From positions 6,713,302 through 6,777,301 of the forward strand of contig RPFO01000041.1 in the NCBI GenBank assembly GCA_009746045.1: a stretch of DNA of 64,000 bases, written 5' to 3'. This DNA is from Mesostigma viride (Eukaryota; Streptophyta; Mesostigmatophyceae; Mesostigmatales; Mesostigmataceae). The position numbers were made by a program, and so were the translations under genes. Below the pieces are notes generated by a model that worked only from the letters and a program-made list of their open reading frames with translations, was not told the DNA's origin and did not search any database. Of the stretch, positions 1 to 64,000 are shown in pieces. The number at the start of each line of letters is the position of its first letter. Positions within the stretch are counted from its first letter, which is position 1.

Positions 1-156
1 TCCGCGGCGCTGACGGAAGTCTGGCCCCTGGGAAGCGCCTCCGCGGCGTCCCCCTGCACAGCCCACACACAAGATACCAGGGCATTAGTCGGCGTGTACC
101 TGGTACCCAGCTCCCACACCACTCTCACCCTACACCGCTGTACCGTATGTGGCCTG

Positions 157-3100
157 CTAACGCAACTGGTGCGTCTTCTTGTAAGCTTCTAGTAAGCGGG
201 CGCACCCAGCTAACTCAGTGGCGGTGCGCCAGGAGTCCTCAGACTCATGCTGTGCGAATCGCCATCGCACCCGGTATTGTCGCTGGACCCCTCGTCCCCG
301 TTTGACATCCCGGTGTCCCACGATCGCTGACACCTCATCCTCCTGTTCCCCCGTGTCCGGATTGAACTCCAGCGGGGCTGGGGGATTGACCCTGCCCTGG
401 ATGGTGTTCTGGTGATACAACTTGAGCTGGTCACGGTGGAAACGGTTGGACGTGAGGTTCCATGACACTGGGATGTCTACCTGGAACATGACATCGTCGA
501 ACTTGGTGAGGACCTTGTAGGGACCCAGGAACATGGGACGAAGCTTAGTCTTCAGCTCCTTCTCCACCTTGTGTGAAAATCGTCCGATCTGCGGGCCCTC
601 AACCAGGACCCAATCGCCCACCTCGATGGACGGCGTCCGGTTATCCCGCTTGCCGGCTGTCCTCTCCAGATACCGCTCTGTCGCTGCGCGGTAGCCCTGG
701 ACTGCACTGTTATGCGCCTGGTGCATCCGCTGCAGCAACCGATCAACCCCCTGAAGGGTGTCCAGCTTGACCTGATCCTCGCCCAGTCCGGGGCTCTTAA
801 GCAATTCGGGCGGCGTGAGAGGGTGTCGGCCGGAGTTGAGGAAAAAGGGAGTAAATCCATGGGCGGCCTGGGGGGCATTGTTCAGGGAGAACTCCACCAA
901 GCCTAGAAGTTCCTCCCAATTGCTGCCCACCGCGTCGGTGTAGTGTCGCATGGTCTCTTGCACTGTACGGTTCAACCGCTCCACCAGATGCGACGACGAG
1001 CTGTGGTAGGCCGTGCCCAGCGAAACCTTAGTGCCCAGCCGTTCGAAAAACTCCTGCCAGAATTTGGCCGTGAAGAGCTTGTCGCGGTCGGAGATGAACT
1101 GTCGGCTGAGCCCGTGGAACCGAAACACGTGCGTCAGGTATATCTTGGCGCACTCCTCCGCCGTGAGGTCGGCCGGACACGGGGCCAAGTGACACATGCG
1201 CGTCAGGCGGTCCACGAACACCAAGACCATGCTGTTGCCGCTCTTCGTCTTCTTGAACGGGCCGATGAAGTCCATCATGATAGAATCCCAAGGACCCATC
1301 GGGTCAGGCAACGTCTTAGGGACGGCTTGAGAGCCCGTGTTCCTGGACTTCATGATCTGGCACGAGGGGCACTGGCGCACATACGTCTCAATGTACTCCT
1401 TCATCCCCGGCCAGTAGAAATGCTTGCGGGCCCGGGGAAAGAGGCGGTGACTTCCTTGATGTCCGCCTAGAAGGGAATCATGGAGCTCGTGGAGCAAGGC
1501 GGCCCTACAAAGCTCAGGGACATACAACCGCCATTCCTCCGGCTGGACACTCACGAACAGGCGCCCATCCTGGAACTTGCAAGGGAAGGCGCCCATCTGC
1601 TGGGGATGTGCCCGGATGGCCTCAAGCGCCGCTTCCTCCGTGACCGTGAAACGACTGATCATCGTCTCTAGGTCCGACGTAACTGTGAACGCGTCCGCGG
1701 CCGAGTCCTCCGCATCCGTACTCGCCTGGTTGACGAATTCTGAGAAGACTGTGGGTGGGCCGAGCGGCTGAAGCTGAAAAATTCCTCGGGGCGGCACCAC
1801 ATGACTAAGGGGCACGCGCGTATGCGACCCCTCCCCCTCCCCGGGGGTGTCCACGTCCTCGTGGGCGCGCGGCCGAGCCGGTTCATCTAGGAGGGGTGAC
1901 AAGTCATCCATGGTGGTGTGTCCAAGATGAAACAGGGGGCGGGCCCGGGGAGACCGTGGCTCCACGCCATAGGCGGTCCCCGGGGCGGCCACTGGGACAC
2001 AGGTGGTATGAAGCACGTCCATGTCCTCGTAGAACCAATAGTCCGCCCGTCGCGAGAGGGCGTCGGGCACCACGTTGTCCGCACCCTTGACATATTGGAT
2101 CTTGAACGGCGCAAATTGCGACAAGTACTCCATCCACCGCGCTTGGCGGGGCGTCAGATTGGGCTGCACCAGGAGGTGGGTGAGCGGCCGGTGGTCAGTG
2201 TGGATTACCAGGCGGTGGGGGTCGAGATCCCCCTGCTCACTAATGGCCACCGAAAACTGGGCCCCCAGAAGATGATGACGCCACGTGTGGCAGCTGTAAA
2301 CTACTGCCAGGAGTTCCTGTTGATGCACTGGATAATTCCGCTCCGCCGGAATCATTGTGCGTGAAATGTACTCGATGGGCTGAAGGCCCTTGCCTTGATC
2401 CTGCAGGAGAACACCCCCGATGGCCACCTTGCTGGCGTCGGTAGCCACGACGAAAGGAAGGGACGGGTCCGGCAGGACGAGGACAGGCGCTGTGGTGAGG
2501 TGGCGCTTAAGTGCCTCGAAGGCCTGTTGGCACTGCTCAGCCCAAAGGAACTGGGTACCCTTCTTGAGAAGAGCGTTGATCGGGGCGGCGATGGTGGCAA
2601 ACCTCGGAATGAACCGCCGGTAGTAGGATGCCAACCCCAGGAAACTGCGCACCCCTTTCACGTCCGTGGGGACCGGCCATTGCTGGACGGCCTCGATCTT
2701 CTCCGGGTCGGTCGCGATACCGTCCGCGGACAGGGTATGGCCCAGAAAGGGCACACAGCGACCGGCGCGCACCTTGGCCTTCCGCGCCGACAGGTGCTCG
2801 TCTTCCATGATCTGCAGCACTGCGTCAACATCCTCCAGGTGCTCCTCGAACGTCTTGGAGTACACCAGGATGTCGTCCAGGTACGCCAGCGCGCACGTGC
2901 GCTTGTAGGTCCAGGGCGGGCGCGCCCCCTTCTGCGGGTCCGTCAGATCCTTGGAGACCTGCGGTAGGTGGGCCGTGCCCATCACCGGACGGAGGATGTC
3001 GTTCATCAGCATCTGGAAAGACGCAGGCGAATTACACAGGCCCATTGCCGCCACCCGAAACTGGTAGTGACCGAAGGGCGTGGCGAACCCGGTCTTGTGG

Positions 3101-3402
3101 CAGTCTTCCGGCGCGATGCGCAGCTGCCAAAACCCGTCCGCACCGTCGATGACGGTGAAACACGTAGCCCCTTGGACACGGTTGAAGATGTCGTCGATCC
3201 GCGGTAGAGGATACCGGGACTTGACAGTGATGGCGTTCAGCTTCCGGTAGTCAGTCACCCACCGCCACTTGCCCCCTGGCTTGGGAACGAGCAGCACGCC
3301 CGCTGAGTAGGGGCTGTTGCTGGGTTCAATGAGTCCGGCGTCGAGCAGCGAAATGAGGATCTTCTTGAGCTCCACCAGCTCGACTGGGCCCATGCGGTAC
3401 AT
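157..3402 (-). CDS. Ty3/gypsy pol: RT, RNase H, integrase, chromodomain
   Basis: This frame encodes reverse transcriptase, RNase H and integrase for copying and inserting the element. The RT starts near MYRMGPVEL and has its YLDD catalytic box at residues 174-177, after an insertion of about 30 residues that normal gypsy RTs lack. RNase H has the ATDAS motif. The integrase zinc finger is seen around CPSCQ, and the core has MMDFIGP, SDRDKLF and LVERLNR for the DDE triad. The last 55 residues (EVSAIVGHRD to DSWRTATEL) look like a chromodomain, known in chromoviruses for targeting modified histone H3. The frame is open to about 3470, upstream of the first ATG, so pol is probably expressed by a frameshift from the protease frame. 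The frame is intact over 1081 codons. Confidence 0.9.
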   Translation of the reverse strand: MYRMGPVELVELKKILISLLDAGLIEPSNSPYSAGVLLVPKPGGKWRWVTDYRKLNAITVKSRYPLPRIDDIFNRVQGATCFTVIDGADGFWQLRIAPEDCHKTGFATPFGHYQFRVAAMGLCNSPASFQMLMNDILRPVMGTAHLPQVSKDLTDPQKGARPPWTYKRTCALAYLDDILVYSKTFEEHLEDVDAVLQIMEDEHLSARKAKVRAGRCVPFLGHTLSADGIATDPEKIEAVQQWPVPTDVKGVRSFLGLASYYRRFIPRFATIAAPINALLKKGTQFLWAEQCQQAFEALKRHLTTAPVLVLPDPSLPFVVATDASKVAIGGVLLQDQGKGLQPIEYISRTMIPAERNYPVHQQELLAVVYSCHTWRHHLLGAQFSVAISEQGDLDPHRLVIHTDHRPLTHLLVQPNLTPRQARWMEYLSQFAPFKIQYVKGADNVVPDALSRRADYWFYEDMDVLHTTCVPVAAPGTAYGVEPRSPRARPLFHLGHTTMDDLSPLLDEPARPRAHEDVDTPGEGEGSHTRVPLSHVVPPRGIFQLQPLGPPTVFSEFVNQASTDAEDSAADAFTVTSDLETMISRFTVTEEAALEAIRAHPQQMGAFPCKFQDGRLFVSVQPEEWRLYVPELCRAALLHELHDSLLGGHQGSHRLFPRARKHFYWPGMKEYIETYVRQCPSCQIMKSRNTGSQAVPKTLPDPMGPWDSIMMDFIGPFKKTKSGNSMVLVFVDRLTRMCHLAPCPADLTAEECAKIYLTHVFRFHGLSRQFISDRDKLFTAKFWQEFFERLGTKVSLGTAYHSSSSHLVERLNRTVQETMRHYTDAVGSNWEELLGLVEFSLNNAPQAAHGFTPFFLNSGRHPLTPPELLKSPGLGEDQVKLDTLQGVDRLLQRMHQAHNSAVQGYRAATERYLERTAGKRDNRTPSIEVGDWVLVEGPQIGRFSHKVEKELKTKLRPMFLGPYKVLTKFDDVMFQVDIPVSWNLTSNRFHRDQLKLYHQNTIQGRVNPPAPLEFNPDTGEQEDEVSAIVGHRDVKRGRGVQRQYRVRWRFAQHESEDSWRTATELAGCARLLEAYKKTHQLR

Positions 3403-4307
3403 GGGAGACGCTGTCGGACCAGAACCCTCCTGGACCTGGATACAGTACGGTGTAGCACCGTCGAGCGATTGGGAGGGAACTGGGGGGTGCGATCTGCGAA
3501 GAGAGTAGCGCGCTTTTCCAAGACGGCGTTGAACCGCGCCAGCTCGTCCGGAGTGAAGCCGACACCGATCTCGTTGAGCATGGCCTGAGTGCTGTCCAGG
3601 TCTATACGGTACATCGCATACTCCTTGCCCTTCCGAAGTTGACGTGCCAGCGTCTTGCTACTCATCAGGATCTGGGACGCTGGTCGAGGCCCGTCCGCCG
3701 AGCGCTCGTGTGTAATGTTATGGACCTCGGCGGCCTGTGCCCTATACTCACTGTCGGGGCACCAAAAGGATCCATCCGGAAACCAGACTACCCGTCGGCG
3801 TACACTGATGTCTACATCCTGCTTGTCCAACCAGTCCACTCCAATGATGATGTCTGCAGCGCCCAGCGGCGCAATAGTCGCCACCAGGTCCACCGGCGTG
3901 CCCTGCAGCACACCCTTGATGTCTGCTAGGCCCGGCGATTGGTGTCGCCGGCCATCCGAATAGGTGACATGCACTGCCGTGGTGTGTGGTCGGGGAACCA
4001 GGCCCAGCCGGCGCACCAGGGCCTCGTTGATGAAGGACGTGGAGGCGCCGGTGTCGACCAAAAACTTCACGTCCATGACCGTTTTCTCCTTCAAATACGG
4101 ATCAAGGACGGTGGGAGGAACCAGTAACCCTCCACTGAAAAGAAACAAATGTCGCGAGCCTCCTTGAGATGCACGCGCCGCCGGTTGGGTGGCCGCGTCT
4201 GAAGCCACGTTATTGACGTCTACCTCTACTCTAATTGACTCCGCGTCCGGACTACCATCTGATTTCTCTACCCTATCCTCTACCCCGGGGCCCAAGCCCA
4301 CGGGCAA
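3255..4307 (-). CDS. Gypsy aspartic protease (retropepsin) frame
   Basis: A retropepsin that would cut the Gag-Pol polyprotein. The active site is VDTGAS, followed by the flap-like region and the second conserved stretch IIIGVDWLD. The real protease runs from roughly residue 70 to 180; the rest links it to gag upstream and RT downstream. The frame is offset from gag (stop at 4313) and from pol. The useful coding sense leaves this frame near 3460-3470, where the pol frame takes over, so residues after about 280 are out-of-frame tail. The offset is either a programmed frameshift or a one-base mutation; I cannot tell which. Confidence 0.8.
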   Translation of the reverse strand: MPVGLGPGVEDRVEKSDGSPDAESIRVEVDVNNVASDAATQPAARASQGGSRHLFLFSGGLLVPPTVLDPYLKEKTVMDVKFLVDTGASTSFINEALVRRLGLVPRPHTTAVHVTYSDGRRHQSPGLADIKGVLQGTPVDLVATIAPLGAADIIIGVDWLDKQDVDISVRRRVVWFPDGSFWCPDSEYRAQAAEVHNITHERSADGPRPASQILMSSKTLARQLRKGKEYAMYRIDLDSTQAMLNEIGVGFTPDELARFNAVLEKRATLFADRTPQFPPNRSTVLHRTVSRSRRVLVRQRLPCTAWAQSSWWSSRRSSFRCSTPDSLNPATAPTQRACCSFPSQGASGGG

Positions 4308-4312
4308 GGCTA

Positions 4313-5407
4313 CTACTCCCGAGGAGCGGTGGGACGGGAGGCCGCCTCGCCCGACCGCCCGCCCTCTTCCCCCCCCTCCTCCTCTTCGTCAGCCTGCTCC
4401 TCGTCGTCATACTCGTAGCCAGCCACGGCGTGCGTCTGGCCGGAAGAGGAGGACTGTCGCCGCGCCTCAATCTCGTTAACCACACGCAACACGCCCTTGG
4501 TAGAGCTGGTCGCGGGCGGTCGCGGCTGCTGGTACTGAGTCGGGACCTGTCGGGCATGCTGCAGGCGAGCCGCACGCTCGCCCGCGTTGCGGGGTCGGTC
4601 CCGGGGACCGGAGGAGTCGGGGCGACTGCCGAAGGCTGGACCAGAGAAGCGAACGCTGGGTTCCATCTCCCCTGCACCGCGACCGGCGTGCTTGCCCCGG
4701 AGCTTGGGGCAGTCGCGCTTGAGGTAGCCCACCTCGCTGCACATGAAGCACCGCGCCTTACTAGCGTCGATCGCGTTGACACCCTGGTCAGTGTAGCCAT
4801 CATCAGGGTCGTCGAGGTAATCGTCCTCCTCCTCGCCGGCGAACTCAGTGGAGTACATCTGATTCACCCGCCTCGGGGGAGCTGGCCTGAAGAAACGACG
4901 CACTGAGGGTGCACGCCCGCGAGCCACCACGTCGGCCACCTGCAGAAGGTATCTCTGGATATTCAAGATGTCCCACTCCTCCCAAGGAACCTCCGCGTAG
5001 TGCTTCAGCACCTCGTCCTGCAGCTCGGGGCTGAGTGCCTCGATGAATCTGATCTTGTACTCGTACCAGGTCATGTCGGTCAGGTAAGCGGCACTGGACT
5101 CAAACTTGGACAGGAACTCGCGATAAGGAGTGGTCCCCTGGCGCAGCTTGCCGAAGGCGAGTCGCTCGTGGATTACCGCATCTGGGGGCACCAACTTGCG
5201 GCGCACCCGGTCCATCAGTTCCTCCACGGTTTGCGGGTACGACTGGGATGCGATGCTCTCACAGTTTAAGATGCTCACCACCGAGGGGTCCATGCAGGTG
5301 TTGACCACATGCGGGATCAAATCACAGGTGGCAAGTTCCCAGCTGTTGTGATTGCACCAGACGGTATTTTGTGAGCTCACGCTCGTATTATCTATGACTT
5401 GCGGCAT
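4313..5407 (-). CDS. Gypsy Gag with altered zinc knuckle
   Basis: The capsid/nucleocapsid protein that packages element RNA. I take the start as the ATG at 5407 (MPQVIDN), because the upstream open stretch to 5539 lies in the structured leader block shared with the small element at 28890-29622. The middle has the helical gag pattern (YREFLSKFESSAAYL, WYEYKIRFIEAL). A CCHC-like knuckle reads CFMCSEVGYLKRDC, with tyrosine where the zinc-binding histidine should be. The C-terminus is acidic and glycine-rich. The gag stop is followed closely by the protease frame. Confidence 0.8.
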   Translation of the reverse strand: MPQVIDNTSVSSQNTVWCNHNSWELATCDLIPHVVNTCMDPSVVSILNCESIASQSYPQTVEELMDRVRRKLVPPDAVIHERLAFGKLRQGTTPYREFLSKFESSAAYLTDMTWYEYKIRFIEALSPELQDEVLKHYAEVPWEEWDILNIQRYLLQVADVVARGRAPSVRRFFRPAPPRRVNQMYSTEFAGEEEDDYLDDPDDGYTDQGVNAIDASKARCFMCSEVGYLKRDCPKLRGKHAGRGAGEMEPSVRFSGPAFGSRPDSSGPRDRPRNAGERAARLQHARQVPTQYQQPRPPATSSTKGVLRVVNEIEARRQSSSSGQTHAVAGYEYDDEEQADEEEEGGEEGGRSGEAASRPTAPRE

Positions 5408-5671
5408 ACTCAAAGGGGGAGGGGCGGCCGCAGTAGTCAGTCCGACTAGAAGTGAGGGGGGGGGTAGTGTGGACCGGGGGTGGCGCGGCGCCACTGGCCT
5501 ATTGGTCAGTGGGCAGCCTGGCGCGCGCCACGGCACCACTGGCCTTTTAGGTCAGTGGGCTGGCGCGCGTCACGGTGCCACTGGCCTTTTGGTCAGTGGG
5601 CTGGCACGCGCCACCCCAGGGCGGTCCGACTACTTAGGGTTGTGGTACTGCCACAACTAGGCCTCTTTGCA
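5367..5671 (-). repeat. Gypsy A leader block with three hairpins
   Basis: This 305-bp block recurs at 29088-29392. It contains three tandem copies, about 42-45 bp apart (5491-5512, 5536-5558, 5578-5599), of a perfect or near-perfect hairpin CCACTG-GCC-TTTT-GGT-CAGTGG. Copies of GTCCGACTA sit near both ends. It is the 5' leader and start of gag in the minus orientation. Conservation in a deletion derivative suggests a cis-acting role such as packaging or dimerisation (inference). Confidence 0.7.
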
Positions 5672-5972
5672 GCTGTCGCGACCATCGAAATTCGGTGGCG
5701 GCTGGCCATGGCGGCACAAGCCCAAATTAGTCGATGACTACCAGCCTTCCCGTTTATTCGGGAGGGCCCAGAGTGATTTAAATTTTTGGCCGCCGAGGGG
5801 GGAAGGTGGCGGGGCCCCTGTTTGTCGAAGTACAGGACTCGATTTCCACTGCATTCTTTGGGCGCCGACCGACACTATGGAACATCATCTCCTGCCACGA
5901 GATGATTTGGGCAGGCCAGGCCACAGTCGACGGGACCTGTGGAATAGTGCAGGCGGGTGGTAAAAATCGTGA
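5672..5972. other. Unassigned stretch between two elements
   Basis: No gene seen. This should hold the 5' LTR of gypsy A, but no second copy is in the window, so its edges cannot be set. Confidence 0.4.
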
Positions 5973-5977
5973 GATGG
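5973..5977. repeat. Target site duplication GATGG (left)
   Basis: GATGG lies directly left of the LTR-like repeat at 5978 and again directly right of its partner at 14372-14376. A 5-bp match at exactly the repeat borders is what an LTR-element integrase leaves. Confidence 0.6.
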
Positions 5978-6635
5978 ATTTGCGCAGCAACTCGTCAGCA
6001 GAGCTTGTGAGCTCCTGGTCCTTGCCGGCTGGAATGACCCTAGGCTGCTGGCTAGCAACCTTTATCCTCACACCAGGCCTACGACCCTCGATAGGCTCGC
6101 CACTCGTCGTGACGACCATTGAAGGTTCGTGTGTGAAGACGCTCGTTGCCTCGTTGAGCCTCGAGCTATATGCAACCTCGTTCCATCCTTGTTCCTCGGT
6201 CATGAGCAACGCTGGGCAACGCTACATTGCCAGAGCCTCGTATCGCTGCCCTGCATCCTTGTTGCAGGCAGCATACAGGAATCTCTGGCTATCCTGTGTC
6301 TAGGACAGCACAGGACCTGCCACAGTCCTGCAAGGACTTACATCCTTGCAGACCTGCTGGCTGGTTACTGGCTTCTACTAGCCACAGTACCGTTGAGCCC
6401 TCAGTACACTGTGTCCCAGTCACGTGAGAGTACAGGCTAAGCCTGTGCAGGCACGGCCTGCCACGTGTCCTGTCCACTATGCCCTGAGTGTGCCCCGCCC
6501 TCGCCCACCGGTCGGCAGTACTTCGGGACTTGATAACTTTCTAGTCCCTTGTCTGTTCTAGGCGGTTGACACGGCGTTGGAAAGGTCTCCTCAACCTGCA
6601 TCCATCTAGCACATTGGTGCCCCAATATGCTAACT
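5978..6635 (-). repeat. LTR-like direct repeat (3' LTR of Copia unit)
   Basis: This 658-bp sequence matches 13718-14371 almost base for base; I noted one 4-bp indel (TTGA at about 6119). Both copies point the same way and are bordered by the GATGG duplication. The ends (AGTTAGC...GCAAAT on the minus strand) are not the usual TG...CA, which is the main reason for doubt. Confidence 0.65.
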
Positions 6636-7571
6636 CCAACCCTTTCTTGTTTTGGAGCTTGGACCAGCCTGAGAACCTATCAGCCACTGTCCCCACAAGC
6701 CTTCAGACATCTGATCCCTCCCAGAGACCAGACCTGCCTTTTCTTTTGGAACCTGAGGTGCCTCCAAATATTAGCTAGGCCTGCTCATTGGTTCAAAGGT
6801 TGCCCTCTGACCCACATGACATCCCAACCCTTTCTTTGGGAACCTGGTGTAGATTAAAGTTAGGTCTTCACTTAGTCAGAGGAGTTTGGATAGAGGAGTC
6901 CATGAACGTACTATTGTGAGTTCCTGGTCATCCAGTTATCACAGGCGCCCGTTCATATGGCGCCCGCCACGGAGCCTCCTTTATCTTTTAAATCCTTCCA
7001 AAGACTGAGAGAGCCCTGACAAATGTTAGCCAACACATGGGGAGCCCATGTCCTCACTGAGGGATAAACTCAGGATTCATACATGCCAGGCTGAGGTCAG
7101 CTGGGGAATCGAACCCCACCCCATCTCCTCCAGGTTTGGATCAGCTCCTGGAACTGAGCATCACAAACAACAAACATGACAATAACAAGATTATGTTTTA
7201 TTATAAAGGAGTATAACCCATAGTGAGGCCCCTGGCAACCACGTCCAACATGGTCACACAACCAGGGATTTTATTAGCATGCAACAGGTTGGTTACAGAG
7301 AATATATACAAATGTACAGCAACCTGTTAGAGCCAACACTTGGGCTGCCCTTGCAGGGTCCATTCCATGAAGACCCAAGGCCCATTACAAAGTCCTTAAG
7401 ACTCTTCTGCAGCTCCATGACAGAGCCAGGCGAAATTCTCAGCCAGGGGAGTGACTCCACCCTGACCCCTGTCCAGCAGAGTGTGTCTGAACTCTGAAGG
7501 ACCTGCTGTCAGCCACCACGTGGCTGCCCAGCCCACTGGGATGCCTCCCACCTAGAGCAAGGCTGTTTGGT
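6636..7571 (-). other. 3' untranslated region of Copia unit
   Basis: No coding frame of note. The part 7190-7571 aligns by eye with 52320-52683, the 3' region of the second Copia copy, including a shared AATAAA-type signal (minus strand, about 7270) and the stretch GGTTGTGTGACCATG. The part 6636-7190 has no partner in the window. Confidence 0.6.
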
Positions 7572-8968
7572 CTACTCTGGCCCTCCCCCCTTGGAGGCCA
7601 TGAGCCCACGAAGCAAAGGGTATTGCAGCTCAGCCTTCTCCTCCAGCTTGGTGAGAGCATCTGCAGGGTTGTCCACGCCAGCCACATGTTCAATGTTAGC
7701 TAAGCAAGACATTTCCTTGAGCAACAAATAATCAAGGTCCCTGCTCCTGGCCAGCTGCCTGTGCACAAACTGCACCATGCCCATGCTGTCAGTTCTTACC
7801 AGTGTGTGCATCTGCAACCGACAGGAAGCCACTTGACATAGCTGGTAAAATAGCTCCCTCAAGTAAAGAGCAGTATGAAGCCCTTCACAGATTGCCCTGC
7901 ACTCAGCAATGTCACTGCTGGGAGTTACCCTGTTTTGCAACCGACTGTACCAGCAGACCAGAGAGGACTGTTCCTGCACCAGGGATATTAATGCTGCTGC
8001 ACGGCCCCTGACCTCTGTGACCTTCCTACTATCCATAGAACTGTCCACATAGAGCATCATGTCAAAAGGCCTGTACAAATCCAAAGGACCCAGCATGAGA
8101 GGGGGAGACATGCGAACAGCCTCTACCACTCTCTCAGCACCCACCTCAACCAGTTGGGAATCGGTCAACCGACTCAGTACCAACAGGTCAGGAGCACAAA
8201 TGCTGGCCAGCCATGCCAACATACCTCGTATTGTTGCACATCTGGCCTGGGTGATGGGCTCCTGCAAGGCATCTATGATCTGCTGAGGATAATCCTTACC
8301 ACCCTCCAGCTGGATGGACCATGTACCCTGCTGATGGACCAAGGTCGCCTGCATTCCACAAAACACCATGGGCTCATTCTCAACCATGTACTGGATCTTA
8401 CCCAGTTCAAACCGTTTCTGGATCCTGGCCAGAGTCAACTCTTGCCAAGTGGGATGGCCCAGGAGATGCAGATCATCACCATGCAGGGAGGCAAACGCTG
8501 GCAGCCCCTCATAGCTACCCTGAAACAGACAAGGATCAACTGGAGAGACTGAGAGACCACAGACAGACCTGAGGTACTTCTCCAAGCTCTTCCTCCAGAT
8601 GATGGGACTCGATCTAAGGCCTTCCACGCCTTTGAGAATCCTCAAATACCTCGTCTTCAGCTCTGCCCTCCACACTGCAGGCACCTTAACAAAGAAAGGG
8701 GGTATTGTGCGCCAAGTATCCTGTGCTTCCTGCTGATCACCCTTAAGAAAAGCCCTCTTGAAATCTACCAACACAGAGCTATAGGGTATCCCCTTCTGCA
8801 GAAAAGACAAGTAAATGCACAACAAAATCCTCCATGTATCATGCAGCATCCCTGGTGTGTAAAGCTCCTCATCTGCTAACTGTCCAGTGCCATGGTACTC
8901 AGTCACAACTGGTCTAACATGTGGCACCTGCACGCCATCTACCTCCTTGAGCTTGAGGACAAACATCA
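7572..8968 (-). pseudogene. Copia-type reverse transcriptase and RNase H
   Basis: The catalytic half of a Copia pol. The RT has VDFKRAFLKGD (Copia LDVKTAFLNG-like) and LHGDDLHLLG, where YVDD is normal. RNase H follows with YVDSSMDSRK, SSDIAECRAICEGL and VRTDSMGM, and the end is DNPADALTK. The frame is cut from the upstream part by a one-base deletion at about 8969. The second copy at 50613 reads CTCAGATTGATG where this copy has CTCAGTTGATG, so here the break is a mutation and not a programmed shift. Confidence 0.85.
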
Positions 8969-10270
8969 ACTGAGCAGCTGGTGATCCTCAGGGAGGACAT
9001 CCACAGGCTCTGCACAGTTGGCAACTATCCACTCATGCCCAGAAGCAACAAAGCCAAGAGTCCATGCCTTAGCCATCTTGGGGCTTTGCATCATCTCCAC
9101 TAGCTTGCGCCAAGGTACAGGACTCGTTCCTGGGATCTGGTACCTCTGCACACCCAACTCACGTGGGTCAAACGTAGTAGGGAGGATCAGCAGGTCCCCA
9201 GCAATGGGCTCCTTTGTATCAGGACCCTCTGCCTCTAGACCCCTCACAGCCCTTACAGCCACACTAAGACCCTGGGAGTAGCGATATCTCTGCAAGGGAA
9301 GGCGGCCCTGCCCTTCTAATGCTAGCTCCTCAGAGGATATCCTCACCCCTGGTAAGCACAAGAAGTTCTGACCTAGAATGGCAGGCCCCTGATACCCTTC
9401 AACCACACTGAACGTGGTGGGCACCCCCAGGATAGGCACACTCACTTCTCCCAAGATCTTCATGGACACATTCCCAGAGAAATCAGACACAGCTAGGCAG
9501 CTAGGGGATGACCACTGCAAGCCTGCAGCATCCTCTACCCTTAGAATGGACACCTGTGAGTTGGTATCCACTTCTAGTGCTGGTGCCCCACATGACCCCC
9601 ATCCCGTGAGCTTAGATACCTTGGGATCACGCTTGCTGTTCTGCAGAGCTCGAATGATGTCCGCCATAAGCAGCCCCCTGGACTGTGGTGCAGCCCTGGC
9701 CACCTCTGGCCTTGTGACAGACGTCTCAGCAGACTCCTGCTCACCCTCATCCATCCAGGACAGACCATAATCCAAGCATGGTGGGTTAGCATCTGCTGCC
9801 TGGCTCTCATCCTGCTCATCTCCCTCCAAGGGAGGATCAGGGCCGTCTTCAGGCCAGATTGCAGTTGGCCTTCTCTCCTTGACGTGAGCCCAGGATAGCC
9901 TGTACACGTGCTTGGGATTACTCTCCAAAGCCACCAGACAAGAATGGTTAGCTTCCTCAACATGGGTTACCTGCCCATCTTGCCACTTGCCACGCTTGCC
10001 TGGTAATGACGGTTCCTTCCACATCCTGACCCTCAGTCCCACCTGGGGCCTCAGCATTTTCCAACCCTTGTCCTTACGCCTCAATCTGGAAAACACCCTG
10101 TCTGCCTTCTTCAGGCAGGCTGCCACCACGTCCTGTGATAGCATACCAAACTGCAATGCCAGGGGAGAGACTGCCACACCATCATAGTAATAGGTTACCC
10201 TGTGGTTAAGCTGCTCCTCAATCCCCTTACACCAAGCTGCTTTCTCTAGAGCTGATGCCACAACAGGCAC
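8966..10270 (-). pseudogene. Copia integrase C-term, retropepsin-like domain, RT start
   Basis: Residues 1-150 hold the integrase C-terminal region (RVRMWKEPSLPGKRGKW, a basic SH3-like strand set). Residues about 225-320 look like an aspartic protease: VDTNSQVSIL at the active site and PAILGQNFL at the second conserved strand. The end (IVANCAEPVDVLPED) is the entry to RT. Placing the protease after integrase differs from the usual Copia order. The active-site Gly is replaced by Asn, as it also is in the second copy. The N-terminus overlaps the end of the integrase frame by a frame break at about 10265. Confidence 0.7.
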
Positions 10271-11157
10271 ACTCTAGCTGCTAGCACCACTGTTTTTACT
10301 TCACGTATAGATCTCTCTACAGCTCCCTGCTGCCCATGGCATTCCCTAGGGACCACTACCAACTTACAAGGAAGCTGGTCAGCCAGCTTGATCAAGCAGT
10401 CAAACTGCAAGTCAGCTTGCACCTTGGTGTACACCCCAAAGCCTGGCAACAAAGACTGGAGACCCATCAACAGCTGATGCTCCTGCATTCCAGGAAGAAT
10501 GGTCAGCAACCTATATCTGCTAAACCTATCCACCCCCACCAACAGATACATGCCCCTGATGTGTTGGATGTCCACCTGGATATCCCCCCGCTCTCTAGCA
10601 GGTTCTCTGGCATGGGACTGTGGGAGGCGAACAGCATTCTCCTGACAGACACAATTCTGAGCAGCTGCACTGCAGGCCTCTAGCAAAGGCTCCTTGCCAA
10701 TCTTCCAAGCAAACATCTCTGCCTGCTTAGAGTGACCAAAGATATGGTGTAGAGTGTTTCCAGCCTGAGCATAGCTCAACCCCCTGTCAGCCTGGCTGCA
10801 CAGAGAGGAACGTGACAAAGACTGTGTGCTTGGGATAGCACGACCCACCTGCTGTTCTCTTGCTCCAGGGACCTCCTCCAAGGTAGCTCGGCTCCCAGAG
10901 CCAGCCCCGGTTCCCACAGAAGCTGCAGGTCCTTCCAGTCTGGCGGCTTGACTCCCAGAGTCAACCCCAACAACTGGAGACCCTGCACCTGCCACAGGCA
11001 CAGGGAATTCCACTGCTGCAGCAGCGTTATTGCAATCATTGAGTGGAAGCACCTCATCATTCCCAACCCCTTGCTGCTGCACAAGAGGGACACCCCCATT
11101 ACTATGTACAACTGTTCGTCCCACTAGGGGTGATTGACTATTTACAGGGGACAACAT
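10246..11157 (-). pseudogene. Copia-type integrase core
   Basis: Integrase joins element cDNA to host DNA. The N-terminal half is low-complexity (Ala/Gly/Ser). A zinc-binding-like region (HHIFGHSKQ ... NCVCQ) resembles a gag-pre-integrase fold. The core shows VDIQHIRG, VDRFSRYRLL, VQADLQFD and GQQGAVERSIREV, the last matching the Copia PQQNGVVER pattern with the catalytic Glu. The frame breaks after VVLAAR; the continuation VASALEKAAWCKGIEE is in the next frame. Confidence 0.75.
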
Positions 11158-11163
11158 CTCAAG

Positions 11164-12237
11164 TCATGGCTTACCCACCTGGCCAGAGCCTGCTCCAGCA
11201 GACTTGGCCTGGTCTGGGCAGTCACGTCGCCAATGACCCGTCCTGCCACATCCAAAGCATTTGTCATCCTTCCCAGCAGCAGCCTTCTTCAGGCCACCCT
11301 GGTTCTGGCTGCTCTGACTGGCCTGGGTGCCCTGGCCCTGGCTCTTGCCTTGCCCTTGGCCACCCTTGTTCTGCTGACCACCCTGGTGACCACCAGCCTG
11401 CTGCTGACCCTTGCCTTTGGATCCCTGCTGCTGGCCCTTGCCACCCTGGTTACCATTCTGCCTGCGCCTGTTAGCCCTCTGACGCCTACTAGGTCTGGTT
11501 TCTCCCTGAGCACCCTGCCCAGGGGCGTCACCATGGACCTGATGAGCGGAGGCTGAAGGGGCACCAGTCACCTGGATTGCCTTGCAAGCAGCATTGTCAG
11601 ATGGACGGATATTGAAAATAACCTTTTGCAAGGCTGGCCACGTCCCATCTGTCTGATCAGCAAACATCCTAGCTGCATTTCTCCCATCCACACTCAGCCC
11701 CATGCGATCCAGGAAGTAATCTGCCACTGCTCTATCAGTCAGATTGAAGCCATGCTTGGCCCCCTTCTCCCTGATGCGTGTGAGCCGCTGCAGCTCCTCA
11801 GCTATTGTGCCCTTGATCTCAAAGGTATCATAGCTGAGCTTATAGTGATTAGTGAGGTTGAGTACCTTATCAGAAAACTCCTGACGTAGGCCCTCTAGGA
11901 ACTGAGACCAAGTCAGCTTGTCCTTGACAGCCTGCCTAGCCTTGTCCCTCACCCGCTCACTTGAATCCCTATTAGTCGTGGATGTGTGGAATACCTGCAC
12001 AAGGTTGACAGTGGGATCTACAGAGCATGAAACTAGCTCCATATCCTCCAACCACTTGTCTAGCTCTTCCTGTCCCACAGGAGGCTTGAGAGGCTTCTGG
12101 CCATTCATCACAGCCACAGCACTCATATGAGGTCTAGTCCCAGGCAAAGCACGAGGGTCACTGCCAATGACAGCAGCTCCTACTGGTGCTAATGGCGCAG
12201 GAACATAGCTGCAGGAACACCAGACGCAGGCACACAT
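11164..12237 (-). CDS. Copia unit Gag with CCHC zinc knuckle
   Basis: Gag-like protein of 300-357 residues. The first ATG (MCAC) is likely not used; MSAVAVMNGQ, about 37 residues in, is a better start. A helical region (LTWSQFLEGLRQEF, ADYFLDRMGL) is followed by a long Gln/Gly/Lys-rich RNA-binding stretch and a canonical knuckle CFGCGRTGHWRRDC. It sits directly upstream of the integrase frame with no protease between. Confidence 0.8.
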   Translation of the reverse strand: MCACVWCSCSYVPAPLAPVGAAVIGSDPRALPGTRPHMSAVAVMNGQKPLKPPVGQEELDKWLEDMELVSCSVDPTVNLVQVFHTSTTNRDSSERVRDKARQAVKDKLTWSQFLEGLRQEFSDKVLNLTNHYKLSYDTFEIKGTIAEELQRLTRIREKGAKHGFNLTDRAVADYFLDRMGLSVDGRNAARMFADQTDGTWPALQKVIFNIRPSDNAACKAIQVTGAPSASAHQVHGDAPGQGAQGETRPSRRQRANRRRQNGNQGGKGQQQGSKGKGQQQAGGHQGGQQNKGGQGQGKSQGQGTQASQSSQNQGGLKKAAAGKDDKCFGCGRTGHWRRDCPDQAKSAGAGSGQVGKP

Positions 12238-12860
12238 GGTCTCTTACCAGGTGCTTGACGTTCAGCATCATTCTGGCCCTCCCCCGTCAGCACCACGCCG
12301 TCGGTTGGCCACCCTGCACGCTCCTCCCCTTGTGCCACCTCTTTCCTCTTCCGGTTGGACGCCCTCCTGCCATTGACGCCCTCTGCCGTTGGGATTGCCT
12401 GTCCCTCTGGCACGACGTTGGCGGGGCCTCCCGTGTCTGCCCTTGCCTCACCCCCGCCATCCCCCGCTCCCGCCCCGCTCCCGCTGCCGCCCCGCGCGTG
12501 TTACGAAGCATTATAGAATACACAAAAACACACGCAGATATGGCGCTGGAACCCACTCAGGCTCACGCACTTACTCCAGACGAGGCCGCCTCCTGGCTTG
12601 CACTCGCCTGCCCCTCCTCACGGTCTGGACGCTGCTCAACACCCTCAGCAACCGATGTGGCTGCTGCTGCCTCTGCGACAATCTGGAGGTCTGGGTTAAA
12701 CTCTCCCAGCACGCAGGTCACAGGTCGCCCGTCTCCTTGCGTTCGACTGGATGTTGTGTCTCACCTGGGTTGCGATGCCAAGCAAGATCGCGTACCCACC
12801 GCTTACCGCCGCCGACAAGCTCGTTCTGCTCGCCTCGGCCGTAACGATCGTACTCGTGAG
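12238..12860 (-). other. Open but unassigned stretch between ORFs
   Basis: Short Arg/Gly-rich minus-strand frames cover 12189-12556, but none shows a known domain. It could be a linker or decayed part of the upstream ORF. Confidence 0.3.
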
Positions 12861-13694
12861 TCACCTCACGAGGGATATGCAGATCAGCTCTCTGCCTTCC
12901 TCGTAGGTCTCGGTAGTGCCGTCGCCCTCGTTTATCTGCTGGGCTGAGCGCTTGACGGAGCCCTCTGGCTTGTCAGTCCACTCAAAATGGACGTCTTCAG
13001 GCGTCTTCTCGACCCCTGACAATCTCCACCTCCGGACCCCACGCAGTGGTGGTTTCCGGCCTCGGTGTATCAAGCCTGGAGTACACTCCGAAAGGCTGCG
13101 TGGTAATATAGAACCTGTCTGCGTACCCTCTCGACTCTTGCAAAAGGACAGCAACAAGATTCTCAATGGTTTGGGCAAATACCTCCGCCGTGCTCCAAGG
13201 ATTTACCGTCTCCCGAGCACGCGCGTTCCGGATGATGTCGGCGTCTGGTACCCCCTCTCCTAGCACTGCTGTCGCCACCCAGTGGTTGAACAGTCTGGTG
13301 CTGCCGAGCGCTGTTGCCACGATCTGGCTAAGCGCCTCCCTGGCTAGGTCGAGACCGGCAAGCGTGATATGGGCGCCCTGATAAGCGACCTCCACACGAT
13401 TAGCAGTTTCAGCTAGCGCGTCCGAATGCGCACCAACTCTTCCACCGCCACTCGCCCCGTCTCACCTGGAGAAATCACGACGCGAGCCCGTTGTATAATC
13501 GGGTCCGCCGCCGCTGGCCTGCTGCCTCCCCCACTCACCGCCACCCACCCCTCTTCTGCCAAGTGCCTCGCTACGTAGGCCGCTTGCACGAATGTTGGAG
13601 CGTTTGCTTGGTTACGGTAGGGGAAAAACGCTTGCGCGTCTCTCTGCTCGTTCGCCTCACCAGCACCGTGGCTGCTTGACGATGAACCAGACAT
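12861..13694 (-). pseudogene. Unrecognised ORF next to the right LTR
   Basis: An ATG 23 bases inside the right repeat starts MSGSSSSSHGAG. The sense passes through one frame change at about 13420 (VEELV to HSDALAETANRV) and a second near 13000, ending ICISLVR. Joined, this is roughly 270 residues, mostly helical and charged (REALSQIVATALGSTRL, NPWSTAEVFAQTIENL), with no cysteine or catalytic motif. Its place right after the 5' repeat suggests a gag-like or accessory protein. I do not recognise the family. Confidence 0.4.
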
Positions 13695-13717
13695 GAAAGC
13701 GTGGAAGCAATAGTACG

Positions 13718-14371
13718 ATTTGCGCAGCAACTCGTCAGCAGAGCTTGTGAGCTCCTGGTCCTTGCCGGCTGGAATGACCCTAGGCTGCTGGCTAGCAACC
13801 TTTATCCTCACACCAGGCCTACGACCCTCGATAGGCTCGCCACTCGTCGTGACGACCAAGGTTCGTGTGTGAAGACGCTCGTTGCCTCGTTGAGCCTCGA
13901 GCTATATGCAACCTCGTTCCATCCTTGTTCCTCGGTCATGAGCAACGCTGGGCAACGCTACATTGCCAGAGCCTCGTATCGCTGCCCTGCATCCTTGTTG
14001 CAGGCAGCATACAGGAATCTCTGGCTATCCTGTGTCTAGGACAGCACAGGACCTGCCACAGTCCTGCAAGGACTTACATCCTTGCAGACCTGCTGGCTGG
14101 TTACTGGCTTCTACTAGCCACAGTACCGTTGAGCCCTCAGTACACTGTGTCCCAGTCACGTGAGAGTACAGGCTAAGCCTGTGCAGGCACGGCCTGCCAC
14201 GTGTCCTGTCCACTATGCCCTGAGTGTGCCCCGCCCTCGCCCACCGGTCGGCAGTACTTCGGGACTTGATAACTTTCTAGTCCCTTGTCTGTTCTAGGCG
14301 GTTGACACGGCGTTGGAAAGGTCTCCTCAACCTGCATCCATCTAGCACATTGGTGCCCCAATATGCTAACT
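13718..14371 (-). repeat. LTR-like direct repeat (5' LTR of Copia unit)
   Basis: Partner of 5978-6635, in the same orientation and 654 bp long. The GATGG duplication follows at 14372-14376. In the minus orientation this is the upstream copy. Confidence 0.65.
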
Positions 14372-14376
14372 GATGG

Positions 14377-14648
14377 TGCAGGAATCACTGTAAAACAGTA
14401 TTGCGTGGTCCAAGCTGCCGAAACCTGAAATTCAGTTCGCCTGGCGTATTCCCTCCGGTACAGCAGGAACCACCGGCCGGCGTGGGCCAGATGGGGAGGT
14501 GCGGGGGATGGCGAGGTGACGAATTGTTGGGGGAAGTGTCCATGCAGTATATAAGGGCAGAATTTTACCCAACGCATGGAGGAGGAGGAGCCTCGTGCTG
14601 CAGACGAGAGGGTAGGGTCCGGTGCCTTAACGGGCACCCGGCTATTGC
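14377..14648. other. Intergenic stretch
   Basis: No gene seen. A TATA-like TATATAAG lies at about 14548. Confidence 0.3.
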
Positions 14649-14687
14649 TACAGGGGTCACCCGCAGTATCGCAACAAGAATCGCAAC
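14649..14687 (+). repeat. 39-bp terminal sequence shared with R1
   Basis: Starts TACAGGGGTCACCCGCAG and ends with two ATCGCAAC motifs. It matches the complement of 28320-28358 over all 39 bases. Upstream flanks differ, so this marks a common element end. Confidence 0.7.
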
Positions 14688-15461
14688 TAAAAAAAAAAAA
14701 ATTTATCATCCACTTCGATTAAGGGCAGGTATGGGCACACCATGGCACCTTCACTTTTCAAATGTGATGTTTGGATGAAAAATGGGAGCGTGCTCGAGTA
14801 TCGCAACACCTAACAGGAGGAAAAAATGGTTTCGACTTAGGACTTTTGTTTTTTGCAAAACTTAGCCCTAACCGGGAGAAGACAAGTGTACAACACGGAA
14901 ACTCGTCTGTGGCGGGACGTGCTACTGATATAAGTCGTACACAGCGTACGACATCAGCGATGAAACGCCAAATCATAGGGAAAGGCTATGAACAGGAAGT
15001 AATGAACACTCAGGATTGGACGAAAAAATGAAACGCCAAGTCATGGACAGAACCGGTAGAGGGAAAAAGATTCGCATGAAAGGCAATCAGATTCGAAACG
15101 GACGATTCGAGGAAAAAATTATCATGGAATCGAAATGGAGACGCACGATTGGATACAAAAACGGAACAAAACATTCGGAAAGGACATTCTGGAAAGGACA
15201 TGACAGCGCATACTACTGGACAGCGTCCCACGAAAAAACGAAACGTGGAGGGAAGAAGAATATCCGATATTCAGAGGCATTTGATTCCAAATGGACACGC
15301 ACGATTGGAAGGAAGAATAAAATTAGGAAAGCACCTGCCAGCGCATATACAACAGGACATGGTCAAGCTGGTGAAGCCAGGCGCCAAGCCCGGCATGAGC
15401 TTGAAGACGACGACGTCGCCGACGGCGAGCTTAAACCTCACGGCACAGAACCTTCATTTTA

Positions 15462-16263
15462 AGCGATGAATCGAGCGGCGATACCGAAAATGTGGTGGAG
15501 AGAGAGGAGAGTGATAAAGGCGAGGATTCAGAGGAAGGGGAGTGTCAAAATGAAGAAAAAGCAGAAACTGAGGTGACCCCGCAGTACAACCTGCACCCGG
15601 CTTATTTATGCCGAGCAGAGGGAGCACGACAGGGCACAACCTGTACCTACTAATGGATACCCGTGCGACTGCTGCAATCGGATATTCACAACACCAGGGC
15701 GACGCAGACAGCACCTACGCAGCGAAGCCAGAAAAAAAGTTTCTTGGTGGTTCGTGTGGACGCTATTCTTGCATTTTGACCTTTTGCTTAATGCGTTATA
15801 TCCATGCTAATTACAATTCGGCTTTCTGCTATCTGTTATGCTGGGATTTTGCAGGAAGGCGAGTGAGAAAGCAGAGAGGAAGGAAGCGCAGAAGAAGGCA
15901 GCACAAGGCGATGCCCAGCAAGCCAAGCAGCCGTCTGCCCCTGCCGAGGAGGCCCCCGGCGGAAGCGAGGAGGAGTATATTCCCGTGATGGGCGACAAGG
16001 CCAGCACGGAGAAAAAGCCGAAATGGGCATCCTACCACATCACCGTGACAGCTACAAGCAGGGATCTGAGCGAGGAGGAGCGACGTGTGCTCGTCTCTGA
16101 TGCTCACCGGCAGCCGCCATATTTGCTCCGCGTACTTCGACATCGGGGAGGAGGAGGCTTGCCTGCAGCCTGTCACTAAAAAATTGAAAAAAGAACCTGC
16201 CAAAATTGAGTCACCTGTTGTTAGACGCGTAACCATTATTGTACCAACAAGTGGTGGACTTTG
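15462..16263 (+). pseudogene. R2 coding remnant: acidic, C2H2-like, HUH motif I-like
   Basis: Three coding-like pieces in order. 15462-15600: acidic (SDESSGDTENVVERE). 15658-15732: finger-like YPCDCCNRIFTTPGRRRQHL, with CX2C and the first His but no second His. 15853-16150: KASEKAERKEAQ, then KPKWASYHITVTATSRDL, whose hydrophobic-T-hydrophobic pattern resembles Rep motif I. A frame change then leads to AYFDIGEEEACLQPVT and a stop at 16263. TTTTGCAG at 15847-15854 could be a splice acceptor, so some frame changes may be introns. No HxQ or YxxK motif was found downstream. Function is inferred from the likeness to R1 only. Confidence 0.35.
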
Positions 16264-17659
16264 AGAATGAGATGGAAGTAGAAATTGCCCATGGATAGAA
16301 AACTGCACAATTACGTGTGGTGACTGACAAGTTTAATGATGCCTGGCTAGACAGGATCATAGACGGTGATGATGGTCGTGATGAGATGATTTTGTGCGGG
16401 GACTATATTGAAGTGTCGTGAAGTTATGGTGATGATGGCTGTAACATGGGGATGATATAAGTGACCTAAAATATTTTTAATGCAATACTTGTTTGCCTTG
16501 GATCATGACCCACACAATCATATCATAACTGCAACCTTATATGAATCTGGCATGGCAACATGAAATAAGCACATGTGAATTACACACAGCATAATGAATA
16601 CAAGCAAATCCCCACTTTTTTTTTTTTTGGAAATGCTACAAGTTTACATTTTCAGCTCTTGCATTACCCATGGTATCTTTTTTTTTTTTGCAGGGCTGCG
16701 TTAGGAAAAAAGCACAGGACGTAAGTGTTTCAGCCATGCAGTAACCCTTGATAGCAGCGCCTTTTTTTTTGCAGGGCTGACTCAGGCATAAAACACAAGT
16801 CCTAAGCCAAAAGCAGATTTGCGTCATAAAGGAGGTTTGGCTTTGGACTTAGGTTTTTTTCATTACTTAGGTAAGTTTGAAAAAAAAAAGTCTGAAAGTC
16901 CGGGCAAAGGTGAATACAACAAAAACCTAGTTCCGCAACTGAAAACCCACCAATTCTAGAGTTCCGCAATGCAACAGAATCGCAACAAACCTGGCAAGTA
17001 TACCAAAAGTACGCCGTACACGTGCGCCGAAAGGAATAAATTGTCGCCAATCGGCGTGCAGGATCCGATATGTACTTGCAATAGTTACCGCCGTTGACGA
17101 TTGATTGGCCGCGCGGTGTTCAGTTCAGTTCAGTGGGATTCATCGCGCGGAAGTCAGTGCAATAATCAACAAAAACAAAAGTGTGCCGCCTCTTCATTGA
17201 ATAATCAACGACCTATAATTAGTCTACAACCACTAACCTTTCGTTATCAAACAGTTCCCTAATCATCACGCGCGTCATCGTCTCGTCATTGCGCGTCATT
17301 ACCCCGTCATTGTCCCGCCGACATTACACAGCTATGGTCTTGAGGTATAGTCGGCGCCGTGGCATGTTAAACAAACTGCGTTGTTTCATTCATAGTGTGG
17401 TTTCATGATGTCGCTCTTTCGAACGGGGATGCATTAGGCAACAATACTGGACAGATTCTGAAAGAGGGTGTGTTTGTGAAGTGGGGATGGCAGCGGCCCA
17501 GCATTTGCTGGCCGTGCGGGTGCAACTTTGAGGCGACTACATATATCGCCCTGAACCGTCTTTGTTAAAGCGGTGAGACAGTCCAGTGTTACAGTCCGGC
17601 CGCTGGCCGGGCAAGGGAAATGCTGTGTTCACCATGATGCTGCGGGCCGAGGATGGGTG
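16264..17659. other. AT-rich stretch, no gene seen
   Basis: Noncoding in appearance. It has three T-runs, two of them in the form T(8-11)GCAGGGCTG (about 16681 and 16762), like repeated 3' splice sites. ATCGCAAC occurs at about 16979. A CGTCATTG-type short repeat lies at about 17270-17320. Confidence 0.4.
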
Positions 17660-18430
17660 GCTGCATGGAAACGTGAATGCTTGCATCGAATGGATGGCGG
17701 TGTCTGCATGCATGGATTGCACGTGAATGTTCGCAGGATGGGTGGTAATTGCATGGATGCTCGCAGGATGGGTGCTAATTACACGAATCGATATTGCATT
17801 AATGCTTGCAGGGATGGATGGTGTTTGCATGCGTGGATACGTGAATGCTTGCAGGGATGGATGGTGTTTGCATGCATGGATACGTGAATGCTTGCAGGGA
17901 TGGGTGGTGTTTGCATGCATGGATACGTAAATGCTTGCAGGGATGGATGGTGTTTGCATGCATGAATGTGTGAATGCTTGCATGGGTGGATGGTGTTTGC
18001 ATGCATGGATGGGTGGTGTTTGCATGCATGGATACCTGAAAGCTTGGGGTGGATGGTGTTTGCATGCATGGATACGTGAATGCTTGCATGGGTGGATGGT
18101 GTTTGCATGCATGGATGCGTGAATGCTTGCACTGATGGGTGGTGTTTGCATGCATGGATACGTGAATGCTTGCCTGGGTGGATGGTGTTTGCATGCATGG
18201 ATACGTGAATGCTTGCACGGATGGGTGGTGTTTGCATGCATGGATACGTGAATGCTAGCATGGATGGATGGTGTTTGCATGCATGAATGTGTGAATGCTT
18301 GGGGTGGATGGTGTTTGCATGCATGGATACGTGAATGCTTGCGTGGATGGATGGTGTTTGCATGCATGGATGCGTGAATGCTTGCAGGGATGGAAGTGAT
18401 TGCATGCATGGATACGCGAATGCATGCATG
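17660..18430. repeat. 43-bp minisatellite
   Basis: About 18 imperfect copies of a 43-bp unit containing GTTTGCATGCATGGATACG and TGAATGCTTGCA. Spacing of 43 bp is exact in the core (17841, 17884, 17927). Units at the left end are more diverged and some inner units are shortened. Because 43 is not a multiple of 3 and the unit lacks stops on the minus strand, all three minus frames stay open. The long His/Cys/Met-rich ORFs there are repeat by-products. Confidence 0.9.
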
Positions 18431-18439
18431 AATGCGACC

Positions 18440-20339
18440 GAGGACAGTGTAAGCACCTTTTAGGGATTAATACAGTGGTGAATATGGGCAGGCCCCCTGA
18501 CCCATGTGAGTTATACATGTATTCAAGGAGACAACGATTCCAGTCCATGGCAGGATATATGAAGGATACCAACCCCAAGTCGGTGGGGGTATGCATGTGA
18601 CCCAATTCAGTACAAGTGTAATAACAGTGATTCGGGCCGTGGTGTCAGCAACCCTGTCACTGAAGGTTACATTATAGATACTCATTCCATCTCCGCCTCC
18701 ACATCATTGAGGATGTAATATACGCGACAACTATTAATGTTCGCATGGCGGTCACGCGACGCCTGATCAACGCGTAGCGTCTGCGTGTCGTAATTTAATT
18801 TTTTAATATTAATGCACAGTCACCATTTTACCGCGTGCTGGCCTGCACTTAGCCCTTGGATGACCAGTGTGTAACTCTACCCCTAATTATGGTTGGTTGC
18901 ACCTTGCATGATAATGTCCAGAAACCAGCCTGATAACAATCTAGTGTCCATACTGGGACCAAAGCACACGCATATAGGGAGTTACTTCGGGGTCATGTCA
19001 TTAGTCATGTTGCAATGTCCTATATGTCCTATGGGTGCTAAATACAGCACTAATCTCAGGGGGGTGCACGGGTGCGATAAAAAAGACACTTACAATGCAA
19101 TGTTAAGTGATAATGCAATATTGGACGTCTTCACAAACCAAGGCCCAAATGCACGTAGCAAGGGGGTGCAAGGGGCGGTGTTACCCATGCATCCAGAACA
19201 TGAGAAATGACCTCCATTTGCATGCCTAGGATGAAAATATACAAACACTGCATCGAACTTCTTTTCTACGTCAGCAAGGCACTGGGGCCTCCATAGATGT
19301 TGCACGGACTGCACAACTGCACAGGCGTCCTTTACTAGCAAAGCCAAAAGGCTGACAAAAAACTGGCCATGATACCATCTTTCCTGAAGAATTTAGGCAA
19401 TAGAAACCATCGTGCTACCATCTACAACTCCTTTAGATGTTAAATCAATCGTCATTCTAGAAAATTAGGAACAGACGCAGCTAATCATGAACAAAACTGA
19501 TGAAAATCTTACGACGACGGTTGTACAAAACCACAACCACAAACTAGTACACAGGAGTAGTAAGTTAGCGAACTTAACACCACAAACCTTCAACCACGTG
19601 TCCGAGATTACTTACCGAATGATATAACGACTTTACCTTGTTGACGGTGTCCGCAGGTACACTAAACTGCGCCATGCCGAAACCGCAAAAAGAAGGCTAG
19701 CGGAAAGCTAGCAATCTCATGACAGAAAGGCAATCTCATCACGGCGTCGAGATGATGAAATACTGGCCCTGAACGATGATGAAATACGCGAAATACATCA
19801 TACGAAAACTACTGGTTGCGAAAAATTCAATGATACAGAAGCTAATAACAAGTGCTGCCTTTCATCGTCACCCCCGTGATGATTAACGCGTGTAGACGCA
19901 GTAAAAACCAGCCCGAGATAGTGCGCATCATTAGATGTTGCGCGACTGCGGCTATAGCATTTTTCTGACGCCGCTCATTTCGGGGAAATGGGTATATTTT
20001 ATTAGCCAATTATGTACCAAAGAGGTGAGAGGGGAAATGAGTATCAGCGAATCCTAATGACGCCGCTCATTTCAGTTCGGTTGATTCTTCGCGCCGGTCA
20101 GCCAAGGAGTGACATACTCCACGTCGGGGTGTATCTTTAGTTGCGATACCACGCGTTTGCCGTTTCGCAACTTTTCGTCCAAATCGGTCCTCGCAAGAAT
20201 CGCAACAAAAGTGTTTTTTGGTCCTCCTGGAAAGTTGCGATCTGATTGGAATCTGCTACAATCTGATGTTGTTGGTTAGAATTGGACTGCGTTATCATCG
20301 ACTGTTCGAACCATGTTTTGTATTATGTGTACACATTAG
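18440..20339. other. Noncoding stretch left of R1
   Basis: No convincing gene on either strand. TGACGCCGCTCATTTC occurs twice (about 19966 and 20058). The right end, 20149-20240, has several TTGCGAT/ATCGCAA motifs and may belong to the R1 terminus. Confidence 0.4.
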
Positions 20340-20357
20340 GGATGTTAGCAAAAACTA

Positions 20358-20556
20358 CCAGTCCGGCCGGCAACCTGCCGGAGGAACGCGGACGCTAGCA
20401 AACACAAAAAATTTCACAGTGGACCAGTCCGGCCGGCAACCTGCCGGAGGAACGCGGACGCTAGCAAACACTAAAATTTCACCAGTTCGGCCGAAACGTG
20501 GACGCTAGCATAAATTACAAAAAAGACCGATCCGGCCGGCTGACGGCGGCCGCTAG
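20358..20556 (-). repeat. Hairpin-bearing tandem repeats at R1 3' end
   Basis: Two 48-bp copies (20358-20405 and 20424-20471) are identical by eye. Each holds the stem CCGGC-AACCT-GCCGG followed by AACGCGGACGCTAGCA. Two shorter, diverged copies follow (about 20482-20510 and 20527-20556). The last contains the ORF2 stop codon. HUH transposases recognise and cut at subterminal hairpins, so these are candidate end-recognition sites (inference). Confidence 0.7.
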
Positions 20557-22163
20557 CCCCACTTTGGGTCAAAGTATACTGCCATGACATGCTCCAATTC
20601 CATTTTCACAGTGTCACGGCTGCACAAAACAACTGCTGCATGGAACTTGCTCCTAGACATGCCTTGGGCATTTTTTGGGGCTACCCATGAGTCGTGGACA
20701 ACAAAATGCCCTGACCTATGCATGTGGAGTAAAACATCAGGCTCATCCATCCCATGCAAGTGGTTGGCATCAATATATCCGGCAACTTGAATGACAATAT
20801 TGCATGGGGTCAATGCAATCACCCCCTTGTCGAATTTATGGTGTTTGGCATACAAAATGCGACCCTCTTCTAAAATCTGAGCGGTGTTGCCTACATCAAA
20901 GATCTTCTTGAAATGTCCTTCCCCTGCCGCGGAGTCTTTCATGCAATACCCTGTCAAGCCTGCATAACAGTGCATATTGTTCTCAGCACATTTCCTTACA
21001 CGGACGGATGCCCCAGGTGGGGTCCTCATCCACCACCCCAAGGCCTCTGAAATACTGCGCCTCACGTAACAATCTCTACATGTGTACACTGTCACTACGC
21101 CTTGGATATGCAACTTTCCTGCGGTACGCCCGCGTTCACACACGCAAAGGCCACGTTTGGCGTGCTTGTCACACCATGCTAGGAAGGGGACGATGATAGT
21201 GTCATCAACATCATCGCCACCAGGGGGGTTAACGGTAATGCTGACATCCATCCAGCAAAATTCATGTTCTAAGGTTATTTTGGAGGGTTTTATTGTGGCT
21301 TTTCCATCCATGAAATCAGGGCACGTTGGCAAAACATCGGCATCATTGTCAACGCGACGCCTCTGACGTGGTCGCTGTGGCGGCGCCGCTGCAGCAGGAG
21401 CAGCACGCCGGGGCTGCCCTTGGTCAGGTGCAGATTGCAGAAATATTATGCCTGAACTAACAGCATTTGAAGGACCAGCTGCACCAGCGTTAGAAGGACC
21501 AGTTTCACAAGCGGTAGAAGGACCAGCTGCATCAGCATTTGAAGGACCAGGTTCACCAGCGTTAGAAGGACCAGCTGCACTAGGGCTACAAGGACCAGCT
21601 GCACCAGCGCTAGAAGGACCAGCTGCACCAGCGCTAGAAGGCCTTGCACCAAAGTTTAGACGACGACGGGCTTTTGGACCACTGTAAAATTCAAGGATTC
21701 CAGGATCGTTGGCCGCCAGCACCCGGTGTGCTCTTGTCATGTGGCATTTTAACCCACCAATGGACAGGAATGTTCGTTTACAATACTTGCACTGCGTTGG
21801 AGGTTGACGGTGTGCTGTCGCTGCGGGGTGCCGATCAACAGATGCCGGCGGAGATGCCGGCGGAGATGCCGGCGCAGTTGCCGGCGGAGATGCCGGCGCA
21901 GTTGCCGGCGGAGATGCCGGCGGAGTTGGAAAATGAAAAACATCGTCTTCGGATGGTGATGAAGGCGGAAGCATATGCACATCGTCTTCTTCATCTATTT
22001 CGTCTTCGGATGGTGGTGAAGGCGGAAGCATATGCACATCGTCTTCTTCATCTATTTCGTCATCATTGATAAATGCCCGATCGGCGCTGGTTTCTGGCCC
22101 CCCGTCGTCTTCATCGCCGTCATCACTAGAACAGCCAGCTTCCAGGTCGCAGAATTCACTCAT
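20553..22163 (-). CDS. HUH endonuclease (Rep-like) with C2H2 finger
   Basis: A 536-residue protein that would nick DNA and start rolling-circle transposition. Residues 1-70 are acidic, with a duplicated DEIDEEDDVHMLPPS repeat. Then come Pro/Ala repeats, a C2H2 finger (CKYCKRTF ... HMTRAH), a low-complexity PSNAG/PSSAG repeat, and a basic patch (RPRQRRR). The HUH domain follows: motif I at DVSITVNP, motif II at KLHIQGVV (HxQ form) and motif III at YCMKD with a single catalytic Tyr and a Lys (YxxK). About 110 residues follow without any Walker A or SF3 helicase motif. The ATG overlaps the ORF1 stop (ATGA). HxQ and YxxK forms are seen in CRESS Rep proteins and replitron nucleases. The frame is intact. 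Confidence 0.75.
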   Translation of the reverse strand: MSEFCDLEAGCSSDDGDEDDGGPETSADRAFINDDEIDEEDDVHMLPPSPPSEDEIDEEDDVHMLPPSSPSEDDVFHFPTPPASPPATAPASPPATAPASPPASPPASVDRHPAATAHRQPPTQCKYCKRTFLSIGGLKCHMTRAHRVLAANDPGILEFYSGPKARRRLNFGARPSSAGAAGPSSAGAAGPCSPSAAGPSNAGEPGPSNADAAGPSTACETGPSNAGAAGPSNAVSSGIIFLQSAPDQGQPRRAAPAAAAPPQRPRQRRRVDNDADVLPTCPDFMDGKATIKPSKITLEHEFCWMDVSITVNPPGGDDVDDTIIVPFLAWCDKHAKRGLCVCERGRTAGKLHIQGVVTVYTCRDCYVRRSISEALGWWMRTPPGASVRVRKCAENNMHCYAGLTGYCMKDSAAGEGHFKKIFDVGNTAQILEEGRILYAKHHKFDKGVIALTPCNIVIQVAGYIDANHLHGMDEPDVLLHMHRSGHFVVHDSWVAPKNAQGMSRSKFHAAVVLCSRDTVKMELEHVMAVYFDPKWG

Positions 22164-22570
22164 TGCTTGTCCTCTAACGCAGCTGCCTGATCCACTGCAG
22201 CCGCCTGCGCCTCTGCCCTGGCGTCCTCTTGCGCTTTCTCTAGCTCGTCACTTGCAAAAATTAGAAGAGGAAGCGCGCTGTAAAGCTTCTCTGCCGCATG
22301 CAGCTTTTTCATTTGCTTTTCCTTCTCCAGCCTGTCGACCGTCTCCGAGTCCTTCTTGAATTTTTTTTGCAAAACAAAAAAGTTCCGCCGAACTTGAAAA
22401 TCGTGGGTTTCTTTGGCAATTATCTCGCATTGTTTTTTGGCCTCGTCGCGTTCCCTTTTTGCCAGCAAAATACGAACGTCAAGGTCTGTGACTGTCAACT
22501 CATGATTGTCGCCAAGGATTGATATGATATTCTTTACGGCACCGCCGATACTGACAAAATTGTCTATTTC
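22160..22570 (-). pseudogene. R1 ORF1, 3' part: coiled-coil protein
   Basis: About 137 residues from IEIDNFVSIGG to ALEDKQ, rich in Lys, Glu and Ala. A strong coiled-coil pattern covers KRERDEAKKQCEIIAKE to EKEKQMKKLHAAEKL. The open frame runs left-to-right into the PAT element's B2 repeat, which supplies a spurious start at 22621. The true N-terminus lies at 28044 on the far side of that insertion. The stop TGA overlaps the ORF2 ATG. Function unknown; an accessory or oligomerisation partner of the HUH protein is an inference from position. Confidence 0.55.
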
Positions 22571-22657
22571 AATAAGTAGAGCACATCGGGAAGTGGCCCC
22601 CAACTGGCCATCCTTACCCATGGGAACACTTTATGTCCAAAAAGGCTAGCCTTACCC
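22571..22657 (-). repeat. PAT split repeat B2
   Basis: 87 bp matching B1 at 23117-23203, starting AATAAGTAGAGCACATCGGG on the plus strand. One difference noted (GGCCCCCAAC against GGCCCTCAAC). Confidence 0.85.
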
Positions 22658-22690
22658 CCAAACAGGCAACACACAGGGAGGGCGGGTGGG

Positions 22691-23071
22691 AAAACAAAAG
22701 AGACCGCCATGAGCTAGGTGAGCAAGCTTTTATCGTGTTTCAAGGCCAACGGCTCTCTACCAACGGCCAGATCCGGCAACGGCCTCTAAACAGTTTTAGC
22801 CGTCAAGTTTTACTTCAGATATTGCCTGTTGCAAACCCGTCCGCAATCACAGATCTGCTAGGAGAACCTAGACGCAAAAATCCGTCGTCAAGGTACTCAG
22901 CACACCGTCAAGGTATGGGCCGCAACAATTAGGCCATATCTTCCGTAATACTCGTACACTAGAAGCCTAATCAACCTTATTACGATCACATCACCCAGCT
23001 CTATTTCACCTAGCATCAGCGGCTCCCCTTCCGTATCACTATAAAGAAACTATGTTCAGAGAACCCCGATT
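22691..23071 (-). repeat. PAT split repeat A2
   Basis: 381 bp matching A1 at 27534-27914; plus strand starts AAAACAAAAGAGACCGCC and ends AGAACCCCGATT. Its small open frames (22633-22932) are not genes. Confidence 0.88.
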
Positions 23072-23116
23072 CTATTAACCGTGGAACTCCAGGGTAACCA
23101 GACTCTTTATTAAAAC

Positions 23117-23203
23117 AATAAGTAGAGCACATCGGGAAGTGGCCCTCAACTGGCCATCCTTACCCATGGGAACACTTTATGTCCAAAAAGGCTAGCCTTA
23201 CCC
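23117..23203 (-). repeat. PAT split repeat B1
   Basis: 87-bp partner of B2, just downstream of the recombinase stop in the minus orientation. Confidence 0.85.
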
Positions 23204-23279
23204 TTACATCCCTCCCTGGCGACCCAAGCCAGGGGCAAAACAAAAACCGGTGGACGCATAAGACAAGAATGAAGGGAAC

Positions 23280-26200
23280 TTAAGAGGAAGGCAGAGAAAA
23301 GACGCTCCGCCAAATGCGCGGGGGGCAGGCGGCGATAGCCCGAACCAGGGCGTCAGGAAGGGTGAGGGCCAAGCTCCGGTGCAATCCCACATAGTGGGCG
23401 ACAGTTTTGCTGCTGCGCCAGCGACCCCGATGCTGAATATCAGCCATGCTGCGCTGCCGCAAAAAATCATAGGTAGCCCCCCCATGCCGCAGCCCGTGAA
23501 TGGTAAACACCGTGTCGACCCCCAAAGCTTGCGTGGCCTGATGCCAAACCCGGCTGAACTGGGCATAATCGTAAGGGAACACCCGCTCCCAGGCCGCCTT
23601 GCCACGCATACAAGCCCGCAAGAGGGTCTCAGTCATGACATCCTCGATCACCACAGACTGCACCTCCCCCTTAGCCGTCTTAGCTGACATCAACAACAAG
23701 GCGCCCCGCTGCGAACCCCGCAACCGAACATCAGGCTGCAAGCGCACATGGCCGACCAACAGGTTGAGCGCCTCCGATACCCGCAGGTATTGTTGGAAAA
23801 TAACGATGACCATCATAGCCGCACGAGGCTGCCGCTGGAGCACCATAGTACAAGCAAGCGCAAACGCAGCCTCCCATGGAATGGGGGGGGGGCACGAGGG
23901 GGTGCCAACGTGCGCCAGCCAGCCAAAACACTTCGTGCCAAGGCCCAATCCCGCACCTCCCGGGGGAAGTACAAATTCAGGCCCATAAGCGCATTGACAC
24001 ACAACTGGCGGCTGTAACACCGTGAGTGCGCCCAAGCGACATACTCGCAATAGTATTCCTCTATCGTCAAGCCGCGCAACAAGCTGCCAACCCGACCCCG
24101 CCGGCTCGCCCACCATGCGAAAAAGGACCTAAGACCCCGATGGTAAACCATCAAAGTAGCCGGCTTCACCTTGCCCTCAAGAAGGGTCAAGTAGCTAGCG
24201 CCAAGCCGAGGCCCGGGATTGGGATGAACACCCTCGCGAGTCAAATCGCGGACCCACCCGGCCACCGAGGCAGCCATGGAAAGCCCCCGCGAAGGCCCAT
24301 CCGCAGGCTGAAGCTCACTTGGCGTCCAGACCCATTGTGAGCGGCTGCCGGTGACCAACGTAAGAGCGCACAACCGGCGGCATTGCTTGTTTAACCGGTA
24401 AGAAGAGGAACGCCCTTTAGCCAAGCAGCCCAAAGCGGCAGTGGAGTCCACTAACCTCACCACCCGCTTACCCCATGTTCCGAGGTTCCGGGCCGAGCGC
24501 TCCACCCCCTTCACAGCGGCCCGCACTTCCTTCTCGTTGATGTGCATGGTCGAATCGCGCCAGCGACTCTTGATCCCGACGCGCCATCGCCCGTGGATGA
24601 TGGCTTTTTCCGCGGCCTTGGTCAAGGGTCTAGGCCCGGCATACATGGCCTCACCTGGGGTGAGGAGGGTTGGGTAACCCCGCACCTCCCGGGCCCGAGC
24701 TAATTCCGTCACCTCAGCTGGGGCCATCTCAGCGTAGACAACCCCCTGCCCAAAACTAGACGCATCCGAGGCCACCACCACCGGAGCCAGGGCAGCCCCC
24801 CGGTCCACACGGAGCATGGGGGCCAACGCCATGGCACACTCGAGCTCATCGCGCACACCTTGCCACAAAGGTCGCGTTCGCTGGCCCCACCCCTTGAGGT
24901 TGATGAACTTAAAACTCTGCTGCCATATGGACAAGCAAGTGCGGCTGAGCATCTGCAGCCACACCCACCGGCCCACGACGGCCGCCAGCGCCTCAGCGGT
25001 AGCGCGTCCCCTCTCGAGGAGTACACGAGTGTGCGCAACCACAAGGGTGAGCTGCTTAGCTGTCGGCTCCAACACCCCATCCCGCCGGTGAACAACACCC
25101 AGAGCTTCTAGCTCGTCCTCCCCCTCCGGGCTAGCCATGATCGTCTTGTCCTTGGAGGGCACAAGGTTGTTAGGCGCGTACCCGTCTTCAATAGCACTCG
25201 CGATTAAGCGATTCACCGCCTCGCACGTGCGCCCATTGCTGACCACCAGGTCATCAATAGTGATGGATACCATAGGGGCAGGGGGGTCCTCAAGGTCGAT
25301 TTGCATCTCCCTCGTGCTCTCCTCCTTGTACTCGATGGCTAGGGCGGTTGGGTTACCCCATGCATTCCGAAGCACGGTCAGCTCCCCTACACTTGTGAGG
25401 CGGTTCACCTGCCGTCTAGGATCCAAAGCGCCCGTGGCATAGAGGACCATCTCATGGATGGCTTCCCCTAGCGCTACAGCGTGGGAGTGCCCCATGGCCA
25501 GCACTTTCAGCACTGGCCACACCCTCCTCCGCCGCCCCGGCAGCCCGACATCGGTGGACCACACATCAGGTAGCCCTTGATAATCCCACCACCACTCCGG
25601 CACTTGGATGGTATAGTAATACGAGACCAGATCGCTCTTGGCCGTGTAGCACCGACCCTTGATATAGACCTCCGAGTATATGCCCAGGTGGGGTAACACC
25701 GTCTTAGGGGGGTCCACCCACAGTGCGTTCCCCAACTTCTTATTCACAATGAGCCTTAACTCCCCCACTCCTTTGGCCACCCCAAAACATCCGTCTACCC
25801 ACTTTGGCCGCGTCTCTCGGAACTCCACCATCCCCACGTCCGCTGCCCTCCCCATCAACTTGCCCCACTCCGCCATGGTGCACCCTCGGCTGGGGGCAGG
25901 TACATTCCAATACCTCGCACTGGCAGCCACCTCCGGCTTGATGCAGTTGGCTTCGCTCGCGTACACCTCTCGCCAACTAGGTCGTAGCGCCAGCAAATCC
26001 AGCAGCTTCGCCTTTCCTGCCACCTCGCGCTTCGGCAGACTCACCCGCTCCGCCACAAGTTGTTCATACTTATTACATTTCCCATAGATTAGATCACTTC
26101 CTTCTGCGGGGCCTGTCGCAACGCCGGTTACGCGGCGACTGTACCACTCGCAGTGCTTCTTGACCCTTTTCAGGGCCTCCGCCGTTCCTCTGGAGCACGC

Positions 26201-26400
26201 GCCTCCAGATTTAGGCGGAGGGTCTGCCCCCCCGTGCCATAGCCAATTCAACCACGTAATCACCTTGTGTTGTAGAGTGAAGGTCCGGCGGCGGCGAGTT
26301 GCACGCTGGCGTCTGCGTGCTGACCTCACTCTCCCCCACGTAGTGCTTAGAGGCATTGTAGGAAGAGGCAGTGGGAAGGGGGAGCGGTTTACCCTTTCGG
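23280..26400 (-). pseudogene. PAT-like RT, RNase H and tyrosine recombinase
   Basis: A polyprotein that copies the element and inserts a circular DNA form by recombination. The likely start is near 26360 (MPLSTTWGRV). RT has SDLVSYYYTIQVPE and the catalytic SITIDDLVVS. RNase H has ASDASSFGQGV and LVDSTAALG. The recombinase starts near LLEGKVKPATLMVYHRGL and holds the catalytic set: Arg in YLRVSEALN, HGLRHGG, HRGRWRSSKTVAHYV with the nucleophile Tyr. The frame breaks once, at a run of ten G (plus strand, 23883-23892): upstream sense uses one frame and downstream sense (IPWEAAFALAC) the next. One more base in that run restores the frame. No N6-methyltransferase domain of the DIRS1 type is present. 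Confidence 0.88.
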
Positions 26401-26403
26401 TGT

Positions 26404-27462
26404 TTACTTGGTTTGCTGGGCCTTGCCCAGCTTCTCCATCATCGTGGCGCTTTGCAGGGCCATCTTCATGGCCGGGTTGCTCACCAAGGAGGCATCTTCC
26501 TTGAGAGCAAGGAGGTGGCCAGCCACCTTCCACCCTCCTGACCCCTGGCTCTCCACTAGGAGCATGGCTGCCACCACCCTCATGAGATACTCTACCCCAG
26601 CCAACTCCCCGGCTGCCGGCCCCAACTCCTTGAAGAGTGTGTCCATGGCCAGGGCGATGTTCATGACCACCTTCCTGCTTTCCTGGTTCCTCCACCCCCC
26701 TTGGCGAGTAGCCATGATCCAACTCTTTATCCCCCCTCCATTGTCGTTGGCATCCTCGAGCACCTCGGGGAGCACTCTCTCTTGCACCCTCCAATTCACC
26801 ACTTGTGCTCGAGTGGGCAGCGTCACCCCTTTGGTCTTTTTCGGCTTCCTGGAAGCCCCATCTGCCCCGGCCAGCGCATCCTTCAATTTCGTCAGGAAAT
26901 CCTCTTCCTCGGACTCCTCCTCCTCCTCCTCTTCTTTGCCCGCCTGCCCCTGCTTGCCAATAATAGCCGCCAGCTCCAAGAGCTGCTCCCTCACATCCCC
27001 CGCGGCCTTTCCCTTGCTCGGGGCTGGGCTTCCGACTTTTTTCGTCCCCTTTTTCGCCCCTTTCGTGGGCCGGCGTGGTGGCTGCATCTCCTCTTCGTCC
27101 GAGTCCGCCAAGTCCCGGGCGCTTTGGAGGGCTGCCACTAGCGCTTCGTTTGGGTCCGCTGCTGCCAGAATTTCAGGCCCGTCCACGTGGTCGACCAGCA
27201 GTCCAACGACGGACTCCAGCTGGGCCGCAGACCACCGGCTGACAGTAGTTACCCAGTCGGTCCCGAGGACCGCCTCAAAGGCAGCGCACACTTCAGGCAG
27301 GCCCGAGCAAGTGGAGAGCTCCTGATGGAGCCTTTTCTTCTGCGTCGGCCAGCCTAGTCGGCCCTTTCCCGTCTGTTTAGTAGCTGTCGGCACCTCGGGA
27401 TTAGCTTTCGGTAATTGCTTCCCAGCACCTGTCGAACCTGGCTTCCGCCCGGGCTTCGGCAT
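26404..27462 (-). CDS. PAT-like Gag ORF
   Basis: 352 residues starting MPKPGRKPGS. It has a basic N-terminus, a Glu-rich acidic stretch (KEEEEEEESEEED), a Lys-rich segment, and a helical C-terminal domain (WRVQERVLPEVLED, AMDTLFKELGPAAGEL). There is no zinc knuckle, which is usual for this order. It begins about 70 bp inside repeat A1 and overlaps the upstream open part of the pol frame. Assigned as gag from position and composition. Confidence 0.65.
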   Translation of the reverse strand: MPKPGRKPGSTGAGKQLPKANPEVPTATKQTGKGRLGWPTQKKRLHQELSTCSGLPEVCAAFEAVLGTDWVTTVSRWSAAQLESVVGLLVDHVDGPEILAAADPNEALVAALQSARDLADSDEEEMQPPRRPTKGAKKGTKKVGSPAPSKGKAAGDVREQLLELAAIIGKQGQAGKEEEEEEESEEEDFLTKLKDALAGADGASRKPKKTKGVTLPTRAQVVNWRVQERVLPEVLEDANDNGGGIKSWIMATRQGGWRNQESRKVVMNIALAMDTLFKELGPAAGELAGVEYLMRVVAAMLLVESQGSGGWKVAGHLLALKEDASLVSNPAMKMALQSATMMEKLGKAQQTK

Positions 27463-27533
27463 CCCAGCCGCTTTGCAGAAAGGAATTCTGGGCGTCAGCT
27501 ACGCTGCCCCTGACCCCTGTCGCCGCCTTCGTT

Positions 27534-27914
27534 AAAACAAAAGAGACCGCCATGAGCTAGGTGAGCAAGCTTTTATCGTGTTTCAAGGCCAACGGCTCTC
27601 TACCAACGGCCAGATCCGGCAACGGCCTCTAAACAGTTTTAGCCGTCAAGTTTTACTTCAGATATTGCCTGTTGCAAACCCGTCCGCAATCACAGATCTG
27701 CTAGGAGAACCTAGACGCAAAAATCCGTCGTCAAGGTACTCAGCACACCGTCAAGGTATGGGCCGCAACAATTAGGCCATATCTTCCGTAATACTCGTAC
27801 ACTAGAAGCCTAATCAACCTTATTACGATCACATCACCCAGCTCTATTTCACCTAGCATCAGCGGCTCCCCTTCCGTATCACTATAAAGAAACTATGTTC
27901 AGAGAACCCCGATT
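27534..27914 (-). repeat. PAT split repeat A1
   Basis: 381-bp partner of A2 at 22691-23071, identical by eye. The element starts at 27914 in the minus orientation, next to CAGCAGC of the interrupted R1 ORF1. Confidence 0.88.
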
Positions 27915-28044
27915 GCTGCTGGGTATGCTTTGCAGGTGACGTTGGAATAGGGTCACTCTGCGTAGACGCTGCCTTCTGCGGCGTGGATTGGGAGGACTGC
28001 GAGCCTCCGGCTCCTTGGCTTGTGGGATCGTCGACGGTGTCCAT
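27915..28044 (-). pseudogene. R1 ORF1, 5' part
   Basis: An ATG at 28044 starts MDTVDDPTSQGAGGSQSS, 43 codons rich in Ser, Thr, Pro and Gln, up to the point where the PAT element begins. The reading continues at 22570. The join is inferred from position, strand and lack of stops; it was not shown by an empty site. Confidence 0.5.
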
Positions 28045-28125
28045 TTTCCAGGTTATAGTACTTGCCCGGTTATGGCGGCGGACTTATCCTAATCTTTTCC
28101 TCCACTTCCACTGGACAAGGCTATT

Positions 28126-28231
28126 CGGCTACATCTGTGCGGTTTTCGGCTACATCTGTGCGGTTTTTCGGCTACATCTGTGCGGTTTTCGGCTACATCT
28201 GTGCGGTTTTCGGCTACATCTGTGCGGTTCT
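28126..28231 (-). repeat. 21-bp tandem repeat upstream of R1 ORF1
   Basis: Five copies of CGGCTACATCTGTGCGGTTTT, starting at 28126, 28147, 28169, 28190 and 28211. It lies 80-190 bp before the ORF1 ATG in the minus orientation, so a promoter or Rep-binding role is possible. Confidence 0.8.
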
Positions 28232-28319
28232 CGGGTGTACCTGTCCGTCCGTCCGTCAGATTCACCCATCTGACGGTCGTAAAATGTGGGAGAGTAAGCG
28301 AGCGGAATAGGGTTGCGTT

Positions 28320-28358
28320 GTTGCGATTCTTGTTGCGATACTGCGGGTGACCCCTGTA
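28320..28358 (-). repeat. R1 5' terminal 39-bp sequence
   Basis: Complement of 14649-14687. On the plus strand it contains GTTGCGATTC and GTTGCGATAC, two copies of a motif also seen at 20149-20240. Confidence 0.7.
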
Positions 28359-28518
28359 TGTTACATCGTTGGTCTGCTTCCATGGTGCAAAAACATAAAA
28401 AACGGGATGACGGGGCATGGCGTACAGGCGGAGGGGGAATCCAAGGACGCAGCTTGGGTGCGGGGGAGGGTGCGTGGAAAACCCCTCACGGGTTGGCAGG
28501 TTTCCAAAAAAATTTTCC

Positions 28519-28615
28519 CCTCGCGGGGGGCGGGGAAAACGCAAAGGCTCCGCTTCGCCCGCGGTAAGGCTGCGGGCTCCGCTCTGCCTTTGCGTTTTCC
28601 CCGCCCCCCACGAGG
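28519..28615. repeat. Long GC-rich inverted repeat
   Basis: Arms 28519-28548 and 28586-28615 pair over 30 bp with one mismatch around a 37-base loop. The arms include GGGGCGGGGAAAACGCAAAG. No gene is linked to it. The neighbourhood 28616-28889 holds no gene that I can see. Confidence 0.8.
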
Positions 28616-28889
28616 GGGGGGACGTGTAAGGACCCACCTGTGTGGCGGGCCCGTGGGGTTGTGTTTTATCCGGCGTGTCTTTACCCTCGACGAGCTGCAC
28701 CTTTTGGGGTGAGGGGATGTGTGCTGGGCCTGGGGATGAATCATCCTGCTCAGGAAGACTATTAGCTCCCCCCGTTGTATTGCCGCCTGGCTAGGATGAT
28801 GGAGCCGCTGGTAGCGGCAGGGGACACGGGGGGCGGCGGGAGGCGGGGTCACGCGACAGCCTGCGGCCGAGGGCCAGGTTGGGGGTGTG

Positions 28890-29090
28890 GGGTATTACAA
28901 GTCCAGGTCCTCATGACTGGCCCAGGTGAGTTGGCCCTGGTAATGTGATGTCCTAGCCACCTGTCGGGTGGCCTAGTTAGTCTAGAGTCTCAGATTGGCT
29001 ACGGCCTTGACGTGGGCTTATCACTTATATGTAATAAATCTGGTTCTTCTGGCAGCCCCTCACTCCAATGGGATAAAGCAATGATTGGAT
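28890..29090 (-). repeat. LTR-like repeat, left copy
   Basis: 201 bp from GGTATTACAAGTCCAGG to CAATGATTGGAT; differs from the right copy by a TA indel near GTCCTA. Confidence 0.7.
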
Positions 29091-29419
29091 TTTGTGAGCT
29101 CACGCTCGTATTATCTATGACTTGCGGCATACTCAAAGGGGGAGGGGCGGCCGCAGTAGTCAGTCCGACTAGAAGTGAGGGGGGGGGTAGTGTGGACCGG
29201 GGGTGGCGCGGCGCCACTGGCCTATTGGTCAGTGGGCTGGCGCGCGCCACGGCACCACTGGCCTTTTAGGTCAGTGGGCTGGCGCGCGTCACGGTGCCAC
29301 TGGCCTTTTGGTCAGTGGGCTGGCACGCGCCACCCCAGGGCGGTCCGACTACTTAGGGTTGTGGTACTGCCACAACTAGGCCTCTTTGCAGCTCCCACCC
29401 GCCCTCCCTCGCTGCTTGA

Positions 29420-29622
29420 GGGTATTACAAGTCCAGGTCCTCATGACTGGCCCAGGTGAGTTGGCCCTGGTAATGTGATGTCCTATAGCCACCTGTCGGG
29501 TGGCCTAGTTAGTCTAGAGTCTCAGATTGGCTACGGCCTTGACGTGGGCTTATCACTTATATGTAATAAATCTGGTTCTTCTGGCAGCCCCTCACTCCAA
29601 TGGGATAAAGCAATGATTGGAT
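29420..29622 (-). repeat. LTR-like repeat, right copy
   Basis: 203-bp partner of the left copy. In the minus orientation it is the upstream copy and borders a gag fragment at 29645. Confidence 0.7.
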
Positions 29623-29644
29623 ACTGCTGTTGCCACATGCGTCC

Positions 29645-30454
29645 TCATTCGTCGACCTCTCGCGGCTTCATGTCTGCGTGCAGCTTGGGTACATTCTTGA
29701 AGGTGGGCATCGGTGGGGCCTTTACCGTGTTGATCTTAGGCCCACCGACCTCTCTGTAGGAGATGGAGCCGAATGCTGGGGGCTGCGACCGGGGGAGAGA
29801 TCCGGATCTGGACGGCGTACCGTGCGTCCGTCGCACCTGTACCGATGAGGGGTGTTCATACCCCGGGTCATCCAATGCCACCCTGCTGAAGTTCAGGTTG
29901 CCGACGGTCGCGGGCGAGGGGGCCACGCTGCTGTCAAGCGCCCGTGGACGCTGTGGTTGGGGTACAGGGCGCTGGACGGGCGTATGAGTCTCCACGCCTC
30001 GGGCAGTGACGCTGCTTCTTTTATCCCCTAGCCGGGCCCGTGGTCTATGAGTACCAACGGCCCGAGTCCCTGGATTCTCGTCGACCTCGCCAGTCCCTTC
30101 CAGATCGTCGAACTCGCCATCTGCCCCTGGAATCTCACCATCATCATCCGAATTCCATAGCGCCGTGGGTAACAGGGAAGTACTGCCGAAGGACACTCTG
30201 CGTCTGCCCCCGTGGGTGGGGCCCGGCGGAGGTCCCTGGGGACGCCCCCGCCCCGCCCAAGGATGCGATGGCCGCCCTGTAGCGGGCTGCTGATAACGGT
30301 AGTGCAGGGCATCTTCATTCTCGTCTCCGTGCTGCTCAGGATCATGTGGTAGCCATTGTGGTCTCGTCTGAGGTTGTTGTTGCTGCGGCCGGGGTAGCTG
30401 TTGTTGCCGTTGCTGCTGCGGCTGATGCTGCTGCTGCTGCTGCTGCTGATGCTG

Positions 30455-30506
<52 letters not shown>

Positions 30507-30805
30507 GAGTCCCCTTGGAGCATCTCTCGGGCACTCCTATCATCTTCCTGCCCTGTTAAGGCGTCTAGGTTGTCCCCATCCGCTGGGAACCTAGGGTTCT
30601 GATCTCTGGATCGTGGGAAGCCTTCCGCAGGTCTCTCCATGACCTCACCTGTATCTGTCCCTACTTGGACGTGCAGTGGTACCTCTATCCCCTCTGTACC
30701 GTGCTCGTGGTTGTCTACCTGTTCCACCTCTCTATTCTCTGAGTCTCTTTCTCTAGTCTCGTCTTCTGTCTCTATGGCGTTCCTTGTTTGGTACCGTGTT
30801 GGCAT
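29645..30805 (-). pseudogene. Gag-like fragment with polyglutamine tract
   Basis: 386 residues starting MPTRYQTRNAIETEDE, a start typical of retroelement Gag. A polyglutamine/histidine tract (residues about 100-135) comes from a CTG repeat on the plus strand. The C-terminus (MPTFKNVPKLHADMKP) looks like the entry to a Gag capsid domain, but a stop at 29645 comes just before the small LTR element. Capsid, protease and pol are missing. The Gag assignment is by composition and context. Confidence 0.45.
30361..30508 (+). repeat. CTG trinucleotide repeat
   Basis: Imperfect (CTG/TTG/ATG)n. It encodes the polyglutamine tract on the minus strand. Confidence 0.9.
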
Positions 30806-30840
30806 GGTGCTCGTACCGGTACCTTACACTGCAGGCAACA

Positions 30841-31112
30841 CCTCCCCAGGAAGAAGGAGAAAGAGGGAGAAAGAGCAACCACGTGCTATATATCTATATA
30901 TATTCATTGAGAATGATAGATTACGGAGGTGAGATAGGCATGCAACATAAGGAAACACCCGATAACTGGGAGAATAACCCTGAAGAAATTAATAGTAATC
31001 TGACACAGACATCCAAGGATCACGCCAGCGGCACAAGGTACAACTAACTATACATCACAAAACTACACGCAGCAACAGCGCTGCCGGCCCACCATGCAGG
31101 CCTGGAAGGGAT
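30841..31112. other. Intergenic, no gene seen
   Basis: AT-richer than its neighbours, with a TATATATCTATATATATTC stretch at about 30886-30905, upstream of the gag fragment in the minus orientation. Confidence 0.4.
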
Positions 31113-31679
31113 CTAGACCGCATGGGTCGCGACAAAGTCGGCCCGGGTGCGGCGGAATAACACATCAGCCACGGTGCGAGTGAGGGCGAGTGACAGGCGC
31201 TGCCGCCAATACGAGGACCACGTGCGGGCCGACCACGGGGCGGTCTGACCCTCGAGGTCGAGGCGGTCTTCACGGCGCTGGCAGCACTCGTGGAAAAACT
31301 CCGCTGTCTTGGGGCCCATGGCCCCGAACTCCTCAAGGACAAAGGGGATGACCCGGTGGGGCCCCACATTGCCGTAGGAGGCAAAATTGTCGCGCTCAGC
31401 CACAGCGGCAGCAGCGCCGGCATCCACAGCCGCCCGGAGGATGTGGCGACCGGAAAGCGGCCGAGCCACGGAGACATCGATGAGCAGGTGGCAACCCTGC
31501 CCGTCGTAGTCAAGCACGGTAATGTCGGGTCGGTGGTTGGGTGAGTAGAGGGCGGCCCCATCCGCGTCCTCGCACTTGATGGTGGAGTGGGGAAAGACCG
31601 ACCGAACCATGGCACACACCACCCGGAGGAGAGCGGTATGGAGATAGAGGAACCAGTTCTGGTTCTGCTGGCCACCCAT
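31113..31679 (-). pseudogene. Non-LTR pol C-terminus, restriction-like endonuclease type
   Basis: 188 residues. RPDITVLDYDGQGCHLLIDV fits the PD...(D/E) pattern of the restriction-like endonuclease at the C-terminus of some non-LTR polymerases, followed by ERDNFASYGNVGPHRVIPF and a helical tail. The RT that should precede it is absent: an RNase H1-type domain ORF lies only 40 bp upstream. This looks like an internally deleted element that keeps both ends. The family call rests on motif pattern only. Confidence 0.5.
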
Positions 31680-31719
31680 ATATATAGAACCTAGTACTAC
31701 TCCCTAGTGATAGTCTCCT

Positions 31720-32061
31720 CTACTGTCTGCTAGGGCCAATGGTCAACTGAGAGAAGGTAACTGTAACTGCTGTCCCCTCCCCCTGACTGCTCAGCGTGGG
31801 TGGCTTAGAGCATTCACGAGTGGTGTGCATCCCCTCAGGCAATGGCATGTGTTCCCTAACAAACCTATCTGCATCTGTGATGTTGTCAAACCCCTTCCAC
31901 TTAGCACTAGAGTCTCTGGACATTATCTTATCCTTGATGTGTTCTTCACATGCCTTCCAACTATAAAATATGGCTGGTCTACCATCGCCCCCATCATGGG
32001 CCACGGCATAGTAAGGAAATCCAGATTGACCACCCTTATTTATTCTGTTGCGTCTGGGCAT
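31720..32061 (-). CDS. RNase H1 hybrid-binding (viroplasmin-type) domain ORF
   Basis: 113 residues. FPYYAVAHDGGDGR, IFYSWKACEEHI and KWKGFDNITDADRFV match the small RNA/DNA-hybrid-binding fold found at the N-terminus of eukaryotic RNase H1 and in caulimovirus viroplasmin. There is no RNase H catalytic domain. It is probably ORF1, or its start, of the non-LTR element whose C-terminus is at 31113-31679. A second, diverged copy of the domain is at 57300-57434. Confidence 0.7.
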   Translation of the reverse strand: MPRRNRINKGGQSGFPYYAVAHDGGDGRPAIFYSWKACEEHIKDKIMSRDSSAKWKGFDNITDADRFVREHMPLPEGMHTTRECSKPPTLSSQGEGTAVTVTFSQLTIGPSRQ

Positions 32062-33532
32062 GTTACATCATAGGCTGGCAGAGGCTTGCAAGCAGGAGAG
32101 AAGGGGGGGAATCCCAGGCTACCTCTAAGTGCAGTGACCTTTACCAAAACAAAAGAGGGAGAAGCACAGAGTCTAACACAGCACACGCCCGAGCTTTCCG
32201 CGGCAAGGGCTATACGATAAGCACACGGAGGTAAACACCGTCAACACAGTCGGCCACGGCCAGACGGTATGCACCCCCACGACCCCTTGCAGGTCAAACA
32301 ACGATGTCCGTCTCCGCGACGTCCATAGGCACCAACGACATTTACAACCTATAGAGGGTACAACGTATAACATAAACCCCCTACGCGTGCGGTTCCGGAG
32401 AGAAAGCGAGCTCGCCAGCTAGCCTTCAGCAGGCATAGCTTGTAAAGAAAGAATTCTAACTAGGGGACGTACCATCGTCGATGACGTTAATCCCTCCTGA
32501 GCTGGCCGCCACCTGGTGTCGTTGAAGGCAAGCCCTGGCCGCCACTAGGTGTCGTTGAAAACAGGAGAGCTGAACGCTATCGTTGACAGCACCTCACCAC
32601 AGGACTATTGCTAGCCCCGCCGAGTATCCCAGACTGGCCGCTTGCTGCCTAGGTCGTCGTTGAATCCCTTTACGGGCTGGCCGCCGACCTGTCAGCAATC
32701 GTTGAATTCCGGAACCTCTACCTATGCCAAGCTCCGCCTTGGTATCCTAATTGGCCTCACTAACCCTCTCCGCGAGAGTTAGCTAACCTTTCCAGCACAT
32801 TTCCTCCGATAACCAGTGTTACGTCCCAGCCCAGACACACCTAGCCTGAGCTACGTAGCAAAAGATCCTCCTTGCCGGAATTAGGAATAATTCAAGATGG
32901 CCTAATGTAGATTGCGCTTCACGACGTGAGTCGTGAGATATCTGGCACCGCGGCTTGATGCCAAGCTAATTGTACACACTTATATTGGCTAGCAATACCA
33001 ATTACAAATGGATAATTGCCCCGGGCTCAATGTGTAGGCGTATTCGCACTTATCATTCATCAAACCAAGAGAACGAGACTCTCGTCCTTGGACTAATTTA
33101 ACCTAGCTAGGTCGGTAGCGGCGCAGATACAACGCCAAATCCCCTTGAACATTCCAAGTCAATCATTCCACGTGGGATCCGGGCCGACATCGACCCTCAA
33201 CTGCAGGATCCACGCCTAGAACTACAGACAGACCCAGAACTGGCGCGGCGCCACGGCCGGCACCGGCCCCTAAAAGGTCAACCTAGGACCAAAATAACTA
33301 GTCCAATTCACACAATAGTCAATATCCATAAAACCCAGTACAACGGACCACACGGCCTTAGTAATTGATTCCATTGTTACGTCCAACCAAAAGGGCGGGG
33401 ACGTAACAACGGGTGCATGAATCAGCACTGCATTCATAGAAGACACTGCAGCCATTGGAACCGGAAGAGCAAACGGTGGTGCATGAATCCCGTAAGGTGC
33501 GTTACATCCTGCGCAGGATGTAAGAATATGCG
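32062..33532. other. Noncoding stretch
   Basis: No gene seen. It has a twice-repeated CTGGCCGCCAC(C/T)TGGTGTCGTTGAA-type motif, given here only by position (about 32500-32560), with a third loose copy near 32680. Confidence 0.4.
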
Positions 33533-33891
33533 TTAACCTTAGCTAAAAAGGTTTGCGCATAAAAAGTATAAGCACTAGCTTGTACAACTTAGAACCGGCG
33601 CGGCGCGGAAGTCATGGGTTCGAAACCTCGTGGGGACAGTGCCGAGTAGGGATTATTTGGGAGGATCCGCCGGGGCACCGGTCGGACCTAATTAATCGCC
33701 TAGCGAGGTAGATATCGGACCTTCCCGGGTTTAATATCGAATCAGTAATTCGATATCGAATTGGTAATTCGATGCGGAAGTAAACCCTAGTTAGGGAGCC
33801 GCTTAATATTCCGCCCCAACGCGCAAAGGTTTTAAGTTGTACAAGCTAGTGCTTATACTTTTTATGCGCAAACCTTTTTAGCTAAGGTTAA
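33533..33891. mobile_element. TTAA-flanked MITE (piggyBac-like)
   Basis: 57-bp inverted repeats (33533-33589 and 33835-33891) begin TTAACCTTAGCTAAAAAGG and end TTAA, with about 245 bp between. TTAA at both outer edges is the target duplication of piggyBac-type elements. No coding. A lone third copy of the inverted repeat lies at 35726-35782. Confidence 0.65.
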
Positions 33892-34147
33892 TCGGTGTTC
33901 TCTGAACGTAGTTTCTTTATAACAGATGAGAATGGACGCCGCTATGTGAGTGGTACTACGGGACGGTGGGCCTTGGGCTGGACCGGTTCCATGAGTTAGA
34001 ATTAGTTGGCCAGTTTTGTATGGCCATTTCTAGTTCGTTAAGTTAAGTAGCAATTAAGTTACTGTTGCTGACGGCTCATGAGGCGAGCCCGGGCTACGCC
34101 GCCCTAAAGTGCCATTTGCACGATGTTCTAGGTCTCTTTTTCTTGTC
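33891..34147. repeat. 257-bp direct repeat, copy 1
   Basis: Matches 35271-35527 by eye over the full length. Begins ATCGGTGTTCTCTGAACG. No coding evident. The DNA between the copies (34148-35147) shows no gene. Confidence 0.85.
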
Positions 34148-35147
34148 ATCGGATGTATGGGGTATGGGTATGGCGGATTACAAGAAATTTAATGCTGCCC
34201 TAATCGCGTCCGCCTATTTGGCTGGCGGTGGCCGATTAGAGATGGCGCGTGACTGACATAGCTTGAACAGTCACGTGACTGTGAAAAAGAAATTAATTAC
34301 CCTCGTCGGTTTTCTCCCCGCAGCTGGGTTCTTGGCCGACGAGAGACTATAAAATACTTCGCGTTTGCCTGCGCGTGGCACCTGTACGGAACTCTGAAAC
34401 CATGAGTAAGATTTCCGTGCCACGCTGCAGTGCCTACCGCTTTGCTGCGGAATGTCGCAGCAGGGTTGCAGTTCCTGACTGCTGACTGCCGAAGGAAGGG
34501 TGGTCGGGTTACTTCTAGTGGGCACTGTGATGGACGACAAATCTGTCGGCCCTCGCGAAAGTAGAAAAATATTTACCAGCATCCGCTCTTATGGGTGCGT
34601 GAGGTCTCGGGAATGTGGTGGGGACGAATTCCGGAATTATGCAATATTTCGATTCAGACCGAGACTTAAGGGGCCAGTTTAACAGACGGACCTGGGCCGG
34701 GCAGGACCAAATATTTTGGCCGGCCCAGTTGCGCTTGCGCTTTATCGGCCGCTGGGGTGTGTGATGAGAGCCTGCTCATCAACTAAAACCTGAAATATGG
34801 AAAGTTACTCCCCCAGGTGACAACGTTGACAGTAATCGAGATATGGTGGCATCGGGTGTCGTCCTACAAGTTGTCGTCACGTTAGGGCGGCACTGGCCTT
34901 TGAGGGAGGTCCGTGATCGTTAAACGAGGCGTCTTCTTCCTTGTCTTTGCGTGCACATTCAACACCCTCTTTTACTGGCCGAGGGTGGAAGGCTGGGGGG
35001 GCCCTGCGAAGGGTTATCGTGCATGAGGCTCGCTACAGCCGCCGGCGATTGTAATGGTCGTGACCGTTGCGGCAGGGCAGCCTCGAGAGCCACTGAGCGA
35101 AAGTGGTTGGCGGAGCTTTGGAGATAAAGCACCAGGAAAGGGGGGTT

Positions 35148-35271
35148 GGGTAACGAGAACTACAATCAATCATGAAATGGGTGCAGCGTGGCAGGCTCAC
35201 TCATGGGTTCTGTAATTGCCCACTTATTGTTTTAATCAAATGTTGGTGGATTGGTAATAGTGGGAATAGAA
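35148..35271. repeat. 124-bp direct repeat, copy 1
   Basis: Matches 35562-35685 (starts GGGTAACGAGAACTACAATC). It abuts the second 257-bp repeat. Confidence 0.8.
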
Positions 35272-35527
35272 TCGGTGTTCTCTGAACGTAGTTTCTTTAT
35301 AACAGATGAGAATGGACGCCGCTATGTGAGTGGTACTACGGGACGGTGGGCCTTGGGCTGGACCGGTTCCATGAGTTAGAATTAGTTGGCCAGTTTTGTA
35401 TGGCCATTTCTAGTTCGTTAAGTTAAGTAGCAATTAAGTTACTGTTGCTGACGGCTCATGAGGCGAGCCCGGGCTACGCCGCCCTAAAGTGCCATTTGCA
35501 CGATGTTCTAGGTCTCTTTTTCTTGTC
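35271..35527. repeat. 257-bp direct repeat, copy 2
   Basis: Partner of 33891-34147. It is followed by a C-rich homopolymer and the second 124-bp repeat. Confidence 0.85.
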
Positions 35528-35561
35528 CCGCCCCCCCCCCCCCTTCTTGTGTTTGTTTCTA

Positions 35562-35685
35562 GGGTAACGAGAACTACAATCAATCATGAAATGGGTGCAG
35601 CGTGGCAGGCTCACTCATGGGTTCTGTAATTGCCCACTTATTGTTTTAATCAAATGTTGGTGGATTGGTAATAGTGGGAATAGAA
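35562..35685. repeat. 124-bp direct repeat, copy 2
   Basis: Partner of 35148-35271, running into the 44-bp palindrome. Confidence 0.8.
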
Positions 35686-35727
35686 CGCATATTCTTACAT
35701 CCTGCGCAGGATGTAAGAATATGCGTT
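35684..35727. repeat. 44-bp perfect palindrome
   Basis: All 22 base pairs match around the centre GCGC at 35704-35707 (checked base by base). A shorter form, 22 bp, is at 33502-33523 beside the MITE. It overlaps the TTAA of the lone MITE end. Confidence 0.95.
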
Positions 35728-35824
35728 AACCTTAGCTAAAAAGGTTTGCGCATAAAAAGTATAAGCACTAGCTTGTACAACTGACACAAGTGCGCGAGGC
35801 ACAGAGGGGGTCGATCAAGGATCT

Positions 35825-36178
35825 TCATGTAACCACCGGAGTCTGGGGGGGCGAGTCCGCGTCCGGCCCACCCCGGACCCGGCTTGTGGAGGGGTGAGCC
35901 CATCGCCATATCTCCGGCAGCCGCGACCCCTTGAGGTTGCAGAGTATGAGCAGGGCGTCCAGACTCATGCGCTCGTACCAGCACCCGCATTCATCCATCG
36001 CCTCCTCTCCGCATTCTCGGCACGCGATGTGCGGCGGGCACGCCTCGAGCCCCTCTCCGTACAAGTAATGCACGTACAAGTGCACGAGCTCGCCCTCGCA
36101 GGAGTTCCACGCCTCCTCGAGATCCACCGAGCTGCCGCACCGGTAGCACGTTAGCACCTGGTCCAGTCCGACAGACAT
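35825..36178 (-). CDS. Small cysteine-rich ORF
   Basis: 117 residues starting MSVGLDQVLTCYRCGS. Cysteines fall in pairs: CYRC, then CPPHIACREC, then CGCW, which suggests a small zinc-binding fold. There is no repeat partner in the window, and GC and codon use are coherent. I do not recognise the family. It is divergent from the 37224 gene, with a GC-rich stretch between. Confidence 0.4.
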   Translation of the reverse strand: MSVGLDQVLTCYRCGSSVDLEEAWNSCEGELVHLYVHYLYGEGLEACPPHIACRECGEEAMDECGCWYERMSLDALLILCNLKGSRLPEIWRWAHPSTSRVRGGPDADSPPQTPVVT

Positions 36179-37223
36179 GCCGCGATGTCAATGTAGGCGG
36201 ACATAAAACCGGGAGCGGAACGAACGCGGTCCACCCCCCCCCTTCCCGGTGCCGGTCACCCCGCGAGGGGCGGCCCCGCCCCGCGCGTCATCGCCGGACC
36301 GATTTAATCAATAAAAAAAGTTCAACTGCGTCCACCGTCGCACGCCCACCCGACCCTCTCGCGGCCCAACCGGAATAAAAGCCCCTCCCAGACGGGGTTC
36401 TCGACCGTCGAAGTGGACGCAGTTCGATGGACCCAGTTCTTTTTTTCTTTTTTTTTTTTGAAGAGCATAAAAGTTATGGGGAATGAAAAGCCATCCCTTC
36501 CGTCACCCCATGATGATGACCCCATGATCATCACCCTGTGATGCATACACCCACCCGTATACCCCCTTTCAAAAAAACCCTCCCCTCCAAAAAAAATTTC
36601 AACTGCGTCCATCGAACTGCGTCCACCGTCACCCCCCTCCCGGCCCTCCCGCCCCGCGAGTGAAGTCGTCACCCCCTCGCGGCCCTTTCCCGCCCCCCCA
36701 CGGTGGACGGACTTCGGGACCGAGTTCTAACCGTCGACCCCCCTCCCGGCCCCGCCGCGCCCCCTCCCTCGCGCACCCGCGCCCGCGGTGGACCCAGTTC
36801 GCCCGAGCCGGTCCACCGCCACCCGGCCCGCTCGCCTATCGAGCACGGTAAATTATCTCCGCCCACCCTGACGACCGCGCCGGACCGCGAGCCGCGAGCA
36901 CCGACGGCGGTGCAGAGTGTGCATTCGGGGGATGCGCGAATTAATTGCACATTTTTGTGCAGTTAGTTACGGCTCGATACGCGGTTGTCAATAGTGCAAT
37001 GGGCGACGCAAGAATTAAGTTGCCATTTATGTCAACTTAGTTGGGCATAAATGCCCAATTAGCCAGTGCTTGATACGCGTTTGTCACATAGCCAGTTGCT
37101 AACTACACAAAATGTGTAATTATGCCAGAATTAAGTTAGCACTGGTGCTGACTTGTCTCAGCACGCGACAATGCGCGCTTACAGAGCGCCAGAAACTTTC
37201 TTGGCATATGGTATACCACGACC
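36179..37223. promoter_or_regulatory. GC-rich stretch with repeated GAACTGCGTCCAC motif
   Basis: No gene seen. AACTGCGTCCACCGTC-type motifs occur in both orientations at about 36324, 36413, 36427, 36601, 36615 and 36788. From 36960 to 37150 it becomes AT-rich with short dyads such as TTGGGCATAAATGCCCAA. The region sits between two divergent ORFs, so a shared regulatory role is possible. Confidence 0.4.
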
Positions 37224-38282
37224 ATGGCTCTCATCGGCAACTCCCCCTCCCTGCGCCAAGACTACTTTGGCCTTGTGCCCTTTGATGAGCTGCCACAGGA
37301 TTGCAAGGAGTTTGCTGATGAATACGAGTTCCGTACGTTTAAGGGGTGTGAGGGATTGATCCCATTCAACAAAGAAACGGGTCACGGTAACCTTAGTAAA
37401 TTTCTCAAGCTGGGCAAGTCCGAGAAACAGCGAGTCGAGCGTGTGATGTCGACTGCCATTGCACGCGACCTTAGATCTTTGCTGGAATCGCAGGGGGTGG
37501 ATTGCACCCTTAAAGAAGTGCCCGGTCGTGGGGCAACTGCTGGCATATACGCGCCAAAGGTCTTCATCTTTGCCCTGGCGGCCCAGCGCTCCACCGCCTT
37601 TGCTGTGGTGGCCATGAAGGTGGCCACTGAGCTGTTCGCTGGCGACTCCCTCAAGGTGGCCGAGCTGGCACTGGGCATCTACGCCCAGGACGTGAAGAAC
37701 GGCAAGGCTCGCGACGAGGAGATGGAGAATCGCCTGCTGGCCGTGGTATCCGAGCACCAGGAGAGGCAGCTGGCCCTCATCCACCAGCACCACAACCTGC
37801 AGGTGGCCCTCTTGAAGGACCTGGCGGGCAAGGTCGCTGTCTCGGAGCAGGAGCGAGCGGAGGCAGCCAAGGCCCAGAAGGAGCTGGTGGAGGCCAACAA
37901 GGCCATGGTGCAGGCCAACAAGGAGCACGCCGCCAAGGTGGAGGACGCGCAGGCCCAGGTCACCGCCATCCACAAGGAGCTCAAGTTCCAGGCCAAGCAG
38001 CGCTTCCAGGACGAGCTGGCCACCGAGCGGAAGGCCGACAAGGACAAGTTCAACCTCGAGCAGGAGAGGGACAGGTTCGAGGCCGAGGCCGGCAAGTGGA
38101 AGGCCGCCTACCAGGAGCGCAGGCAGGAGCTGCTGGACAGATACGTGGACGTGGCCAACCAGTTAATGGACGTGGGCATCAAGCGCAAGAGGGACCTGGA
38201 CGACGGGGACGACCGGCGCAAAGTCGTGCAAGACGTGATCGACGAGTGCCGCGACATCCTCAAGAAGGCCATGCGATACTAG
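37224..38282 (+). CDS. KilA-N-like / coiled-coil protein, 352 aa
   Basis: The start ACCATGG is a strong initiation context. Residues 1-150 form a compact domain; GIYAPKVFIFALAAQRST and FAVVAMKVATELF resemble the core of KilA-N/BRO-type DNA-binding domains of large DNA viruses and phages, though I cannot confirm this. Residues 160-310 are a long charged coiled coil (EERQLALIHQHHN..., RAEAAKAQKELVEANKA...). The C-terminus has GIKRKRDLDDGDDRRK, a likely nuclear signal. It is followed by several AATAAA signals (38309, 38442, 38469). The frame is intact, codon use is strongly GC-biased in the second half, and it has no copy in the window. It is either a host gene or a gene captured from a large virus. 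Confidence 0.6.
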   Translation: MALIGNSPSLRQDYFGLVPFDELPQDCKEFADEYEFRTFKGCEGLIPFNKETGHGNLSKFLKLGKSEKQRVERVMSTAIARDLRSLLESQGVDCTLKEVPGRGATAGIYAPKVFIFALAAQRSTAFAVVAMKVATELFAGDSLKVAELALGIYAQDVKNGKARDEEMENRLLAVVSEHQERQLALIHQHHNLQVALLKDLAGKVAVSEQERAEAAKAQKELVEANKAMVQANKEHAAKVEDAQAQVTAIHKELKFQAKQRFQDELATERKADKDKFNLEQERDRFEAEAGKWKAAYQERRQELLDRYVDVANQLMDVGIKRKRDLDDGDDRRKVVQDVIDECRDILKKAMRY

Positions 38283-38587
38283 TCAACCCTGGCCATCTGC
38301 ACGCGCGCAATAAAGAGGGCAACAACGCAGGCAGAGCTCTCACTTTCCCACTTCAGGGGATGGGAACTTTTTACCTCCTAACAGCCACCCCTGAACAATA
38401 AGGCTAAGGAGAAGGAATGGGACCGGCACCAGCCGACCAGAAGAATAAAGGGCTATCCGTGGCCCTACAATAAAGCAGTATGGTGTCCTATTCAATAATC
38501 AATCAATTAACAACATATATCCATTGCCTATTCAATTTAAATAGCAAAAACAGCAGTAAATAGGGGGTTACCTTGCGAAGCCGTAGT
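38283..38587 (+). terminator. 3' flank with polyadenylation signals
   Basis: AATAAA occurs at about 38309, 38442 and 38469. It is AT-rich to 38587, where Copia homology begins abruptly. Confidence 0.5.
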
Positions 38588-40403
38588 AGTCAATCACCCC
38601 TTGGGGAAGGTGTGCTGGATGTACATAAGGATAGGGGTGTGCCCCTTGTGCAGCACCAAGGGTGTAAAGATGTTGTTCTTCCACTGGGTGGTGGGTCTCC
38701 AGCAGGTGCTGGCCAGGAGGGCCAAGGGACCTTGCTGGAAGGGCCTGGAGCGGTCCAGGGTGCAGGCACTGGCTTGGGGAGTCAGGACGGCCTGCAGGGA
38801 AGCCCTGGAACCTCAGGAGTGGATCATGTGTCCCCACACACGGTCCAGGCGTCTCGCCAGGTCAGTACTGAGAGAGTGCTGAGCTATGCTGAGGCTGGCC
38901 ATAGGTTGCATCACATGTTTGGACATTCTGGGCAGGCAGCAATGTTTGCTTGGAAGCTAGGGAAAGAGCCTTTGTGGGAGGCTTGCCAGGCTGCTGCTGA
39001 GAACTGTGGTTGCCAGGAGAACGCTGTTCACCCACCCCAGTCCCATGCTAGGGAGCCTGCTAGAGAGCGTGGCGACATCCAGATGGATATCCAGCATATC
39101 AGGGGCTTGTATATATTAGTGGGGGTGGACAGGTTCAGTAGATATAGGCTGATCGACGTTCTGCCTGGTATGCAGGAGCATCACTTGTTGTTGGGTATGA
39201 AGGCCCTGGTCCCAGGCTTTGGGGTGTGCAAGAGTGTGCAGGCAGACTTGCAGTTTGACTGTTTGCTCAAGCATCAGGACCAGCTGCCTTGTAAGCTGGT
39301 GGTAGTCCCCAGAGAGAGTCATGGGCAGCAAGGGGCTGTAGAGAGATCCATACGTGAAGTGAAGACAGTGGTGCTAGCAGCAGAGACAGTGCCACTTGTG
39401 GCATCTGCCTTAGAGAGGGCAGCCTGGTGTAAGGGGATAGAAGAGCAGCTGAACCACAGGGTTAACTATTACTTTGACTGATGGTGTGGCTGTCGCTCCC
39501 CTGGCCCTACAGAATAGCCTATTGCCTGAAAACGTGGTGCGGGCCAGTCTTAGGAAGGCAGACAGGCTGTTTGCCCAGCTGAGACGTAAGGACAAGAACT
39601 GGAATGTGCTGAGGCCTCAGGTGGGGCTGAAGGTCAGGATGTGGAAGGAACCATCTATTCCAGGCAAGAGGGGGAAATGGCAGGATGGTGTGGTTACACG
39701 TGTGGAGGATGCTAACAGATCTTGCCTGGTGGCTTTGGAAAAGGATCCAAGGCACGTGTACAGGTTGTCCTGGGCTCATGTCAAGGAGACTGAGAAGGCC
39801 ACATGCAATCTGGCCTGCAGACGGGCCAGGCCCTCCCAGTTGGGTTGAGGAGCCAGGCCAGAGCCAGGCAGCATGCAGCAGCTAACAATCCTCTGGTGAT
39901 GGATGATGGTCTGTCCCTGCTGGAGGATGAGCAGGAAGAGGCTGCTGAAGCAACTGTCACAAGGCCAGAGGGGACGGGGCAGCCACCTAAGGCCCGGGGG
40001 CCTCTCATGGCGGACGTCATCCGAGCACTCATGCGCAGCAAACGTGATCCCAAGGTATCCAAGCTCACGGGGTGGGGGTCGTGTTGGGCAGCTACAATGG
40101 AGGTAGATACCAATTCACAGGTGTCTGTCATCAGGGAAGAGGATACTGTAGGCTTACAGATGTCCCATCCCAGTTGCCTTGCTGTGTCTGATTTCTCAGG
40201 AAAGGTGTTCATGAAGATCCCAGGGGAAGTGAGTGTGCCTATCTTAGGGGTGCCCACCACGTTCTGTGTGGTAGAGGGCTATCAGGGGCCTGCCATACTG
40301 GGTCAGAACTTCTTGTGCATGCCAGGGGTTACTTTGACCTCTGATGAGTTGGCACTAGAAGGCAGAGGCAGCCTCCCCCTTGAAAGATATCACTATTCCC
40401 AGG
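38588..40403 (+). pseudogene. Copia copy 2, left part: integrase and protease-like
   Basis: Aligns with the first Copia unit from its position 11140 onward; gag is absent, so this copy is 5'-truncated. Integrase shows HHMFGHSGQAAMFAWK, VDIQHIRG-like QMDIQHIRG, VQADLQFD and GQQGAVERSIREV. A frame break near 39478 leads to PLALQNSLLPENVVRASL and the basic RVRMWKEPSIPGKRGKW. A second break near 39810 leads to the protease-like VDTNSQVSVI and AILGQNFLC. It stops where the gypsy B LTR begins at 40404. Confidence 0.85.
40399..40403. repeat. Target site duplication CCAGG (left)
   Basis: CCAGG also follows the 3' LTR at 50613-50617. Confidence 0.9.
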
Positions 40404-41100
40404 TGTAACAACCAAATGTCACATCCAAAGTTTTCCTACTGTTGATCTTATTATGAGTTCTTGAGAACAATTATTTGGGAAGTTAGGAGGCTTCGACGTC
40501 TGATGATATTGGGCCTGCTGAGATCTGTCGAACTTATTGTTCTACCCTCATTGGTCGTGGCCTGATCCACGTAGGGTACTTTGCATGGTTTTGTTCAGTC
40601 AGTCATAGATTCTCTTTAAGACCGTTGTACCTGGTGGATCTGGTTCCAGGTCATGGAATTCAGTATGTGCTGGCTTGTGTTGTGTTAAGGATTCTGAGGA
40701 TAAGATCTTATCTTGAGTGATCCTCACTTTTGATTGGTCTTCGGGTTAGGGTTGGACCGACTCTGCGTGCACGATGACTTTTATCCTGTTTGTGGCGGCC
40801 GTGCATGTGTGCGTACGTGAGAACTAAAGCTATGGTGTAATTCAAGGGTTTCCTTGTTTCATCAATCAAACAACCCTTGCCAAAAGTCAACTATAACTTC
40901 AACAGATAGTCGACTTGGATATAACTTGTCTGTTGTGTCTAACAAGGGTGGGGACTCATTCCCTTAACTGTTGAAGATCCATCTTCATTGCTTCTCTGGA
41001 CGTGAAGTTATCTGTCGCGACTCCAACCCAGGTATAAAGATCTTTTCACACCAATGTTGATACTGAGGCTGTTGCAAACACAACATTTTTAGTCGTTACA
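40404..41100 (+). repeat. Gypsy B 5' LTR
   Basis: 697 bp, TG...CA. Against the 3' LTR I count about six substitutions and five small indels, near 99 percent identity. Confidence 0.95.
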
Positions 41101-41101
41101 T

Positions 41102-41113
41102 TGGTATCGGAGG
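41102..41113 (+). other. Primer binding site (tRNA-iMet type)
   Basis: TGGTATCGGAGG starts two bases after the LTR and differs from the common TGGTATCAGAGC at two positions. Confidence 0.75.
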
Positions 41114-41321
41114 TTTCTACCTAGGTGTTGGTTGTCTTGATAGTATTAGTTCACGGTTAACAATGGAATTCTTGCCCGACCCAGAGAGGGTACGTTATGC
41201 TGTGTGTTCGGACAGTTTTTAGAGTGTGACTCATCCTTATGTGACAGTCTTGCTCTGAGAGCTGCTTTGAGCTCACAAGTCTCTAACGTTCCCCAGTCCG
41301 GCATGCGCGACCCATGGAGTG

Positions 41322-43103
41322 ATGAGTAACCCGGAGACACAACCACCGTTATCAAGTAAGAGAGTTGAAGATGCAACCACATCTTTAGCAGCTCAACGGA
41401 CGACCGGTGATGAAAGGGTTTCATCATCTACTCCCAGACGTCAACTATTTGGAGATACCACCTTAATGTCTGCTTCCCGCAGATATTCGCTGTCGGTCGG
41501 CCCAAAGTTCTCCATCTTGCCCCTCGGTGTGCAACCAGGCGAGCCCTCCTTGCGTGGCGCTGGTAGAGGTGGACCACGGTTCCCAACGTGGAGGACACGC
41601 GTTCGCCAGCACCCGAATACGGTTCGGCTATTCGTTTTGGCTACAACACGGTGCCGGGGCGAGACGGCACTCGGCTAGCGGCTGACGAGCTGACAGCGGA
41701 GAAAATTCGATTACAACATGAACGTGAGGAAGCTGCGAGAGCTAGAAGTGTGGCGGAAGCGCTGGAGAAGAGTGTGGGTAGGACTATTGCGCGTGTGCAG
41801 CAACTTGAGTCGCAAGGGCAGGCGGGCGATGGAGAGTCTGTTTTCGTGGATCAACCGTCTCCAACACTGGGTACACGAAGGGTATATGCGGTTGACGCTC
41901 CTTTTGTTGATGAAGGGACAGATGCACAGGGGCATGAGCCTCCACGGCTCTCGGTGGCTGCGACATGCCGGAGAGTCAGAATGCCACACGCCCCAGTGAT
42001 GGAGCTCACGTCTTTGTATCCTCGTACTGTTCCTTTTCCCAAGGTGGAGTCGGTAGACAAGCTATCGCTGACCAACCTTACCCATCGCAGCTTCGACCAT
42101 TTCTCCACCAAGTTTCAGGATGTCTTCGCTATCCACTTCGCCAACTACGGGCCCAAGGCAGAGGAACGTCTCACGATGGACATCCAGAAGAGAATGGTTA
42201 GGCAGCGGATGAGCGACAGTGCCAGCGACCGTTTTGATGAGTTTTTGCGTTCTGTGGCTGGACGTGCGTGTACCGACCTCCCCTCTCTCCTTTGGGCTTT
42301 CGCCGGTTTCTGTTACCCCAGGATCAGCTTCGCATGGATCGGGACGCACTGGCTAACTGTACGCAGGCTGGTTTGACGCTGCCACAGTTCGTGGAGCAAT
42401 TCACCAACCTTAGAGCCAAGATTCCCCAATGCTCTGACGCAGAGGCGCTTCACAGACTACTGCATGGCATGGCTCCACACGTGCGACTGGATGTGGACAA
42501 GCACTTCTCCCAGTTCGACTACGTGGATTGGCAATGGGACAAGGTGTTGTCTTATGTGCTACCCTCTGTCGTGTGCCTGCTTTTTCTGTCAAGTGGGAGC
42601 CTGTGGCCACGCCAGTGCCACCCATCAAGAAGTCCCTGAACCAGCTGGATGACCTCCTGGGGGAGCTCAATGCCTTGGATCCCACCCAGGGTAACTGTTT
42701 TATCTGCAACCAGCCAGGTCACTTTGCACGGGACTGCCCTAGACGGGACCAGTTTCCCCCTGCCACGAGAGGACCTTTTGGCGCCCTGCCATCTCCCAGG
42801 CCACCCAGCCTACCTCCTGGCGTTCCTGCTGGCGATCACCGGATGCAGCCAGGGTTCCAGCCCAACTTCCAGCCCTCTGGGAGGTTCCAGTCCCGCGCTA
42901 GGCCCTTCAGCAGACAGGATAAGCGTAGGATGGTGAACGCTCTCATGCAGCTGCTGGCAGATGAGGAGGATGGGGGGACGAGGATGAGCCTCCAGCACCA
43001 CCTGAGCAGCTTCCACCATCAGGCAGTGGAGCACTCCCAGACCCACCTGAGTCAAAAAACTAGTTGGGTCCCCAGGTCATCCTTCTGTCATGGCCAGGTC
43101 TGA
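41322..43103 (+). pseudogene. Gypsy B Gag, frame-broken
   Basis: The sense starts at MSNPETQPPLSSKR (about 41322), shifts frame near 41585 (to EDTRSPAPEYGSAIRFGY), again near 42330 (to MDRDALANCTQAGL) and near 42580 (to KWEPVATPVPPIKK). It has a coiled-coil N-terminus, a helical capsid region (DHFSTKFQDVFAIHF) and a canonical knuckle CFICNQPGHFARDC at about 42690-42735. Leader bases 41114-41321 hold no gene. Confidence 0.8.
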
Positions 43104-43141
43104 CCTGCCTGCTGTTGACGTTAGGCCAGTGAACACTGTGG

Positions 43142-44026
43142 GTGCTTCTGACCCTGCTGTCCCTGTGGGTCCTCCTGTACCAGGTCACTTACTCAAGTTT
43201 CAGGCTAGGCTCCTCAACGTGCCAGTTCCCCTTGGCTCAGCCAGCTTGCTTGTTTATGATTGATTCTGGTGCTGGCAGTAATTATATTGCTGCATCCTTG
43301 GTGCAGGAGTTGAAGTTGCCTGTGTTGGCCCACCCCACACCTGTCATGGTGCAGTATTCTGATGGCAGGAGAAGCTGCTCACCTGGCTATGTGCAGCTCA
43401 TCTTCCAAGTTTGTTCATCCCAGACTTTGGAAGTGACAGCAGATGTCATTCCCCTCACGGCAGCAGATGTGATTTTGGGGATCCCATGGTTGTCTGACAC
43501 CAATCCTGCTATTTCTTGGCCTGACAGGGTGGTCCAGTTCAAGGATGGGACAGTGTGGGATGCTACCTGTGTGTTGCCAGGGGGGAGAAGAACAGCCACT
43601 GAGTGCTGTTCCACACAGACAGCTGTCAATGATGGCAAGGGAGGGGAAGCAGGTGCGAAAGGGGTGGATCAAGAGCCGACTTTGGAGGAGAAACGGGCTG
43701 CCCTACTGAAGCATGTGTGGTCTGCCAAGCATACTCTGTCTTATTTGGCCACCTATCCAGTGGAACACATCTTTTTCCTGCATTTGGTGCCTAATGAACC
43801 TGAGTCTGCTAGTGGTCATTCTGTCAATGCTGTCAGTTCTACTGTCACCACTGAGCAACAACAGCAGCATGATGCCTTGTTGGACAGGTATGGAGCCATC
43901 TTTGAGGACAAGATGCCCCAGTATCCTCCTGAGGGACCCATCACACATGTCATCAAGTTGGTAGAGGGTGCTCGTCCTCCTTTGTGCCTATGTACAGGAT
44001 GGGCCCTGCAGAGATGGCAGAGCTGA
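43142..44026 (+). CDS. Gypsy B aspartic protease frame
   Basis: Retropepsin with MIDSGAGSNYIA at the active site and VILGIPWLS as the second motif. The conserved QYSDGRRSCSPGYVQL between them closely matches gypsy A (TYSDGRRHQSPGLADI). The sense moves to the pol frame at about 43970. Confidence 0.85.
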   Translation: MLLTLLSLWVLLYQVTYSSFRLGSSTCQFPLAQPACLFMIDSGAGSNYIAASLVQELKLPVLAHPTPVMVQYSDGRRSCSPGYVQLIFQVCSSQTLEVTADVIPLTAADVILGIPWLSDTNPAISWPDRVVQFKDGTVWDATCVLPGGRRTATECCSTQTAVNDGKGGEAGAKGVDQEPTLEEKRAALLKHVWSAKHTLSYLATYPVEHIFFLHLVPNEPESASGHSVNAVSSTVTTEQQQQHDALLDRYGAIFEDKMPQYPPEGPITHVIKLVEGARPPLCLCTGWALQRWQS

Positions 44027-47000
44027 AGACCATACTTATTGGCCTGTTGGAGGCTGGTCTGATCCTCCCAGCTAACAGTCCTTTCAGTTCTGGGTGTTTG
44101 CTTGTACCCAAGCATGATGGGGGGTGGAGGTTGTGCATTGACCTGAGGGGACTGAACAAGGTGACTGTCAAGTCCAGGTACCCTCTGCCCAGAATTGATG
44201 AGTTGCTGGAGAGGACTGCAGGAGCTGCCTTCTTTACCAAGTTTGACCTCAGGCATGCTTTCTGGCAGATCAGGGTGGCTACTGAGGACATCCCCAAGAC
44301 GGCCTTTTCTACTCCATGGGGACAGTTCCAGTGGACAGTAATGCCCATGGGTGCCTCTAACAGTCCTGCCACTATGCAGATGTTTGTCAATGCCATCTTT
44401 GGCCACCTGACTGGAAATGCCCTGCCCCAGATCTCACCTGACCTTCGCAACCCCAGGTTCAAGGACATTGCCCACTTGTGTGACACTACCAGGGTGGTCT
44501 TCAGGACTTGTGTGGTCGTCTACCTGGACGACATTCTGGTACACTCTCGTACCTTCAGGGAGCATCTGGAGAACGTGGAGGAGGTCCTTAAGGTGATCCA
44601 TCAGTATCATCTGTCGGTGAAGAGGTCCAAGGTGGAGTGGGGCCAAGAGGTGAAGTTTCTGGGCTACCAGCTGAGCGCTGCAGGTATGACTCCTGAGGCC
44701 AGCAAGGTCTCTGCTGTTTTGGAGTGGCCTGTGTTGAAGTCAGCTCAGGATGTCAGATCCTTTCTGGGCCTGGTGGGCTGGTACCGACGGTTCATCCCTG
44801 ACATGGCGGCCATCTCTGGTCCCCTGTTAGCCCTGCTCAAGAAGGATGTTCCCTTTGAGTGGACTGCAGCATGCCAGCAAGCTTTTGATGTGTTGAAGCA
44901 GAAGCTTACCACTGCTCCCTTGTTGGTGGGCCCCAACCCAGACTTGCCATACCAGGTTAGGTCTGATGCCTCACAGGGTGCTATTGGTGCAGTACTAATG
45001 CAAGATCATGGTAAGGGCCCTCAACCAGTGGAATACATGTCCAGGAGTATGACGTCTGCAGAACGTAACTACCCTGTTCATGAGCAGGAGCTGCTGGGAT
45101 TGGTGGTGGCCTGTCACAAGTGGGAACACCTACTGAAGGGGGCTCAGTTTTCTGTGGCCAGCAGCGCCAGGGATGGGCAGGGCAACGAGTCTATTACCCT
45201 GATGACTGACCACAGGCCCTTGGTACATGTGTTGGAACAGACCCGGATGAGTAAGAGGATGGCTGGATGGATGGAGTTCCTGGGGGGGTTTGGACCTTTC
45301 TCTGTGAGGTACATTCCTGGTACGCAGAATGTGGTGCCTGACGCCCTGTCCAGGAGGAGGGATTTGATGGGAAGTTTTCATGAGGACTTGGACATCTGTG
45401 CTGCCCTGATTTCTGTGGTAGAGTGTGGAGCCTTGACTAGAGCTCAGGCCAACAACCAGAAGGTTTCTCAACTGTTGACACCACCTGTAGGGAATAACGG
45501 TGGTCCCGTGATGCTCATCGACCAGGGCTCTGTCCCAGAGTTGACAGGCGTCCAGGAGGGTGTCCAGTCACTGTCTGACAGTCTTAGGAGAAGTCCTGAA
45601 GGTGTGGTGCCCACTCCCACAGTGCAGCCAGGTGAGGGAGACCCTGCTAGGCGCAGCAGAGGTAGGCCCAGGAAGTGGGTCATGGACCCTGTGTTGGTAG
45701 GCCGGTCCAAGGTGTTGGCCTCTCAGGTGATGGCAAGGTCAAAAGGGCCTATAGCTACTACTGTCTCATCCAAGCAGTTGGTGGCTAGCCCTGGGCAGGA
45801 AGAGGAGATGCAGATGCAGCCCCTGGGACCTGACAAGGACCTGGTGTTGCCTAATCCTTTAAATATTTCCCTGCTGGACGTCATCAAGGCCTTCACCAAG
45901 ACGGAGGACATGGCTACTGCAGCTATCCAGAGGGGCAACTTTGGCAATAGACCTGTAGAATACTGGGAGGGCGTTCTGTATGTTCACACTCATGATGCAG
46001 AGCACACGGTGACTAGAAAAGTGTATGTGCCTGAGATGGCCATTCCCACAGTGTTACATTGTTTCCATGACGATGTGACTGCGTGTCATCCTGGTTATGC
46101 TAAGCTACTTCATGAGGTGCAGCAGAGGTTTTGGTGGCCTGGCCTTTATCAGGATGTTAAGGCCTATGTGGATTCCTGTGACTCCTGCCAGAGAAATAAG
46201 GTCAGGAACCAAGCCACGCCCATCTTTCCCATGGCTATGCCCATTCCCCTGCGCCCTTGGATCAGTGTGACTATGGATTTTATCTGTGGTCTACCCATGT
46301 CAGATGGTGGCAATGACAGGATCCTTGTGGTCATGGACAGACTTTCCAGGATGTGCCATCTGATTCCTTGCAATACTCATCTCACCGCTGCACAGTGTGT
46401 GGATTTGTTTATGAAGGAGATCTACCGTCTGCACGGCATGCCTAGAGTGATCATCACTGATCAGGACCCCCTTTGGTTGTCAGGGTTTTGGAAGTCATTC
46501 TTTGACATCCTAGACACTAAGCTGGCCTTCGGTGTGGCATACAGGTGTGCCAGTACTGGGGCGGTGGAGAGGATGAACAGAATTGTCAGGGAGTGTCAAA
46601 AGCACTATTGTACCCACGACAACAAGGACTGGGACAAGAAGCTACCTTTCATAGAGTTCGCAATCAACAACTCTCCTCTGGCTCCTCACCAGATGTCCCC
46701 CTTCGTGATCTGCAATGGCCAGTGTCCCTTGACACCATTCGACTTGGAACTGCCTGACAGAGACGCTGAAGGCCCTTTCCAGCGACGTCTTGGTTCAGTC
46801 CAGCAGTTGTTGGCTTCCTTCCAGGAGGCTCACAGCATTGTGGCTACCCAGCTGTTGAGGACACAGGACAAGTACCTGACTAACGCCTGGCAGCAAACGG
46901 TGGCCAGTCATTCCTTTGTAGCTCCCGGGGACTTGGTGTTGTTGGAAGCCAACAGAGTGCTGCCTGAGAAGGAGCAATGCAGGAAACTGCAACCACTCTG

Positions 47001-47538
47001 GTTGGGTCCTTACCCAGTGTTGGCCACCTTTCACTATGGTACCGTGGTCCAGGTCCAGGTGCCTTCTCACTGGAAGCTCAGGAATAATATTTTTCACCTA
47101 GCCCAGCTGAAGCTGTACAGGCGTAACACCTTGCCAGGCAGATTGTCTGCCCCCTTGCCTTATGAGTTGGATTCTGAGGGGGAGAAGATCTATGAAGTGG
47201 AGCGGTTGTTGGCTCACAGGGTGAAAGGGAAAGGTCGGACTAAACAGCTGCAGTTTAAGGTACACTGGAAGGGAGAGCTAGAGGTGACTGCTACGTGGCT
47301 GTGGTTGTCTGATCTCACCAACAGTCACTCTGCTGTACTAGATATTGTCAGCGTCATGGGATCACCTTGCCTGAGTGGTATGTCATGGGCTCTGAGCGGT
47401 GTGCTCCCCTTCATAGCTCCCAGTGATCGAGCACTGCTAACTCCCTTTTTGGTGCTGTGTGTCTGTGGTTGCCAGCCATGGCAGACTCCCATCCTGAGGG
47501 GACACCCAGGCCACCTGCCCAACTCCAAGAGGACGTGA
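43984..47538 (+). CDS. Gypsy B pol: RT, RNase H, integrase, chromodomain
   Basis: Open over 1184 codons. RT: FTKFDLRHAFWQI, then YLDDILVHS after an insertion (ALPQISPDLRNPRF...) equivalent to the one in gypsy A. RNase H: SDASQGAIGAVL. Integrase: zinc finger HPGYAKLLHEV ... CDSCQRNK, then TMDFICGLP, IITDQDPLW and AVERMNR. Chromodomain: YEVERLLAHRVKGKG to TATWLWLSDL. About 60 residues of low-value tail follow. Frame offset from protease as in gypsy A. Confidence 0.92.
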   Translation: MPMYRMGPAEMAELKTILIGLLEAGLILPANSPFSSGCLLVPKHDGGWRLCIDLRGLNKVTVKSRYPLPRIDELLERTAGAAFFTKFDLRHAFWQIRVATEDIPKTAFSTPWGQFQWTVMPMGASNSPATMQMFVNAIFGHLTGNALPQISPDLRNPRFKDIAHLCDTTRVVFRTCVVVYLDDILVHSRTFREHLENVEEVLKVIHQYHLSVKRSKVEWGQEVKFLGYQLSAAGMTPEASKVSAVLEWPVLKSAQDVRSFLGLVGWYRRFIPDMAAISGPLLALLKKDVPFEWTAACQQAFDVLKQKLTTAPLLVGPNPDLPYQVRSDASQGAIGAVLMQDHGKGPQPVEYMSRSMTSAERNYPVHEQELLGLVVACHKWEHLLKGAQFSVASSARDGQGNESITLMTDHRPLVHVLEQTRMSKRMAGWMEFLGGFGPFSVRYIPGTQNVVPDALSRRRDLMGSFHEDLDICAALISVVECGALTRAQANNQKVSQLLTPPVGNNGGPVMLIDQGSVPELTGVQEGVQSLSDSLRRSPEGVVPTPTVQPGEGDPARRSRGRPRKWVMDPVLVGRSKVLASQVMARSKGPIATTVSSKQLVASPGQEEEMQMQPLGPDKDLVLPNPLNISLLDVIKAFTKTEDMATAAIQRGNFGNRPVEYWEGVLYVHTHDAEHTVTRKVYVPEMAIPTVLHCFHDDVTACHPGYAKLLHEVQQRFWWPGLYQDVKAYVDSCDSCQRNKVRNQATPIFPMAMPIPLRPWISVTMDFICGLPMSDGGNDRILVVMDRLSRMCHLIPCNTHLTAAQCVDLFMKEIYRLHGMPRVIITDQDPLWLSGFWKSFFDILDTKLAFGVAYRCASTGAVERMNRIVRECQKHYCTHDNKDWDKKLPFIEFAINNSPLAPHQMSPFVICNGQCPLTPFDLELPDRDAEGPFQRRLGSVQQLLASFQEAHSIVATQLLRTQDKYLTNAWQQTVASHSFVAPGDLVLLEANRVLPEKEQCRKLQPLWLGPYPVLATFHYGTVVQVQVPSHWKLRNNIFHLAQLKLYRRNTLPGRLSAPLPYELDSEGEKIYEVERLLAHRVKGKGRTKQLQFKVHWKGELEVTATWLWLSDLTNSHSAVLDIVSVMGSPCLSGMSWALSGVLPFIAPSDRALLTPFLVLCVCGCQPWQTPILRGHPGHLPNSKRT

Positions 47539-49520
47539 GGGCTACGTATGTGTTTCAGCACGACTACGCTGGCCCCAGAGCCACAGGCACTCCGCTCCAG
47601 GCAGACGCTGGGTTTGTGGAAGCTCATTTTCTCAACCTGTTCCAGCGTATGGTACATGATCAACAACGTCACGATCAGCGTCACGGGGCCCTGATGACAA
47701 GGTTGGATCATGTGGAGGGTCTGGTTAATCAGATGGCAGAACACTTGAGGGCTGGGCACCTTCCATCTGTGGGTTCTGCTGTGCCTGCAGCCTCTGAGGC
47801 TCAGCATCCCGTTTCGTTTAAGTGGCCAGCCGGAGCGGCTGCTTAGGTTTTAGCGGGCAAGTGTTCGAAGCGCGTCATTGGTGAATTACTCGGGAACTTG
47901 GGTTTCCCCGCGAAACTCCAACCGCACGTTCAGATTTCCAAATCTCAAGTCAAGTTCGGCGCAACTTTCTGAATGGGGGCAGTTGATGAGCAGCATTCCT
48001 CCGGACGAATGAATTGCGTTCCATACTTGCGCAAAATTTTGAAAGGTAGCTTGCGTGCAGCCCTACTAAAATTTGCGCGCACGTTCAGATTTCCAAATCT
48101 CAAGTAAAGTTCGAGGGAAATTTCTGAACGGGGGTAGTTGGCGGGCAGCGTTCCTCCAGACGAATGAAATGCGTTCCATACTAGCGCAAAATTTTGAAAG
48201 GTAGCTTGCGTGCAGCCCTACTAAAATTTGCGCAAAGTGTGGGACTGAAAATTCGTAACGGAAACGTTTTGGTAGTTGCCGTCACTTCCTCTTGTGCAAA
48301 CGTGTGGGAGTGAAAATTCGTAACGGAAACTTTTTGGTAGTTGCCGTCACTTCATTTTGCGCGAGTGTTGGGCTGAAAATTTGTAACGGAAACTTTTTGG
48401 TAGTTGCCGTCACTTCCTTTGGTTCGACTGAAAATTCGCTGAAATTCGCTGAATTCGTACCGTAGCCTAATTTTTAGTACCTCGAAGTGACGGGGCACCT
48501 AAAAATTTGCCCACAAGTACACTTGGCAGCGCGCTCACTGGGAAAAATTGTACAGCCGCTCCGGCGGGCCACTTGAACGAATTGTAATGGTAGCTCAGGA
48601 GGCTATCCCTACCCCGGTGGCCTCAGTTCCCTCCCCTATGGAGGCCACTCCACCTCCTAAGGTGGTGGTACACTTGCCCAGGTCTGTTGTCCCAACAAAA
48701 CAGGTGGAGCAGTATGTGGACCACCGCAAGTGTGTTCCTGAACAGTGTGAGTGGTGCAAATCCTTGTTCACAGCCATGCAGGCCCTGGACCAGACAGTGG
48801 TGGAGGAGGGCGAACTAGTACCTGAGGGTATGGTAGAGTTGGCCCTGGACTGTTTGCCCCCCAGTCTTTGTGAGATTACCCATGGTGGCTTACATTATGC
48901 ACACCGTCTTTGCAGTGTATCCTTGGCCTTCGTTTGACATGAGGCCTGTGGAGGGCCAGGATTTGCTGGCTGCCCTGCCCAGTGAGTTGAGACTGGCTTT
49001 TGGGGAGCTGAAGCCAGTTGGTCATTCCCAGACCTACTCTGAGCTGATCGAGCAAGCTGTCATGAAGGGAGAGTTTGACATGACTCCGTCGTCCAGCTGC
49101 TCTGTGCTGTCCTGTTTTCCACACAAGGACAACACTGTCTTCGTGGGGCTGCAGTTACCAAAGTTCCCTAACGAGCTGAGGGCCCGGCTCACGCCCCTGA
49201 GGGTGTTGGTACCCATCTTGGGGGCCAGGTGGGGGCCTGTCAAGGCCTTTCTACAGCTGTGGTGGTCCTACAGCAGCTGGCTGTGTCGCCACAAGACTGC
49301 TAGTGGCTGGGTCTTCGACCCCCTCCGACAGGCTGTGGTTACCCTGTCCTACCCTGCCCAGTGCATTAGGTTTTCAGCTGAGTTGGGCAATGCTGCTGAG
49401 ACCTGCCTGGCTATTCAGGTCAGCAGGAACTGGCCAGATCTGGTGTCCATGGTGGAGCATTTCCCAGTGTTTGGAACGAGGGGGAAGGATACGAAGAAGG
49501 GGGATTGGTTCACTCTGTGA
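47464..49520 (+). pseudogene. Gypsy B extra 3' ORF, unknown function
   Basis: Between the chromodomain and the 3' LTR, where env-like or accessory genes sit. Part 1 (from about 47478, MADSHPEGTPRPP) has a helical stretch FLNLFQRMVHDQQRHDQRH. It is cut by a TIR element (47813-48581). Part 2 resumes at about 48588 (MVAQEAIPTPVASV), shifts frame near 48900, and runs to WFTL at 49520. Part 2 contains CVPEQCEWCKSLF and WSYSSWLCRHKTAS. There is no signal peptide or clear membrane anchor, so envelope is not supported. I do not recognise it. Confidence 0.5.
47813..48581. mobile_element. 769-bp TIR element (MITE) in gypsy B
   Basis: Inverted ends 47813-47842 and 48553-48581 (TTCGTT(T/C)AAGTGGCC...GGAGCGGCTG) pair over about 28 bp with two mismatches. 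Inside are two copies of a 155-bp unit (47923-48077, 48078-48232) and three of a 63-65 bp unit (48237-48420). No coding. Target duplication not clear. Confidence 0.65.
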
Positions 49521-49910
49521 AGGGTTTCCAGGATGGTTGGAGATTGGGCTGTGGAGTGAGGTGGGGAACCAGAATGGGGGAGGCCAGTTCTGATGTCCAG
49601 TCCAGATTTCCAGCAATGCCAGTTTCCTGGGTTAATGGTAGTCTTTGCAGTTGTATTATCCACCAGGCATGGTTGCCTGTGTGTTAGATCCCTTGATGAC
49701 ATTTCAATTGTGGGAGAAATTGTCTTATTCAGGGTTGATCATGATCAGATGATAATGAGATAGGAGGCCCCTTTGGGGATGTAAAAACCCACTTGCTTGT
49801 CCCAAGAGGTGGTGGACTTCCTGTTTATTGTTGTGTCGTTCTTGTGGAGGTTGTTGTTTTATTCTCCTTGGTTTCTAGGAACTGGGAGTTCCTGTCTTGA
49901 GGGGGAGATA
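49521..49910 (+). other. Gypsy B 3' untranslated region and purine tract
   Basis: No frame. GAGGGGGAGA at 49899-49908 directly before the 3' LTR is the polypurine primer for plus-strand synthesis. Confidence 0.8.
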
Positions 49911-50612
49911 TGTAACAACCAAATGTTACATCCAAAGTTTTCCTACTGTTGATCTTATTATGAGTTCTTGAGAACAATTATTTGGGAAGTTAGGAGGCTT
50001 CGACGTCTGATGATATTGGGCCTGCTGAGATCTGTCGAACTTATTGTTCTACCCTCATTGGTCGTGGCCTGATCCACGTAGGGTACTTTGCATGGTTTTG
50101 TTCAGTCAGTCATAGATTCTCTTTAAGACCGTTGTACCTGGTGGATCTGGTTCCAGGTCATGGAGATTCAGCATGTGCTGGCCTTGTGTTGTGTTAAGGA
50201 TTCTGAGGATAGGATCTTATCTTGAGTGATCCTCACTTTTGATTGGTTCTTTCGGGTTAGGGGTTGGACCGACTCTGCGTGCACGATGACTTTTATCCTG
50301 TTTGTGGCGGCCGTGCATGTGTGCGTACGTGAGAACTAAATCTATGGTGTAATTCAAGGGTTTCCTTGTTTCATCAAGCAAACAACCCTTGCCAAAAGTC
50401 AACTATAACTTCAACAGATAGTCGACTTGGATATAACTTGTCTGTTGTGTCTAACAAGGGTGGGGACTCATTCCCTTGACTGTTGAAGATCCATCTTCAT
50501 TGCTTCTCTGGACGTGAAGTTATCTGTCGCGACTCCAACCCAGGTATAAAGATCTTTTCACACCAATGTTGATACTGAGGCTGTTGCAAACACAACATTT
50601 TTAGTCGTTACA
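49911..50612 (+). repeat. Gypsy B 3' LTR
   Basis: 702 bp, TGTAACAACC ... TTAGTCGTTACA. Followed by the CCAGG duplication. Confidence 0.95.
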
Positions 50613-52319
50613 CCAGGGTCTTGCCGTGGCGGTGAAGGCTGTTAGGAGTCAGCATGTAGAGGGTCCCCAAGGTCAGGAGCCCATAGCTGAGGACCTGTTG
50701 ATTATCCCAACCACCTTTGATCCACGGCAGTTAGGGGTAAACAGGTACCAGATAGCTGCTCACAGTCCTATTCCCTGGCGCCAACTAGTCGAGATGATGC
50801 AAAGCCCCAAGATGGCTAAGGCATGGACTCTTGGCTTTGTTGCTTCTGGGCATGAGTGGATAGTTTCCAACTGTGCAGAACCTGTGGATGAGCTGCCAGA
50901 AGTTCACCAGCTGCTCAGATTGATGTATGTCCTCAAGCCCAAGGAGGTGGATGGTGTCCAGGTGCCACATGTCAGACCAGTTGTAACCGAGTATCATCAT
51001 GGCACTGGCCAGTTGTTAGATGAGGAGCTCTATACTCCAGGGATGCTGCATGACACGTGGAGGATTCTGCTGTGTATATTTCTGTCTTTTCTGGTTAAGG
51101 GTGTGCCCTATAGCTCTGTGCTGATTGATTTCAAGAGGGCTTTTCTTAAGGGTGACCAGGATCAGGCTAGGCAGACTTGGAGAGATATCCCTCCTTTCTT
51201 TGTGACCGTGTACCTGCTGTATGGAGAGCAGAGATAAAGGCCAGGTACCTGAGAATTCTAAAAGGGTTGGAAGGTCTCAGGTCCAGTCCCATTATCTGGA
51301 GGAAGAGCCTAGAGAAATTCTTGAAGAGTACCTGTGGCTTTTCTGTGTCTCCAGTGGATCCCTGTCTGTTCCAAGGGTCCCATAATGGCCTGCCTGTCTT
51401 TGCCTCCCTGCATGGTGATGACCTGCATCTCATAGGTCCACCAGACTGGGTTGAGGCTGTTTTGGCCAAGATCCAGAAGCGGTTTGAGCTGGGTAAGATA
51501 CAGCACATGGTGGAGAATGAGCCCATGGTATTCTGTGGCATGCAGGCTACGCTGTTCCAGGCACAGGGCTCGTGGTTCATCAAGATGGAGGGCGGTAAGG
51601 ACTATCCACAGCAGATTGTAGATGCATTGCAGGAGCCCATCACGCAGGCTAGGTGTGCTACCATCAGGGGCATGCTGGCATGGCTTGCAAGTATATGTGC
51701 CCCTGACTTGCTGGTATTGAGTCGACTTACTGATTCCCAGCTAGTTTAGGTGGGTGCTGAGAGTGTGGTGCAGGCTGTCATGATGTCTCCCCCTCTCATA
51801 CTGGGTCCTGTGGATTTGTACAAGCCCCTTGACATGATTCTCTATGTGGACAGTTCTATGGATAATAGGAAGGTCACAGAGGTCAGGGGCCGGGCAGCAG
51901 CATTAGTTACCCTGGAGCAAGATCACACCTCACTTGTTACCTGGTACAGTCGGTTGCAGAACAGGGTTACGCCCAGCAGTGATATTGCTGAGTGCAGGGC
52001 AATCTGTGAAGGGCTGCATACTGCTCTTTACTTGAGGGAGCTCTTCTACCAGCTATGTCAAGTGGCTTCCTGTAGGTTGCAGCTGCACACACTGGTGAGG
52101 ACTGATAGCATGGGCATGGTGCAATTTGTGCACAGGCAGCTGGCCAGGAGCAGGGATCTTGATTATCTGCTGCTCAAGGAGATGTCCTACCTAGCTCACA
52201 TTGAACATGTGCCTGGTGTGGACAACCCCGCAGATGCCCTCACCAAGCCGGAGGAGAAGGCGGAGCGGCAGTACCCTCTGCTCCGCGGGCTCATGGACCC
52301 CTTACACGGGCGGCCATAG
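50613..52319 (+). pseudogene. Copia copy 2, right part: RT and RNase H
   Basis: Resumes the Copia reading at GLAVAVKAVR directly after the gypsy B insertion. RT: IDFKRAFLKGD and LHGDDLHLIG (HGDD again). A frame break near 51205 (FFVTV) and an in-frame TAG at 51747-51749, where copy 1 has GAG, disable it. RNase H: YVDSSMDNRK, DIAECRAICEGL, VRTDSMGMVQ; end DNPADALTKPEE. Confidence 0.9.
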
Positions 52320-52683
52320 AGACCAGGCCTTGCTTCAGCTTGGGTGTCCCCAGTGGGTTGTTTGACCAAAGTACCAAGTGGTGACTGGTGCTTACTGGTT
52401 GACAACCGGTCCTTCAGGGTTAGGTACACCCTCCTGGACAGGAGTTGGTTAGGAATGCACTCCTACCAGCTGAGAATCATGCCTGGCCCTCCCCATGGGG
52501 TTTCAGAAGAGTCGCCAGGACTTAAGTCGACGCCTTTGGCCTCAAACAGTTAGGCCATGCAAGGGCAACCCGAATGCTGGCTGGTTCTTACAGGTTGCTG
52601 TAAATATGTCTCTCTAGTGTTTGTTTTCAACCTGTTGCTAATAAAGAACCTGGTTGTGTGACCATGTGGGACATGGTTGCCAA
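52320..52683 (+). other. Copia copy 2 3' untranslated region
   Basis: Aligns with 7190-7571 (complement). AATAAA at about 52640. Homology stops near 52683, without an LTR, at the border with the non-LTR element. Confidence 0.7.
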
Positions 52684-54375
52684 GGAGATGTAAAGTGGGC
52701 CGCGAATGCGGCAGCGGTGGCAGTGGGTGTTGTGGATATAGATCCATTCCTTAGGCGTAGGCAGGGGCGCTTGCGCGGGCGTGGATTGTTGGAGGACGCA
52801 CTGAGTAGACGAAGGGTTTGCCACACCTGACCTGGGCGGATATTAGTGTCTAGTGATGCGTGTATGTTCCGGAGCCACTGCGCCTTTGCTTTACGCATTG
52901 CAGTTTTTGCAGTACGCCCACGTAAGCGTTTAATACTCACCGGGTCATGATGGCGAGCGGCGTCACGTTGGCGAATGAGGGGGGTAAGTTCCGTGGCGGC
53001 CTGGGAGAACCATGTGGTTTCATGTCTGCGTGCGGGTCCCAAGATGATACGGGCGGTGGTATATACGCTGTCAAGGAAGGTCATGAGTTGTGAGGACGTC
53101 GGGGTGAGAGTTGTGGGAGGTGGGTCCCATTGTGTGGGGATGTTGGTTGTTAAAGCGGCGGCTAGCGTTGCACGGATGATGGGATCTTGGAGGCGGTTTA
53201 GAGCGAGGCGTCCGGGGCGTTGCGGACGGCGGGGTGTGACTATCGGGGCAGGGATACGGACTGTGGCAGCTACTAGGCGGTGGTCAGTGTTAACCGTGGT
53301 GGTGGGAATCACCCGTGTGTCCGTACACCGCTGTCTATGTGTGGTTGATAGGAGTATATAGTCAATAGTGTGGACAGCGGCGTTTGGATCAAGGTAGGTC
53401 CAGCGGGCAGGTGTAGGTTTGAAGAACATCGTGTTTAGTATAGTCAGGTCATGGTGGTAGGCAAAATCCAAGAATCGTGTACCTGCTTCGTTCCGCGCAC
53501 CATGTCCATGGGGGCCAAGGATACGTGCATATTGTGTGTCAGTGGCTTGCCTCGCTCCCACCCGGCTGTTGAAATCTCCCCGGGAGCATGATAATGTCGT
53601 GTCTGGGAGCTCGGGTCAGGATGGTTGTCAAGTCATGGTAGAAGTCATCAAGTCTTGCATTTTGTGCGTCGCGGTGAAGATGGCTGTTTGCGGCTGGGTG
53701 ATATGCGCAGATTATGAGGAACCAGATTTTTCGAGCGGGTGAGGTTGCGGCGAATTTCAGTCGTACCCAGATGATGCGATCGCTTACACGAGTGCATTGA
53801 GCACCTCCTGCCTCCCATGCTCGGGTGGCAAGGGGATCCAAGTATAGTCCGACACCGTGGCTGTAGTAACGATTGCGTGGGGTCACTTCTTGGGGTAGTG
53901 GGTTGGTGGGCGTGTTCATCGGGGTTGGGGTTGAGGGAGTTGGGCGTGGAGTACCCGAGTGTAGTATAGTGTACTGTACTCTGTCGCCGGTCACCGTTGT
54001 TATGTCCGTGTCTGGTCCCCCTGGCCATCTGGTCTCTTGTACACCGCAAATGTGTATCTGGTGCGCCTCCAGGCATAGTGCAACGTGTCGCGCTTTTCCC
54101 GGGGTCCCACGTGATCGTGCGGCGGAGGGTTCCACTAGGGTTTTTACGTTCCATGTGCCTACAAGTAGCTGGGTTGTGCGAGGCGCAAAGCGAGGTGGGC
54201 GGGCAGTACCTTGGGTGTGTGTGGTCATGGCCATGGCATGGGGCTGGGGCAGATGATTGACGGTTAGGGCTGAGTGCACTGTGGGGGGGTGGGGGTTCCG
54301 GCTGCTTGGTTGGGTGGGTGTCTGGTGGGGTGGGGTGTGGTCCTGATGGGTGGCATGCCCTTTGCTGCCACCCAT
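52638..54375 (-). pseudogene. Non-LTR element APE endonuclease
   Basis: An apurinic-type endonuclease nicks target DNA for primed reverse transcription. Motifs in order: GTWNVKTL, VQETRWPG, HGVGLYLDP, ICAYHPA, then LPG-(frame break)-N-terminal of MGARQATDTQ, DYILLS and NTDHRLVAATV. The GDFN box is split by a one-base insertion at about 53575. After the endonuclease, about 150 helical residues (KAQWLRNIHASLDTN) lead toward an RT that is missing; the element is cut at about 52690 by the Copia copy. Confidence 0.85.
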
Positions 54376-54534
54376 CAGGCTGATGGAGTGCGGGCAGGTC
54401 GGGGGCAGGGGGGCGTAGTGGAGTGGGGGCGGCTGGGAGACGGTGCTGCCAGTGTGGGAGGGTAAGGGTGGGTCGGGGTGTGGTATCTGTGGTGGGACGG
54501 TGGTGTTCGCCGGCTGGACTAGTGGTGGGGTGAT

Positions 54535-56577
54535 TTAGCTTCCATGAGGGGTTGTGATGACGTTAGTTGGTGGTGGTGAGATAGGGGATGTTACAAGACA
54601 AACGTCGCTACCGGTGGGTATTGGGGTTGTTGGGGTGGGTGCTGAGTTAAGAGTGCCTCGTGATTGATTGTACGCAGCGATGCGCATGTGGTGGCGTGCT
54701 TTGCGGCGGCGGCGTTGGGCGGTCGAGTACCCTCGAGGTTTAGTCGGTGCTTGATAATGTGTATCACTAACCACGGGCACTGTGTGGCTTTTCCTTGTGG
54801 GTGGGTTCGCGGGCGTCGGTGTGGTAATTTGTGGGTTATTTGTCGATGTTGACTGCACTTGGTAGTGGGTTGGGCTGGCCTGGTCTGTCTCGGTGTGTGT
54901 GGGCGGGGAGGAGGACGTGGGACTTGCGGGGACCCATGGGGGCAAAGGGTGGAGGATGGACGGGAACGGGTTGCACGTTGCCATGGGTAGTGGATGATTG
55001 GTGGCGAGGATGCTTTCTAGTGTTTGGGTAGGTCGTGGCGGTGGGGTGATACGTTTCGAACATGCGTGCAGCAGAGCATGGGGGTGGGGATGGCATATTG
55101 GGGCTGGGAGTGGTGGATTCAAAGGTGTGGGTTGGCACGCACATTCATGTGTAACTTCCCTATCCGGGCGGCCGAGGAGGACGCGCCCGCGTTGACAGCT
55201 CGCACTGTGGCAGTTCGACTTGTCAGGTGGATCCAGCCAATGTGTGTAGTCGTGGCAGGGCGCCCGTGTTCTTGTGCCATCCATCATGGTGCCGGGTTGA
55301 TGCTCCAGTCTCGACCTGGGGTGGCCTTCCCTATCCGTGTGGTCAATGATGATGCTTCCGTGGTGATGTCGCGCATCAGGGCGGTCTGTGGTGTGCGTTG
55401 CGGCCAATCGAGGTGGGTTCCCCCGCTGGGGTAACTGGGTCGGTGCGCTGTCGATGTCGATAGCAGGCTGCTGCGCCATCCTTGACCCTGTTTGATAGGG
55501 GTCCCCATGACGAAGTGCGCGGGTGAGACTCCATGAGCAGTCGTGAGCTACGCCAAGGTCGATGGTTAGGGCAAGGTGCTGGATGACGGGGGGGGTGAGG
55601 GGTGTGGGGATGGGGGATTCGCGAGGGTGTTCGTGCAGCAATCCGGGTTCGTCGCCGATTGTGATGGGAGCGTGGGGGGTGAACGCCGTGGGTAGTGACG
55701 CACCTGCCACCCAGATGCTGTGGGGGGTGAGGAATAGTAGGCAGAGCACGAGACGTCCCCAATGTCTATGATTAAAATGGGTAATTCCAATCATCGTAAA
55801 CAGGGACATGGTGGTAGTGGGGCTATGGGGCAGGTGTGTAGTGCTGCATAGATTGTTGAGGACAGTGGCGCCAGTGGGGATCTGTGGGAGGGGGTGAGAT
55901 TTTGGTCCATAGGGGGCCGTCAGGGTGGCAGGAGGAATGGTGGGCGTGGTTGTGGGGGGTGCCGGGCTTGTGGGCGGGCTGGGAGGAGAGGTGTGGGGGG
56001 TATGTCTGCCATGAGGGTCCCTGAGAGGGTCGCTCTCCGGGAAAGGAGTGTGGGGTAGGCGGGGGCTGCGGAGGGTGAGGGGCTTATGGATGGGCGGGTA
56101 GGCCAGGTGGTGGGGAGTGGGCGTGTGATTGGGGCAGGGGGGTATGGTACGGGGTGAGCGTTGGAGAAGACAAGATTCAGTGGCGGGAGGGGGGGAGGGG
56201 GCGCGACCTGTGTGGGGTGGGACATGGCAATATGGGTTGCTGGCATCACGTGGGCTGGCTGGGTGGCACGGTTTGGAGGTAGGCTTTGAGGGTGGATGCA
56301 TGTGTTGATCGGGGGCCCGGGGGACGTAAGAGGTTGGGTGGAGGGGGGGCTTGGGAACAGTGTTGCTGGGTATGTGGGTTGGGTTATGGACGTTGCGGTT
56401 GAGGTAATGGAGGGGCAGCCGAGTGCTTGGGAGGGTACTTGAGGCAGCGGGGCAGCGTACATGGCTGGGGCATAAAGGGTACTCGGGTGGGCATGAGTGG
56501 TATGGGTGGGCCTTTGGGGACAAGTTGCTGCTAGCCGTGTCGTATGGACTATGGAGGGCATGTGTGGGCGGGCACAA
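54535..56577 (-). CDS. Non-LTR element proline-rich frame
   Basis: 680 open codons, very rich in Pro, Thr, His and Ser. There is a hydrophobic run RLVLCLLFLTPHSIWVAG at about residues 278-295, but no domain I recognise. The C-terminal third has basic RRRRKARHHMRIAAY. It lies between the HBD ORF and the endonuclease. Composition bias of this strand could keep a frame open by chance, so coding is uncertain. Confidence 0.4.
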   Translation of the reverse strand: MCPPTHALHSPYDTASSNLSPKAHPYHSCPPEYPLCPSHVRCPAASSTLPSTRLPLHYLNRNVHNPTHIPSNTVPKPPLHPTSYVPRAPDQHMHPPSKPTSKPCHPASPRDASNPYCHVPPHTGRAPSPPPATESCLLQRSPRTIPPCPNHTPTPHHLAYPPIHKPLTLRSPRLPHTPFPESDPLRDPHGRHTPHTSPPSPPTSPAPPTTTPTIPPATLTAPYGPKSHPLPQIPTGATVLNNLCSTTHLPHSPTTTMSLFTMIGITHFNHRHWGRLVLCLLFLTPHSIWVAGASLPTAFTPHAPITIGDEPGLLHEHPRESPIPTPLTPPVIQHLALTIDLGVAHDCSWSLTRALRHGDPYQTGSRMAQQPAIDIDSAPTQLPQRGNPPRLAATHTTDRPDARHHHGSIIIDHTDREGHPRSRLEHQPGTMMDGTRTRAPCHDYTHWLDPPDKSNCHSASCQRGRVLLGRPDREVTHECACQPTPLNPPLPAPICHPHPHALLHACSKRITPPPRPTQTLESILATNHPLPMATCNPFPSILHPLPPWVPASPTSSSPPTHTETDQASPTHYQVQSTSTNNPQITTPTPANPPTRKSHTVPVVSDTHYQAPTKPRGYSTAQRRRRKARHHMRIAAYNQSRGTLNSAPTPTTPIPTGSDVCLVTSPISPPPTNVITTPHGS

Positions 56578-56750
56578 CTAGTAGGATGCATGTATGACGG
56601 TTGCTTTCAGCATTGACTCCCTGATGATTTGCAGAGCTTGCGCCGGTGCGATGGGCGGTTTCCTCAGGTAGTGTCAGCCTTCCTTCCATCCAGTTCCTGT
56701 TACCAGGGTGTGGACACCGGTGTAACGTGGGCATTGTTGACGTAGTATGG

Positions 56751-57434
56751 TTAGTTGCAGAGGTCATGAATGCTGAGTTTGCGAGAGGGGCGGGTGGGCG
56801 GACTGGGTTCGGGCTTGGGGGTGACATCTGCTGGGGTTGCTGGTGGGGCGGGGTGACTCGGGGTGTCTGGGTGGGTGGCAACGGGAGGGGGCCTCTGCAT
56901 GAACTGGTGCCAGGTGGGCACTTGGGCTTGGAGGGATGAGGTGGGTGACTGTTCACGCTTAATGGGCACAGGAGGGGAGCGGGAGCGGGAGCGAGATCGG
57001 GAGCGAGAGCTGGATGGTGTGGAGGAGGGGGAGGGGGAGGGGAAGCGGTGGCCCACAGATGTGCTGGGTGGACAAGCCATCGAGGAGGGCCCGGCAGGGT
57101 GGACATATGACTGAGCGTTGGCTTGGTCGCGTTGTGTATGCGGGTTGCCGCCGGGGTGATTATTCCGAAATGGGGTTGGCATTGCCAATGCGAGAGGTGG
57201 GAGGGGCAGCGGAAGGCCATGGGCTGGGGCGAGCTCCAACAGGGGTTCGGAATCGTTGGGATGCTCCAAAGTAAAAATGCGATCATCGTCGCCAGCAAAC
57301 GCAGCAGCAGCAGCAAAAGTAGAGAATTTTTTGTGAACCGCCTGTGAGAATCCATTGACAGATGCCGCTGCATCTGCCCAGGAGGTGAAAACTCCACGGG
57401 TCCGGCCTTTTTTGACAGCATAATAGGTGGGCAT
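56751..57434 (-). CDS. Non-LTR ORF1: RNase H1-type hybrid-binding domain
   Basis: I choose the ATG at 57434 (MPTYYAVKKG), since the first domain strand starts there; the frame is open to 57578. Residues 1-47 (YYAVKKGRTRGVFTSW ... KKFSTFAAAAAFA) match the hybrid-binding/viroplasmin fold. An Arg-Ser repeat (SRSRSRSRSRSPP), a Lys/Arg patch and a Pro-rich tail follow. It may bind element RNA or the RNA/DNA hybrid (inference). No nuclease domain. Confidence 0.75.
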   Translation of the reverse strand: MPTYYAVKKGRTRGVFTSWADAAASVNGFSQAVHKKFSTFAAAAAFAGDDDRIFTLEHPNDSEPLLELAPAHGLPLPLPPLALAMPTPFRNNHPGGNPHTQRDQANAQSYVHPAGPSSMACPPSTSVGHRFPSPSPSSTPSSSRSRSRSRSRSPPVPIKREQSPTSSLQAQVPTWHQFMQRPPPVATHPDTPSHPAPPATPADVTPKPEPSPPTRPSRKLSIHDLCN

Positions 57435-57580
57435 TTGCGCATTAGACTCCCAGCTGCGTCGTGTATCCGCAACAGTTTGGTTGTTCGGTGGTGGTATCCT
57501 TGATCCGGGACGATAGTGCCCAAAAGTGGTATTGGCTGGACGCTCTCGGTCAGGCGCGTTAAATGTGCTCCTTAGCACTG

Positions 57581-58241
57581 AAGAAAGATGAGGATTTCTG
57601 TGTCGGTAATGTACTACAAAAGATGTGCAGTCGTAACGTTACTTTTAGTTACAGCTAGTAAAATTACTACCTATCACCCTACGTCGTAATGATTACGGCC
57701 TTGGATCTCACGCCTCGGATCTAGGTAGTAAGATAAGACCTCTTAATTTACGCCTCGGATGCTTTTTACCACCCTCGGACGAAAAGTATAGTGAGATCAC
57801 GTGAAGCGGGCCTGCCCAGCCCAGTGCAAGAAGGAGCACGCGGCTGGAACGCCCGCCCATGCTCCGGCAGGGTGCAAGTACCCAGTGGTCACCAAGACCG
57901 TGCAAGCACATGCAGAGGACATGGTGGCGGCCGACACGGCACGCCAACAGAGCAGGCAGCTGAGGTATCGGCAGCGCCGGCGTCACCCAGCCAACCGAGT
58001 GGGCAGGCGCGGCGGGGATGGAAGCGTATGGCGCGTATACGCTGGTGGAGCAACCCGACTTGTTCTGGGCTCCTATCCATGCCGTCGAGGTCCAGGCAGC
58101 TACCCGAGGCAAGCAGGCACGGGCATTGCCGTCGTTCCTACCAACCACGGGCAATGGTGAGGGGGGGCCACCCCAGCTTCCTGCATCGTTCCCGGCAGGT
58201 TCAACCGGCGGTGAGGCATCGCTGCTGGAGCACCCGAACCC
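57581..58241. other. Unassigned stretch
   Basis: An open minus frame (57708-58385) and open plus frames overlap here, but none has a domain. The frame at 57708 reads into the 141-bp repeat, so it is probably not a gene. Confidence 0.35.
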
Positions 58242-58382
58242 CTGTCGCGTCTGCGTACCACAATCTCCGGCGCCACCATGGCGGCTGGCCATGCTCAGCT
58301 TTGGTAAAACCCAAATGAGCTGAGCTGACGTGCCTGCCTTAACTGCATGCCCGGTGGGGTGGGCGAGGACCTGTCCCATGAT
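58242..58382 (-). repeat. 141-bp direct repeat, copy 1
   Basis: Matches 59556-59696 over its full length. In the minus orientation it starts ATCATGGGACAGGTCC. Confidence 0.8.
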
Positions 58383-59555
58383 CAACGAAAGGAGGGTTCT
58401 CAGCCGAGGACAAGGAATTGTCCCTCGTGCCTGATGACCACCTTAATGCTTTTGCCTCCCCTGCTATAGAACAATGTTTTCACAACACACACTTTGCACA
58501 GTCTGATGATGAAGCCGCACATGCGGAATTTATTGAGAAAGTTAATACAATTACAACACGTTGATAGTCTCAATATCGATGCACTCCATGCTCACGAGCC
58601 CGCAGTTAGGCAGCGCTCCATGACATGCTACCGGCCTTGCTCCCAAGGAAAGGGAGAAACACGAAGGCCACTAACGAGAGACTCGAAGAGACTACACGCT
58701 ACGTGAGAGTCCTCTTCGACTATGAACCAAACCATTCGTCATGCCACACGCATGACACACGCCACACTTGTCAGTCCAGCCAGGAATGCCCAAACTATCT
58801 TGCTGCCTGAACCATGCAAATAGAAACTGCATTCCAGTTGCCGTCCTGGCTTTCTACCACACATGCCAACAAAAGCAGGAAGGCATCCCGACAAATCTAA
58901 ATTGCTACCCTGTTGCCGATCTCATCTCCTAGAGGCTCCGGCATTTCTGTCCCTGGGAATGTCCGGCATTGAGTCACGACCACCAAGGTCGAAGCATAAT
59001 ATCCTTCAAACAATCTGCACGCTCACACCTTGCGTGTGAGTGGCCCAGCAAACATTGCTTCTAATCTTTCCTTTCTAGAAGAAATCCCTTTGTAGGGCTG
59101 CCAGCGATTTCGCATTCATTCCAGCGATCTGGCTCCGCACCGCAAATTGTCCTTTTCCATTTTCTGTCCAGTCCTCATAACGTTGACCCGCTATTCTACA
59201 CCACAAAGACACCTGGCCTGTCAATAGCCTCGGCGCTGTTGAAGTCCAGCAGTCCAGCTCCAGCTCCAGCTCCAGCTCCAGCTCCAGCTCCAGCTGTCCA
59301 CTAACTCGCGTATGATCCTCTCGACGCTGCGCACTTGTGCTGCCGTCCGCTCAAGTACGTCAGTGCTGCGCGCCCAGCCGTGCCTGGCCCGGCGCGCGCG
59401 CACGTGCACTTTCGTCCGCTCTTATGCTGCAAGTGCTAGTGTCCCCCCCCGGTCACTAGCCTTTGTCGAAAATGCGCAGAAAACAAATTCCTTGCGCACG
59501 TCACCGGTATTGTGCATAGTGGGCGCCCGGATGACATAGCTCGCGTCCGTGACAG
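58383..59555. other. Stretch between 141-bp repeats
   Basis: No gene seen. It contains a CTCCAG hexanucleotide repeat of seven units at about 59253-59298. Confidence 0.45.
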
Positions 59556-59696
59556 CTGTCGCGTCTGCGTACCACAATCTCCGGCGCCACCATGGCGGCT
59601 GGCCATGCTCAGCTTTGGTAAAACCCAAATGAGCTGAGCTGACGTGCCTGCCTTAACTGCATGCCCGGTGGGGTGGGCGAGGACCTGTCCCATGAT
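59556..59696 (-). repeat. 141-bp direct repeat, copy 2 (possible 3' LTR start of gypsy C)
   Basis: Lies directly after a G-rich tract (GCGAGGGGGGGAA on the minus strand, 59697-59709), which resembles a polypurine tract. If so, this is the start of the 3' LTR of gypsy C, interrupted after 141 bp. Confidence 0.5.
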
Positions 59697-59724
59697 TCCC
59701 CCCCTCGCTGGCTCTCATGGCTCC

Positions 59725-60062
59725 TCACATGGCCAGCGACCGTGCCAACACCACAGCAGCTAAGGAAATGGTGACGCTACTGGTTGCGAAACGGGCAGCG
59801 ACACAAACTGGGCAAAACCACTGGCCCGCTGGCACGGTGGTGAGCGCTGGCTGCAAGCAGTGCATGTGCCACCCACAATTACAGTGATCACACAGCAACA
59901 TGGTATCCCCCTGGTCTACGCGATGGCAAACCTGACACTGTGCGTCCTTGACCCGCCTGGCCGTGTGCGGGGCGAGGTCAGGCAATAAGTTGGGCAACGA
60001 ACACGGACTGAGGTTGCTTACGTTATCGGTGGTGCGACTGCCGTCGACGCCCTCCAAATGGC
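59725..60062 (-). pseudogene. PHD finger at integrase C-terminus
   Basis: PHD fingers read histone H3 tails. All eight ligands are present in C4HC3 order: CQVC, CDHC, GWHMHC giving His and Cys, then FCPVC with the conserved upstream Trp. The sense comes from the integrase C-terminus through a frame change at about 60060 (EGVDGSRTTDNVSNLSPCS) and ends at 59725. In chromoviruses a chromodomain sits at this place, so the PHD finger is its probable functional stand-in. Confidence 0.85.
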
Positions 60063-61190
60063 GACCCCAGATGGCTTGATGGCGACGATCCGCAAGATGG
60101 TCGGCCCCGCAGTCACGTCAAGAGTGTCGGTCAGCTGCGTGCGGAGAAAGACGAACTGCCCCGGACGAAAATGCAGCTGACGGGCCATGTAAGCGCCCCC
60201 CGGCGCTGAGCGTAGCGCAGGGTATCTCGGTGCTGGGCGATGAACAAGTTGTTCATGGCGATGGGCATAACCTTGCGGAAAGTAGCCGCCCGTGCGGTCA
60301 CCTCAGCCAGAAACTGACTGGCGTTGTCAAACGCCATAGGGGTGGGGTGTGCACTCTGCGCCTCCGTGGGGAGCAAGGGTGCGCGCCCAAACAACAGGAA
60401 ATACGGGGAGAAACAGGCGAGCGACTCCTGGGGTGACATTCGGTAACCCATGGCTATCCACGCCAGTTCACGATCCCACATAGTGAATGATGCTGACTGC
60501 AGGCTCCACTTGCGCAAAGCCTGCTTGACAGTCTGCACCAATCTCTCAGCCAAACCATTGGCCTGAGGATGCTCGCGAGAAGTGCGACGGTGATCAATGA
60601 GACATGCATCCAACAATTCCTGAAATTCCCCACGAAACTCCCCGCCCTGGTCGGTGACCACCTCCGCGGGGGCGCCAAACCTGGCGATGATGTCGGCGAA
60701 GTGCTTGGCGGTGGTGGCGGCCTGCTTGTCAGCAATGGGGATGAGCTCGACCCACTTGCTAAAACTTTCGACACACACCATGACATACTTGTGGCCATCT
60801 GCACTTTCATCAAAGGGCCCACACAGGTCTACGTGCCAGCGGTAGAAGAGCCCTCTGATGGGTAGGCTCATCAATTCTTTCGCATCGTGGTCCACATTGA
60901 ACCTGGCCTTCACCCGGGCACACTGCGCGCAGCTAGCGACGACCTGCGCGACTGTGGCACGCATGCCGTTCCACCAATAAGAGGCGCGCACTAGCGCCAA
61001 AGTGCGGTTACCACCCAGGTGGCCATACCGCTCATGGGCTTGCTGGACGATGGCGACCCGCTTGTGAGGCGGCGGCACCACCACTTTGCGCTTGCCGATC
61101 ATTTTGTGGAGGACCCCGGCATCCCACGAGTAGGTGACCGCCCTATGTTGCACCCTATTCAACTCAGCGTCACGCTGGGCTGAGGACCAA
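60063..61190 (-). pseudogene. Gypsy C integrase
   Basis: Sense starts in HPVDWSSAQRDAEL, just after the RNase H frame ends by a frame change at about 61197. Zinc finger: H43, H48, C78, C81 of the open frame at 61162. Core: D112 (WHVDLCGP), D171 (VVTDQGGEF), E206 (ANGLAERLV). The C-terminal part MARQLHFRPGQFVFLR is reached by a frame change at a G6 run (60199-60204). It continues to GPTILRIVAIKPSGVAI before the PHD finger. Confidence 0.88.
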
Positions 61191-63998
61191 TCAACGGGGT
61201 GGGGTGAGAGCTATCCCTTGGACCTGCTCCAACACACGCCCATCGAGCCACACATCACCCATGTTGCATTCCACTGTGAGATGGCCAACCAACACCACCT
61301 GGAGTGCTAGGTATCGTGCCAAGGTATTGTCAATGTCAAAGGACGGAGAATTACCTTCCTCCAACGCGAGGAGGCCAGCGGCAGGGGTGAAGGGAGAAGG
61401 GTGAACTGCATTGCAGCTTGCCGCAAAGTCTGCGACTGTATACTCGACTGCGCGCCAGTCTGCCTCGGCGTCGGCGTCAGCGAAGCCTGCAGCATTAACA
61501 AAAACCACAGACCCAGGCGAGCTCTCGGCCCCTAGGGCCCGCGCACCAGTGTTGTCAACAGTGGTTGGTAGAGCATACCTGGACAGGACGTCCGCGTTGG
61601 AGTGATCCACACCTGGCCGATGGACGATTGTCAGGTGGTACTCCTGAATGATCATTGCCCACCGGGCCAGCTTACCCGTGAGTTTGTCGCTGGTCATCAA
61701 CCACAATAAGGGCTGGTGATCAGTGACAAGTGTGAACACCCGCCCAAAGAGATATGGCCTGAAGTGCTTGATGGCCCACACAACGGCTAACGCTTCCCCC
61801 TCGTAGGAAGAGTACCGACTCTCGGCAGAGTTGTTACTCCGACTAGCGTACGCGATAACATGCTCGCGCCCCGCATCGTCCTTTTGTGCTAGCACAGCCC
61901 CTAGGCCTACCTTGGACCAATCGGTGTAAAGAATGAAGGGCAGAGCATAGTCGGGGGCGCGTAGGATAGGAGCGGCAGTCAGTTCCTGTTTGATGGTATC
62001 GATGGCTCGCTGCTGAGCCGGACCCCACGCCCAGACATTGCCCTTCTTCAACAACTCAGTCAGGGGTTTGACTTTGGTGCTGAAATTCTGAATATATCCT
62101 CGATAATAGCCAGCTAGCCCGAGATACGCGCGCACCCCCGAGATGTCGATGGGCACTGCGGCGTTGCTGATGGCTTCCACTTTGGCTGCCTCAGGGGTCC
62201 GGCCACCTGGTACAATCTGATGACCAAGAAACCCTATGGTCTGTTGGGCGAACTTGCACTTTTCAGGGTGCAGCCGCAGGTTGGCCTTATCTAGGGCGAT
62301 CCGAACCTGATCGAGGTGAGCTAAGTGCTGGTCAAATGTCTCGCTAAAGACAATGACATCGTCTATGTAGCAGGCTGCAAATGGCAACCCTGCCAGCACC
62401 TGGTCCATGGCACGTTGGAACACCGCACTAGCGTTGCGATGTCCGAATGGCATGCGAACCCACTCGTACAGACGGGTCCCACCCCAAAAGGCCAGCTTGC
62501 GCTGATCTGCCTCTACGACCTTGATCTGATGGAAGCCGCTACGCAAATCTAGCGACGACACATACTTGACCTGGGGAGATATTTTATCCAAAACATCATC
62601 GACCCGAGGCATGGGGTACCTATCAACAGGAGTGTGCGCGTTCAGCTGACGCAGGTCAGTGGCCATGCGCATACCTGTCCACTCGCCTGTGATGGTATCC
62701 TTCTTGGGTGCGACCACCGTGGCAGCTGCATAACTGGAGGATGAAGCGCGGATGATCCCAGCTGCCTCTAGCTCTCGACAGTTAGCATCTACGAATTCCA
62801 GCTCAGCCAAGCTCAGCCTATGCTGCCGCCTGAATAAGGGCTGATCCGTATCTAGTGGGACCCCCATGCAGCCCCCGTTGTAGCACCCTAGTTCTTCACT
62901 GCTGAAAGCGAATACTGAGCGTGCAGAATGCAACCAGTGCTCCATAGCCTTGCGTTGCGTGGCGGTGAGGTGCTCACCTATGGCCCATATGTGAGAGGCA
63001 GCAGGATCTGCGACTGCGGCACTCCTACTGTCGAGACAAGGCCCCCGGACAGCGGCATCGTGGAAAAGGGAAAATGCGGCTACACCGGGTGTGACGCTCA
63101 CCTGCTGAATGGCACGGACTGCGCGACCGACCGATTGCTGCAGGGTGGGCGCTCCAGCGAACACCGTGCTGGACAACAAGGACGTCATGAGGATAACGCT
63201 CCATAGTTGAAGCAGCCGCGATCTCCATGGCGACCCAGTGCCGCCGGACGCTGTTGGCCGGACACCAGCCGCGTGGGCACTGACAGGCGGTGGCGGTGTG
63301 GGGATATCTCCCCCACCCTGGCGCACTTGCATTGCGGCCCGCAGAACATACCCAACCTGGAAGGCTGACATGGCTTGCCCAACGAGAGACCACCTAGTGG
63401 CCTCTAAAACCCCCTCAGCGGCGGACGCCCCCACATGGAACCCCATGCTCACCTCCCGAAACTCAGCGGGCGGCTGCACCAACAAACCCGTACCGGTGTC
63501 CCATACCAAACCCTTGCCCCGGTCCCTGTAGGCCGATGACCCCTGGTAACTAACCAAGGTGGGAAGAGCGCACATAGGCTTACCTACGTGATTGACGGGC
63601 GCGTAAGGGTGCCGATCGGCGACGTCTACCCGCTGCGTGACCAAATGTGGTGGCAGCGCCACCTCCGCGGGCATGCCGTCGTGCTGTCGTGTGATCGCAT
63701 CTACCACTGCCTGGATGGTGGTGGTGAGTGCAAGGTTGGTCCAGAATGCGCGGTACCTGTGGGTGAGCCCGCCCAATCCTGCATTGTCGCACGTGACTGG
63801 TGCCCCTAAGATGTCCACGATCTGGGCCCAGTCCTTCCTCACTACCTCGTGAGGGCTGTCGTCGGCCACCACGTTCTCAAAAAGATACGCTAGTGGCTGG
63901 TCCTGCAGCTGCTGCAAGAGTCCAACGACTCGAAGCAGATCCCAAAACAACCCGCTCCTAGGATCCGCAAGCCCGCGTCCTACGCCGGCCTGACTCAA
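61191..63998 (-). CDS. Gypsy C pol: DNMT (partial), RT, RNase H
   Basis: 935 open codons; the true N-terminus is outside the window. Residues 1-225 are the C-terminal half of a C5-cytosine methyltransferase (next entry). Residues 230-300 include a hydrophobic run (LLQLWSVILMTSLLSSTVFA) of unknown meaning. RT spans about 380-640 with SLDLRSGFHQIK, MPFGHRNASAVFQ and YIDD at 544-547. RNase H spans about 680-810 with YTDWSKVGLGAV, EGEALAVVWAI, TDHQPLLWL and NADVLSRY. No protease motif lies between the methyltransferase and RT, so protease must be upstream. Confidence 0.9.
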   Translation of the reverse strand: MSQAGVGRGLADPRSGLFWDLLRVVGLLQQLQDQPLAYLFENVVADDSPHEVVRKDWAQIVDILGAPVTCDNAGLGGLTHRYRAFWTNLALTTTIQAVVDAITRQHDGMPAEVALPPHLVTQRVDVADRHPYAPVNHVGKPMCALPTLVSYQGSSAYRDRGKGLVWDTGTGLLVQPPAEFREVSMGFHVGASAAEGVLEATRWSLVGQAMSAFQVGYVLRAAMQVRQGGGDIPTPPPPVSAHAAGVRPTASGGTGSPWRSRLLQLWSVILMTSLLSSTVFAGAPTLQQSVGRAVRAIQQVSVTPGVAAFSLFHDAAVRGPCLDSRSAAVADPAASHIWAIGEHLTATQRKAMEHWLHSARSVFAFSSEELGCYNGGCMGVPLDTDQPLFRRQHRLSLAELEFVDANCRELEAAGIIRASSSSYAAATVVAPKKDTITGEWTGMRMATDLRQLNAHTPVDRYPMPRVDDVLDKISPQVKYVSSLDLRSGFHQIKVVEADQRKLAFWGGTRLYEWVRMPFGHRNASAVFQRAMDQVLAGLPFAACYIDDVIVFSETFDQHLAHLDQVRIALDKANLRLHPEKCKFAQQTIGFLGHQIVPGGRTPEAAKVEAISNAAVPIDISGVRAYLGLAGYYRGYIQNFSTKVKPLTELLKKGNVWAWGPAQQRAIDTIKQELTAAPILRAPDYALPFILYTDWSKVGLGAVLAQKDDAGREHVIAYASRSNNSAESRYSSYEGEALAVVWAIKHFRPYLFGRVFTLVTDHQPLLWLMTSDKLTGKLARWAMIIQEYHLTIVHRPGVDHSNADVLSRYALPTTVDNTGARALGAESSPGSVVFVNAAGFADADAEADWRAVEYTVADFAASCNAVHPSPFTPAAGLLALEEGNSPSFDIDNTLARYLALQVVLVGHLTVECNMGDVWLDGRVLEQVQGIALTPPR
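63324..63998 (-). other. C5-cytosine DNA methyltransferase domain (C-terminal half)
   Basis: DNMT domain fused in frame to RT. Seen: GLFWDLLRVVGLLQ leading to LFENVV at residues 40-44 (motif VI, ENV); LTHRYRAFWTNL at 79-89 (motif VIII, as in the HRxRYFWGN box of DNMT3-type enzymes); a target-recognition stretch; PTLVSYQGS at 147; PAEFREVSMGF at 177-187 (REY-x-LMGF box of motif IX); and RWSLVGQAMSAFQVGYVL at 202-219 (motif X). Motif I (FxGxG) and motif IV (PCQ) should lie upstream, beyond base 64000, and cannot be checked. The likeness is best to DNMT3-type enzymes (inference from memory). Confidence 0.8.
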
Positions 63999-64000
63999 CC

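Follow-up and report, generated by a model that had tools for sequence, protein, structure and literature searches.

A Ty3/gypsy retroelement family of Mesostigma viride with a DNMT3-type methyltransferase domain in pol, split repeats and 4-bp target duplications

A retroelement that carries a DNA methyltransferase (DNMT) inverts the usual picture, as the parasite is then equipped with the very tool by which hosts silence their parasites. In accordance with the sequence-only reading of the DNA studied here, such elements have been reported from dinoflagellates and charophyte algae, the cases being those of Symbiodinium and Klebsormidium nitens (de Mendoza et al., 2018; PMC5890265), and DNMT-carrying elements are stated in general terms for streptophytes (PMC12344493, with a main text that does not mention Mesostigma) as well as for green algae and charophytes (PMC6338049). 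The closest described system is KnitGypsy-Dnmt3 from K. nitens, in which a Dnmt3-type domain with reportedly conserved key residues resides in the Gypsy pol frame and for which methylation was not detectable in yeast, a result that its authors call inconclusive (PMC5890265). In Symbiodinium, a Dnmt3 domain occurs in two domain orders in pol of SymbioDIRS-Dnmt3, and SymbioLINE-Dnmt is a further retroelement with a DNMT domain (PMC5890265); these elements depend on a tyrosine recombinase or on LINE machinery, unlike the element described below with its Gypsy reverse transcriptase (RT) and DDE integrase.

The element from Mesostigma viride is of a kind already known from KnitGypsy-Dnmt3, with which it shares a streptophyte algal host, a Dnmt3 domain in Gypsy pol, DIRS-like repeats and purifying selection on the DNMT. 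The two were compared by description and differ in several respects: the hosts belong to different algal classes, the Mesostigma enzyme has ECQ in motif IV, and its pol ends in a PHD finger, a term absent from the main text of PMC5890265. In addition, 4-bp target duplications, TGTC/GACA ends and a palindrome are features of the Mesostigma element that we did not find described in the text of that paper. As far as our literature searches go, the ECQ site, the PHD finger, the ends with their 4-bp duplications and the palindrome are new; a search of the open-licence literature yielded no report of a DNMT element in Mesostigma, and no report on ECQ versus PCQ in motif IV was found there either. 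We consider it probable that Mesostigma harbors a multi-copy gypsy element with a DNMT in pol, the circular form of which is cut by the integrase and the cDNA of which may be methylated before insertion, in a role that favors the element.

The window, i.e., the complete analyzed stretch of 64,000 nucleotides, contains one copy of the element at its right end (Table 1). The claim that DNMT motifs occur there in the correct order and continue without a stop into RT and RNase H was confirmed on an open minus-strand frame of 935 codons (63998-61194) in the ORF listing. The DNMT part of this frame closes, after LPTL, with the C-terminal segment REVSMGF...GQAM. The order RT, RNase H, integrase is present together with an RT of the Gypsy type, the best match in the PDB being Ty3 Gag-Pol (E 5.4e-82). 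The integrase of the window copy is located in a different frame from the RT, whereas L016 and L014, which are open, have both in a single frame.

Table 1. Features of the DNMT-carrying gypsy copy in the window.
Feature	Position	Strand	Remarks
DNMT3-type methyltransferase domain, C-terminal part	63324..63998	-	residues 1-225 of the frame
ENV	63870-63878	-	in DNMT part
HRYRAFW	63741-63761	-	in DNMT part
LPTL	63555-63566	-	in DNMT part
Reverse transcriptase RVT_1	62214..62708	-	same frame as DNMT; residues 431-595, E 7.7e-28 (Pfam)
RNase H PF17919 + PF17917	61638..62027	-	residues 683-787; PF17917 E 1.9e-38
Integrase	60134..61210	-	Pfam
H2C2 zinc finger of integrase	60902-61075	-	Pfam
rve DDE core of integrase	60566-60844	-	Pfam
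PHD finger, end of pol	59803..59937	-	ORF 59728-60117; Pfam
Polypurine tract GAGGGGGGGA	59697..59706	-	adjoins repeat B1; same position in two other subfamilies
Repeat B1, 141 nt, identical to B2	59556..59696	-	sequence comparison
Palindrome GACAGCTGTC at B1/A2 joint	59551..59560		ends GACA and TGTC, 2 nt between
Repeat A2, about 1173 nt	58383..59555	-	corresponds to A1, the 5' repeat in other copies
Repeat B2, 3' end of the element	58242..58382	-	terminal GACA 58243-58246

Taken by itself, the DNMT fragment of the window stays below the cut-off of PF00145 (17.3 vs. 22 bits, E 0.0033, residues 1-43 only), and its best DNMT match in the PDB is DNMT3C with an E value of 0.18, ranked after two unrelated proteins. 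The match to this family expected from the sequence-only reading was thus missed by the fragment and obtained with longer relatives such as L016 (42.1 bits) and L014 (40.8 bits). Despite its weak score, the fragment is not a chance match. Over 160 residues it shares 73% identity with P0001, a gene model that carries PF00145 at E 1.6e-11 and comes from a source named 'Mesvir1', read as Mesostigma viride, and its frame runs on into motif IV. When the contig was extended 4 kb past the window (L009), motif IV appeared upstream in the same frame as GWECQGLSQAG, with GWECQ occupying codons 2-6 upstream of the first full codon of the window and the catalytic Cys codon 5-7 bases beyond position 64000. 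Motif I (LELFAGMGGG) is located about 280 bases past the window edge in another frame. Motif I and the catalytic Cys that had been predicted upstream are therefore both present, while the predicted PCQ reads ECQ.

The low PF00145 score of the window copy would also suit a host DNMT gene lying by chance next to a retroelement, or a joint made in assembly. We assign next to no probability to this explanation, since DNMT, RT, RNase H, integrase and PHD finger share single open frames in the two copies L016 and L014 (Pfam; L014 was scanned without its last codon), since P0002, a protein from another source, combines DNMT and RT (Pfam), and since P0004 contains RT, RNase H, integrase and PHD finger according to Pfam and a DNMT according to alignment. 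A chance neighbor gene is in practice refuted by these single-frame copies and relatives. Frame, extended contig and relatives agree in supporting a Ty3/gypsy element whose pol includes a DNMT.

What the window contains is a decayed, 5'-incomplete remnant that is unable to make an intact DNMT. When aligned to the open copy L016, its pol passes through frames 1, 2, 1, 2, 1 and 3. One of the breaks separates motif I of the DNMT from motif IV, at a place beyond the window, and the 5' repeat A1 of this copy was found neither in L009 nor in the 3 kb further upstream. As the copy is broken in the DNMT, the case rests on its relatives.

With regard to these relatives, a PF00145 search of the Mesostigma viride genome (439,911,974 bases) yielded at least 127 entries from the 123 scored of 415 first-look candidates, a lower bound, and 58 of them bear, by our reading of the table, one of two signatures of the DNMT-element family: 28 entries with 43-45 bits at model positions 3-114 and 30 entries with 35-39 bits at model positions 61-116. 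Eighteen of the 58 (L010-L027) were opened, which together with the window copy gives 19 copies. A DNA pattern for GWECQG matched the genome exactly 298 times (142 and 156 by strand) and its reversed control not at all, such that the architecture, which had been considered rare, is not rare within this genome. Among the GWECQG matches listed, all but one use one of three codon versions, which fit the three subfamilies encountered: an L016 type, an L014 type and the window type together with L025. Open pol frames comprise 2074 codons in L016 and L017 and 1642 codons in the C1613 copy, and the open copies are nearly identical to one another; L016 is also nearly identical to P0001 across the aligned part of the DNMT. 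The elements are numerous and look recently active. A zinc knuckle is found in pol of L016 and in the gag frame of L014, both times under the curated cut-off, and P0001 features a protease-like match that is likewise under cut-off. About 300 motif matches, at least three subfamilies, near-identical copies and published bisulfite data for the species render it testable whether new copies arrive methylated and whether the host methylome depends on these elements.

Outside this genome, three metagenome proteins are of interest. In P0002, the DNMT precedes the RT; P0002 and P0003, two of the three, both contain PCQ in motif IV. The Mesostigma copies opened lack PCQ and keep the catalytic Cys, so that the absence of PCQ, named in the sequence-only reading as a ground for refutation, applies to them in its wording only. 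The third, P0004 (1668 residues), exhibits RT, RNase H, a DNMT region with ECQ, integrase and PHD finger. PF00145 is not among its Pfam matches at E<=0.1, and its DNMT, recognized by alignment, shares 38.9% identity with the L016 domain across 301 residues. A small, unrooted RT tree of eight sequences places P0004 together with the Mesostigma elements (0.997). Its integrase reaches 47% identity with those of the Mesostigma elements, whereas three other gypsies give 25-30% and a fourth gives 35%, the latter over a short stretch. The DNMT thus occupies two places in pol within what appears to be one lineage, which would mean that the domain moved or was taken up twice. Protein searches, one of which scored 7992 candidates, namely those sharing most words, returned models labeled Mesostigma, metagenome proteins and distant retroelement or PHD proteins, none of them labeled Klebsormidium. 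Viral contigs contained no exact match to a 29-base stretch of the window and, by the patterns used, no relatives of the pol profile, as none of 51 pattern matches was confirmed.

The domain bears the marks of a C5 cytosine methyltransferase, i.e., motif I, the motif IV Cys, ENV, HRxR and the C-terminal motifs in order, and by sequence profile its closest solved relative among these enzymes is DNMT3. Motifs I, IV, VI and VIII and the C-terminal part align with the catalytic domains of DNMT3A and DNMT3B, from which the Mesostigma domain differs by its Glu before the catalytic Cys and by its location in a polyprotein. The fold is the same; in an AlphaFold model of P0002, which is poor overall (mean pLDDT 43.5, residues about 40-200 being the better part), DNMT3 and HhaI tie as fold matches and are not separated. 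As P0002 has PCQ, its model is silent on the effect of ECQ.

The Pro that precedes the catalytic Cys of motif IV is nearly invariant in C5 methyltransferases. The motif reads GWECQ in 19 of the 19 Mesostigma copies opened, and Glu takes the place of Pro in all of these as well as in P0004. The catalytic Cys, the motif VI Glu and the motif VIII His/Arg are invariant in six aligned sequences. For the DNMT of L016 vs. L014, we obtained dN 0.274, dS 2.8 and a ratio of 0.098 over 298 codons, and a ratio of 0.115 for L016 vs. L026, figures that stem from our own Nei-Gojobori script and at such distance indicate no more than a high dS. The window copy agrees with L016 at 77.3% of 251 DNMT residues, synonymous sites being saturated (pS 0.785), and between subfamilies the identity amounts to 79-85% for the RT, 65-77% for the DNMT and 51-61% for the neighboring linker. 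At the level of sequence, this shows the DNMT to be conserved between subfamilies while synonymous sites are saturated, and the Glu of ECQ to be retained where neutral sites are randomized. The ratio of 0.41 for the close copies L014 and L026 rests on very few changes, such that selection is shown between subfamilies and not within them.

Since motif IV is ECQ and not PCQ, catalysis is uncertain, and so, judged from the sequence, is DNA methylation by this enzyme. The domain might be kept for binding SAM or DNA, for a structural role or for acting on another substrate such as RNA, and not methylate DNA at all. The replacement of a nearly invariant Pro in all opened copies and P0004 speaks for this, as does the yeast result, albeit inconclusive, for the Klebsormidium enzyme. 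Invariance of the catalytic residues in the six aligned sequences, better conservation of the DNMT than of the linker and the activity in yeast of the SymbioDIRS DNMTs (PMC5890265) argue in the opposite direction, and we regard a domain that does not methylate DNA as rather unlikely.

A DNMT acting on DNA would meet a host that possesses 5mC, mostly at CG (PMC6947507). Among substitutions between copies, 64 of 212 are CpG transitions, while only 14-16% of the columns are in CpG; the count comprises 16 copy pairs that share three reference copies and are not independent. This excess fits heritable CG methylation of the elements and does not indicate by which enzyme it was set.

The repeats are split in the manner of PAT/DIRS elements, for which the order A-coding-B-A-B is described (PMC5890265). 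In the C1613 copy, which is of the L014 type, two equal terminal LTRs were not found, and the same split order is present instead: A1 (384-1511) is followed by the coding region with a stop at 9906, a polypurine tract, B1 (9918-10054), A2 (10055-11182, identical to A1 over 1128 nt) and B2 (11182-11318, 99.3%), with GGCC flanking the element on both sides. Unlike PAT/DIRS elements, those of Mesostigma have a DDE integrase, TG..CA ends and 4-bp duplications, and no tyrosine recombinase in the ORFs scanned. The element ends are TGTC...GACA, and 4-bp target duplications were detected at five of six independent testable sites: GAAA, TGGT, TTCT (also at a duplicate locus), GAAC (L020) and GGCC (C1613). 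Among ten end pairs fetched, five had an internal A2 behind B1 as their A and do not enter this count; four of the other five match, and the remaining one, at C1956, lacks a target duplication. The GAAA and TGGT end pairs, 16.7 and 18.8 kb apart, were matched by their ends alone. For L017 with L051 the ends fit uncleanly, and for L018 the expected 3' end was absent from the place fetched.

Such ends with 4-bp target duplications imply that the DDE integrase inserts the elements, and they provide a concrete answer to the question of how an element with DIRS-like split repeats can make use of such an integrase. The split repeats in DIRS order, noted for the Klebsormidium element as well (PMC5890265), could also be taken to indicate that a tyrosine recombinase drives DIRS/PAT-like circling and that the integrase is a relic. 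We judge this very unlikely: no tyrosine recombinase domain occurs among the Pfam matches of six ORFs from two copies, 4-bp duplications are present at five independent sites, and the integrase is 74% conserved between two subfamilies. The lack of the domain in these ORFs, the target duplications and the conserved integrase together disfavor the tyrosine recombinase route.

Where B meets A inside the elements, the palindrome GACA-GC-TGTC equals, in its sequence, two joined unprocessed ends; in other copies, five of the five internal joints fetched read GACAGC/TGTC. As the polypurine tract adjoins B1 in three subfamilies, plus-strand DNA should start with B and the cDNA should be B-A-coding-B-A. 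We thus propose that integrase-mediated insertion proceeds via a circle. Plus strands would be started from the polypurine tract that adjoins B1, and minus strands from a place immediately behind A (a primer-binding site starting with TGG was not seen by eye behind A in three subfamilies), the resulting linear B-A-coding-B-A cDNA would close into a circle by joining of its ends, thereby creating the A/B joint that is seen in A2-B2, and the integrase would cut one of two GACA-GC-TGTC palindromes behind CA, leaving CA-3' ends and 2-nt overhangs. The circle opened in this way would be inserted as A-coding-B-A-B. The inferred reopening at the palindrome has a parallel in foamy virus, the integrase of which cuts the palindrome of joined LTRs symmetrically and leaves a 2-nt 5' overhang (PMC1180852); foamy virus integrase is also the best integrase match in the PDB (E 8.8e-19). 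Both systems feature a palindromic joint of two LTR ends. In foamy virus, the joint of the two-LTR circle forms from LTR ends, whereas the Mesostigma palindrome is kept inside the integrated copies examined.

The same structure could arise without a circle if A2-B2 were copied from the parental RNA, the 3' LTR being A-B, the 5' LTR having lost B long ago and the linear cDNA being inserted. The TTCT locus (C2111, with the duplicate locus), where one A-B unit stands alone with its 4-bp duplication in the manner of a solo LTR, is in agreement with this; it is also what recombination between A1 and A2 would leave. All 40 matches that were scored, from among 913 candidates, retain the A2-B2 joint, and either route allows such conservation. 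Two observations run counter to the linear route: the polypurine tract adjoins B1 and not A2 in three subfamilies, so that usual plus-strand synthesis would start with B1 and not with the genomic TGTC end; and the B1-A2 joint keeps the two extra nucleotides expected of joined unprocessed ends. Insertion without a circle accordingly appears possible but not probable to us.

Behind a weakly recognized zinc knuckle and protease-like region, pol of the element encodes, in this order, the DNMT3-type methyltransferase, RT, RNase H, the DDE integrase and the PHD finger. The DNMT, contained in the same particle, may act on CG sites while the element is still a double-stranded cDNA or a circle and has yet to integrate, so that the element would arrive already methylated in a host with 5mC mainly at CG, which would most likely favor the element. 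Only tentatively do we extend this to a gypsy lineage of green algae that would normally pass through a two-repeat circle, reopened by the integrase at a built-in palindrome, and in which the element's own ECQ DNMT3 methylates circle or cDNA prior to insertion. If true, circle formation combined with methylation before insertion would give rise to a retroelement that carries the mark of host-like DNA from the moment it enters the genome.

Through reading of histone H3, the PHD finger may direct where the element inserts, a targeting role that is a guess: by sequence, its nearest solved relatives include the PHD fingers of BAZ2B, BAZ2A, the demethylase lid, WSTF and ATXR5, several of which read unmodified H3K4. 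Two other gypsy elements of the window have a chromodomain at the end of pol, where the DNMT element has its PHD finger.

With regard to the ends of the DNMT-carrying Ty3/gypsy elements, two loci elsewhere in the genome show further arrangements. At L016, the first B-A pair of the split repeats is directly preceded by the end of another copy, such that the two are arranged head-to-tail. L017 (with L051) starts with B, preceded by unrelated DNA, as the end of a linear cDNA of the order B-A-coding-B-A would do, and is irregular on its 3' side. Abutting the end of the decayed window copy, window positions 58001-58242 are 97.9% identical over 242 bases to a part of the L014-type subfamily in antisense orientation, a match pointing to the probable insertion of one DNMT element into another.

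The metagenome protein P0004, a PHD-bearing gypsy related to the Mesostigma DNMT elements, has the order RNase H, DNMT region, integrase, while in Mesostigma the DNMT lies ahead of RT. Gypsy elements without DNMT coexist with the DNMT family in the window, as does a Replitron domain, Replitrons being a class of mobile element.

Other mobile elements in the window
Feature	Position	Strand	Evidence
Replitron HUH endonuclease domain ORF	20556-22247	-	PF21859, E 8.4e-12
Ty3/gypsy pol frame, chromodomain present, no DNMT match	160-3657	-	domain scan
Ty3/gypsy pol frame, chromodomain present, no DNMT match	43933-47535	+	domain scan

Bacterial-type C5 methyltransferases are likewise multi-copy in this genome, the PF00145 search giving a lower bound: at least 10 equal-scoring rows for a 364-codon frame type (seven being L002-L008) and at least 16 for a 313-codon type. 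The few adjoining frames scanned contained no mobile-element domain. L001 was a single row in that search, and both L001 and L002 matched TIGR00675 (dcm).
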